Shown here piece by piece: positions 1 through 64,000 of a stretch of 64,000 nt of DNA (the first letter of the stretch is position 1; each line of letters starts with the position of its first letter). Location: the NCBI RefSeq assembly GCF_024713945.1, contig NC_134679.1:1679001-1743000 (forward strand), given 5' to 3'. Under the pieces are notes generated by a model, which searched no databases, was not told where the DNA came from, and worked only from the letters and a program-made list of their open reading frames with translations. The position numbers and the translations under genes are program-made. This stretch comes from Dermatophagoides farinae (taxonomy: Eukaryota; Arthropoda; Arachnida; Sarcoptiformes; Pyroglyphidae).

Positions 1-3000
1 GATGATCGCGATTGAATTCTAATAATGATAAGAAAAAACAAACAGTCAGGTTAATTTATTATGAATAAATTGTTTTGGTGGTTTTCTTGTCTATAAAAGA
101 TTTAAAATTACAACAATATTCACACCACCACCACCAGAAAAAAAACACAAGAACCAGAAAGGGGCACATCACAGCAACAAAAAAAAAATCCACCAGTATA
201 ATGTGTACCCTTCAAAAACAACAACAACAACAACAAAATATCAATGAGATTTAAACGATGAACAAAAAAAAAAATTAATCAAATTCAACGTACACACACA
301 CACAGCGAGAAAAAAAAACTTGAAAACATTCACATAGCCTAATAGAAAATTTTAATTCAAATTTTTTTTTTTTTTGAGTAAAAGAAAAAATATTTGTTCT
401 AGCCAAAAAAAAAAAACGTGAAAAAAAAGAATTAATACACAGGTAACCAATGACAAAATGTCAACGAACCATTCAAAAAAGAAAAAAAATCAAACATTAC
501 AAATTATACAGATAAATAAATATTACATGCATCTCATCATCATCATCATCGACCATTGTAATAAATTGAATTAAATTCCAAATCATAATGGCGTGAAAAT
601 AATTCCGGCATTTGAAATTTTTTTTTGTTCAAGATTTTAGCGGTAGAGAGAGAGAAACTTAGTAGATTGGTTGATGGTAGGATGGTCTAATTTAATTTTG
701 GTTTTTTTTTCGTTATATCACAAAAAAAAACTGTTGATGCGACAATTTTTTTTGTTTAGTTTTCTGGTCGTTTGAATCTTTTGTAAATTGTCAATTTGTC
801 ATCATCGTCATCTAGTTCTAGTCTGATTAAAATATTTTTTGCATCGTTGATTTATGAAAATGTACGAAAAAAAAACAACAAAACAAAACAAAACCAGAAA
901 AAAAAATTTTTTTTTCGACACAAAAAAATAAACAATGATGGTTCATAGGTGGAGATGGAATATTATTATTATTTTTTTTTTGGGCGACAACAAAAAAATT
1001 AAAATGACCAAAAAACTCATACATTCACCGTCAGAAATCAGTCAAAAAAAAAAGAAAAAAAATTCTTCCACAAAAACCACAAAATAATTCGACCAAAGAA
1101 AAAAGTGAAATATTGAAGAATTTTTTTTTCTCTCTCTGTCCAAAAACACACTCATATATCATATCAAATGTGGCTGAGAAAAAAAAATATCCAAATGGCA
1201 AAGTTTATCGACCGAGGTCAAGTTGATGTATGTGAGGTTTAGGTGTATCATCTAAGCCATTCACAAAAAAAAATCTATCAGTGTGTGTGTGTGAACCCTA
1301 TGGCCCATAGTTTTACCACATATACCGTTGTTTGACATAATATCTAGGTTGCTGTGTGTGTGTGTCTGAATATTGTTTATTTATTGTTTGTCATCGTTTT
1401 ATTTTTTCTTTTCGTTCGTTTGCAATGGAAAATTTGTTGTTGTTGTTGTTGTTACTGTTTTTTTTTCACTGCAATTCGCGTGCATTTACATTTGCATATG
1501 ATGATGATGATGATGATGAATGATTCATTCAGCTAGCTGAATATTACTGGCTGGCCATTGGTCAAGTATTGCGCGGGTGGTAGATTGATTTTTTATTATT
1601 ATTATTATTATTTGAAAAGATGAAATAGAAGAAACTAGGTCACTAATCATTTCAGACTATACACATGTGTGTGTCTGTGTATTATGGACAGCCATCATTC
1701 ATTCTATGATCTAGTTCTACATAAGATTGGGTTTTTTTTCTCTGATTCAAATGGGTGGAGGGGAAAAAATCAAATGGCCATTCGTAAACAACAACAACAT
1801 CAACATATAAGCTATATATAAAATTCAACAACAACAACAACAACAACAAAAAATTCAGACCAACCAACGGTCCTATAAGTTTCATCTTGAAAATTAGTTT
1901 CATTTTTTTTTATTGTTATTATGATGATAATGATAATCGTAACCATTTTTTTTTGGCGGACCCTTAGGATACATACTGATATTTGGTCGCACAAATTGTC
2001 ACACAACACAAACAACAAACAGCGACAATCACACCAGCCACCAACCCATCATCTCAATATAAGTCATATAAAAATCATCATCATTATTATAACGGTTCTA
2101 TGGTTGTCATATTTTTTATTGAGGGCCAATCGATGAATAACCACCATTGGGCTATTGTAGAGCAGTAGCGGCCACCATTATTCAAAGAGTTGAACATAAA
2201 GTAAAGAAAAAAAAAGGCGAGTGACCTTTGAGTTGAATACAACCAAGATAGTTAGAAGAGGGTCTAGGATTTTTTTTATGGCCCATACAAAGTTGTTGTT
2301 GTCATCACTGTCACGGGTCATCACAAGGTTTTTTTTGAATCGGTTGACCTTATTTACAATTTTTTTGTTTGCTCTTATTTCTTCAAAAGGGTTTCCTACA
2401 CTTTACCAATCACGAGAACCATAACAAATCTAGTGACATTGAAAATATATTGATTTAAATAATAAGTAAAATAGCTGGGAGCGGTTTCCGTGTTATTTTT
2501 CTTTCTGAAAAACATAAACACACACACAGAAGATTTGAATATAAAGATTTTTAAAAATTTTGTTTTTCAAGGAAAATTTTTCCCAGAAAAAAAAATTCAA
2601 GAATTCATCCAATTCATCATGTTCAATCACGTAAATGTTGCCTCATAAAATGTCGTAATAATTGACAATGTTTTAAGACATATTTGGGTGTGTGTGATTG
2701 AAGGGTTCTTTTTTTTGTAAGGTTATTCCATGGAAAAAAAAACATTCCAACAGGTAATTCCAATGAAAATTAATGGCATTATTATTCATCTGGTTACAAT
2801 TTCATACGAATAGATTAGACAAAATTGTTTCAGAAAAGATAAACAAAATCAATTTTTTTTCCATAGAAAAATTCCTTTTCTTTTAAATCTTGATCAAAAC
2901 CCGGTGATATAATACAAATAATATAATGACGATCATCATCATCATCATTATCAAACAGGCAATTGTTTACAATTATCTCATTGTAACCATTGTTTTTTAT

Positions 3001-3899
3001 TTCAAAATAAAAAATCTGTTAAAATAGGAAGAAGACTCTCAAAACAAAACAAAACAAAAAAAACGGAACAGTCATATCTAAATTGAATTTTTCATTTTTT
3101 TTTTCGTCGATTTTTTTTTATCATGAATTGAAACCAGTTTCTCTTGTTCATTTCATTGGTTGCATCTTGAAATTCATTTCATTTTCTCTCATTTTCATTC
3201 ACATTCACATTCACTATCTTTCCCTCTCTCTCTTGCATTGATTTACCATAAAGAAATAACAAATGACAATCATTTGAAATGAAATAAAAACATGTTTCAC
3301 TTCCGCATAGATTACTTAGTGGTGGTGTTGGTCATTGTTTTGTTGTGAATGAAATAATAATCTTTTAATAATAACTTGTGTCCAAAATTTCTTAAACATT
3401 TCTCACTCTCACTCTCCATCATTCATGGATTGATCGAAATATCAATTTTGGTCATGGAAATGAAAATGAAAAAAAATGTGTAAAAATTTGTCACTTTTTA
3501 ATTGATTTGAATTTTGATTTGACCAAAGAAAAAAACAACACCTGTTTTGTTGTCGATCCACACAAAAACATTCGGTAATAATTGGCCTATTTATGGTGAT
3601 TTAATTTCTTTTTACATATCGATCATATATGTATTTCGCTTCACAACAACAACAACAACAACAAAAAACAGGATCTTTTTGTTTTTTGTTTTTTTTGAAT
3701 CATTAAGGAAAAATGAAAATTTTTACATTTATATTTTTGCTCTCAAACCATTTAAAGGATTGTGATAAAAATATGGATTTTTTAGTTTACATTCGGTTAT
3801 TCATCATTAACAACAATTGAAGAAACAAACAAACAAACAAAAGCAGTTCAGCCGGGTAAAATGGAAATGAAAATAAACTATATGCGTAGGCGGAGGTGG

Positions 3900-3901
<2 letters not shown>

Positions 3902-3935
<34 letters not shown>
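3902..3935. repeat. (CA)17 microsatellite
   Basis: Uninterrupted CA dinucleotide run of 34 bases, the longest dinucleotide tract noticed in the window. Length polymorphism between strains is expected. Confidence 0.95.
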
Positions 3936-3939
<4 letters not shown>

Positions 3940-4995
3940 ATGTGTTGATGATGAAAATAAACGTCAAAAATGGACGAAAATGAAAAAAAAAATTTTTTAC
4001 TTTCCATAGCTTAATTCAAACAACCAGGAAGTCATCATCATCATCATCAGTAGTAGTTTGTTGTTTGTCGCAAAAAAAAGAGAAAAGAAATGAAATGATT
4101 GTAATATGGTATGGTGTTCCATCATAATCATCATCAACAACAGTAACAGTAACAACCACGACGAATGAATGAATGAATGAATTGGAACACAATTCAAAAA
4201 TAACGGCAAACACGCGCAACGGGTTATATATTGTTTGTGTGTCTGTAAATGTGTGTGTGTATGTATGTATGTTACAGACAATAATAACCGGTTTTATTTC
4301 CCGTGAACATTTCCCGTATTTATTTTTTTATTTTTTATTTTTCGTTTAAATTACAATTTCTTTAATAAGGTTTTTTATGCGCAATTTTTTTTCTTTGCTT
4401 TCAAAGAAATTATTTATAAAAAGCAAGAAACGAAAACGAAAAAGAAATGGTCATTTGATTGATGGTTATCGTAATCATAAATTCTAATTTCTAAATTAAT
4501 TTCATGGTCGATTTTATTCATTTTGTTTGGTGGTGGTTTTAAAAGACAATTTTCAATTTGTAAAAAAAAAACATTTACTGGACATTACTATGAAAATTGA
4601 GCAGCAGTGATCTCGGACAAGAATGTCAATTAATGAAATCAATGAGAAAAAAAAGTTTCGAGTGAAATTTTTCAAATCCAAAAAAAAACTTTCACTCTTT
4701 TTCACTCTTTGTTTTCTTTCTTCTTCTCCCCCACCCCCACAAATTATTGTTGTTCAATTGATCGTCCATCATTGTTATTGAGCGAGATGGTGGAAAAAAA
4801 ACAGCAGTAATCGAAAGAGAAACAAACACGGAAAAGATTATTAATGGGCTCGTGTGTGTGTTTGTGTGTGTGTATGCTACCTGTTGTTGTATAATAAACA
4901 AGAGATGAAAAACATCTCATATCATACAGAGCTTGTTTCCGAAAACAACATATTCGGAAAAAAAGGTAACAATTTTTTTTTTAGGTCATCTGATG

Positions 4996-4999
<4 letters not shown>

Positions 5000-5027
<28 letters not shown>
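5000..5027. repeat. (TG)14 microsatellite
   Basis: Uninterrupted TG run in the noncoding left arm of the window. Confidence 0.95.
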
Positions 5028-6230
5028 GCAAAGAAACTTGAAATATAACACATACACAAATTACATATATGTACACACGAAAATAAACAGACGAATATAT
5101 CATTAGGAAATGCAAGACATAAAATAAAGCAACAAATCAATCTTTTCTCAATCAATTTATTAGATTTTTTTTTTGTTAATTTGAAAAGAAAATGCATTAA
5201 GTATGAAAAAAAATAAAATCCAGTTTACTATTGATCACATAAGATGTTTAAATAATTTGATGATCATCAACAACTCACTTGATTTGATTTTTCTCCAAGA
5301 TATATTCTTGATGATTGTTTTTTCACAGTTCAAAAAACACCGAAAAAAAAACAAAAATGGAATTTAACACTTGTCAGTGTGTGTGTGTGTGATGTGATGT
5401 GGATCACAGTTGATGAAAAATTAATTGATTGAAATCAAAGACAAAATACTACGAACATAAACACACACACACACGAATGATGGCAAATAAGGATTGGATT
5501 AACCAAACAAAACCAAAAAAAAAAAAAAAAAAACAAATGCAGGATGTGAATATTTGAATGACGTATGATAATCAAGAATTTTTTTTCTCATTCAAAGATA
5601 ATGCCGGATGTTGAATGTGGTAGGAAAAAAAATTGAATTGAATGAATTTTTTTTTCTGATGAATAAATATATCATACAGGATGATGATGATGATGGTAAT
5701 GGTGATTATGATTGTGATGATAATGATGATGATCATGGACATAAATTAATCATAAATAATAATAATTTTATGGAAAATAATGAGATCAAATACACACCTA
5801 CACTGACACACACACACACGCACACACACCCACAAAATATTTAGTAAATCATCAATTTTTTCAACATAACTGGTAGCGTGGATGATGATGATGATGAATA
5901 GACAGTCCTTTGATAAATTTTTTTTTTCGATTGATTAATTATCGATCACCTGTTGATTTGATCTAGATTTCATCATCATCATCATCATCATCATTATTTT
6001 TTACACAATGATCACTGATGGATACAAAGAATTTCAATAATCACAATATCAATCCAAACGCGTTCTCAGTATCATTACGATTCATTTCAGGACAACACGA
6101 AAAAAAATAACAAATGGGCCATTTAGTTGACGTTGAACAACACACGGAATAATGAAAAAAATAAAACAAGAAAAAAATGATTCAATTTTAGAATTATTTT
6201 GAAGGACCAACAAAAACAACAGTTTTGAAG

Positions 6231-6259
<29 letters not shown>
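6231..6259. repeat. (AC)14 microsatellite
   Basis: Uninterrupted AC run in noncoding DNA. Confidence 0.95.
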
Positions 6260-6263
<4 letters not shown>

Positions 6264-8429
6264 ACAAACAACAATCATCAACACGTACCAAGTGTAACCT
6301 GGAAAAAAACGTCTTTTGTCTCTTGAAGAGTCATACACAAATACTAGTGAAAAAATGAAACACGCGCAAACGAAAACATAAAGACCGAGGTATTACCGAC
6401 CAAAAAAAAAAAAAAAAAAAAACAGTGAAAATCTGGCAAGAAAGATCAAGCCAAAAAAAACAACAAAACAAAACAAAAAAAAGAGAATTTTTTTTTTGGA
6501 CTGGGAAGATAAAACGAGAGAGAGAGAGACGATATTTGTCAAAATATAGAGTCTTCCTTCCTTCCTTCCTTCCTATCTGATGATGATGATGAAAGAGATG
6601 ATTGAAATTAGAACAAAACACAAAAACAGAAATATGAAAACATAAATATTATGAACATCACATTGAAACTAATCGGACATCACCTGATTTGGATGATTTT
6701 TTTTTTCTAAAAAAAAAAAAAAAAAATTACGCCAACAACAACGTGTTGCACGCCCAAAAATAAAAAAAAAAACACGCGGTCATTTTTTATTTTACTAACT
6801 CTCTCTCTCTATCTTTCTTTTCTCTTTATATTTCCGTTGTTTTCCCGTTTGTTGTTTTGTATATACGAAAATTATTATATTAGTTTTTTGTGTTCATAGG
6901 TTCAGTTGTTTCCATTTTAAAATAATGATGACTATAGAAATAAAAAGAATGAAACTTTCGATTGTACCGGTCAGTTGCTGTTGTTGTAGTTGTTGTTCGT
7001 TGTATGAGAGATAAAAATGCCATAATTGCGGTAGTAAATCATATAGATGCCGAAATAAATTTTTCAAAAAAAAAAAAAAACGAAAAAGAACAATAGCTTG
7101 TCTATCTTATTATCGTCAACTAAAATAAAATAAAAAAATGTTATCCGGGTTAAAATAGAAAAATATGATGATGATGATGATGATGAGATTGCTCAGATAG
7201 ATAGATAGATATTATGATGAAAATGGAAATTTATCGGGGCCAATCCTAGCTTGCTTTTATTTTCGTTTGGCTTCCTTGATCATATGAAGATGCTATCATA
7301 CCTGGATACAATGGAATCATTATTGTATGTAATAGATTTATGTTTGTTTTTTTTAATATAAAAAGAATCAATAAATTTCATACGTTGGATACAAATTTGT
7401 ACCGGAAAAAAATATTTGTAATTTCGGTGCTTGCCATGTTTTTTGTCGTTTTTAGTATTATTATTATTAGCAACCTCGAACTTTTAACGAAACATTTTCA
7501 TTTCGATAAATTCGTGTACTATCCTGATTGATATCTATCTTTTTGAATGCGGTAATGATTGATTGATTGTTTGGATTTTGAATGCACCGTGGCGGCAATT
7601 TGATGATTTTTCTTCCAGGCTTTTTTTTCACTTTTTATATATATATATATATTCGACCACGGAAGTCAATGGTATGTATATTTGCCAGGTTTTTTCTCTT
7701 TCGTGTTTTAGTGTTTTTATTTTTTCGTTGCCATTTATGTTGGAAATATCCGTCAAATCATCATGAAATGATGTACAAGTTATAAAAAAAAAATTTCATT
7801 TCTGGCATCTCGATGATCGATCAATTGATCGGATTTTTTCTCTTTCATTCACCGATTAAATTAGCGATAAATTGGTGACAGTAATGGTAAGGAAATTTTA
7901 TCACCAGAAATTGATTGATTGATTGATTATAGGAAATATTTTCCCAATGAATATATTGTATATAAATATAGAGACGTTGCTCATAAATGAAGGAAAAAAA
8001 ATTGCCACCACTCTGTGTGAATGACAATCGGATTCTAATAAAAAAAAAAAAATTCATCACCTTCCACCATCATCACCATTATTATCAGCATCAGTCTCTT
8101 ATAGTGAATGTCTGATCATTTGACCACGAACATTTTCAATTTATACAATTTTATTTTAATGTTTATTTTTCTGGGGAAAAAAAAAATTTTTTTTTTTCAA
8201 TTTAAATCCAAAATGGATGTCCGGGGCACTGTCTCTTGTTCATCACAATAATAATAAATATCCATGGAAATGATCGTTGTTGACGAATGAAATTGAAAAA
8301 AAAACAGAAAAACCCAAAAAAAAGGATTTAAAATAAGCTCAATCAACAACGAAGCTTCATATACTTCCGGGAAGACTATTTTTTTTTCTTTCGTTTTCAT
8401 TTTCATCAATTTGCTTTTGAATTTCCACA

Positions 8430-8457
8430 AACACACACACACACACACACACACACA
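8430..8457. repeat. (AC)14 microsatellite
   Basis: Uninterrupted AC run, about 620 bases upstream of the first ninjurin coding exon. Confidence 0.95.
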
Positions 8458-9080
8458 GTGCAGACCGCCAGCCAACAGGTCCCATGACAGTAAAATAGTT
8501 TCGTTTCGATTGTTTTTTTTATTTATTTCACAGCGACAACTATATATATATGTGGCACGACATTCTATCAACAAGTCAAACTAAACAATCAAAAAAAAAG
8601 AGACCAAGAAAGAAAAAAAAATGGCGCGCCATTCGAATTGTTATCATCATCATCATCATTATCATCATGGTTGTCAAATCCGGTAGAAATGAAGAAAAAA
8701 AAACAAACTTACAAAATAGGAAAACAAAAACAAAACAAAAAAAAAACGAATGAAAATATCGAAATAAATATAAAATGAAAAAACCTATTCAAGTGTAACG
8801 ATTTAATTGATGATGATGATTATTGATTTTACTACTACTACTACTACTACCGGGATAATTTGAATAATTTTGAAACTCTTGTTCCAAAAAAAAAAAAAAA
8901 TGCAAGTCGGATATATGTTTCCTTGGCACAGGTATTTTTATTATTTCATTAGGTTATGGTTGTCATTGTTTTTTCGAGTGGTGTTTTTGTGTAACCATAG
9001 AAACGATTCTTATTTTGAAAGATCATCAAAACATTTTAAAATTTCATTATTGTCCATCAAACACACGGAAAAAAATTCAA

Positions 9081-10568
9081 ATGAATTCAATATTGCCAAT
9101 GAATCAATCATCATCATCATCATCACCATCCATTGCTGAATATGATGAGGTAATTATTATTAATGATAAACAAACAAATAATGATTGAAAATAAACCACC
9201 AAGGCCAATAAAATAGAAATCAATTTCTGATCAATTTTTCCATTGAATTTTTTTGTTTTGTTATGAATATGAATTGGAAACAATTTTCTGATTCGAATTA
9301 CATTTATATATATGATTTATATCCGAAATTAACTGATTCCATCAAAAGATTTGTTCGTCATCCGCGTTTGTATTAGTGTGTGTGTGTGCGTGATTTTTAT
9401 TACATTTTACAAAGAAAAATTCGATGAAAATAATGGAAAAATAGAAAAATTATTATTCATGCAACACCTACACACGCAAAAAAAATGATGATGATGAACA
9501 ATAAATAATGTGTTCATCATAGCAGGATGCTACCTCCACCACCATCTTCAACAGACGAAAGATTTCTATTCATCCGTTTCCATTCATTTATTTGATGAGC
9601 AGGCATTTTTTAGGCGTAATCATCATCAATGTTCAATTCTTTGTTTTGTTTTATTTTGTTAATAAGCTTTCCAAACACACATCTGCCACTTATTGATCTT
9701 ATTACCTTGACAAATTCCTATTGACATCTTGCAAGTTGTTAGAAAATATATTTATTTTTCTTCAAAATTAAAAGTGTGTTGTGTTTTATTTTTACGTTTT
9801 AGTTGTTTTTTTTAGGAAATGGAACGAAACGTAATTCAGGTAAACCCTTTTCATGTGTGTGTGTGTGTGTGTGCGTATTATTCATCCTTGTATCTAGCCC
9901 GTAATTGATCTGAGCTTCAATTTGTGATTAATTTTCAAAAAAAAATTCATTTTTGCATTTACAATTTGTTTTGTTTTTTCATCCATTTTTTTTTTAGTCA
10001 GGCAAAAGTCGTATCAATACAAATTCATATGCAACAAAGAAAACAATTTCACAAGGTAAAGTAGAAACAACGAGACATCAATCCAAATTATAATTGACAA
10101 TCTTTCTCAATAGGAATGTTTGATGTTGCTCTGTTGACGGCAAATGCAAGGTTTGGTGGTTTCTGGTTTCACATCTAAACATTGAATTATTATTTTTTTT
10201 TTGTTGTTGTCATTTGAATAATAACAGTCAATTAAAGCATACACTTACGTTGGGTGATAAATCTAGATTCTATTTATTAATGGTAATACTCATTGGTACA
10301 TCCATTTTATTACAGGTATGTGTGTGTAATTGCTTTGATCTATTACAAATTTATAATTTACAACAACAACAACAAAAAATAGGTTCTAGTTGGCATCGTA
10401 TTCATCTATTTAGGCTATCATAATCTTGAAAATGAACAACGACAAAAACGTTTAAATAATTTGAATAATTTAACAACCATTCTGGTGTTTATCATCACAG
10501 TGGTCAATGTGTTCATCTCTGGTTTTGGTATCAATAATAATCAATCGAACGATATTGATTATGATTAA
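9081..10568 (+). CDS. Ninjurin family membrane protein
   Basis: Six coding exons: 9081-9149, 9816-9839, 9998-10055, 10114-10150, 10228-10315 and 10383-10568. They join in phase to 153 residues. The core matches the ninjurin family: a conserved segment GMFDVALLTANASQLK (amphipathic helix region), then a hydrophobic helix (FYLLMVILIGTSILLQVLVG) and a second one (ILVFIITVVNVFISGFG), joined by a basic linker. Ninjurins are small homophilic-adhesion proteins of the plasma membrane. In animals they are also known to oligomerise and rupture the membrane during lytic cell death. The Ser-rich N-terminal tail (residues about 10-15) is low complexity. The start is the first ATG of exon 1. The last exon has a competing internal donor at 10528 (see the alternative exon at 10740). 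The 3' end faces the 3' end of PUS7. Family assignment is confident. Which ninjurin paralogue this is was not determined. Confidence 0.9.
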
Positions 10569-10739
10569 AATATTCTTCTTTCCTTTTTTTCTTTATTTTT
10601 TTTACATATTATCGGTATGGTTATTGTTTTGTTTTTTTTTCATGTGCATATATACATTACGACCTACATTTCATTACATTGACTACTGGTATTCTTCTTT
10701 TTCCTGTTCCCAATTCCTGTTATCATTCATTTTCATCAG

Positions 10740-10843
10740 CATATGAAGATGGCAGCCATATAATCAATGATTATGATTTCAATTCAACATTGTACAATGA
10801 TCAATGGTCAAAAGCCAATCAAAGATGGAAACAACAAAATTGA
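10740..10843 (+). CDS. Candidate alternative last exon of ninjurin
   Basis: If the final ninjurin exon is cut at the in-frame donor after 10527 (codons GGT TTT G, then GTATC), it joins in phase to an acceptor ending TTTTCATCAG at 10739. The new exon then runs 34 codons to TGA at 10841-10843. The intervening 212 bases are strongly T-rich, as expected of an intron. The alternative tail (begins AYEDGSHIINDYDF, ends RWKQQN) is hydrophilic and of ordinary composition, whereas the read-through tail GINNNQSNDIDYD is short. Both ends are plausible. Transcript data would decide whether this is alternative or constitutive splicing. Confidence 0.6.
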
Positions 10844-10875
10844 TGAAATATTAGAAAAATATCAAATTTGTAACC

Positions 10876-10881
10876 AATAAA
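10876..10881 (+). terminator. AATAAA poly(A) signal for ninjurin
   Basis: AATAAA lies 33 bases after the alternative stop and about 310 bases after the read-through stop. It is the best-placed signal before the PUS7 gene begins on the other strand. Its position favours the spliced version of the 3' end. Confidence 0.5.
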
Positions 10882-10945
10882 TAATCATTAATCTTTGAAA
10901 TGAATTTAATGAATTAAAAAATTTTACAACAAAAAAATTACTCAT

Positions 10946-13184
10946 TCATTTTGATTCATTTTTCTTTCGTTTTTCATCATCATCATCATCATCGTTTTCA
11001 TTGTCAATGTTTTTATTATTCGTCGCAAAAGACCATGGTTTATTCTCCAAACTTAATGTACTAACTTTGGTTATCTCTCGAAGACATATAGTTGCATAAG
11101 ATGATGACGGTAATCGTATCATAATTTTTAATGCATGATAATTATTTTCTTCATCAAATTGTAAATCAATCGGTGTCCGTTTTTTTTCATTTCTTTTCTT
11201 ATTCATTTTCGGTTCATTTTGACCGATACGATCTAAATCTGTTTCAATTAATGGTTCAGTATCATCTTGATATTCACACCATTCCCATTTGAATTGCATT
11301 GGTCGAACCATTAATTTACGATAGCTACCATTCACACACCATTGTTGTCCTAAATTGGAAAATTGTTCCATTGAAACTGAATCTTCATTCAATATTTTAT
11401 CAATAAAATCTTTAGTGCTATTCGTTGGAAATTTACTCAATGCACCAATGATAGGTATTACTACATCATAAATAGTAAATTTTTCCAAATTTTCTTTGGT
11501 AACCAATTCAATCTGGTCGTTTGAAATGTTGGCTTTAATATTATTATTGTTGATAATGTTTGATGATTCATTATCATGATCATCATCATCATCTTGATGT
11601 TGTTGTTCTTGTGAAAAATCTGCATCATCATCAACGGTTTCATTGAAATTTGGACCAACAAACACTAAATCACCTTCAACAACATTCAATCCATATTGGC
11701 GAATTCTGAACGATGCAATACGATTCCAAAGATAACTTTGATATGCATGTAGATATAATAATCGACTATTTCGATTCAGACCAATACAAAGACCACCATG
11801 ATAATCATTTGGATTGACTTTAGATAGACCACGTAATAATGAACCTTCAATAGTATATTTATAATTTAATTTACGATATGCTTCATTAGCATCTCTTGTC
11901 TGGCGCCATAAACGAATGGCATCATTGAATGAAATCTCACGACTGTTATTTTTATTATGATTACGATATGGTACAATATCGGTCGGTTTTTCAACAAGAA
12001 TTTCTTCAACCAATTTTTTAAATTCTTTTCGAAGAATAAGAATACCAAGCTTATGTGAATCAATACGATGTGAACCAAATCGTTGCATCCCAAAATAATT
12101 AATGAAACCATTTGTTTTTACATTCATCAATGCTTGTTCACAGACATTACGATCGAAAAGTTTATCAATATTGTCTGATGATGATTGTGGCTGTTGTAGT
12201 GACGATGGTAGCCCCTTCTGTTGATTCATATCATCATCAGAATCATCAATATCAACCAGGCGTACATCACGTAAAACAATTTCGAATTGATTTCCACTTA
12301 GATCGCCTAATCGTAATGGTTCCTTTTCATAATGAAAATGACCAACATGTAATCGAATACGATGACCACTTCGTTGATTGAATTCTTGACAAGAAGCGCC
12401 AAATTTTAGCCGGATTCGTACGAAAAGCAGAAAATTTCTGAGTTGAAATGGCCCGTTTGTCTTTGTTGCCGGCATATGTAAATTTTTTCGTTCCTACACC
12501 TAACCGACGTGAAAGTTCATTCACAACCTGTATGGTTTCCATGTTTTCTTTATATAAAACAAAATGTACAAAACTTGGCCGATTTGATGGCCAATTTTGT
12601 CGTCGATATTGCCGTTGATTTCGATCACCTTTTTTCGGCGAAATTTTTACAAATCTTTTTCCATCAATTGTTTCGGTACATGATTCAAGTGTCGAATAAT
12701 TTTGCTTAATGAATAAATGAATCTGACCACGTTCCTGTTTATCAAGTCCATCGATAGATAATAATGGATTAACAGCCTGGAAATTACTTTGAACATAATG
12801 ATCGATTTGCTGTTTGAAACTTGGATCAATTTTTAACGAATCAATTTGAATCGTTTCGGATGATTTTATTCGTTGTCGTTCTTCATCAACAATCGTCGTT
12901 TCAATATCTTCCGGTTTGCCAATGTTTTCCAGCCGTATGACATTACCTTGTCGATCGATTTCATGAACAACAAAATCTTCAAATCTGGAAACAAATTTTT
13001 TAAAAAAAAAATTTCATTTCATTCAGTTATATAAAACCAATACTGACCTATGTTTCAATATACCATGAAATGGTTTATGTTTACCAATGAATTCGGTTAT
13101 ACCAACATTTTGTTCAGTAAGATAGCCACGTTTAATTACATCATTAAGATCTACTTTTAGTTTTTTAACTTGTCGAAAATTCAT
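10946..13184 (-). CDS. PUS7: tRNA pseudouridine synthase PUS7 (TruD family), with a 1-nt frame break
   Basis: Two exons: 13184-13048 and 12984-10946 (intron GTCAGT...CAG). The protein is the eukaryotic TruD-family enzyme that isomerises uridine to pseudouridine in tRNA and other RNAs. Visible landmarks in order are the N-terminal FIGKHKPFHGILKHRFEDF block, HFVLYKENMETIQVVNELS, the catalytic motif AGNKDKRAIS (Asp of KDKRA is the nucleophile), GHFHYEKEPLRLGDLSGNQF, and NYFGMQRFG with the following LLRGL segment. Acid-, Asn- and Lys-rich inserts sit near the middle and C-terminus, and the tail ends in Asp and Lys runs. The two exons total 2176 nt, which is 3n+1. The frame carrying KDKRAIS closes at 12327-12329, while the frame carrying GHFHYEKEP opens at or above 12475. 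Homology continues across the switch, so one extra base lies between about 12340 and 12460. It is either a sequence error or a real disruption. Without it the product would be about 724 residues. Confidence 0.9.
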
Positions 13185-13869
13185 TTTTAAAATTTTTTTC
13201 ATCTAAACACGTGCACAATAATTTTTCTGTTGACAATTCATACCATACAAGTATTGCATACGATTCTTGCATATCCGATTTATACTATGTAGAATTTGAA
13301 AAAAAAATTCCGCTGACGAAAACGTTTGATCTTGGAATTGTAAAATAATAATCATGTTTATTTCATTCATTCATTGAATTCTAAATTAAAAATGAAAAAA
13401 AATGAAAGCGATAAAAAGCTTTTATGATTTGTTTGAATCAATTCAATCTTCGATGGACACAATGACACACCGAACACACAACATAATCGACACAATATCA
13501 ATAAGAATGTTTAGCATGTTTTTTTTTATCATTTTAGTAAATTATTATTATAAATAAATAAATAACAAACAAGCTTTGTGAATCCAGTGTCAATGTGTCT
13601 GTGTGTGTGTGTGTGAATGCGTGTTTCAGAATGATTTTTTTTTTTGTTTTTTTGTTTATTCGTTATTGTGCAGGGACCGAAAATTACGATGCAACAGACG
13701 TATTTTGTTTGAAAATTTTATGATAATTTTTTATTATTAATAATAAACGTTTTTTTTGGGGTGTTGTTGTTGTTGCCGTTGTTGTTGTTGTTGTTGTTGT
13801 TGTAAATAAATCAAATATGTCTATGGTTGTTAAATTTCGATTTGATTTGATTTTATTAAATTAAATTAA
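13185..13869. other. Intergenic spacer, PUS7 5' side to paramyosin 3' side
   Basis: No coding similarity. It contains a (TG)n tract, a (TTG)n block at about 13765-13803 and AT-rich DNA. On the minus strand it should hold the paramyosin 3' UTR. It should also hold the PUS7 promoter, because PUS7 starts at 13184 and reads away from it. Confidence 0.6.
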
Positions 13870-16800
13870 TTAATAATTGGTTGTTTCTTCTTGCGTCGTG
13901 AACACTTGTCGGGTACCGCCTGGAACCTGGCTTGTGGTCACCCATGAACGATGTTTAGCACGAATGAACGATAAGTTCGATTCAGCTTGATCGGCACGAT
14001 CTTCGGCTGCTTCCAATTCACGTTGGAATCGTCTGACACGTGTCAAATTCTGTTGGCTCATTCCCTCCTAAGTAATTGTATTGTAATTTAAAATGTCAGA
14101 AAAGTAATTTCAATCATATAATATAGATTACCTGTTCTTGCATCTGTCGTTTGTAAACTTTGACCTTTTCATTCAATTTATCAGTCATTTCCTGTAGCAA
14201 TTGAATTTGTTTATGGTCCTCCTCATTTTGCAACAACAATTCCTTGACACGATGATCCTTTTTACGTAACATTTTGTCCGTTTCGGCATGTCGTCGTCGT
14301 TCTTCTTCAACTTCAATTTCAACATCACGAATTCGGCTTTCCAATTTGGCAATGACACGTTTACCACCGGCCAATGCATTGGCTTCGACCTCTTCAATAC
14401 GGACATGCAATGTTCGTACCTCTTGTTCCAATGATTTTTTCACCGTTTCCAATTTAACCAATCGTTCTTGTTCTTCGATCAACAAATCTTTAGTAGATTT
14501 GAGTTCAATTGTAAGTTTCTGTACTCGTTCATCAGAAATCTATTTGTTCGGTTCAATAATGAATTGATTAGTTCCATTTGGATCAAGCAATAGAATATTA
14601 AATTAAATACTTACTCTAAGTTCTTTATGTACTTCATCGTAATCAGCTTGAAGTGCAGAGAATTCTGATTCCAATTTACTTTTAGCCGATGCCAAATTGA
14701 CGTTGATTGTGGTAAGTTCGTTAACACGTACAACAGCTTCTTCATGCAATTGTTCGGCTTGTCGTTTAGCACGATTAGCCTGTTCCAATGCAATACGCAT
14801 CTCTTCCAATTCGGCTTGCAATGCTTGGCATCGTCGTTGTGTAACACCCAATTGATCCACTGCTTGTTGCAATTGACGATGAACTTCATCATAATGTGCT
14901 TGGAGCTCCTACATTTTACAAATGAACATATATTACAAATGTTATTCACCGTGAGAATCTTTGATAAAAAAAACTAACCGTAATTTGAAGAGCTTGTTTT
15001 TTAATAGTCTTTTGCAAATCGATATTAGCCTTATTGGCTGCATCCAATGACAATTCCAATTCGGTAATCTGTGCCTGATATTTTTTCTTCAATCGAGCAA
15101 TTTCGGTCTTAAGTTTAGCCTCAGCTTCGGCCAATCGCATGTTAAGTTGTTCAATTTCAATTTGATATTGTTTGCTATTTGTAAATGTAATTAGAATGGA
15201 AATTATTTAAAATGGAAATTCTCTGCTTACCGCAATGCTTCAATTTCTTCATCTTTTTGTGCCAAACGTTTTTCATAATCATGTCGTACCTGTGCCAATT
15301 CGGCAATCAATCGTTGATTTTTGGCCTCTTCTTGTTTTCTCAATGTTTCTGCTTCTTTATAGGCAGCCGATAATTCATCACGTTCATTCTCTAATCGTTT
15401 GATTTCAATTTCTTGTTCATGGATTCTACGGTGAGCATCGTTCAATTGTGATTTAGCTTCGGCAAGATCGTCTATAGCAAATACATTTCAATCAGTCAAT
15501 TGTATCAATTGAATATTGTTTTTCATTACCTGTAAGTTTCTTGTTTTCACGTGCCAATTGATCACGTTGATCACGTAATTTTTCATATTCATGTTGCAAT
15601 TTCTGTAATTCAGCAATCTTGACTCGAAGTTCTTTCTGTGCTTGTTCCATCAACATGGTAACCTCTTCCAATTTATTCTTCAAATCAAGATTAATCTTTT
15701 CCAATTGAGCAACACGTTTTTCTAATTGTTGTGCATGTGCTGTCGCTTTTTCAAGATCCATAATCAAAACTTCAACTTCGCTTTGAAGTCGAGATTTTTG
15801 TTTCTCCAATGAACTGCATTTATTCAATAAGGCTTCCAATTGTTCTTCGTATTCCGAAATCTTTTGAGCCATTTTACGACTATTTTGGAATGGAAATATT
15901 TGTAAATCATTCATTGAAAACAGATAATTAGATTAATTACCGAAGTTCTTCAACTTCATCGGCATGTGCTTGCAATTCAGCTTCGTATTTGGACTTCCAT
16001 GATGCAGCATCGCCATTGGCTTTGGTCAATTGACGTTCAAGCTCAAGACGAGCCTCGGATTCTTCGTCCAATTGTACTTTCAATGATTCTAATTCCACTT
16101 CCAATGTATGGGCATGATTTTCGAGACTGGCACGTTTCTATTGATTACAAAAATTAAAACATTTTTATCCAATCAAGCATTTATGGAAAAAAAACTTACT
16201 CGTTCCTCTTCTTCCAAACGATGTCGAGTGTCTTCTAATTGTTGGGCAATCTGTGTCTTCAAATGGTTTGCATTGTCCAATTGTAATTTAACTTCGTGAA
16301 CCTCTTTGATCAATTCGGTATTCTCCTGACTTAAACGTTGTTTATGTGATGTCAATTCAATGACCGTACGGTTGATTTCTTCGATTTTGATATTCAATTC
16401 ATGTACGGTGTATTCCAATTTTTCTACATTTTTCAATGCCGTTAATTTTTCCTTATTGGACGTTTCCAATTGAGCTAATAATTCAAAAACTTCAGCCTGA
16501 AATTTTTGCTTCTCTTTATCCGATTTATTTTTCGCTTTTTGCAATTGGTCAAGTTGATCTTGCATTTCCTGGATGGCAGCCTGATGTTTCTGTCGCAAAT
16601 GATGGGCCGTTTCTTCCGATTCAATGTGAACATCTTCCAACAATTTTCTCAATTTTGCCAATTCGGAATCTCTTTTTTTGTTCATTTCGGTCTATGAAAA
16701 ATGGCGAAAAAACCAATTGTCTAAAGTTCTGTCTTTGTGTGTGCGTGTGTGTGTGCATTTATCGTGTATACTTACAACACTTTCGCTAGATCCTTCGGCC

Positions 16801-18423
16801 TCTTCTAAACGTTCACCAAGGCTCATCACTTGGATCTGTAATTCGGCCTTTTCACGTTCGATCTATATTTTGATTCATTTAATTATTAGCAATTTGTGAT
16901 CCATTTTATGAAATTTTATAGAAAAAAAACATTGGCTCATCGTTTGATTCTATAGGACGGATAGGATTGTCTCCTTGATCTAATTTTTTATTTAATTTAA
17001 TCATTCATCGTTTGTTCACTGTTGTTTTCTCCTATTTGAAATTCTTTATGGCAATTTTTTCTCTTACGTTATATTTATGATTGCATTCATTGGAATGAAA
17101 TTCTTGGATTCTTGTTGCTTTTTCTGTGATGTGATGTGTGTGTGTGTGTGTGTATGTTGATGATCTCTAAAAATAGATGGTGTATAAGTGTGGCGGATTA
17201 AGGCGTTGGTATGATTTTTTTTTTGGCTGCCGTTTCGAAGCTAAATATTCGTTTACTGTGTAAACGCCTCGCCTACTTGATTACGTACCCAATATCATTA
17301 TTCTCTCGTTCCATTCGGAAAATTAATATAGCACTGTTCTATTCTTTTTATTTACAAGCAATAATAATTCTAAAACAAGCCTAAAACGGAATCTTGCTGA
17401 TCATACAATAAAATTTTCGACAGTGTCATCAAGTTCATCACCAAAAATATATCATATTTACATATAATTAAAAAAAGGTGAATCATGGCCAATAATAGTG
17501 ATGAATAGAAAAAAAAATAATTCAACTTACACGTTGTCGCATTTCACGTTCGGATTCCAAATCATCGGATAACAATCGGATTTTGTCCTAGAAATCATTT
17601 GAACAAGAAATAAAAAAGACGATAAAGAATTAAGATTGGAAATAATTATCGCTTAGTTGTTAGTAGATATGTGTGTGTGTGTGCGAATTGATAATCAATT
17701 CAAGGTCGATTTACAATATAATGCTTGCTTGTGGTATAAAATTTTTCGCCAGTTTAAATTTGTTGGCTCAATTTCAAAATCAATATAGCCATCAATCTAT
17801 CGATTGATCGATTGATTTTTTTTTCTCTAATCATGTGTTTATTTGTTAAGAAGTAGTAGAACATTAACAACCTTGATCTAGATTTGTTTATGTTCAAATC
17901 TTATGGTCTGTTTCAATTTTTTTTATTTTTTTTTTTATTTTTGAATTGGTGATTCTATGAATGTTCTTGACTTTGAATCGTTGTTTCAGAAGGAAATGGA
18001 AATGGAAACGATTCGATGATTGTTATTCTTCATCTACTATATAGAGAATTACCTATTCTAGCTGGGCGTCATCTTCATCGCGACAACAAAGTATTGCACT
18101 TTCATCATCAAAGTTTAAGATGCTAAAATTGGATTCAGATTTGGCAATTTTAAAATTTGTGAAAACAAAATTAGGTTGATGTAACTAGAATATTGTTTTT
18201 GTCTACTATAAATGTTTGGTATATGTGAAAAAAATTTCGATTCTTTACAAATAAAAAAAATTAAATGGTTGATGATCAAATATGTAAACAAAAAATGTAT
18301 GAACAAATTACATACCTCAAGTCGAGTTAAGGCACCTAAATCGGTACCATATTCAACGGAAATATCACCAGAGGCACCAGCACCACTGGATCGGTACATA
18401 TATTTAGCTGTACGTGCCGACAT
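13870..18423 (-). CDS. Paramyosin (group 11 dust-mite allergen homologue)
   Basis: Eleven coding exons on the minus strand: 18423-18316, 17587-17531, 16862-16776, 16691-16200, 16137-15941, 15879-15530, 15471-15231, 15174-14979, 14908-14615, 14539-14132 and 14067-13870. All joins are GT-AG and in phase. They total 2628 nt, or 875 residues plus stop. The chain has a short non-helical head ([17 protein letters not shown]...), an almost unbroken alpha-helical coiled coil with heptad and 28-residue periodicity, and a non-helical tail ending QEETTNY. Paramyosin forms the core of invertebrate thick filaments under the myosin sheath, and in Dermatophagoides it is the group 11 allergen. Length, head and tail agree with what I recall of Der f 11 / Der p 11. 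An upstream in-frame TTG was rejected as a start in favour of the ATG of MSAR. Exons 8 and 9 (15174-14979 and 14908-14615) have duplicates at 32.5-32.1 kb. Confidence 0.97.
17166..17175. promoter_or_regulatory. MEF2-like site in paramyosin intron 2
   Basis: CTAAAAATAG is a perfect match to the MEF2 consensus YTA(A/T)4TAR. It lies in the 670-nt second intron of a muscle gene, where MEF2 control would be expected. Such matches arise by chance several times per 64 kb at this base composition, and another sits at 38967-38976 with no muscle gene nearby. The evidence is contextual only. Confidence 0.3.
18053..18122 (-). other. Cryptic or poison cassette exon in paramyosin intron 1
   Basis: On the minus strand a 70-nt segment is bounded by a good acceptor (CCAATTTTAG) and a donor (GTAATT). 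Joined after exon 1 (phase 0) it reads CAT CTT AAA CTT TGA, so inclusion would add a stop codon after four residues and shift the frame. It could be a poison exon or a chance pair of splice signals. No protein similarity was seen. Confidence 0.25.
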
Positions 18424-20771
18424 TGTTTTCAAATTGTTTTTTTTCTTTGTTCCGGTTACAGATCAAAACGGCTTCAATTATTTTTCGTTTTTCGGATCAA
18501 AAAAAATTTTTTGAAGAAAAATTCAATTCTTATTTCGATTTCGAAAAAATGAATGATGCAAAACGATGAATGATATTTAACAACAATATAAAAAAAACGA
18601 ACAACGGACAACCAAGAAGATCAAACCAATACACACCAACAATCAAACAACAACTGACACACTAATCGTGATAGATGCAGCCGATTTTCTACCAGAATAT
18701 AAAATGAAAAATCTTTTAAATTCTTTCAGATCAAAGCCAAATGAAATCAACAATAATGGGAGAGAGAGAGAGTGAAAGAGAGAAAAAATATTTCTGATTT
18801 GCTGATGATCAATGCTGCCAGAATTTTTTTTTTTTCGTCCATCATCATCATCATCATCATCATTCCACTGTATTCATTTTCATTTTCTTATGTAGAAACC
18901 TTGATATGATGAATCTATGTAGTAGCATCCTTTCGAATATTCAAAATAAGGAATTTGAATTTTTTTGTTGTTGTTGTTGTTGAAAAAATAGAAAATTTCA
19001 AATTGCTAGCGGGATATTTTTTCTTTTCTTTTCATTTTGTCTGGTTATAATGATTTGTTGATTCTTCTGTCTTTGAACAATTTTTTGTTGTTGTTGATGT
19101 TGATGAAATACATTCTCATCCATAATTACCGAATGTGGCCGTGTAGGTGTGTGTGTGATAGATATGTCGAAAGCCGTGGTGGTGGTTAATACATATGAAT
19201 ACACACATTTCATATGTGATTTGGCACCACCTTAACTTTGTGGTAATATTCCCAAATGATGATGATGATGATGATGATGATAATGATGACAATATATAGA
19301 ATAATTGTTGAATTGAAAAAAAAATTCTCTACATCGGCTTGTTGCTTGCCTGTTGTTGTTGTTGTTGGCCTATATATCGACATTCCTTTTTTAGACATTC
19401 TCAATACACACTACAACATACTAGCAACAACATCATTGACGGAATTCTTGAAATCAACAACAATGAATTGAATTCTATAACACGTCATTATGAAAATGTG
19501 AATGATTTAGAAAAAAAATTGGATTCCTCACAATTTGAATTTAATCTTTTTGGTCTTGATTTAGCATGTGTATATGGGAAATTTTTTATGTAAAGGAATG
19601 TAAATGTTTTCACTGATGACGATGATTATTATATATTCTTTATTTGTTATTTGTTTCACATTCTCTTTCCTAAGAATATTCGGAATATTTTTTTTTTATA
19701 AAATTCATTTCTCCCCAATGCTATGCTTCTATGCTACTATATGTTATCGAAAATGAATATTTTTCTAAAATAAAACCTTCGAAAATAAAAAAAAAACCAT
19801 TTTTCTCTCTCTTTCTCTATTTATTTTTTCGGTTTAAAGTTTGGAATTTTCTTCATCCAAGAATAATGGTGAAAAGAATCCCTTTATTTTTGTGTATGGA
19901 TGAATTTTGTCTAGTTGAGTTCAACACAGTGTAAATGACAAATTTTTTTTTTCTTCTTCTTCTTTCAATCTTGGATGAAATTCTTTTTTTTTCACCGAAA
20001 AAAAAATAAAATAAACGTATGATGATGATGACAAGTAAACGATTGAATGAAAACCTGGTCTTTTTAAGGAAAAAATATTATCACTTTTTTTCTATTAATA
20101 AAAAAAAAAAATTTTTTTTCCTGTGCATCAATTTTTTTTCCCTGTTTGTCAAATCATGCACATAGAGAGTGATGGTAGACATGATGTTGAGACACATTCA
20201 TTCACATTCACACACACGAACACATTGATTGACTTGGTTGACCAAATTGAAATTTTTTTTTTTGTTGAAAAAAAAACTTTTTTTTTCAAACGAAAGATTC
20301 ATTCATTCTATTCTACATAGATTTCTTTTTTTTCCCAAAAATAACGATAACTTGTACAATGCAAACAATTGAAGAGAGAGAGAGAAATTCTCTCGTTCAA
20401 AAATTCTCATTCACCACTACATGAAGAAATAGTTGTTGCATCCTGACTAAAAATGTTTGAATTTTATTTTTCCACTTATTCAATACTGCCACACGTAAAA
20501 AATATTATCATCACCATCACATATATAGAAGAGGGAATGTACAATGAAAGAATAAAATATTCTAGGTTAACAAAGTTGACAAATTCTCCATGGATTTCCA
20601 TTTTTTTTTTAGTTTGTTTGTTTGTTTAATTTGTAAAAGAGAGAAAAAAAATTCATTTTGAATTTATTTATTCAAAATATATTTATACAAACATGGCAAA
20701 TTGAATTCAAATTACATATAACAGAGAACATTACATTTTTTTTTTTTATTGACAAATTTCAAGGTTTCACA
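18424..20771. other. Noncoding: paramyosin 5' flank
   Basis: No coding exon was recognised. It should contain the promoter and any 5' untranslated exon of paramyosin (minus strand, left part) and the 3' flank of NDUFS6 (right end). Open frames here are translations of (ATG)n, (TTG)n and poly-T. Confidence 0.6.
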
Positions 20772-21348
20772 CTAATGATGATGATCAGAATGTTCTTGAT
20801 AAAAACGTAGACCACAATAGCCACATGTATGATTTCCTGGTTGATCTAAATTGATAAATACTTTTGGATGTCCTAATGGTCCACCACCACCATCACAAAC
20901 TACTTTTCGTCCTTTTACAGCTGTTGGTGGTATTTCCGCAATCAGATCACGAGCAAAACGTGTATTCACCTTATGGTATAAATTGGAGAATCAGAAATTA
21001 TTCATTATGTCAAGCACATGAATATGTGAATACCTTTTTCGATTTACCACCAATAAAACGTGACAGACGGTAGTCATTTTGTTCAAATTTCTATTTTAGA
21101 TTAAAAATTGATCAGAATTGACAATGAGGAAATACAATTATGATACAAACCTGTCCGGTATGTGTTTCAACATCGACAAATTCATCGATTTTCTGTATAT
21201 CAGCCTTTGATAATGGTTGAGTTTTGTTGGCTGAATGTTTATCCAATTGATGATCAGATGAAAGTGATCGAATAGGATTGATTTGTGTCATCAATCGTTG
21301 CCATATTTGTGGTTTTGAACAAAATTTATTCATAATTTGATTGGCCAT
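20772..21348 (-). CDS. NDUFS6: NADH dehydrogenase (complex I) iron-sulfur protein 6, mitochondrial
   Basis: Three coding exons: 21348-21151, 21090-21034 and 20969-20772, in phase, giving 150 residues. The C-terminal zf-CHCC domain is clear: [20 protein letters not shown], then [20 protein letters not shown] and [14 protein letters not shown], with the C...H...C-x2-C zinc ligands intact. NDUFS6 is a nuclear-encoded accessory subunit of the N-module of complex I in the mitochondrial matrix and is needed for late assembly. The first roughly 45 residues lack acidic runs and contain Arg and Lys, as expected of a mitochondrial presequence. The start is the ATG of MANQIMNKF. An acceptor-like TTTGAAACAG just upstream (about 21364-21373) suggests a 5' UTR intron. 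The gene is head-to-head with bL36m. Confidence 0.95.
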
Positions 21349-21644
21349 TTCTGGAATATGAATCTGTTTCAAACATAAATACAATTTATTTATCAACACA
21401 AATCACAACAACAAGGTGAATTTAACAGAAAAAAATAACCTAGCGACTATTTCAACTCATAGCTGCTACATTTGGTTTTAATGGTTTAAAATTTTGTCAC
21501 ATGTTTTTTTTTCTGAAATTTTTCAATTTTGATTTTTTTTTGTTTAGAATTTAAATTACTCTGTAAGTTGATAATAATTAATTGATTAAAAAATGATTTA
21601 TTTATGATTTCAAATTAACGATTTTTTAAAACCAGAAAACAATA
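21349..21644. promoter_or_regulatory. Shared divergent promoter region of NDUFS6 and bL36m
   Basis: Only 296 bases separate the two start codons, which point away from each other. No TATA box is obvious. Part of this interval is probably 5' UTR, possibly with a small NDUFS6 leader intron. A bidirectional promoter for two mitochondrial proteins is an inference from geometry. Confidence 0.55.
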
Positions 21645-22007
21645 ATGCTTCGAAATTGTTTGAACATCATGACAAACTTGTGGCGAATTGCTCAACGAAC
21701 AAATATTCAAACAACATTAATTAGACCGGAATTTCAATTACCGTTATCAATGGATAAATTTCCTATGCTTCAACAGCAACAAATACGAACATTTAAAGAT
21801 AAAGATGTGCTAAAACTTCGTTGTTCAAAATGTTATTTCAAAAAAATCGATGATCGTTGGTGGGTTCTTTGTAATGAACATCCACGACATAAACAACGAC
21901 AAAAATTGTCACGAATACAGCAACAAGATGAAATGATTGTCACACACATTACCCGTACCGGATCATATAAAAAGAAACATTATCAATATCTTTATCATGA
22001 TATTTGA
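21645..22007 (+). CDS. mRpL36: Large ribosomal subunit protein bL36m, mitochondrial
   Basis: Single-exon frame of 120 residues. Residues about 60-95 form the bL36 zinc-ribbon: [20 protein letters not shown] followed by [11 protein letters not shown], giving the C-x2-C...C-x4-H ligand set. The long basic N-terminal part with few acidic residues is consistent with a mitochondrial targeting sequence. The bacterial homologue is only about 38 residues, so most of the length is the organellar extension plus a C-terminal tail. The ATG at 21645 is preceded by an in-frame-stop-rich AT stretch. The protein sits in the large mitoribosomal subunit. Confidence 0.93.
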
Positions 22008-22129
22008 TTGATTCGGGATTTGATTTCATTTTGTACAATTTGTCTAATTTCGTTATTTTTTTTTTTTGAAATAGCTGGAAAAACCCCCATAATTATTGTA
22101 TTTTCATTTTCATTGTTCATGAAAACAAA

Positions 22130-22135
22130 AATAAA
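22130..22135 (+). terminator. AATAAA poly(A) signal for bL36m
   Basis: AATAAA inside AAAAATAAATAAAT, about 120 bases downstream of the stop codon on the same strand. Confidence 0.5.
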
Positions 22136-22260
22136 TAAATTACCTGTTAGAAATACGTCCTAATAACAGATTATTTTGTGATCTTCCTCATTATTGCCTG
22201 TATATATGGCCAACAAAATGTAGGGGTGTCATTTCTTTCGTATTTTCAATAATCGATTTG

Positions 22261-22384
22261 TTTCAAAAAAAAAATTCAATCATTTAAATGAAATGAAATA
22301 TCAATATATAAATGTTTAAATGTTTCAAAAAAAAAATTCAATCATTTAAATGAAATGAAATATCAATATATAAATGTTTAAATG
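22261..22384. repeat. Tandem duplication of a 62-bp AT-rich unit
   Basis: Two copies, 22261-22322 and 22323-22384, appear identical over the full unit (each begins TTTCAAAAAAAAAATTC and ends GTTTAAATG). The identity suggests a recent duplication. Confidence 0.9.
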
Positions 22385-23861
22385 CCTCAAGCCAAAATGA
22401 TGATGGCAACAAGTTGTCATCCATAACACATGAAATGATTAATGGACAGCCATCATTATTATCATTGATATACAGGTGTATATTTCTTTCAACAATAACA
22501 ACAACAACAACAAGAAAAATATATTTTTAGAAATGAAATGAAAATGGTGTTGGTGACAATGATGTTCAACTTTGACTTTGAATGGCAATCGAAAACAAAA
22601 AGAAATGAAAAAAAAAGAAAGAAAGAAAGAAAAAAAAGGACCTTGTATACGTATCAACCATATATATCAAACATCCAATAAAATCCAAATCACAACATGA
22701 ACAGCATCAAGATCAGCCATTAATCATTTTCCCTCTTTGATGATGATGATGATGATGATGAACTTGTTATAGAATCGAATGATTTGGCGTTATTTTCATT
22801 TCATTTTTTTATTATTATTTTTTTTTCATTTCATTTTTCATTAAACAAAGCCTGTAGGGTATGAAAATTGAATATTTTTTTTTGTTTTCAATTTTTAAAT
22901 TTTTAATAATCTGTCCGTTTATCATTTTGTTTGCAATTCATGAATTTAATCATTTCATTTTTCAATAACCAAATTCTTAAATATTATTTATGAATGATCA
23001 ATGTGGATTTTGTTTTTGTAAAGAAAAAAAAATGACACGAAATCCAGGTAAATGTATGTTATTGTATCCCCCCCAAAAAAAAAACAATTAGAGGAAATAA
23101 TTGAAACATTGAACTTCACGTGATATCCTTTGTGTGTATGTGTGTGTGTGAATGTAGCTGTAAATCAGATTCAATGAACATCGATCGAATGATCATTATA
23201 ATATGATGATGATGATCATCATTATCATGAGAGTGTAAATTATTTTGTGTCACATACATTATATTTGTGTGACAGAATAACCTTGAATGAAAATATATTT
23301 AGATTGAATGTATTGATTGATAGATTGATTAATGAAGAATTCATTATGACGGAATTTAATTGAAGAAATTGATTAGAATTTTTTTTTTTTTGGAATTATA
23401 ATCTTGAATAATCCCTTGTATTTCCTTAAATCGAATGTTTTTGTTTTGTTGTTGAAAAAAATCGATTCCAGAATTCGAATATTCTCTAATATCTAGAGTA
23501 TAGATAAAAGATTTTGATTGAATTTGGTACTTTGAAATCGATCTGATTTTTTTCCGATCATTTAAAAATAATTGAATCCTAAATTAATCACTATAGATTT
23601 GTTTTGCTGTACGTGTGTGTGTGTGTATCGATGATGTTGTTTGAAAAATTCTGTGAAAAAGTTCCAAGAATAAAAACTATTAGAATGGAATTAAAAAAAA
23701 AAATTTCCATTAATTATTTTTTTTGTTATCAAAATTGTTTATGAAAATCTCCAAAATCATCACAAGACAATATATAACGTGTTTTTTTTCCCATTTTTTT
23801 CCATTTTATTGGATTCATTCCAATCGATTAGTCATCTTGTGTGTGTGTTAAAATAAACAAC

Positions 23862-23892
<31 letters not shown>

Positions 23893-24233
23893 TTTTTTCC
23901 GGGAAAACACGGATATGATGATAAACAAATGGAAACAAACAAACAAAAAAAAAATAAAATGATAAGATAAGATTTGACCTACTAGAGATCATCATCTAAT
24001 AAATTGGTTATTTCCTAATATGAAAATATTCTAATGGATATGCTGATTTAATCGATTGAATTATTATTCATGTACAGGTTTTTTTCCATTGAAAAACACA
24101 ACACTTTTATCATTGGAATAATAATTATAAATTTTTTTTCTGGTTAGTAACAACAACGGTGTATAGATTGAATTCATGATAATGAAAATCGAATGATTCC
24201 AAATTGATAATTCTCATGATTAATTAATTTGTT

Positions 24234-24259
24234 TGTGTGTGTGTGTGTGTGTGTGTGTG
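24234..24259. repeat. (TG)13 microsatellite
   Basis: Uninterrupted TG run in noncoding DNA. Confidence 0.95.
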
Positions 24260-26953
24260 ACTGTGATATAATCTTGATTATATATACACATGCAACCCGA
24301 AAACATTTCACTGCCAAACATCATAACAAAAATCAAGTGTTTTTCCAATGTCATACGATTTTTAATCATGATGATGATGAAGATGATGATTATCATCCAA
24401 TCTTAAAGGATTATTGTCAGATTGTCAGATAAAAAATTGAAATTTGAATTTTGTTGTTTGTTTCTTATTTAGTTTTGGTTTTTTTTTGTTTTAGTATTGC
24501 GAATATCTTATGTTTTCAATAATGTTGTTTTCTTTTCTTTTCTTTTCTTTTTTTTCTTAGGAATTGATGACATCACTAATCAACAGCACTATTATTGATA
24601 ATTATTATTCGACGTCATTCATTTTTATCATAAAAATCGATGATGATGATGTTGTTGTTGTTGTATTGATAATCGTTAGTAATTCACACTTTTGTTGTTG
24701 GTAATAATCCAAAGTTTTTAGTTCATGTACATGTATTTGCCTAAATTCAATTTGTATACAAAATCAAAGTCAAAATCAGTATGTACTTTACGAATATTTT
24801 GCATTCAAATTTGATTCAAACGTACATTCTTCGTTAGTTACTTTGAAGCAATCTTCTACTGTACTAATCCAGAACGAAAACAAAACATCAAGAACATTAC
24901 AAGCACACAAATTTGTTGATTACAGACAAATTGATAAATTGGGCACAAGTGTACCTTGATTAAATACGGAATAACACATCATGAATGTTACAAAGAAAAT
25001 CATCGATTGATCAATAATTTATAGCAAACAATATATCAGTTGTGATCAGAGAATTTCCAGTGGAAAAAAATGGTTGAATACCAATGGTTAATCATAGATG
25101 TAGAATTAAAGATCAATCAAAAAAAAAAAATCACTGGCATTAAAAATCATTAATCAATGATTCATATAATCATGGCGTAATAATAATTTGAAACTTTGAA
25201 AAAGAAAATTTGATTTCAGTAACAAATAAAAATTGATTGGATTTTACTTCGATCTCATTCATTATACTGTTTTTAAATATTTAATAAAAATGGTTCAAAT
25301 AAGATAGCAAAAAAAACTGTCAACAAAATTGTCAAATGATAAATACAGACACACAGACAGATCATTGATGATAAAGATAATAATGTTGAAGAATTTTTTC
25401 CATTTATATCTCACTACTGTATATGTCTATCATATTGAATGATCTCATTCATTAATAATTTGGTCCAAACTTATTATATTCTTCTTATGTTTGCTATATA
25501 TATATATGTTCAAATTCAAGGCTGAATATTGATCACAATTTCATTACATCATGTCCACACATTTTGATCCAAATATTTAATTTTTTTTGTTTGTTTGTTT
25601 GTTTGTTCACACACAGTTTCCAATTCGATTCAGGCATCAATAGCCAAAAATTGGAATTGGATATTTGTTGTTTAATCATTTCCAGTTTGGGTTTTTTTTG
25701 TTTCATTTTCAATCATTGTTGCTGTTTTTATTTTGTTCACGCTATTCGTGTCTGGTCAGTTTCAATTTCGTATTTTTTTTTTGTTTCGGTTCAAATTGTA
25801 CTTTTTTTTCTCTCCAAAAATCATCATCACATTATTATAATGATTATGGGTATAAGTAAGTCAGATTCCGCATCATAATCATTCAAGTCGAATGAGAAAA
25901 TAAAAAACAAAACAAACAAACAAAACTCAAAATAGATAATAACCAAGTTTAATTTCAAAGAATTTTGAAGTAACTAAAACTAATTGACGTTTTTTTTGAT
26001 GATGATGATGATGATGATCCATGATCATCATTGGGTCAACACTATGATTAGAGATTCTTATTGATTCAAAGAATAATTTTTTTTTAGCTTCTTACGATAA
26101 TTCTTTGAGTATAGTGAAAAATAAAACATTTAGTAACATTTAATCTTTATAATCATAGCCATCATAATATCTTCCATTGCCACTGCCATAATAATGATTC
26201 ATTAATCGTTAATCGATTCTATCATCCATTTGGGAATTCTCCATTTAATATGACCATGATGGGTACACACACACACATAGAATCTATTGCAGTTATAACC
26301 ATAGAATAGAAATTGAAAAGTAACTATCAAATTCCTATTTCCAATAAAGCATATGATTGGATCGTCATATCATAGAAAAAAAACGAACCAAAGTCAGAAT
26401 AATCAATGTTTTTTTTCAATTTCATTGCATATGAATTTATGTTTAGCATATGATGATGATCACTGGATGATTGGAAATTGCATCAGCCAGTTTAGCTGCA
26501 TAAATTTTTGTTTTGTTTTTGAATTCATAATAAAATGTTGATGATTGATTGATTGATAATCATATCATCAAGACATTTATTTAGTAATCATCAACAACAA
26601 CAATATATATCTGTTTGTTTTACAGACAACACTCTTTGCATCCGGATTGAGGACAAAAAAAAAATTTCCATTCATCGAAATGGCAATAGAAAATTTTTTA
26701 AAAATCATAAAATTAGTAATTTGATTCAAAATGGATACGTAAATATCCTGTGTTTTTTTTGGTGCTTGCTAATAATCCTGTATTCATCATCATTCATTTC
26801 TTGTGCTAATCATAGGTTGTTATTGTAAAATTGCTCAAAGATCAAAGGCAACGTGGTTGGTTGGTTGATTGGTAGGTGCATGTAAAAGGGAGAAGAACGT
26901 TCATTCGAAAAATGTGATTGCTATCTTGAACTGCAAAAAAAAAAAATTATCAT

Positions 26954-27017
26954 CCACCGTCATCATCATCATCATCATAATCATTGCCGATAATGATGAT
27001 GATGATGATGACGGTGG
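26954..27017. repeat. 25-bp perfect inverted repeat with 14-nt loop
   Basis: The left arm 26954-26978 begins CCACCGTCATCATC. The right arm 26993-27017 ends GATGATGACGGTGG and is its exact reverse complement. The spacer is AATCATTGCCGATA. The arms combine a (CAT)n core with a non-repetitive CCACCGT cap, so the pairing is not only a microsatellite effect. RNA from either strand would form a stable hairpin. Confidence 0.9.
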
Positions 27018-29050
27018 CAGTGTGTATGGTTGTTTCACGTTTCGTTTTTTAATCGTCCAAAATATATACATAAAAGTATGAAATGAATATGATGGCTAGA
27101 CGACGACGACGACGATATACGGCTGATGCAATCAATTCATTTAGGTTGTATCATCATCATCATTCTATGGTTGTAGTAATAACTGATTGATTGCAACTAA
27201 TCAAAAAAAAATCAATTGGAGAATTTCGATATGAACCGAACAAGCAAACAGTGATTACACTTGTTTTTGTATACATACAAAATGAATAAGATAGAAAAAA
27301 AAGACGGTCAACAGAAAAAAAAACATATTGCATCCATTATATATATATTGGTTTATTGGCCATTGATTGTGACATTGAATCACAAAAAAATTGCAATACA
27401 TTCAACTTTTAAAGTTGCACATTGTGGAAATTTTTTTTTTTTTTTTGTTTTCATTTTATAGCCATATATAATTCTTTATTATTAATTTTTTTCTCCATTT
27501 TAAATCAACTATCGATTAGCTATATAGCCTCTGGTTGACAGAAGAAACAAAGTCGTTGACATTGAAAAAAAAAATTGATTCCAATTGAATTTTTTTTTTT
27601 TTTTTTTTTGGAAATTATAATAGAACCTTGTCACATTGATCAGGTGATCTGGTGGAGGGTTCGTTGACTTTACAATACAAAAAATGGATTTTTGGTGGTC
27701 ATCAGAGAAAAAAAAACATTCGGTCAAAATATAATAATAATAATAATAAAATAAGACAATAAATGGAAATCGAAAATTTCATAAAAGTCAAATCAAATGC
27801 AATTTTTTTTTTTGGTTGTAATTGTCAATAAAAATTATGTTTTTGTCCTGGTTTGTTTTTTTTTGTTCTTCTTTTTTTCTTTTGATTATTATTATTAATT
27901 CGGGTCATTCGGGATTTTTTTTTCAATATATGGCCGCCGATAATGACATTGATGATAACTGCAGCTGCTACCGCTGTTGTTGTTGTTGTTGTTTTTGTCA
28001 TTCAATTGATAATAAAAATTAAAATACAGTCATAAAAGCAATGAATGAATGAATGAATGGAATGAATGTCCCAAGAGATGGTTGAATGTTTTGTTTTCAA
28101 TAAACATTTCTACGAAAACAAAATCATATTGAATGGAATTCAAATGGAATTCCAGTCATATTTGTTTTTTTTTTGTCCATTGGAAAAACAAATGAAAATA
28201 AAAAAATAAATTTTCACTAAAAAGATAAAAGATGATGGAGAATAAATTTCCATGAATGAACAATACATTTTGAAAGGATTTCTTTCTATACTTTTTTTTT
28301 TTTTTTTTGTTTATCTCTAGGAATTCAGGCCAAAATAAAACAAAATTTTGAATAGAAAAGCCAACCATGCATAGAAAATGGTAATGGCGGTCATTCTTTT
28401 CAATTATGAAATGAAAAGTCAAAAATTTTTTGAAAGAAGCATAGTATCAACATCATCACTTATAAATGATAAACTATATGAATCATGCAGTGATCATTTG
28501 ATTTTGTGTAAAAAAAGGTCAATTTAACCGCGAAAAGTTCATCAACAAATTTTGTTTACTGAAAAAAGAAAAATTTCATTTTTCTTTTTTTTTTCATTCG
28601 AGGAAACATTCCATTTTTTAGATATCCAGATCCATCATTTATCATCATTTAGATGGAATCAAAATCATCAGATGACCATAATTCCGGCGGAATCTCCATA
28701 TCGAACAAACAAACACACACACACACACAAAAAAAACACATATTGAATATCAAAAACAACAACAACCTCAGGCTATTCGAGAACCTGATTGTTTGATAAG
28801 ATTTCCGTCTAGGAAAAGTGTTGGATGTTCAATAGAATTTTATATTTTAATATTTAAAATTATTCTGATGCAATTACTAGATATTGTACATGAAATATTC
28901 ACGTGAAAAAAACGTACCATATTACAATAATTTACCCCAATATAAATGATAAATTTTCTCTTTTATCTCTCTCTCTCTCTATGCATTGACAATTTTTGCA
29001 TTTTATCGACGTCATTCATTACAAATGTCATATACAACACACATATTCAT

Positions 29051-29072
29051 ATCAGATCAGATCAGATCAGAT
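29051..29072. repeat. (ATCAG)4 minisatellite-like tract
   Basis: Four tandem ATCAG units followed by a partial one, in noncoding DNA near CT-rich tracts. Confidence 0.85.
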
Positions 29073-29363
29073 TTAATATTATAATTCTCTCATTTTCTCT
29101 CTCTCTCTCTCTTTTTCTATCCATGTAGTGGTGTTTTCATCATGAAACAAAGTGTAGTTTTAGTTAGTTTAAATTAAAATTGAATATATCAAAAACAGAC
29201 AAAATAGTTCAAGAACAAGAGAGACTCTCTACTACAAGTGTGTGTGTGTGTGTGTCGGATGTATACAGCCCTCTTTTATGAAATGAAATGAACACACTAG
29301 TAGTTGACTCCTCATTTTATCTCATTGTCAATGGTGGCAGCGACCGCAACAAGGTTTTCCGTT

Positions 29364-29377
29364 GATTGGTTATAAAA
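29364..29377 (+). promoter_or_regulatory. TATA-like core promoter candidate
   Basis: GATTGG is followed directly by TTATAAAAAC and then by sequence of higher complexity (CTCGCGTAGATAG) than the surrounding repeats. About 270 bases downstream an ATG (29650) opens a 65-residue frame. This is weak evidence for a plus-strand transcription start. No downstream gene was recognised that would clearly use it, apart from the distant cytochrome b5 gene. Confidence 0.25.
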
Positions 29378-29649
29378 ACTCGCGTAGATAGTAAATTTTG
29401 AATCATTCAAGAATCATCAAGCAATCAAAGATTTCAGAAATTTTTGAAACCTTTTGCTTTTGTGCCTGTCTGTCTGCCTGTCTGCCTGTGTGTGTGTGTG
29501 CGTTTGGATGTGTGCAGCTGTTGTCCATTTCAATTTAGAATCGTATATCCGGAATCGCTGTTGTTGTTGTTGTTTTTTTTTAAATCGCTGATTATATTAC
29601 GCTGAATTTGCTGAATCAATATTCCAATATTGGAAAGAAGAAAATTTTT

Positions 29650-29847
29650 ATGCATCATCAAATAGTAAAAAGAAGAAAAATATCCAATTTTTCGATGTAT
29701 TTATCGATATCATCATTATCATTATTATCAACCAATCATATTACTATTTCAACAAAACGAACATCATTGACGTTAATACAGCAATTAATAATATTGTTAA
29801 TATTAATAACTATAACTATAATAATAATAACTACTGATCAAACATAA
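29650..29847 (+). CDS. Doubtful small ORF with a hydrophobic C-terminus
   Basis: This frame runs 65 codons from ATG to TAA. It has a basic start (MHHQIVKRRKISN), a Ser-rich middle and a strongly hydrophobic end (IQQLIILLILITITIIIITT). It lies 270 bases downstream of the TATA-like motif at 29371. The hydrophobic end derives from TA- and AAT-type repeats, which often encode Ile and Leu runs by chance here. No similarity was recognised. It may be a signal-anchor micro-protein or simply noise. Confidence 0.12.
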   Translation: MHHQIVKRRKISNFSMYLSISSLSLLSTNHITISTKRTSLTLIQQLIILLILITITIIIITTDQT

Positions 29848-31239
29848 TCGTTTGGTTTTCGTTTTCGTTTTTTTTTCATTCGCACATATATAATTATTAT
29901 ATAACAATATATTGTCCACAACAACGGGAAAAAAAAGAAGATATTCAAGAAGATAACATTCTCTTACAAAATTACGGAAATTCGTTCCTTGACTATTGTG
30001 GCTATCAAAAAAAATTGTAAGTCCTCTTCTTGTATTATGTATCTTTTATTATTGAAGAAAATTTTCTTAGCCAAAGAAAAAAAAATCCATATTGTGTGTT
30101 TGTGATAATTGTTGAGTTGAATTATTCTGAATTCTGAATTCTGTCTGTCTGATGCTGATGATGATATATTACCTAATGGCCTATATTTTTTTTTTTTTTG
30201 GCAAAATAAACAAGTAGCCTGAAAGCAATTTTCGATCCAAAATAAATCCTCATATATTAGTTAGAATGTTAAATGTCGCGACAATGGCGACGACAACAAC
30301 GACGACGTCGACGACGTGACATTCGACATGTTATCAATATCGATTATATTGATGTCATTAACATGTATATGTAATGTTGTATGTTTAAAAATTGGTTTAT
30401 AACAATAATTTAAACATCGACCGGAAATCATAGATTTAATGTATGTTTAACGATAGTTGTTTGTTTGTTTGTTTGTGTTTTTTTCTGTTTATCATCAATA
30501 TTATTTTCACGTTTTCAAGTACATTTTTATTGCCATTTATCGACCAAATATCGATCCATATTCATTTATATATGGATGAATATAAATAACGAATGAAATC
30601 GATTCTTTATTCAAATTTCATTCAAAATGATTTAATTCAAATAGGTATTGGTTTTTTTCCAACATTGGAAAAAAAAGAGAAAAGTGAACAAAATTCAATC
30701 GTCAATTTTTTTTTGTTTGTTTCTGTTCGATGTAGATGTTGATAGATGTTGGTGTGTTGGATCAATGATAATCAATCACATCACATCATCATCATCATCA
30801 TTATATTAATTCAAAAATACCAAATTGAAAAAGCCTCGACAACAGTAGATGTGTTTTTTTTCAAAATGAACAGAAAAAATTGTTGTATATCATATCATTT
30901 TTTTTTCTATTTGTTCACTGTTATAATTAGTGAACAAATAGAAATGAAAATGGCGTGATTTTTCTTCTGTTGTGTTCTGTAGTCCACATACACAATGACG
31001 ACCATAAAACAAAAATTGAAAATAAAAAAATTTTTTCAACATATATTTGGTTTATTATTTGTCAATTATTTCTAGTATCAAAGAGCGAGATGCACGCGTT
31101 TTTTCAGTCTATTCAATATTTGGTATTTTTCTCCGTTCATGGTTTGATGATCGATGCAAAATCCAACAAAACAATTTGATATATTTCTATTTATTTCATC
31201 AATCTTTTTCAAAAAATCTTTTTTTTTTTCGTTGATCAA

Positions 31240-31269
31240 CAATATCATTGATCACCATCAATGATATTG
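31240..31269. repeat. 13-bp perfect inverted repeat with 4-nt loop
   Basis: Arms CAATATCATTGAT (31240-31252) and ATCAATGATATTG (31257-31269) flank CACC. No gene is adjacent. Confidence 0.85.
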
Positions 31270-32108
31270 CTTACAAATCATCATCATGATCATCATTATT
31301 GATTTTGATATCTAATTGCCCTTGCAATTGAACAACAACAACAACAACAACGACAACGACGACGACAACGAATCATTGGGATTATTCAACAAACAAACAT
31401 ATTCAACAACATGTCATTGATTGTGGTTAGATTTTCTCAGTGAAAACGACAAATAATAATATAAACATGACATTTTCATCTCATTTTCATTCAATTCTCT
31501 CTCTTTTTCTTTTGCTAGATAAACACATTGATGATGAAAACTTTTATATATGTGTTTTGGGTGTTAGGTGCAATTTAATCAAATTTCACAAATCATAAAC
31601 ACTATTCATGGTTAGGGTGGAGGTTTCTTTTTTTTCTGATGGTGGTGGTGGTGGTGGTGCTGGTGGTTGAAATATAATTTTCAAATTAAAATAAATAAAT
31701 AAGGATATATTAGATTTTTGTTTTTTTTTTCGTCAAATGAAAGTAAAATTAGTTAAAGATGTCAATTTCTAAATGTGGCAGTTGACAAGAATTTATTATA
31801 TATTCGTATATTCCTGTTGTTCCAGTTTAAATTATTGGTTTTTTTTCTGTATTGTTCACGATTCTTTTGCTATTCATGTATGCATGTTATTCATTTCATT
31901 TCATTTTATTCCATCAATTGAAATCTTGGATCACGTTTTACATTATAATGTTCAGGCATTTGCATAGTTGATGTTGATTTACTCAATTCTTTTGCAAACG
32001 ATGTATAGATATGTGACTAGTATATATGTGGGGTATGAAAAAGAAAAAAAAATCGTTACTGATCAATTTGAATTTGCATATATATATCGAATAATAATAA
32101 TAATAAAC

Positions 32109-32237
32109 CTTTTCCAGATTATTTTTCATCTCTTCCAATTCATGATGAAGATTTAGACAACGTTTCTGTGATTGTCCCAATTGTTCATTAACATCTTGAT
32201 ATTGTCGTTGTGATGCTTGCAATTCAAGCGATATATC
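32109..32237 (-). CDS. Paramyosin-like coiled-coil exon B' (duplicate of paramyosin exon 9, 5' part)
   Basis: Minus-strand exon of 129 nt (43 codons, phase 0 at both ends) with an acceptor ending TATATAG and a donor GTTTAT. Its product, including ELQASQRQYQDVNEQLGQ and KRCLNLHHELEEMKNNLEK, aligns without gaps to the first 43 residues of paramyosin exon 9 (14908-14615), for example QLGVTQRRC and [12 protein letters not shown]. The paramyosin exon continues another 55 codons, and no counterpart to that part was found nearby. The donor is not strong, so the 3' boundary is less certain than the acceptor. The frame is a clear heptad coiled coil. Confidence 0.8.
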
Positions 32238-32320
32238 CTATATAAAAATTTTAAAATGAAAATCCTATGATGATCAATCGGTTTTTCTTTTTTATTTTTC
32301 TTTTCTTTTTTTGCACTTAC

Positions 32321-32516
32321 CGAAACTTGTTTCGCTTGTTTACGTAATTGTTTTTGCAAATCATTCAACTGACGATCTTGATCTTCAATAGTAATCATTA
32401 GATCGGTTACTTCACGATCCGTTTTACCCTTCAACACTGCCTGTTCTTGTTTGATTTTATTAGCCGATTCATTTAGATCCAAACGTACTAGTTCAACTTC
32501 TTTCAATAATTCATTG
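32321..32516 (-). CDS. Paramyosin-like coiled-coil exon A' (duplicate of paramyosin exon 8)
   Basis: Minus-strand exon of exactly 196 nt, with acceptor CGAAAACAG and donor GTAAGT. It enters with one base completing a split codon and leaves at phase 0. Paramyosin exon 8 (15174-14979) has the same length, the same phases and even the same split-codon base C. The 65 encoded residues align without gaps: LMITIEDQDRQLNDLQKQLR corresponds to [20 protein letters not shown]. This is an ancient exon duplicate, since residues outside heptad core positions have diverged. It lies 92 nt-scale upstream of exon B' in the same order as exons 8 and 9. Confidence 0.88.
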
Positions 32517-34147
32517 CTGTTTTCGAGAAAGAAAGAAAGAAAGAAAGTGAAAACAAATCAACTTAGTGTATTTTGAGCTATATTTGGGTTTTCTTCATAT
32601 AGAATTGTTATTTGGTCAAAAAAAAGCATCAACAAACAACGACGACAACAACAACAACAACAACAACAAAAACAACAACAAAATCATAATCTCTTCATTG
32701 GAAAGACATCGCAATAATAATAATAATAACTGGTAATGAACTCATTTTCATTGGAAAAAAACAAGAGAGATATAAAAATTTCCATGAAGAATGAATTTGG
32801 ATTTTAAGTTTTGGGCTGAATTTTGTTAGCATAGAGATTAAAATTCCATATATGAAGATTATGTTTTGAATTTGATTTTTTTTTCATTGATAATGATGTC
32901 AATTTTTTTTTCTTCAGAATCCAGAAAAAAAACAAAATTTTTGACTCAATTATCAATAATCATAATTCATGGATGATTTTTTTTTTTTTTTTGAAAAATC
33001 ATAAATGAAATTTGACTTTTTGCCAAGTTTTTTTTGGGGGGGAATCACAAAATATTTCGACTCAAATTCTGGCCTAGAAATAACGAATGAGTATAATTGT
33101 TTTTTTTCTCATTTTTGACAGAATTGATGATGAAAAAAAATGATTGCAATGACAGCAATGAATGATAGAGAGAGTGAAAAAAGATCTAAGAAAAATTACA
33201 TAACACATAAATAAAATGAGTAGAGAAAACATACTGCCGATTGATAGTACCGTTACTAATACAGAATGACTGATTCTGTTGCTAAAGAATTTATTTTTTT
33301 TTTTTGCTATTCTAAAATTTCATTAAATTTTCATGTTGTTAGAAATAGAGAAAAAAAATCAACTAACAAACTATTCTATATTCTCCGTCTTCATTCATTG
33401 ATGATGTTAAAAACAACAGTCGACCTCGATGATGATGATGATGATGCGAAAAAATGAAATAAACATTACCATCATCATCATATTCTTCGTTGTCGTTTTA
33501 TTTTTGGAATCACATTTCCGAGCAAAACAAATATGAAGAAGTGGAGAAATTTTTTTTTTCAAAAGAATTATTCATCTTAGAATTCTTGGCTAAATTATTG
33601 AATTTTTCTGGTTTTTTTTCGTTTTAATTTTATTCAGTTAGTTTCATAGCAATAATATTTTTTTTTATCTGCTGTCATCAATAGTAGTTGTATCGGTTTC
33701 GTTTTTTTTCTGTCGTTTCATTTGGTCCAATCTTGAATGGTTTATAATCATCATCATCTTATAGAAACACACACACACACACATAGAGAAAAATTGATTT
33801 ATATGAGACCAGAGAGAGAGAGATAGAGAAAATAGTGTGACAGTTTAATTGAGCACGAGAATTTCATATTTTTTGAAAATAATATTTGTATGTGACAAGA
33901 ATTTGCGTTTCAATTTGTAAATTGTATCTGTTTTTTTTTTGGATCTGAATTATAGAATGATTTGGTTGATTAATCAATAGCTTAGCTTTCATGTTATCAC
34001 TTAATTCGTAATCGTTGATGAACAGGAAATTTGTTGAAAAATTCATAATTTTTTTGTTGTAATTGTTGTTGTTGTCGTCGTGTAAGAAAGCGGAAGCTAT
34101 TTTCTGTTTTGAAATTCAAAAATCAACAGAAAAAAAATTTGAAAATT
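32517..34147. other. Noncoding: probable intron between head exon and exon A'
   Basis: No coding exon was recognised. It contains simple repeats including (CAA)n at about 32645-32690, (GAAA)n, poly-T tracts and a short (CA)n. It is read as an intron of the 32.1-34.8 kb minus-strand transcription unit. Confidence 0.5.
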
Positions 34148-34777
34148 TTAAACAAGCATCATTGCTTTGAATAGCTGTGCAGGATAAAGATCATTTTGAA
34201 CTTTTCGCAATGAATTTTTATACCATCGTTCCATCCAGAATGAATCACGTGGTTTACCAACATCATCGTTTAATGTTGACATTTCATATGATGATTGTCG
34301 TGTATAATAAGCTGATTCCGGTCGTCTTGACATTGATCGTCGTGATGCGGATCGTCGTAGACGGCTATCTTCTAGCTCTGAATTCAAACGATCCAATTGA
34401 CGTGATGAATAATATGAATCGAATGATGGCGATGATGCCAATGCAGCTGAATGTGCACGTCGTTCACTACCTTCAAGATAACTATTAACACGTTCTGTTG
34501 ACAATGTTCGTGTTAATTCATTCGATAATGAATCATTTGCTGCCTGTGTACGTAAATTTCTTGCCACTGATTCACCCATCAATTGACTATCGGCAAAAGT
34601 TGATAATCCTAAATCAGGTCGATCACGACGAAAACTAGTACGAGCCAATGCTTCATTATATTTACGTTCAATTTCATCAACTGCATCCGAATACAATGAA
34701 TTTCCATAACGATAATTATCGTTATAGATACTTGTATATGGTCGTTTCCAAACTTTTGGAGCAAATTTTGGTGCCAT
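34148..34777 (-). CDS. Tyr/Ser/Arg-rich head exon; candidate N-terminus of short (mini-)paramyosin
   Basis: A 209-codon open frame from ATG (34777) to TAA (34148). The N-terminus reads MAPKFAPKVWKRPYTSIYND, followed by NYRYGNSLYS and a charged segment DEIERKYNEALART. Then come Ser/Arg/Tyr-rich stretches (RRSASRRSMSRRPESAYYTR) with many potential phosphorylation sites. There is no signal peptide or membrane segment. Codon usage looks coding throughout. It lies 1.6 kb upstream of, and on the same strand as, the paramyosin-like exons A' and B'. An internal donor (CGATG|GTATAA, exon end 34224) leaves exactly the phase that A' requires. Insects make a short paramyosin with a non-helical unique head from a separate promoter, and I infer this is the mite counterpart. 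Alternatively it is an independent single-exon protein. The function is not proven from sequence. Confidence 0.65.
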   Translation of the reverse strand: MAPKFAPKVWKRPYTSIYNDNYRYGNSLYSDAVDEIERKYNEALARTSFRRDRPDLGLSTFADSQLMGESVARNLRTQAANDSLSNELTRTLSTERVNSYLEGSERRAHSAALASSPSFDSYYSSRQLDRLNSELEDSRLRRSASRRSMSRRPESAYYTRQSSYEMSTLNDDVGKPRDSFWMERWYKNSLRKVQNDLYPAQLFKAMMLV

Positions 34778-37419
34778 TTAAAACAATACACAATTTGATG
34801 ATGAAATTATCAATGACAAAAAGAACGTACACTGAAATTTTAAATTTAAATTCTATATATCTAAACTTGACAACAACGGCAACAACAACAACAACAACAA
34901 CAAGAAAAACTTTAACAAGGTTGTTTTTGAATGCTTCTCTTCGACGACGATTATTAAGATGAATTGTGTAGTCAAAAATGGTCGATACGATTTTTTTTTC
35001 TGCTATGAATTCTAGTATTTCTACGGAAATAAAATCAACACTTCATTATTAAGCATCTACACGCACAAACAAACAAAATTTTCACATAACAAAATGACGA
35101 TAAATTTTGCTTTTACTTTTATTACTTGCTACCCACTAGATTATTATCACAACACAAACACACACACACACACACACACACGTTATATTATAGTGAATGA
35201 GAGAAGAAAAAAAAGTGAAAAAAAATTCAGCCAGAATATTAAAGTCAAGTGATTATAATGAATGACGTCTAAAACGACAAAAGAGTGAAAAGCAAATTCA
35301 TTTTACTTTGAAAATCAAGACAAAACGGAAAAATATCACCTTGAGAATAAGAATATTTATATACATATATATTTCCCGAACGATTCTTCTGTTTTGTTTG
35401 CGGTTTTGTTTTGTTTCGTTGTTCTTGGCTTTGAACATCGGGCGTTTTATTTTCAACAACAACAACAACAACAACGATAGCATCAGAAATAAAGAATCAC
35501 ACGACGCTGTTTAAAGTTTTTTTTTTTGACTGACGTCAAATATACTATGCTTCTACACTACACAACAACTGACATTAATTCTGTGTGTGTGTGGGTGTGA
35601 ATGTTTGTTTTCTTGTGCAATAATAAAATAATCAAGTTATCTGGATTATCCTCTTAAGAAGAAAAAAAAGGGTTAGTAAGAAGATTCATCACCAATCATC
35701 ATCATTATTATTATGGTTGTTCAATTTTTTTTTCTCTTTGTTAATTTTACGGATGTAAGCATAAAACCAACGAAAAAATCGCCATAGTCATATATTGGAA
35801 TTTGTACTTGTTGGCAGACAAACAGACATTCAATTGATCAATGGATGCTTAGTTTAGCAGAAATTATGATTTATCTTTCTTTCGTCATGTTTAGATTAGA
35901 ACATAATGCAATGCACCACAATACGCACAATGACAATTGATGATATGAATTGAGATTCAATTAACTTGAATGTTTGTTGACATTAATCAACAAAAAGACT
36001 GACTTACTGACAGAATCGATCTGATGATAAACATCACACATATAATCAAAAAACACAAACTTCAAAGTATTATAAGAATATCTATCCAAATTCGGAAGTG
36101 ATGATATTTATGTCGGTGATATATTATTGTACGTGTGTGTGTGTGTGTGAAAGTGATTCTCTATTGTTTTGTTGTTTTTTTTGTGTTGAAGAATTGATGA
36201 CTCTATTTTAATCACATAATAATAATCTAGATTCTAGATTCTAGATTGCCGATGATGATGATGATGATGTTTGCGTATTTTTCTTTGTTTATGACATTTT
36301 ATTTTGACAAGCAAAAAAAAAAAAAAAAAAAAAACAAACGAACCTTGAAGAATAGCAATAGTTATATCACATACACACACACACACATATTTATATGTGT
36401 GTCATTCATATATGTATGTATGTGTGTGATTCGGTAAATTCTATAAAGTCAAAAAGTCGAATCATCCTTTTTGTTTCATTGTTTTTGTCATGTGTATAAG
36501 ATGATAAGATTTGTTCGTTTCAATTGAACAAACATCATACAACAAATCAAAGGGCATTGTGAAGAAAAAAAAACGATTCAGAAATTTTTCATTATTTTTT
36601 TTGCCGAAAAAAAAGGATCAATAAATGACAAACATTTCAGCCGGAAATTACATCATCAACATCATATAGGATCATCAGTGTTTTCCAGCATTTTCGTATT
36701 TTTTTTTTTTTTTTTTTTTTTGATATTAGAAAAAAAACATATTTGCCTGATTTGAAATTTTGTTTGTTTGTTTGTTTGTTTGAAAACATAATAATCTATA
36801 CAAGATCAAATCAAATATTTACAAATTGGCACTTATTTTTTTTGTTTCTTCTTTGATTTTGTTTTGTTTTTGTTTCTTATCATTATAAATGACTTGACTG
36901 GTCTGGCTGTTGTTCAAAAAAAAAAATTTTTTTTTTTCAATTTCAAATATATATATATATGTTATCGATCAATCGATTGATCGATCAATGATTTGGAGAA
37001 TAATCATCGATCATAGTCCTATATATCTTAATCATAATCACTTGTGATGATCATTGCTCAATTTCATCATTATTGATAATATGGTTCGATGTAATTCGAG
37101 GTCTGCGAATGAGAGAGAGAGAAAAAAAAATGAAATGTTTATGGGGTATATAAATGTGGATTTTTTGGACAAAATTTTCATTCATTCAAATCGACAAATA
37201 CTTCAAACACACACACACACACACACGAGCACAAAAAGTGAACAAATAAAAAAAAAGACTAATAATCAACTTTGTTTTCTCTTTTACAATCTCCAATGCC
37301 AATTTAGATCTGAACAAAAAAAAAAAAATTTTCATCATCTTTATCATCAAATTTTTTCTTTTCAATTATCAAATCTCGAAAAAAAATCAACAATTTCACA
37401 TCCACCATAATAATAAAAA
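34778..37419. other. Noncoding intergenic region
   Basis: No coding similarity. It should contain the promoter of the minus-strand head exon (left end) and of cytochrome b5 (right end). It includes (CA)n tracts, a 23-nt T run (36699-36721) and a 22-bp perfect palindrome (36964-36985). Confidence 0.6.
36964..36985. repeat. 22-bp perfect palindrome built on ATCGAT
   Basis: ATCGATCAATC followed by GATTGATCGAT is its own reverse complement over all 22 bases. It is flanked by further ATCGAT/TGATCG words. No associated gene or motif was identified. Confidence 0.9.
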
Positions 37420-38037
37420 ATGCTTGAATTAATACAATCATTAATGAATACGGTGACTACCGGTGTATCACCACCACCACCATCATCATCTTCATCATCA
37501 TCATCATCATCATCATCTGATGTTTGGAGTCTTGCCAAATCAAGCATATGGCCATTGGATCAAACAAAATCAGCAATCAAATCAAAACAATCATCGAATG
37601 ATGAAAAATATTCAAATCTACCTGAATATACATTAGCTCAAGTATCAGAACATTGGCAAACAAATGATTGTTGGGTAGTCGTTGAAGATCTTGTTTATGA
37701 TATAACTGAATTTTTAGATGAACATCCCGGTGGACAATATATAGTTATGGAACATGCTGGACGTGATGCTACATTAGTATTTCGTGGTAGTCGTCATAGT
37801 CAAGATGCATATGATATGCTTGATAAATATCTTATTGGAATACTAATTGAGGTAAATTAATCATTTGATGATATTATTTTTTTTTTGTATTTGAAATTTT
37901 TTTATTAATTAAAACATTTTTTTTATGATTCACAATAGAATGAACGTGTTTATTGGAGCCGTAGCCGTTCGAATACGAATGATAGTAACAGTAGTAGTAT
38001 ATATGGAAGTTCACCACAACCTTCAAAAGGTTTATAG
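37420..38037 (+). CDS. Cytochrome b5 domain protein
   Basis: Two exons, 37420-37851 and 37939-38037, in phase, giving 176 residues. The cytochrome b5 heme-binding domain spans residues about 66-143 (YTLAQVSEHWQTNDCWVVVE, YDITEFLDEHPGGQYIV, AGRDATLVFRGSRHSQDA). The two axial heme ligands His102 (in HPGG) and His126 (in RHS) are both present. The first 65 residues carry a Pro4-Ser12 run from a repeat, then a Trp-containing low-complexity linker. The second exon encodes a 32-residue Ser/Asn/Arg-rich tail (YWSRSRSNTNDSNSSS) with no membrane anchor, unlike the tail-anchored microsomal and mitochondrial b5 forms. It may therefore be soluble, or it may have an alternative anchored 3' exon. Cytochrome b5 proteins donate electrons to desaturases, P450s and related enzymes. 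Confidence 0.93.
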
Positions 38038-39403
38038 CCCATAAAAACGATGGACGAATAATAAATTATTTGTATTCACTATACAACAATCGTGCTATTA
38101 TTATTATCATTCAGGTTCGAATTAAAAAAAATCATCAAACATCATCATGTCAAATATTCAACATTATCATTTTTTTCATTTTTCTGTATTTAATAAACAC
38201 ACACACACATACACATTTAATTCAAATCAAACATGAAAAAGAATTATTGTCATTATTATCATTCAAGTTTTTTTTCATTGAAAAAAATAAGAATATTCCA
38301 TAAATTCCTATATTTTAATCTCATTGTGTGTCGTAAATTTATTTTCAAAATTCAGAAAAAAAGACAGTTAATGAACCATGTAAAAAAAATAATAATAACG
38401 CCAGAATGAAAATATTTTGAAATAAAAAAAAACTCGAAAACATTATCAATTCAATGTGATGATGTTTTCTTTTCTTTAAATGGTTAAATTATTCAGAAAT
38501 TGTAAACGACAAATGATCGATTTTTATTACAAATACACATTCACATTCATCATTATTTTCTCTCTATTTACAAGTAAAATATTTTATGACACAAAACAGA
38601 TTGTCTTGTGTTTGGTGAATCTGAATCCAAAAAAAAAAAAAAAGAATACCACCGTTAAAAGAGAATAAAATATTGATGAATATTCCGGATACAGAAATAA
38701 AATTCATTCAAAATTGGAGAATTTTTTTTTCAATAATTTATTCAAGAGATTCATTGAATTGATGAACCAGACATATTCTTTTTTTTCATTCTTCTATTCA
38801 TTTGAATCAAAACATTTTATCCATTAGAATGAATGGAAAAATGTTATCTAATTTTTTTTTCTACCATTCATTCACTGTGTCATTCAAAATGACAATATAA
38901 ACAGATTCTATCAAATTTTTTTTTTGTTAGAATCTTGGCATTAAAGATAACCTTTTTTAACGAAAACTATTTTTAGAATTTTTTTTCTATTATTATTATC
39001 GACTAAATGGATCATCATCAGATACATATATAACAATAGTAAATTTTCTGTACATTATTTACTGGAAAACAATTTTTTTTTAATTTTACAACCATTTCAG
39101 AAAACAAATACAGTATTGAAATGACACAATAACACATTCACACTTCCTTTCTGCCTTCTTTTTGTTTGGTCGGTATGCAAAAAAAATGTATTTTCACAGT
39201 TCAGGTAAAAATTCTAGTGAAGAAACAAAAAATATTTTTATCAGGACAATAGTGAATAAAATACAGAAAAAAAATTGTCTTGGGAAATCATTTTCCATTC
39301 TTATTATTATTTCTGTATATGGAAAAAAACAATGAATTTTTCTTTTTAAAAAAAAAAAAAAAAAATTCACCAACGACCTTGGTGATTTTTTATTTGACTT
39401 ATC
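38038..39403. other. Noncoding intergenic region between converging genes
   Basis: The cytochrome b5 gene and the minus-strand membrane-protein gene end toward each other here. Only AT-rich DNA, a (CA)n tract and poly-A/T runs are seen, and no exon was recognised. Confidence 0.6.
38060..38065 (+). terminator. AATAAA poly(A) signal for cytochrome b5
   Basis: AATAAA (in GAATAATAAATTATT) begins 23 bases after the stop codon on the same strand. Confidence 0.5.
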
Positions 39404-40235
39404 TTAGTTTTGTTGTTCGGATATTTTTTTCACCAACGGAAATTGTTGCTGTTGCTGCTGCTGTTGTTGTTGTTGTTTATTTAGATCATGTCGTACAATG
39501 AATCCACCACCCAATGAATTATAGAATTGTTGATGATCTTGGCCAAAATCCGGTGGTGAACGTATTGGTCCATGATCCATTTGTTGATATTGTTGTTGTT
39601 GTTGTTGTCGTTTCATACTAATATTATCTTCATTCGATTTAAATGATTGTATTGATTCAGATGTTGTGGAACCAAATTCCGTGATACCATGTATATCACT
39701 ATGACGTATTGATGTACGTACAATATTTGGATTAAACATTGCCAATTTTTTACTATAAACCGTTGTATCCATTGTATTGAGTGTTTTACCTTGATTATTT
39801 TTATATCTGTTTTTTCGATGTGGTGATGATGTATCTTTCCTTGGAACATATAATACTATATGAAATGAAATGGATTTAATTATTGATTAATTCATTCGAT
39901 TGATTAATTATAAACTTACAATAGATTGAAAAGAAAATAAATATCGACAACATAATGACGAAACCAATCCATACAATAAATGTTAATGATGATTGATTTT
40001 GTTTTGTTTCCCAAACATTTATATTCATGGATGGATATGTTCCTAAACCACCGATATGTACAAATGTTTCATTGTGATCTGAATCACAGTTCTTTGTACC
40101 ATTGATTGTTAGATGACAATTTTGATCAAAATATTCATCATGATCATCATCATTTTGACCAAAAGCCATTGTTATCATCATGATCATCATCATTATGGAG
40201 AAATTTCTCACAAAATTTGGTCTTTGTTTGTTCAT
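39404..40235 (-). CDS. Putative single-pass type I membrane protein, unknown function
   Basis: Two exons, 40235-39920 and 39855-39404, in phase (768 nt), giving 255 residues. An N-terminal signal peptide is likely (basic MNKQRPNFVRNFS, then a Met/Ile-rich core ending AFGQ). The short ectodomain is acidic, with two Cys and N-glycosylation sequons NGT, NET and NQS. A membrane helix follows (LTFIVWIGFVIMLSIFIFFS, continuing IYLLYV across the exon join). The cytoplasmic tail is about 140 residues, starts basic (PRKDTSSPHRKNRYK), and carries two poly-Gln stretches and conserved-looking blocks (AMFNPNIVRTSIRHSDIHGI). The start chosen is the first ATG; an upstream in-frame TTG was ignored. I do not recognise the family. 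The tail motif spacing suggests a scaffold- or kinase-interacting tail, but that is speculation. Confidence 0.75.
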
Positions 40236-40891
40236 GAATTCGTTACAAATTCGAATATCGAATCTATTGATCAAATTGATTCGATTTTAAGCTATTTCAA
40301 TACAACAACAATCAACAATTACTAAAACCAAAAATGGATAAATCAATTTTTTTGTTTGTTTGTTTGGAATTTCAATTTTCATTCATCCGAATTTTATTAA
40401 TAATTCCAATCGTGTACGTTCTATTTTATTGTTGATCAAAAAAAAAAAAAATTGTAAACAGAATATTTTTGTTCTTTCTTAACCCGATAAAAATATAAGA
40501 AAAAATTCACAGTGGAAAGTTGAAGAATTTCATTGAAAACATCATCGTCTACAACCAATATTGATAATCATTAGGCTATTTCGACAAACAAAAACAAACA
40601 ACAAAAAAAACCAGAAGAAATATTGAATCAAAACATAAATAAAACGATACATTAACAATGCACAACAGTAGCGCCGTGTTTTGCAATTTAATTAGATTGT
40701 TGTGCTAAGAGAATCAGTCAAGAATTGAATTTTCAAGAAAAAATTTTTTCTCACCATATATCACGATTCCATTCGAGATATATGCGAATGAAATGATGAT
40801 ATCGACTGTTCATTGTTTTTTTCTTTCAATTCAATTGTATACAATGCAGGCACTTTATTTATTTATTTACTGTAAAATATGAATGGTTTCG
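40236..40891. other. Short noncoding spacer
   Basis: This holds the 5' flank of the minus-strand membrane-protein gene and the 3' flank of the hexosaminidase gene. No exon was recognised. Confidence 0.6.
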
Positions 40892-43800
40892 TTATAAATA
40901 AAATAAATGTACAACATAATAATAGAATATTATCATTATCAATGGAATCGGTGACAATAGTGAACAAGTGAACTTATCACTAGCATTATGATGATGATGG
41001 TTCATAATTAATTTATTGTTTTCTTCATTATTCTCAAGTGAACAATCAACATCATCATCATCATCATCATCATAATGATTCTTATTATTGCCATAATTAT
41101 GTTCTATATTCATATTTTGTTCATGTTTAGCCATCAATAGAAATTCTTGTAACATTTTGGTAGAATTATTATTGTTGTTATTGTTGTTCAAAAAATCGTT
41201 GTCGAATAAAGTTTGCATTTCACCATTTGAATATGACATTAAATTTGGCCAAATATCAAAATGTTCACAGAATCCGGTCGATATTGGTTGTGCCGGCAAT
41301 CCACGTCTAAATTGAATTAAAAAAAAAAAAAATAATCACAGAATACGGTAATTGCATTTGACAAATTGGATAAACATTTTGTTTGCAAAAAAAAAAAAAA
41401 AAAATGAAAACCTACGCTAACATACGGCAACGATGACCATCCAAACGATGATGAACAATAACATCATCATCATAATTAGAATTGTCATTCATATGACTCC
41501 AAAGTCTTTCTGCCATAGCTGAAGCTCTTGGCCTAAATTATGAATAAATTAAATCAAATAGAAAAAAAAATTAAATTTAAATTGATTGATCATTTTATTG
41601 TTGTTGACATTGTGTAATTCGTAGTATATTCGACCTACCAAGTTCTGGACATAAAATTTGTTTGATCAATATATTCACCCCAAATACAGGCTTCACCACC
41701 GATTACATATTTTTGTTTTTGTTGTTCATCAAATCCATCGAAATCATGTGGATCACAATCATAGATTTGTTTCCAATCTTGTCCATATTGTATTAGATTC
41801 AGGAAATAACATGACGATAAAATGACCGTATGATTGAAACGTAATAATTTTTGTACATGAAATTGCCAATCACGTGGATCATCATCCAATAATCGGTGAT
41901 CTTTCCACACCTGTACAATAGTTCCAGCCGGAATTGGAATATCTTTATCGAATGGATCTTGCCATATGATTGGTTTTGATTTCAATTTTGTAGTTATGTT
42001 AATCATACGTTCCAGATGATATTGTTCAAGTTTTTCAAATGAATGCATTCGATTTGCGCCCATAAATTGTCGAATATTCGGATCATTTGACCAACATTCA
42101 TAAGAAACATCGTCCATACCTAATCAATAATAATCGATTAATAATTAATCAAATCCTAATACATCTTAAATTGATAATAACAAACAAACCTAAATGTATT
42201 CGATTCGATGGAAATAAATGATGCATTTCATTGAGAATTTGTTCCAAAATTTCATATGTTAATTCACAACTTGGATTGATGATGTTTGAGTGAATTTTTT
42301 GGCTACTACTGGGATTATTTAATGTTTCCATTGCAGCAGCAGCTGCTGCTGTTGCTACCGGGATATTATTACATCCGGACATTATTGCTTCATCAGGGGG
42401 GAAAAAAACATTGACGTTATTATTAATGCTGATAATATTAAGTTGATGTCAAAAACAGAGTGACCATTTAGTTTTTAATGGTTTTACTAAATTTTTAACA
42501 AATCAGCCATTTGCAAAAAAAAAAGAAAAAAATATGTATCTAAACGCATTAATTAACAACATCATCATTATTTAAAAAATTATCAAAATGGACACAAAAA
42601 AAAACTTTGGTGTATAGTTTCAAATTAACCAAGTATCAATATTGTGCACATTTTTTTCTGTAAAAAAAATTTTTCTAAACTTTTTCATTCACTACTACAG
42701 GGATAATATTATACACTGACCATTATATTGTAACTTTGTCACATTTAAAACATTAACGTTAATTATTATTATTATTATTTTACCCGGAAAAACTTTTGCT
42801 AATGAATGACCATGTGCTGGTGTATTTAATTCGACAATCACTTGTATACCACGTATTCTTGCCTGTTTGATTATATTCTGTATATCATGTTTAGTATATA
42901 CATGTCGATTGCTATATGATGCCTGAAAAAAAAGAGAATCAAACCAAAAAAAAAAAAAAAATTTACGACATCATTATTCAATCACGGTATGGGATGTCAA
43001 ATTATTAAATGCAAACACACATACTAAACACACAATACATACCAAACGTGAAATATTTGGAAACAAATCGCTTTTAAATGGAAATGATTGATCATCATTG
43101 ATATGCCAATGTAGAATATTCAATTTATTATATGCCATTGCATCCTTATTCATAGTAGATGATATTAATTATCGGATTAGTATGTAATTATGTTGTCAAG
43201 ATTCATAATTATTACCAGATTCTGTAATATTATCCATAATGGAAGATAATGTCTTGCCGTATCAATCATTATTGAACGATAACGAAATCTTGGCCTATCC
43301 CAAACTTGAACCACATCAATTACGATCATACAATTCTGTTTATCCATATAGAATAATTGACTAAATGTTTCCAATGCTCGAATCATGCCCCATATTGTTT
43401 TCGATGCGATTCGACATTTTCCATTTTCAGCTTCAACTTTAATCTCATAACTTTCATCATGATTTGTTGATGATGCATTGGTGGTGGTGATGGTATCATC
43501 GACAAATTCAGGATATTGATCACAATCAATTCGATCGATATGGATTTCAATTTTATTTAAAAATTTTCTATCATCATTCATCATCATCATTGTTTCTGTT
43601 TGACAATTTCGATCATTATTCACAACATATTTATTATGTTCAATCATATTATTGATCAAATAACGATATTTATTCAGATTATAATCAATGATATCACATT
43701 TCTGTAATTGTTTTGTATTTTTTTCATCATCATTATTCAATTCAAAATTAATCGGTAATCGAATACGATATGGTTGATGATTTTTATCAATCAGATAACG

Positions 43801-44099
43801 TTCCGGTTCTGGCCATAATAAAGGTCCGGATAATGTTGGCTCCTTATTTACAAACATGTATAACGAAAATGATAAAAATAAATCTGATCAGATTTGAAAT
43901 TCTCAAAGATTATCATATATAATCATCATACCAATAATGGATATTTTGGATTAACTGAAACAAGATGACATTTTATTGTCGGTAGTAATAATAATAATAA
44001 TAATAACATCGTTATCATTACCATCACATTGTAATTGTAATGGTAATGTCCATTGTCGTCATCGTCGTTATCGTTGTCGTTACCGTTGTTCATTTCCAT
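40892..44099 (-). CDS. GH20 beta-N-acetylhexosaminidase homologue with altered catalytic residues
   Basis: Eight exons: 44099-43932, 43842-43216, 43144-43043, 42922-42784, 42387-42190, 42119-41639, 41532-41416 and 41306-40892. All joins are in phase, giving 748 residues. Family landmarks are present: [19 protein letters not shown] (Arg253, substrate-binding), [55 protein letters not shown] (Trp558) and [14 protein letters not shown]20 enzymes hydrolyse terminal GlcNAc/GalNAc (lysosomal glycans, or chitin oligomers in arthropods). Here the hallmark GGDE has become GMDD, so the catalytic acid Glu (HEXA Glu323) is Asp415. The Asp of EFDTPGH is Asn332, and the pocket Trp of the PWYL motif is Tyr516. 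The N-terminus has a signal or anchor segment ([14 protein letters not shown]) after an acidic stretch. The C-terminal extension is Asn/Asp-rich and ends hydrophobic. Activity may be reduced or changed. Confidence 0.93.
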
Positions 44100-47000
44100 T
44101 CTTTGTATAATAAATTTTCAAATTGAATAAATTTATTACTGAAAAAACATTCTACATTTAAATAAAAAAAACGTTTATATATATGACAGAGATTAAAATT
44201 TGGACACACACATACACACACACACAATAAAATTGTAGAATAACCGGAAGAACAATTGGTGAATTTGGAATTTCGGTTATATAATAATAATGGAATTTTG
44301 TTTGCCAGGCGAATAATAAAAAAAAAGAGAATAGGCCCACTATTTGTGTTTTGGTTGGTTTTTTTTTATTATTAAGTCTGTTGTTTTCTATTCACACACA
44401 CAGAGAGGGAGAGACACATTTTCCATTTCAAACTTTGTTTAGATTTTTTTTCATTCACTTGATCCATTGATGGTTTGTTTGGGTTGTTTGAAGAAAAAAA
44501 ACACACATGCACACGCACACACAAAAAAAACAAACATTCGATATCTTTTCTTTTTTTTTCTTTTTTTTTTGTTGAGTGCTAATTACTTTTGTGGCCGCTT
44601 TGTGGCTGTGAAATTTTGTTACAAAACATCAAACACTTAACAGGAAAAAAAAATTTAATGCACACAAGAATTTTTCCGATTATTGGAAAATTTTTTCTAT
44701 CAAATGATCAAAAAAAAAATTCCAATCATCAATCGGGTCAATCACTGATGTTGTATGTGTGTATTGAAATTGATGAATGATGATTTGTTGGAATCCATGG
44801 AATTTTTTTTTTGGTTATTCTTTCATTCATGGAAATTTGCCAATTGCAGATATATTAGTAGTGTGGATATATTGTATAGTATAATAGTCCATCGAATTGA
44901 ATGACCATGATCATGGGTGCTTGTTAGCATCAACAATAAAAAAAACAGCACTTGATTGAAATAATAGAAAAACCAATGTAAGAGAGTGAACAATTCATAT
45001 AACCTGTTGTTTGTTGTTGTTGTTGTGGTCTAATGATTATCCTCCTCGTCATCATCATAATCATCATCATCATAATCATTATTCATGCATCGTTAACTAT
45101 TGGCCTTCCCTTTCTTTCTCTTTATTACAAATGTTTATGTGCTGGTCAGTCTGATTTTTTTTCCTTTATTGAATTAGAAATAATATAATAATGAACATCC
45201 AACATGATGTAACATTACATTCACTCAAATCATATCAATCACAATTCAAGGTTTTAATCGATACGAAGCTCCACAGAGAAGCATCATGAACGATATTGAT
45301 TCTCTCTCTCTCTCGGCTATTCTAACAGAATCATATATATGAATTTTAATTTTCTTTATATTTCATTTTGTCGTTGCAATTCAATTCAGATGACGTTTTG
45401 TTCATTTTCTAAATTGTTTTTTTTTCACTTCTGTCTGTCTGTCTGTTTTAGGATTACTTATGTTCATCATATGATGATGATGATGATGATGACAATTTTT
45501 TTTTTAGTTGAAATCTAAATTTCAATTTTTTTTTCTACTTTTAAATCTTGAACAACATATCATTATTTTTTTTCCCCGAAAACAAACAAAATCATTGCCA
45601 ACTTTTTTTCATTTTGTTTTCGTTTTGTTTTCACAATCAAACTTTGTGGTCAATTCTTTCTTGTTTCTTATCAAAACAACAACGACAACAACAAATAGTT
45701 TTGACAATGAAATCGATCGATTGTTTTCGAATGCTAATGGCAATGCGTTTTATATCGATCATCATCATTAACGATCGATATAATATAATAATTATGTTTT
45801 TTCAAATGAATGTGTTTTGTTTTTTTATTAATTTAAACAAACAAACAGAACACAAATTATAGGATTGAAAACAAGCCTTGTTAATTCAATTCATTCATTC
45901 ATTCATTCATTCATCGTTAATTTGTCACGAAAAAATTTGTTTCTCTTTTTTATCATCCATTGTGATGACATTTTGTCATCATCATCATCATCATGGCAGT
46001 TTTTAATAGACACAACAAATTGCAAAGGAAAAAAAACACATTGTTTAACTATATATAATAATAAGTGAAATTAATCCACACACACACACACACACTGATG
46101 ATGTTGAAACAAAACAAGAAAGTTTTTTTTTCTACTTTTCTGAATCTTTAAATACATAGACAAATACAAACACACACACGCACACACAGATGCATCGTTG
46201 ATGAAAATGAATTTCGTTCTTATAGTCTCATATTTCATTGTTCAGCAAGAGAGTAAAAGAGAAAGAGAAAAAAAACATAATTTCAAAATCCATAGAATGT
46301 TATGGATTCTGAAATTCTTGGTCCATATAATAATAATAATAATAATAATAATGTGAGAATATGCTCCAGAGGATTTTCATTCATGTTCATCGTCAATGAT
46401 TGTATGACAGACAAACATAGGCAAACAAACTGGTAGATAAATTCGTTAATAGATTAGAAAATATATATATTGTCACACAAAAATAAAGGATCATCAAATC
46501 CGTATAACTAACGATATATAATCAAATTAAATTTATTCTACTACCTGATCATCAGTGTTTATTCTGTGTAGACAACTAATTTTGTTCATTAAACAACTAC
46601 AAAAGATTATCATATGAAGAAAATAATGGAAAAGAATCCCCTTAAACAAAAATGGAACTCACAATCAATATAATATACAATGAGACCAGAAAAACTGTCG
46701 AATAATTCAAATGATAATTCATTGTTACATCTGACGACATTTTTTTTTTGACAAACATGGTGATAGAATATTCTTAACGAATATTGATTAACTATAATAA
46801 AACGATGTTGACTTTTTTTTTTGCTTTTACTGTATTGATTTACAATTTTTAAATACCACATCAGGAAAACTTGAATTACAATTACAAAATTTTTTTTTAT
46901 TTATTTGGCTCCATAGAGATGTAATGTTTGTTGTTGAAAAATTTATTCAAAAAAAAATCATGTCAAATATTTTTCCCATATGCAAAAGATTATCATATGA

Positions 47001-50000
47001 AGAAAATAATGGAAAAGAATCCCCTTAAACAAAAATGCATGTCATGTCAAATATTTTTCCCATATGCAAATCAATTACCGTTACATACACACACACACAC
47101 ACTTATTCAGATTCAGAGTATGTTTGTAATTTTGTTCTATTCCAAGAAAACATTCGTTACATTGTAATAAATGTATATGGATCGATGTTATTTTACAAAA
47201 TGTCGATCAAATCAATCATTACGTCATTCAAAAAAAAATGAGATGCTGATCCATGATAATGGCAAGTTATTTTTATCAATCAAATCAATCTAAATTTTTT
47301 TTTCTATGCCCTATATAATGTGGATAATAAATTTATTTTAATTGAATTGAATTGAATCGGATTCAATCCATTGAATCCAATAGCATGGAGTATTAATAAT
47401 AAACGAATATTTCAACGAATTTGACAATGATTTTAATTGAATTGATCATTCTCCATATATAATCATTTCATTGTTATCGAGCAAGAGAGAGAGAGAGAGA
47501 GAGAGAGAAAATTCATGTGAAAAGAAAACCATGTTAATTATTCATGTGAATAAATTAATAAATATATGAACCATGATCATCATCATCATCATCATCATCA
47601 ACCAATATTTTTTGAAACACGAGAAAAAAAAATATCTATTTGGCCTGTTGATGATAAGAACAAGAACAAATTCATATTGGACAACAATCAAAAAGTGTGT
47701 GTGTGTGTGTGTGTGTGTATGATGTATGTATATGACAGTTTGTATTTTATTTATTTATTTATATCTAATATATTTAAGAAAATTAAATCTAACAATTTTG
47801 TTTTGCCATTTCTTTTGATCAGAAAAAATTATGAACAACGAACAATAAGGCCACATCACAGCATAGACCAACTTTGTTCCAAATGTTGTTGTTGTTGTCG
47901 TCGTCGTTGTTGTTTTTTCTCCAATGTCATCTTGCATCCTGCACACACTAACACCGAAAGACAGAAATGTCATCAAACAAATGTTGTACATAAATTTGAT
48001 TGTGTAAAAAACAAAAATGAAAACAAAACGAAAAGAAAAAAACATTTTTCATCCACGAATGGTTGATAACATAACACTGTAGATTTTTTATTCTCTGTTT
48101 GTGTCTATTTATGTGTGTGTAGGTACCAGCTTCCATTTACGATTCGGAACTTCTCTACTCATCTTTTTAAAAATAAAAAAAAATTCAATTTCAGTTTGTT
48201 TTTGTTGAATTTTTCTTTTTTCTCTTTCCCTCTTCATTATCATATCTTAGATTTCAACAAAAACACACACACACACACACACTTTACCTATCTCATGTCT
48301 TGTGTTGTTTTCAATTTCATTTGCAAACAAAGAACAAAAAAAATTATCTACTCAAAAGACAATCTATTCTTGAACATGAATTTAATTCAACTTTTTCAAA
48401 TCCAAAAAAATGATACTGTACCGCTTTATCACATAAATGATGATCAAAAAATTCTGATTTTTTAATATTAAAATTTTTTTTTCCAAAATTTAACCAGAAT
48501 AAAGAAAAAAAAATTTAATTTCAATTTTTTTTTCTTTTTTGGCTAGGGCATTTTTAAGTTAAATTTCTCTCTATTTGGTTTCTCTCTCGGTGGCAAATAT
48601 TTGATTTGTTTGAATGCCAAAATAATATGGTGGCCTTGTCCATATCTGTCAACACACACACACACACACACACAGTGATGAAAAACAATTTTTCAAGAAA
48701 CAAAATCAAACATTGACATTATTATCTGAACCACAACAACAACAAAATCATCAATACAATCCCCCGGATAAAGAATTTTCAAACAAAAATAGAATCGATC
48801 AGATCATCAATGTTACAAAAAAAAATCTGGAAAAAAAATCTCTGCATCTTTTTTTTCAACTTAAAAAAAAGACAATTTTCAATTCTATCAAACTGCTGTC
48901 TTGAGACTGATTGTTGAAGTTAGAAAAAAAATGTCACGTTCAAATACGGTTTGTTTTTATTTTTTTTTTATTTTCTCTGAATGTTAACTGTCGTTTGATA
49001 TTTCAGAATTAAAGTCATACTACTACTACTACTGTGTATTGTTATTGCTATTTGATTATTCTACATTTTTATGATCTATATTCTCATACTCAATCGAACG
49101 AATACGAAGTTCATATCTCAAGGGATTGATTTGAATCAACAAAAAAAAGTCATTTCAAATGACAAAAAGACAATGATGATGGTAAAAATTGTTTCCAAAT
49201 TGTTCTCAATATTCATTCGTTTGATGATGATGACATTTGTAAATTCAAAAAAGAAATCCATTGAAAAAAAAACAGCAGCAGCAGCAGCTGTTTATATTCG
49301 GTAATCCGGTATGTTGTTTTTTTTCCATCATCATCATACATTTAACCGACCAAATAATTCAAGTCAGTATCAGTATAAGAATTTTTATAAGAAAGAAAAT
49401 GATTATTATTACAATTACAATGACAATGAAAATGATCATCATGATCATTATTATGATAATGATGATAATAACAGCAAAAAATAAGTTGTTGTTGTTGTTG
49501 TTTTATGTTCTAGTTCCAAAATGAAATGAAAATTTTCTCATTTACCAATTCAATTTTTGTTTTTGGAACGAAAAACCAAAACCAAAAAAAAAAAAATCCA
49601 AATGGTCCACGATGATGATGATGAAACAGAAATATATTGTGGCCATTTCGAGGAGAATATATCAATCCATTAAAACACAGTGACTGGAAGAAAAATAAAT
49701 AAAAGATTTCAAAACGTTTTACGAAACAGATCCACCGAAACATTGAAATCGGATAATAATAAACACACATTGACAATACATACGAATGATAAATTAACTT
49801 TTACACATCGTACAAAGTTAGTGAACTTCATTTCGATATAATTATCAACAGATTCATCTGGTTAATAAAAAAAAATCTGAATCCAGTCGAGGATGTAATA
49901 ATTTGAAATGAAGTCTGTGTGTGTGTGTGTGCGTAAGAGAAAAAAGAAAAATATAATCAAAAAAAAAAGTTGATAGGATACACGATTATTTGCCAATTCA

Positions 50001-50327
50001 TTGCACGATAGATTTTCATTTTGATTTTCGGGTTAATTTCGGATTCGTGAGTAATGAAATCTGGTTATTGTCGTACATAGTGGTACCAATTGATTTAATA
50101 AATTTCTCATTGTCATCGTAAAAAAAGTGAACCAATAGAATCGAATGTTTGAACAACAACAACAACAACAACAAAAAAACTGTGAATGTGAATAGAATCA
50201 TAACATTTTCTTTTTTTTTATTCTTGCGTCATTAAAATTTATATAATATTTATAGATTTGCAAATAATGATAATTGGATTATTATTTTATTTTTTTTTTC
50301 AAAGAAAATTTGTTGTTTTCCTTATTG
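44100..50327. other. 6.2-kb noncoding region
   Basis: No conserved exon was recognised on either strand. Content is poly-A/T, (CA)n, (CAT)n, (ATTC)n (about 45890-45914), (GA)n (about 47487-47507) and AT-rich filler, plus the local duplication at 46.6-47.07 kb. Open frames translate to repeat-derived peptides. Confidence 0.6.
46601..47070. repeat. Local duplication: 54-bp copy inserted between 28-bp direct repeats
   Basis: A 54-bp segment at 46601-46654 (starts AAAAGATTATCATATGAAGA) recurs at 46984-47037. The second copy is bracketed by two copies of a 28-bp sequence (CATGTCAAATATTTTTCCCA and eight more bases) at 46959-46986 and 47043-47070. This looks like a templated insertion with duplication of the target. 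Confidence 0.85.
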
Positions 50328-52014
50328 TCAATATGTATGTAAACATTTTGAATGATTTGAATTGCCAATTGTACATGGTGGAATTGATGATGATTTTGTT
50401 GTTAAACATGATTTTGATTGACAATTCATTGATGTTGTTGGCCACAAAGCTCTTTTCGATGATTGATGATATTGATGACAGAATGATGTTGGCAAAAGAT
50501 TTGTTGATCTTTGATTGTAAATATCATCATGATCGATAGCAGAATGAACAATGTTATTATTATCATCATCATCATCATCATCACATTCAATCATATCACT
50601 ACAATCTTTAATATTACTATCATCATCATCATCATCATCGTAAATATTATCATCAATGACTATTGAATAATCACTATTTTGATTATTATTATTAGAATGA
50701 TTATCACGTTTACAATTATCATCATTATTATAATCTTGTTTTTGGAATTTTTGTAAATAATATAATTGTTGTTGATGTGAATCAAGCGATAGATTACGAG
50801 AAATCAGATCATTGTTCATCTTTGTATTCATTATCATTATTGATTCTGATGATGATCGTTGTTGTTGTGGACGATATAATAATGGTGGTTGACATGGTTT
50901 TGGATAATCATTGATCATTATTGTAGAAGGATTATTATTATTATTATTATTATTAGGCTTTAATGATGATCCATTAATTGATGGCATATGTTTCATACAG
51001 GCACTGCTGTTGGGCATGATCATCATTTGTTTAGTAATAAAAGTATTTAATCTTGATGATGATATATTCGATGATGATGATGGTGATGAACATTGATTAT
51101 CATTATTATGAGGATGATGATGTCGATTATTCATTGAGATTGATGCCGATTTTTTCGACGATACCGATGATGGTCGGTTATTATTATTATTATTATTATT
51201 GATAAAAACAAAATTGATTGATGAATGATCAATGTTTTCTTGGTTATTATTAGTTTTGTTGTCTTTTCCAAATGGTTCTGGTACATAACAATATTGTTGT
51301 TGATGTTTCATTGTCATCATTGTCATTGGTATCATTGTTGATGATGTTTGTGGTGATGATGATGATCGATCACTAACACGATTATTTCTACCATTATTAC
51401 GATTCAATTTTTTTGTTGTTGCTGTTGTTGTTACCGTTGTTATTGTTTTTGTTGGCTGTTTAATTTGTATAGAATTTTCACGATATTTATCATTCAATTT
51501 GGATTTTTTTGATTTTTGTTTTGACACAGACGATTGATTATCACAACAACAAGCAACAACAACAACAACAATCTGAACAACAATCAGAACATGATGATCG
51601 AAATAATGATAATGAACATAAACAACGATAAAACATTCTTATGAAAATAATTAATAATAGAACGGCAAACATTTGAGCAACAGGAAGTATAACAACCAAT
51701 ATAACAGTCAATGTACCACTATCTTCACCTGAATCCACTGGTTTAGCGCCAATATGGCCACGATTTCCTTTCGATGATATAGCCACACCTCTACCACCAA
51801 CAGCCCAAACTGGTCGAATTTGTACAGATGATGATATAAGTATAATCTTAATGAACAACATGATTATTCTATTTACAAATGAATATTCATTATAATGATG
51901 ATGATGATGATTTTTATGTTTAGAATGTTTCCATCGATGGTTAATAGTGGCCGATATAAGTAATAATTGTCGATACACAAATCGAGTTATCATCATCATC
52001 ATCATCATCATCAT
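50328..52014 (-). CDS. Putative membrane protein with Cys cluster and low-complexity tail; 1-nt frame break
   Basis: Two overlapping minus-strand frames cover one apparent protein. The upstream frame (52014-51541) may start at the Met run or, more likely, at the ATG at 51861, giving a signal-like segment MLFIKIILISSSVQIRPVWA. A conserved-looking ectodomain follows (GGRGVAISSKGNRGHIGAKP, VDSGEDSG). Then comes a membrane helix (LTVILVVILPVAQMFAVLLL, IIFI) and a juxtamembrane Cys-rich stretch (CSDCCSDCCCC). It hits a stop at 51541-51543. The other frame picks up at once (CCCDNQSSVSKQKSKKS) and runs about 400 residues of Ser/Asn/Asp/His-rich sequence to 50328. Deleting one base in the TGT/TTG repeat near 51555 joins them, and the span is 3n+1 nt. 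The Cys cluster is a likely palmitoylation site (inference). Family unrecognised. Confidence 0.6.
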
Positions 52015-53053
52015 TTATATTTATACAATCAACCAACTAAGTAATCGATTGATTGATGATCACTGTGTTGATGACAATTATAAGTGAAAAAAATTCAATT
52101 CATTCAATGACCATTTTCGATGACCACACACATCATTATTATAAATATAGAACAAATTGTACAAATAACGGAAATGAACAGAAATAACACTATTTTAATG
52201 CATTTTCATTACCGATTAAAATGTTTGACAACTAACAAATAGATTCAAAAGATGCTTTGTACATATAATATAATGGTCGACCATGACGGAAACAAATTTT
52301 TTCCGTTTCTTCTCTTTTTTTTTATTATACCAATGATGATGGTGGTGATTGTTAGTGAATGTTAGTTGACATAAAAAAAAATTTCTGGAACTTTAAATCA
52401 TCTTATCGACTCATGACAATGATGAAGATGATGATGATGATGTAAGAACAGTGATGAAAAAATTGTTGTCACTGTGAAAACATTGACGAAATCTTGAATT
52501 TTTGAATTGCAAACAGAATACATGTTTTGTTCAAATAATTAAAGATTAATTTTTTTTTTCATTGATGAATAATTAATTTTTTTTTCAAAAATCCCAACAA
52601 AAAAAAGCTGAAATTGCACTATATATTTTCAAGATAAATAAAAACATCCTTCAATCATCACTATAAGTATAATCGAATCATACTGAATCAAGAGACGGGC
52701 CGAATTTCATTGGGCAAGATTCTTAAGGCCACTAAATAATTGTAGCATCTGTGCATTTTTTTTCTCCAAAAAAAAAGAGAATTCCCAGAGAATTCGAATC
52801 CATAGAATTGCTAGCAGTCCAAGAATATCACACAACGGTAGCAACTATACTGCGCGTATTCAGAATTCGAATCGGAAAACTTTTTCTGCAACATTTTTTT
52901 TTTCATCAACAAAGAATTTTTCTCAGAAATTTCCTATTTTGTTTTTATTATTTTTTTTTGTTATTCACGTGTTGATGAATTTTGAATTGTTTTAGATGTT
53001 TTTGCTTTGAAATTTAATTTTGTTGTGTTGTCAAATTTAAATTTAAATTTACA
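52015..53053. other. Divergent intergenic region upstream of CDC123
   Basis: This lies between the 5' ends of the minus-strand membrane-protein gene and CDC123, so it likely holds both promoters. A patch at about 52680-52880 has higher sequence complexity than its surroundings, but no gene or tRNA could be supported there. Confidence 0.55.
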
Positions 53054-54403
53054 ATGTTGGTTGATGATGTTTTAAAATGCAGTTTTTCATCATGGTTTTC
53101 CATTCTTGGCCATCTATCCATCGAAAGGTTTGATAAATAATTTTTTGTTTTACTTTTTTCGAAATTGATCATTTATCAATAATCTGTTCATAGTGATATT
53201 ATTGAAATTGATGATAAATTCCGCGAATATCTACTGTCAGATGGAATAATTCTTCCAGAATGGTAAGAGTTTTTCTTTTGTTTTAGATTAATCTTATATG
53301 ATTATATTGTTTAGTTGCAATTCTGAATCTTATCATGTGACAAATGGCAATGGACATAATCAAAATGGTCACAGTGATGATCATGATGACGATAATGGAA
53401 TTGATTGGGATGATAACCATGATGATCCAAGTGATAATAATGAAGAAATAAATGTAATTGAATTTCCTCAGATCGAAAAACGAATACGAAGATCATTACG
53501 TCGATATGGAAATTTATTTCCCAAATTAAATTGGAGTTCATGTGAAGATGCAAGTTGGGTACAGGCTAACGGTACAAAATGTTCCGATTTAACCAGTGTT
53601 TTTCTGATGCTTAAAAGTTCGGACAAAATCGTTCATGATTTAATCGATCCGTATGTTTAATAATAACCTATCTTTATTTCGTTTGTACATGAAAGACTTA
53701 ATTTGTTGTTCATTTCAGATTTGATCATTGTTCGGATTTCGATTGCCATAATCCACCTAAATTTCAATATCAACTAATACTACGAAAATGGATCAACATG
53801 AATCCTTCGATGGAATTCCGTTGTTTCATTGGCAATCAAACATTGTTGGCAATATGTCAACGTGATGTTCGTACATTTTATGAATACATTGGTTCGGAAA
53901 AATCACAAATCATTCAAGATATACAGAATTTTTTTGAAGAAAATATTCGTGGAAAATTTCCACTTGATAATTGTAATTTTTAATTTTAATGCTTTATTCG
54001 TTTTTTATTTCTCAAATTTATTTATTTATTATTTTATTTTAGTTGTCATTGATATTTTAAGACCAACGATCCAGACTATTCAATTGATCGATGTGAATGT
54101 TTTCGGTGAATTGACTGATTCATTGCTTTTCGATTGGGATGAACTTTTGGCCAATGCTTCAGCGGTTCAACGTGGAGATTCCATACCAGTGGTAAAATCA
54201 GCTAAAATCAATAAAATTATCTATTTATTTATTCATTCATTTATTCATAGGAATTTCGTTATATTGAAAATCGTTTCGGTGTTCAACGAGGACGATTCGA
54301 ATTGAATTCATTACCATTAGATGTATTCAATGGTAATCTAACCAACTTATATGACGATAATTTAACAAATGTCAATAACAACGATAATGATGATGATCGA
54401 TGA
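53054..54403 (+). CDS. CDC123: CDC123 (eIF2 assembly chaperone)
   Basis: Six exons: 53054-53127, 53194-53262, 53315-53650, 53719-53972, 54043-54191 and 54251-54403. All joins are in phase, giving 344 residues. CDC123 is an ATP-grasp-fold chaperone that binds eIF2gamma and promotes assembly of the eIF2 heterotrimer in the cytosol. Landmarks are the N-terminal LKCSFSSWFSILG, FPKLNWSSCEDASWV, DLTSVFLMLKSSDKIVHDL, QLILRKWINMNPSMEFRCFI, AICQRDVRTFYEYI, then VIDIL and LIDVNVFGELTDSLLFDWDE. The last block carries the Asp/Asn/Glu residues that bind Mg-ATP in the family. An acidic His/Asp/Asn insert (residues about 55-90, exon 3) replaces the usual variable loop. The C-terminus is a short Asn/Asp tail, without a long acidic extension. 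Confidence 0.95.
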
Positions 54404-55668
54404 TCGATGATTCGCAATTAATGATGGGCAATGAATGGTTGTTTACATTTTTGTTGATTATGAATATGATGATGATTATTATTAATAATAATGGAAAAGA
54501 AAAAATTTTCCATTATTAATAATATAACAATGGGTAGGTGGTGATGTGGTATACAATGCTTTAATTGCCCTATAGCTTTCAATTTTTTTTTTATTATTTA
54601 TTTTTCGTGGTTATAGTAATAGTAATTATGATTATTTTTTTTAGGTGTGAAATTTATTGTCATTAAAAATGTCTATTTCATTACACGTGTATTTGGATAT
54701 GGAAAATGATGATGGTGATTATGATGATGATGATGGAAGTGAAACCCCTTTGCACTGATCAAGGCAGCATTCGTTATTGCAATCAACCGATACAATCACA
54801 TTTACATCGTGTGTGTGTGTGTGTGTATGTATGTGAATAATGAAAGCGATCGCCGATTAATTCAATCAACATTCATGTTTTTTTTTTCGTTTCATGACAA
54901 TCTCTAATCATTTAAGATGTCGAACAAATTATCATCATTATAGTAGAACAAACACGCATACAATGAAATGAAAATTTTATGATTTGTTTCTTTCTTTTTC
55001 AACAACAACAACAAAAAAATTGTCAATTATGATGATGAAACAATAAAATGAAAGAGTAATTATATTTGCCAAATCAAATATATGTAAAAAAAAACATATT
55101 GTGTGATTACTGATAATTTTCTTGGTTTCTTGTGACTTTTTTTTTCTTTCATTGTATTTCTTTGTATTATGATGATCATCAACTGATGATCACAATTAAC
55201 AATCATCATCATCATCATCATCATCAACAACAACAACAGCATCATTATGCGAATTGGCCAATTTGTTGCTGTTGCAGTTCATGTATGGAAAGACCAAATC
55301 AAACATTACAAACTAGCCAGGACAACCAATCACAAATACACACACACACACAAACATCGTGGGATGATAATAAGAAAATTTTTTTTATATTTTGTTTCTT
55401 TCTTACCTACAGGCAATAATATATTTGCAACGTTCGTGTGCTTTTTTTTACTTTATTTTTTTATTTTTTTTTTTTTTTTTTTTTTTTTGATGATCTGATC
55501 ATCATTATTTTGTGTGCTATTCCTCACATTCATTCATATCGATGCATTTTCATATTTATGGTCCAATTATTATTGGCCAGAATGTTGTTGATTCATCAAT
55601 AATTTAATGAATTATTTAGAATCATTCGTTGTTGTTGTTGTTGTTATTGTGTTAAAACAAATGTGACA
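54404..55668. other. Noncoding region between CDC123 and adhesion GPCR
   Basis: This holds the 3' flank of CDC123, with a 13-bp hairpin at 54486-54518, (TG)n, (CAT)n and a 25-nt T run (55464-55488). The right end should contain the promoter of the adhesion GPCR. No exon was recognised. Confidence 0.6.
54486..54518. repeat. 13-bp inverted repeat downstream of CDC123
   Basis: Arms TAATAATGGAAAA (54486-54498) and TTTTCCATTATTA (54506-54518) around a 7-nt purine loop, 83 bases after the CDC123 stop. It is probably in the 3' UTR. Confidence 0.85.
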
Positions 55669-58455
55669 ATGTTTCTCATTCACATGACATTTGTTGTTGT
55701 TATTTTCATATTTCATTTATTATTGCCAGTGTTTGGACAATTGAATTTCAACAATACTAATGATGGTAATTGAAATTATTTTAATTTAAAAAATTCCAAT
55801 TCTATACTAATAGATGTCATATTAATCATAATATATATAATAGAAAAATGTAGTCTAAATTGTTATGAACCAAAAAATCATACACGAATATCATGTGAAA
55901 ATGGTTTTTCATCATATCGATTGAAACGATCGAATCGTATTATACTTGAACATCCTGTTGGCAAACAAAATCTACCAAAATCTGTTGAACATCTTCGATG
56001 TTTAAAAACATTTAGTTGTCAACGGTCCAACGGATAAACCACCGGCCACTTCAACGTTGACACCGTTTCCTCCAGATGGTATTTTAAATTTTTATGATTT
56101 CTTTGAATTATTTTTTTTTATTCAAATATTGATTTTTTTTAGAAATCGGTAATCATATTCAAGAAATCGATTCCATTTATGAACAAATCAAAAATGAATC
56201 CCAGTCAATAACACCGGATAAATTGGAAGAATTTTTATCCGATCTGACTGAGATAATCAAAAATATAACTATATCTAATGTTAATATGGCTAATTTAACA
56301 TATTCATCATTATTGGTTGTCGATAATTTACTTGGCCGTTCAGAAACATGGTTGAATATGACCAATGTACAGCGATTAAAAAGTTCGGACAAAGTATTAA
56401 ATCTTGCCGAAAATTTGGCGCTTTTAATGAATAAAAAACAAGAAGAAGAACCATTCGATGATCGTCCGATAGTCGTCATTGAATGTTCAAATGTTTTACT
56501 TCATTCAAAATATTCGACATTACAATCGAATCAATCATTGATGTATGAATTGAATAATACTCGACTTTCATTACCATCAATGAGTCTATCGAGTAATTCG
56601 ACTGATAAAATTTCAATTTCATCAACGGCATCTCTCGTAAACAGTAAAAATCTCATATCACAAATTTGTGGAAACGATACGATGAACGAATTTCAACTAT
56701 TAAACACGCCAATCGTTTCAATGGTCATTAATGATGATAATAAAACAGTTCATTTCCCTGAACCACATTATTTCAATCTGGAGTAAGTTATTTTTATGAC
56801 CATCATTTTAATTTTTCACTGAATGAAATATATGAATAGAACAACGAATTATGATCGGCTAATATTTGGTGATAAACCTACATGTTATTATTGGAATATA
56901 ACCGAAAAATGTTGGTCAACCGAAGGTTGTTATTATCGCAAAATCCAATCAAATCGTTCCGCTTCAATTTGTGAATGCAATCATCTGACCAGTATTGTCA
57001 TTATTGTCGATATTTATGGTCGAGATGGTGATGATCAAATAAAAACATGGCTAACACGTATTACATCGACGATAACCATTCTTTGTACAATGATTGCATT
57101 GTTTATTTCTTTTCGTTATAATCGTGAAACATTGAATGTTTTAAATGATCAATTTCGAACGAAATCAAATTTATTTCTACTTAATTTTCATATGGGAATC
57201 TGGTTAGTCGTTTCACATTTGATCATTTTATTTGGTCTTGAACGTGAAAAGGTAAATCAAATCGATTGAAATTGTTCGAATCATTTTCTAATTTTTTTTT
57301 GTTGTATTCCACACGAATAGGATGAACCAAATTTACTTTGTCAATCAATATCAATAATCTTATTATTTTCATTGTTGGCAATGATTTGTTTTACATTTCT
57401 AAAATGTTTTCATTGTTCATGGTTTATTGTGTTTTCACCATTAGGCGTAGCCATTTCATCAAGAAATTATCTTCTCATTGGTTACATTTCACCGATGGCA
57501 ATCATTGGTATTGGTTTAACATGGTTCTATTGGACAGAGACTCAAGTTTGGCAAGATGTACTTGAATCATTATGTGGACGTTATTTGTAAGTTATTTTTT
57601 GATTTTTTTTCTGAATTAAAAAAAATATGTTTTTCTCATTCTGTAAATTATTTTTTTTCTTTTTAAAGTTGTTGGCTATCATCATATAGATATACAAAAC
57701 ATATCTGGCTATTTCTAGGTGAATAATCTTCAACGGAAACAGGAATTATCTTTGCTTATTCTAGGTCATTAATTTCTCTATTCGTATATTTATAATAATT
57801 ATGTGTATATATAGGTCCATTATATGGTCTTTTCACTACGAATCTCATACTTTTTGTTTTGATTATGTATCGTTATTGTACAAGTCCAATACATACTAGA
57901 TCTTCAAAAACCAAACATCTTTTTTCCGTCATGTTGAATGCATTTTTATTTTTCTGTAATTTTGGTCTTACCTGGTTATTGGCAATCATTTATATTAATG
58001 AACAAATACCTATTCCATATCTATTCTCAATATTATTCATTATATTGAATGGTAGTCAGGTAAGAATGATTTTTATCTATGAATACTTTTCATCTATTTT
58101 TTTTTCTTTTGATTGTTAGGGAATATTCTTATTGACTGAACAAGTTTTTAGATTTTTTAAACGAAAAAATCGTATCAAACAAACGAAAACAATGTCGACA
58201 AAGATGCGTACATCAATAAGCGTAAATAGTAGTAATATTTCATATGGATCTGGATCAGGATCATTTAATGAAGTACAAAAATCATCATATAATAAAATCA
58301 ATGGCGATTCAATTTTATCATCATCACAGCAACAAGAAATACAACCATCATATCGACGAACAGAAATGTTGGAAAAGGAAAATCATCTGAACGAAAATGA
58401 TGAACATGATCACAATAATAATAATATTAATAAACAGAATCATCATAATCATTGA
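55669..58455 (+). CDS. Adhesion G-protein-coupled receptor (class B2), with a 1-nt frame break
   Basis: Eight exons: 55669-55765, 55844-56078, 56143-56782, 56840-57251, 57321-57586, 57669-57718, 57815-58059 and 58120-58455. In order, the protein has a signal peptide (MFLIHMTFVVVIFIFHLLLP), a small Cys-rich module (CSLNCYEPKNHTRISC...LRCLKTFSC), a Thr/Pro linker and a roughly 250-residue N-glycosylated GAIN-type region. A GPS motif follows (CYYWN, CWSTEGCYYRK, CECNHLTS) with an intact HL-T cleavage site. Seven hydrophobic helices follow, and the second extracellular loop keeps the family CWLS. The cytoplasmic tail is Ser/Asn/His-rich and starts FRFFKRKNRIKQTK. Adhesion GPCRs self-cleave at the GPS and couple adhesion to G proteins. 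Exon 2 hits TAA at 56036-56038 in the Cys-rich frame while a Thr/Pro frame is open beside it. Exons total 3n+1 nt, so one extra base near 56010-56035 is likely. No lectin or olfactomedin domain was seen. Confidence 0.9.
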
Positions 58456-58460
58456 TATAA

Positions 58461-58466
58461 AATAAA
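58461..58466 (+). terminator. AATAAA poly(A) signal for adhesion GPCR
   Basis: AATAAA just after the stop codon (58453-58455). Another AATAAA lies about 30 bases further on and may be the one used. Confidence 0.45.
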
Positions 58467-61400
58467 TACTACTACTAATCATAATCGGAATAATAAATAA
58501 AAATCTGACAAACAAATGTGTTTAGTTTATTTGTCTGTGTGTGTGTGTTTGGACAACAAAATAGATAGAAATTTGATCTTGGGGAAAAAACATTCGACAA
58601 ATCGGATCATTTCATTTTCTAGGCCTAATAATAATCTTTTCAATTCGAATTTGAAATAATAATAATCCTATGACCGGTGATCGATCTAAAAAAAAAGAAA
58701 AAATTGATTACGATGAATCCAGAATAAAATAAGAAGATCCGGCCAAAAAAAAACAAAGAATCGACAATAATCAATTTTCAAATGTAAATGTTTTGTTTTG
58801 TTTTTTTTTTTTTTTGGTTCTCATTCGAATTTCAGTAAACAACAATAACAGTAATGAATAGAAAAATCTGGTTATATCTAGTTTCACTACTTCGTTTGAA
58901 TATATATAGCTTATATGTGCACCACATATGGTTGCCACCACCACCGCTATCGACTGATGATCAATAATGGTATACCGAATACCGACTTTGTATGGGGTTC
59001 GCATGTCCGTTTTCTTTCTTTTTTTTGCTTTTGCTTTTTCTTTGGTTGAATAAAAATTTTTCGGCGCGTGTTTTTCCCTTCTCCATTTCACTTTCATTTA
59101 CCGAAAACACAAAAACCTATCATCATTCATGATATTTGAGCTTTTTTTTCGAAAATTTCATTGTCAATCGGTCGATTGTCATACATAGCTGACTATTCTG
59201 TCTTGTTTGTGGTTCATTCATTCAAACAGAATTCTTTTTCCACCTCAACATATGACTAAATAATGATTCATGGTCATAATAATATTGGATCATTCTTAAC
59301 ATTTTTTTTTTTGCTTTTGTCGTCATCATCGTCATCAAATGACAATCGTTGCCATTTAACCATTTCATACAGACGGTGTTTGTTTGTGTGTGTGTTTGTA
59401 TGCTTATTTTGTAGTTTATCTTGCCGGTTAATTTCCATTGTTTGAGTCTGATGCACATGTGTGCTTCAAAGTGGTTAAATCACGCCACTTTTTTTTCTTT
59501 CTCTCTCTCTTTTTTCATTTTCAACTTTCTTTAATTTGTGGTGGTGGTGGTGATGGTGATGATGGTTGATATTCCATTACCATTTCATCTATTCTATGCA
59601 CTTGGTGTATGTTGATTTGGTTAAATTCATCAGCAAAAAAAAAATAAAAATTTCGTGTGACAATAACAAATTTATGGTTGTTTATTAAAAGTGAAAAATT
59701 TTTCCATTTTTTTTCTTGTTGTTTGATTCAAAATATGACAAATCATAAACAACTATAAAACACCGGAACTATATATATGTAACTGACACTGCAGTGTTAT
59801 TTTTTTCTTCTCGATCCACACACACACACAAAAACAAAAAACAAAAAAAGAATTTCCAATGTATGTACCATTCGAATAAAAATTTGACATCAAGGTCTAA
59901 TGAATGTGAATTTAAAAATAAAAAAATTCTTCATTTGTCTAATGATGATGAATAAATTTTTAAACATTTTACTGTTTGACTTTTGATAATGATATCAAAC
60001 TATTCATAAAATTTTTTTAAACATCATTTACCGGCTGGTAAATATGTTTGTTTTTTTTCCATCTCATTTATAATTATCAATTGCATTTTGATTAGAAATT
60101 TTTTTTTTCTCGAAACTATATACACATGAGAGGCATAGAAAAATTTTATTAGCAATTCATATCATAAAATCTGTTGATGATGATGATAATTATTCGAAAC
60201 GTTCAAAACATTAATCCAATGTTGATGATTTGTTGTTGTTGTTGTTGTTGTTACTGCTGACTTTTTTGATGACGAATCCAATAAAAGAATTATAATGAAA
60301 ATTATTATCATTATTACATCTGGTGATTGTTTTGGTACAAATTTTTTTTTTGTTCATTTGTTCTTGGATGTTGTCAACTCCAAAACAGAGAGATCAGAAA
60401 ACAAAACAAAACATTCGACATTGACATTGAAGTGCACTTAACATTTTGTTGTTGACCATTTGTTGTTGAAATAAAATGAATTATAATTGTCACATGGGAT
60501 CACATAGAAAAATGTGATGAATTTTAGTCCTTGAGATGTATCACACACAATGTATTTAATGATTGAATGAACAAGTACAGAATGGTCAGAATTTAGTAAT
60601 CGATAAATGTGTTTTTTTTGTGTGTGTGTGTACATATAGATAGTGAGACATTTTCAACAAAAATTTTGGATCATACCATCCTTATAAAAAAAGCGTTTTG
60701 TCATTTGTTTTGTAAATATCGGGCCAGTAAAAAAAAAACTAGCCGTAGGGAGAGAACTGACTCAGACGATAACTATAATCAAATTTTTGTAACCCCGAAT
60801 TTTTCATTGTTCTCATTGATTCGTAGTTTGAGACAAACGATCACAAAAACCAAAACCAAAACCAAAACCAAAAAAAAAAAAAAAAGTCAACTGTACATAA
60901 TGTATTATATTCTATTCTATTTCCTGTATTCTTCTTTCAATTGCCGTAATTTGAATCCCTTAGTTCAAATAGCTTCGAGCCTTTCGGCATGATGATGGAT
61001 CGAAGAAGATATTATATATATCCTATTTAAGGGTATTGAATTGAAAAGAAAAATTTTTTTTTGCTTCTTCATAAATTTAAGCCTATTTTAGTTCAAACTA
61101 ATAATGATAATAAAGTTATTAAATACAAAATGTGTGACAGATAAATGTCGTGTGTGTCATCATCATCACCTTTTTTTATGCCATACAGTAGTAGATTTAT
61201 CCAATAAGAGAGAGCAAGAGAGAGAGAGAAAAATCTAAAATTCAGTTTTTTTTATATTTAAAATGTTTCTTTCGTCTGCTGTTTTTGAACATGATTATTT
61301 GTTATTTCATCATCATCATCATCATCATCATCGTCGTCATTAGTCGTTGTGAATGTTTTTGTTTTTCAATCCAACAATTTTTTACATTCAATTTGTTCAT

Positions 61401-61579
61401 CAAATCAAATTATTATATTAATATTTTTTGTTTTCTCTCATATAAATCAATCAATCTCATCATAGAGTCCTGTGATCGATATTGGAAATTTTTTTTTTTT
61501 TTTTTTTGAATGTATGCATCATGTTGATGTTTTAATTTTGATTTGGTGAAAACGAAAATCAACAAAAAAAAAAAAAAAA
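58467..61579. other. 3.1-kb noncoding region
   Basis: No conserved exon was recognised. It contains (TG)n, (CT)n, (TGG)n near 59540 and (AACCAA)n near 60845-60870, plus poly-A/T. The right end should contain the promoter and 5' UTR of the LDL-receptor-family gene, including an A run immediately before its ATG. Confidence 0.6.
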
Positions 61580-64000
61580 ATGAAATCATTTCATCAACAA
61601 CAAACGGAATCAGATTGGCAATCGTCGTCGGTAAATGATGATAATAATAATAATAATAAATTTCCAACAACGGTGACACCATCATCATTATCATTGCCAT
61701 TATTATTATTACGGAAAAATGAAATCTTTAATCGTCTATTATTTATTTTGACATTTATCAATGTTATCACCATTTGTTTTGGTAAGCACAAGAATTTGTA
61801 TTATTATTGCAATGAAAAATTATTATTATTTGTATATGTGATTGATTTATGTTGTAAGGTTACAACCATTGATTTTGTGAAATGTGTCATGTTGATCAAC
61901 TGATGTAGGTAGGCATTTGTTTGATCATCATTGCCATGATTGAAATTGGAAAATGGAAATAAAAATTTTCAAATTAGAATTTATTGACTAAAAACTTTAA
62001 ATTGTACAAAAACGATTTAAAATAAATTATAGCAATCAGCTTGGCAGCAATTATAGAATGATAGAGATATTTAAAAAAGTTTTTAATTCAATAAACACAA
62101 AATTAATTTGACAAAAAGGTCAAAAACCGTGAAGTGTAGAATCGTGAATTTGAAAAACAAAGAATATTCTTATTTATGATGATGTTATTGATATATTTTT
62201 TTTTTTGTTTTTATTGTTTGACCAAAAAAAAAAAAATTGACAACACAGGATTCTCTGATGATGCTGTTTGTAGTATAAGCCAATTTGAATGCGAAAATTC
62301 ATATCCAATTCGTTGCATTCCATTATCATTACGTTGTGATGGATATCCGGATTGTCGAGATAAATCCGATGAGATCGATTGTCGTAAGTAAAATCATTTT
62401 GTTTTGTTTTGTTTTGATTTTTTTTTTGCTTAAAAACATTGCTCCTTTATTTCCTACATATATTAATTTCTTATTGTTGACACTCGATTTGTCGCTGTTG
62501 TTGTTCCGCTTTATGCTATTATCGATGCATTATTATTCGAAAGCTTTGAAAGATTAGTAATACAGGATTTTTTCTTTTTTTGTTTTGTTTTTGAATATGG
62601 TATATCATATGACTTAAACATCATCATCATTTGAACGAAAATCAAGCCATTAGCTAAAAAGCCGTTTCTTTTTTTTTTTTTTTTTGGTCCCTATATGCAT
62701 TATTATTGAACAAAATTGAACAATGACAAACAAATAGAAAACTTTTTTTTTGTTTTTCTTTCGAAATGACAAATTTCGTTCCGTTTGAATTATTTTCTAA
62801 TAGTTAGATATTGTACGATAGTAGTATACTATGTGATCATCAATCCACTAATTGATTGTGGAAAGCATCATTTATTCATCCATCAGCTCGTCAAATGTGA
62901 TAAGTTATAGCCAACTATACAAATAGAATAGTTGAATTCTGTCATTGATGATGAGAATGAATCAAATCAATGGACAACTGTAACGAATTAGAATTCTAAC
63001 TTATAAATTATTATGTGATGATGATAATGTTAACAACAACAACAACAACAACACAATTTTTCCTCATTGAATGTAAATAGACGCGTGTAGCTTTCTATTT
63101 GGATTTTTCAACCATAATTTTTTCAACTCAAATTCAATTTTGTATATTTTTTTTTCATCCATTGATTTATATAGCAAAAAATAGTTGCGATGAAACAGAA
63201 TTTGCTTGCAATTCAACAAAGAAATGTATATTTGCCGCATGGCGTTGTGATGGGGAACCCGATTGTGAGGATGGGTCCGATGAGCTTGATTGCCGTAAGT
63301 GCATTATTATTATTATTATTATCATCATCATCATACACATTATGATCATTTTCATGAATTAATTCCAATTCGTTTGATTTAATTTAATTTTTATTTCTAT
63401 CCATCCATTCCAATGGCAGTGAACTGTGAACAGCATCAATTTCGATGTGCTAATAATCGTTGTATTGATAAGAAAAATGTATGCGATCATATTGATGATT
63501 GTGGTGATGATTCTGATGAATCGGTTCTTGCATGTAGTAAGTATTCATATTTCGTTTGTTTTTTCTTTCGCTATGATGAACAAATTTAATTTTTCAATTT
63601 GTTTCAGTGTTTCATCGTTCACTATGTACAAAAGATGAATTTAAATGTTCAAATGGTCATTGTATTCCATTGAATTTGGCATGTGATGGCCATAATGATT
63701 GTGGTGATGATTCGGATGAAAATTCACCAAATTGTAAGTGATAATTAAGTATATCAAATAGATTATTTGATTCAATTATCTACACACAGGTACACAATGC
63801 TTTATCGATGATTTTAAATGTAAAAAATCAAATGAATGCATATCAAAAGAGAAATTATGTGATCAAATTGATGATTGTCCAGATGGTGAAGATGAATTTG
63901 ATTGCGATAAACATCATCAACATTATTCTATTCATGGTTCAATTTGTCAACCGGATGAATTCAAATGTCACAATAGTTTTGAATGTATTCCAGAATATTT
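61580..64000 (+). CDS. LDL-receptor family protein, 5' part (cut by window end)
   Basis: Exons seen: 61580-61781, 62249-62383, 63175-63294, 63420-63536, 63608-63733 and 63790 to beyond 64000. Every splice is GT-AG in phase 1, the usual one-repeat-per-exon arrangement. After a 67-residue N-terminus with an internal hydrophobic segment ([16 protein letters not shown], signal peptide or anchor) come LDLa modules. Module 1 is CSISQFEC...[17 protein letters not shown], then CDETEFAC...[18 protein letters not shown]...[20 protein letters not shown]...[20 protein letters not shown]...[10 protein letters not shown] and the start of a sixth (CQPDEFKC). Each has six Cys and the Ca-binding DxSDE box (DGEDE in the fifth). 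No EGF or YWTD domain is in view, so LDLR, VLDLR/vitellogenin receptor, lipophorin receptor or LRP cannot be separated. These receptors endocytose lipoproteins or yolk protein. The N-terminal poly-Asn and Gln stretches before the hydrophobic core are unusual for a secreted ectodomain. Confidence 0.92.

Follow-up and report, generated by a model that had tools for sequence, protein, structure and literature searches.

Known short paramyosins and the mite locus

Insect miniparamyosin carries a private, non-paramyosin N-terminal head and has its 3' exons in common with paramyosin, with which the Drosophila protein shares 363 C-terminal residues. Flightin and myofilin, two other accessory proteins of the insect thick filament, are not known to contain a paramyosin coil. 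In published descriptions, Drosophila paramyosin and miniparamyosin are assigned to one gene (PMC11509062), the paramyosin gene is credited with an internal promoter (PMC4671713), and miniparamyosin P35416, the short form of Drosophila Prm, is listed at 74 kDa (PMC7391215). A Bombus miniparamyosin, A0A6P5HKR2, is mentioned in PMC9820631. Mite paramyosin is cited as allergen group 11, e.g., Pso o 11 (PMC6806590), and a report on tarantula ESTs mentions two paramyosin isoforms that differ from the case treated here because they are 71-76% identical to each other (PMC2674065). Among the titles and abstract openings covered by a literature search, none described a stand-alone gene of this kind in a mite.

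The region examined, referred to here as the window, is the whole stretch of 64 kb (C3:1679001-1743000) analysed from a mite genome of 62.4 Mb with 22 contigs. It contains a paramyosin gene (Table 1) whose full product matches Pfam Myosin_tail_1 (E 2e-70). Only introns 1 and 2 of this gene are long, the intron preceding exon 8 measuring 56 nt, and exons 9, 10 and 11 are all entered in phase 0. A second, short paramyosin-like unit with copies of exon 8 and part of exon 9 and with a private head had been proposed from a sequence-only reading of the window, and the present analysis supports its existence 13.5 kb upstream of the paramyosin gene. A gene that we take to be NDUFS6-like and a mitochondrial bL36-like (bL36m) gene both sit between the two. 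An Rfam search of the window returned no matches. Elsewhere in it, two minus-strand ORFs in different frames (10946-12493 and 12327-13013, overlapping at 12327-12493) have the appearance of parts of what is presumably one TruD/PUS7-like pseudouridine synthase, possibly with a short intron or a frameshift.

Table 1. Features of the paramyosin gene, the predicted short gene and the genes between them, in window positions
Feature	Position	Strand	Description
Paramyosin gene	18423-13870	-	11 exons, 875 residues, uninterrupted frame, ten GT-AG introns
Paramyosin exon 8	15174-14979	-	196 nt, entry phase 2, exit phase 0, split-codon base C
Paramyosin exon 9	14908-14615	-	98 codons
NDUFS6-like gene (presumed)	20772-21400	-	zf-CHCC Pfam match, 20775-20978 alone tested; 5' limit approximate
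Mitochondrial bL36-like (bL36m) gene	21630-22007	+	Pfam Ribosomal_L36 match
Candidate poly(A) signal AATAAA of the short gene	31797-31792	-	109 nt past the C' stop; weak evidence alone in AT-rich sequence
Exon 4 (C'), predicted terminal	32016-31906	-	111 nt, phase 0, 36 codons + TAA; SHIYTSFAKELSKSTSTMQMPEHYNVKRDPRFQLME
Exon 3 (B')	32237-32109	-	129 nt; paralogous to codons 1-43 of paramyosin exon 9
Exon 2 (A')	32516-32321	-	196 nt, entry phase 2, exit phase 0; paralogue of paramyosin exon 8
Extension of the head frame, open up to TAA	34148-34223	-	WYKNSLRKVQNDLYPAQLFKAMMLV; intron, or end of an unspliced 209-residue isoform
Exon 1 (head)	34777-34224	-	554 nt, 184 codons + 2 nt; starts MAPKFAPKVWKRPY
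Candidate core promoter TATATAG...TCAGT	34831-34859	-	ends 54 nt upstream of the ATG

In the predicted gene model, the head and exons A', B' and C' add up to 990 nt with the stop (554+196+129+111) and form a closed frame of 329 residues, all four exons being open, in phase and coding by score in DNA of 31% G+C. Like insect miniparamyosin, this model joins a private head to a short paramyosin coil, and the copied coil starts with exon 8 of paramyosin, at 364 residues before the C-terminus, near the Drosophila junction (363 residues). Unlike it, the mite unit lies outside the paramyosin gene and has its own copied coil exons together with its own predicted 3' exon, and its product has 329 residues against the 74 kDa given for P35416 (PMC7391215). 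Shared 3' exons and C-terminus appear to be lacking in the unit, given its own predicted exon C', as do a promoter and head inside the paramyosin gene, and for these two reasons it is not filed as an insect miniparamyosin. A scan of paramyosin introns 1 and 2 for a head-like ORF found none, the best candidate scoring 7.6 bits. With paramyosin itself the unit shares the coil of residues 512-619, with equal intron positions and phases at both borders of A', but it is without the other seven eighths of that protein, has its own head and tail, and ends B' where paramyosin exon 9 has no intron.

The copied coil and its parent

The sequence-only reading had given A' the length, phases and split-codon base (C) of paramyosin exon 8 and had aligned B' gap-free to the first 43 codons of exon 9. 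Both descriptions were borne out, with 21 of 65 codons of A' identical in an ungapped comparison and 17 of 43 in B'; taken together, A'B' agrees with paramyosin residues 512-619 at 38 of 108 positions (35%), without a gap across the exon junction. When A'B' was slid along the whole of paramyosin, this register scored 170, the runner-up among 768 registers reaching 69. In 5000 heptad-preserving shuffles, the true score was attained in any register by none for A'B', by none for A' and by eight for B'. A tblastn search of the window with paramyosin gave 42.4 bits for A' and 35.0 bits for B' (E 7e-11 for the pair). Because of the register scan, the shuffles and the tblastn result, coiled-coil composition alone is insufficient to account for the match.

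Searched against the genome (15 candidates), A'B' was reported at three places only, namely A', B' and paramyosin exon 8, and there is therefore no third copy. That exons 9-11 of paramyosin have further copies close to the unit was rejected, the best of the matches listed for residues beyond 619 at 22-34 kb, apart from B', having an E of 2.4. An unspliced B' reading through was likewise ruled out, at a coding score of -25 bits.

The heptad pattern of the parent is nearly kept in A'B', the core hydrophobic pattern (a/d) amounting to 0.56 and 0.47 versus 0.50 and 0.47 in paramyosin. The 28-residue charge periodicity is weaker (0.77 versus 1.35), and the information for filament packing would therefore be retained only in part. 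At the rise of about 0.15 nm per residue of a coiled coil, the A'B' segment would measure about 16 nm, close to a single 14.5-nm myosin repeat.

A Pfam search with the 329-residue protein listed 19 families at E<=10, all short of their cut-offs and without Myosin_tail_1; the four PDB matches at E<=10 include no paramyosin or miniparamyosin chain. The two best of these PDB matches are myosin rods (E 0.0004), and for this reason the myosin genes of the genome were looked up (nine matches in 14 candidates, two being paramyosin itself). In two genes taken for muscle-type myosins, L027 and L028, the homologue of A'B' is located 262 residues into open frames of 618 and 622 residues. Over the 108 columns, A'B' has 38 identities to paramyosin, 23 and 21 to these two myosins and 19 to a third, L026, the last figure being that of the best register, since the homologous segment is placed there without confidence. 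Columns that A'B' shares with one of the two only number 18 for paramyosin versus 3 for the nearer myosin, and 24 versus 7 when the other muscle-type myosin is used. The margin is small over the 93 columns comparable with a stretch of Drosophila myosin (34 identities to paramyosin, 29 to myosin).

It is the intron positions that decide for paramyosin as the parent. The borders of A' fall at the codon and in the phase of paramyosin introns 7 and 8, places at which the L027 and L028 myosins have no introns, so that A'B' carries intron positions and phases of the paramyosin type and not of the myosin type. An origin from a myosin heavy chain was rejected on the identity counts and on these introns; judging from sequence, paramyosin is closer kin to A'B' than the myosins of this genome are, and is its parent. 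Paramyosin and the nearer myosin agree in this segment at 47 of 108 positions (44%), above the 35% between A'B' and paramyosin, and the copy is therefore old or fast-evolving.

L027 and L028 (both on G000:C6) give this genome two muscle-type myosin heavy chain genes, which are clearly diverged, their identity to paramyosin 512-619 being 47/108 versus 33/108. L026 (G000:C6:31320-33962, plus strand) is a myosin rod with an uninterrupted frame of 883 residues, which resembles paramyosin less than those two do and is perhaps a non-muscle myosin II.

Predicted terminal exon, head and splice signals

The sequence-only reading had found no downstream coiled-coil exons belonging to the unit, and the lack of private 3' exons that this implies is very probably wrong, a terminal exon, C', being predicted 92 nt after B'. 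The 92-nt gap is intron-like sequence, and C' starts after CATATATACTAG. On a hexamer coding score for which 43 long ORFs in 200 kb of this contig served as training set, C' reaches 26.6 bits, above all 3221 open, overlapping 108-nt stretches presumed to be noncoding (maximum 24.9). It also leads the 63 open phase-0 candidates that follow an AG and have 20 codons or more on the minus strand between 22100 and 32108, the runner-up scoring 1.3 bits. A genome search with C' returned one match, itself, with no second copy reported. An internal-exon scan without phase limit gave a proline-repeat stretch of low complexity downstream of C' (31659-31590, minus strand), which scores 22.7 bits as coding, probably as a repeat effect. 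The hexamer score can therefore be raised by repeats; C' itself is not a repeat.

The head exon proposed by the sequence-only reading is coding and private to the unit, and its 3' limit leaves some latitude. Its ORF opens with an in-frame TAA directly upstream and scores 186 bits over 183 hexamers, which is clearly coding. Among the phase-2 GTs listed below 34297, namely 34281 (AAAT/GTCAAC), 34224 (GATG/GTATAA) and one past the stop, the likeliest donor appears to be 34224, that at 34281, 57 nt earlier, being also possible. Past the donor at 34224 the frame stays open for 25 codons, with an LLR of 12.2 over 75 nt, a value reached by the highest 1.3% of 6157 open, overlapping noncoding stretches; this suggests intron retention or an isoform of 209 residues.

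The sequence PEHYNVKRDPRFQLME lies in the head or the tail of the predicted protein. No relatives of either end emerged from the searches made. A genome search with the head gave one match, itself, with no second copy reported, and relatives sought by pattern were confirmed in none of 30 stretches in viral_contigs and none of 65 in genome_contigs; paramyosin exons 8-11 (346 residues), searched in viral_contigs, were confirmed in none of 20. Head and tail had no Pfam match above cut-off and no PDB match of significant E-value beyond the coil. AlphaFold, given the 209-residue head frame as a single sequence, produced a model too poor for a fold search (mean pLDDT 59.5, pTM 0.19). Upstream of the head, the candidate core promoter is weak evidence, the same pattern occurring at one other place in the window (the B'-C' intron), and the 2.2 kb there contain a single MEF2-type match, which does not exceed expectation (42 in 64 kb).

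Splice signals were scored on the ten paramyosin introns, whose leave-one-out scores range from 5.4 to 10.7 for donors and from -1.0 to 5.5 for acceptors. On this scale the A' donor (10.7) and the B' acceptor (8.2) are strong and the acceptors of A' (0.0) and C' (4.2) have values inside the acceptor range of paramyosin; the head donor (ATG/GTATAA, -1.5) and the B' donor (AAG/GTTTAT, 0.5) are both below all ten paramyosin donors. The comparison relied on is stricter and less favourable, comprising 16 introns inferred locally. Just one of these is reached by the head donor and just one by the B' donor, none by the acceptors of A' and C', 11 by the A' donor and six by the B' acceptor. Two of the three donors of the four-exon model are weak. 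Wider calibrations (79 and 293 introns), under which the head and B' donors looked average, had no splice consensus and were judged to consist mostly of false introns, and their percentiles were discarded; of the 293-intron calibration, use was made solely of its candidate initial exons. In the 1.7-kb intron between head and A', no other internal exon candidate exceeds 12 bits.

Competing readings and proposed role

The reading that we consider probable is that of an independent four-exon gene on the minus strand, derived from a partial duplication of paramyosin and encoding a short accessory protein of the thick filament. The sequence-only reading had instead spliced B' to paramyosin exon 10, giving 494 residues. 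The arithmetic is right (184+1+65+43+136+65), and such a miniparamyosin, sharing the paramyosin 3' exons from exon 10 (or 9), would agree with the phase 0 in which B' exits and exons 9, 10 and 11 are entered, with the weakness of the B' donor towards C' and with the internal promoter reported for Drosophila paramyosin (PMC4671713). The sharing itself is unsupported, however, since a terminal exon, C', is predicted within the unit itself, and its stop and AATAAA remove the main reason for joining the unit to exon 10. A private 3' exon is among the results that the sequence-only reading, with transcripts in mind, had listed as refuting its model. The splice would, moreover, have to pass the C' signals, the presumed NDUFS6-like gene (same strand), the bL36m gene (other strand), and the start and exons 1-9 of paramyosin. 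Long-range splicing from the short unit into paramyosin thus appears unlikely, and we regard this particular product as very unlikely. A direct splice from the head to paramyosin exon 8 would give an insect-type miniparamyosin of 549 residues, with A'B'C' as an alternative 3' end. Exon 8 takes phase 2 exactly as A' does, and exons 8-11 hold 364 whole paramyosin codons, near the 363 residues shared in Drosophila; nevertheless, such a splice would span about 19 kb, across other genes and beyond the C' poly(A) signal, and is given hardly any credence.

The weak head donor and the coding-like extension past 34224, within the top 1.3% of open noncoding stretches, would also fit two separate units, i.e., a single-exon head gene of 209 residues ending at 34148 and a transcript carrying A'B'C' behind another first exon. 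We hold this to be unlikely, although less so than any other alternative considered. The A' open frame has no ATG before the coil and would require a phase-2 donor upstream. Of the initial-exon candidates in the intron, the best eight either encode 2-14 residues or have a negative coding score (their donor scores coming from a poor training set), and the absence of internal candidates over 12 bits noted above applies here as well. That A'B'C' is a decaying duplicate with no product is scarcely probable: an identity to the parent of just 35% and the weak splice sites could be expected from a pseudogene, but not a kept heptad pattern, nor four open, in-phase, coding-scoring exons in DNA of 31% G+C, where stops are frequent.

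The preferred four-exon gene would have arisen when exon 8 and the initial portion of exon 9 of paramyosin were copied to a site upstream of that gene, the copies becoming joined to a private first and last exon. We infer that it would be transcribed from its own promoter, with the head spliced to A' and B' spliced to C'. Its product would consist of a 184-residue head of its own, a two-stranded coil of 108 residues (corresponding to paramyosin 512-619) and a non-coil tail of 36 residues, also its own. Most likely, the copied coil would pack among the paramyosin or myosin rods of the thick filament like its parent segment, leaving head and tail to bind or space something on the filament, and the protein would act as a short accessory or as a modifier of length or stiffness, much like insect miniparamyosin, perhaps. 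Its build, a short parallel coil flanked by a long head and a short tail, best suits an accessory position in the thick filament or on its surface. Flightin and myofilin are small like the predicted product, a likeness that is a functional guess only; the Pfam matches listed for the 329-residue protein include no family of flightin/myofilin type.

A more tentative and, in our view, doubtful proposal is that the unit is a miniparamyosin that left its host gene. Head and promoter would now be free-standing, with their own copy of exon 8, where the insect head joins, the coil would have been cut to approximately one 14.5-nm repeat, and a new C-terminus would have been gained.

If expressed, the short gene would provide the thick filament with a further component, in a group in which paramyosin is a named allergen, and RNA or peptide matches to the exon 8/9 region of paramyosin could stem from this second gene. 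If the four-exon reading is true, a short paramyosin would here be made by gene duplication and a private 3' end, instead of an internal promoter and shared exons, and the origin of miniparamyosin would become testable through the presence of the head exon in other chelicerates.
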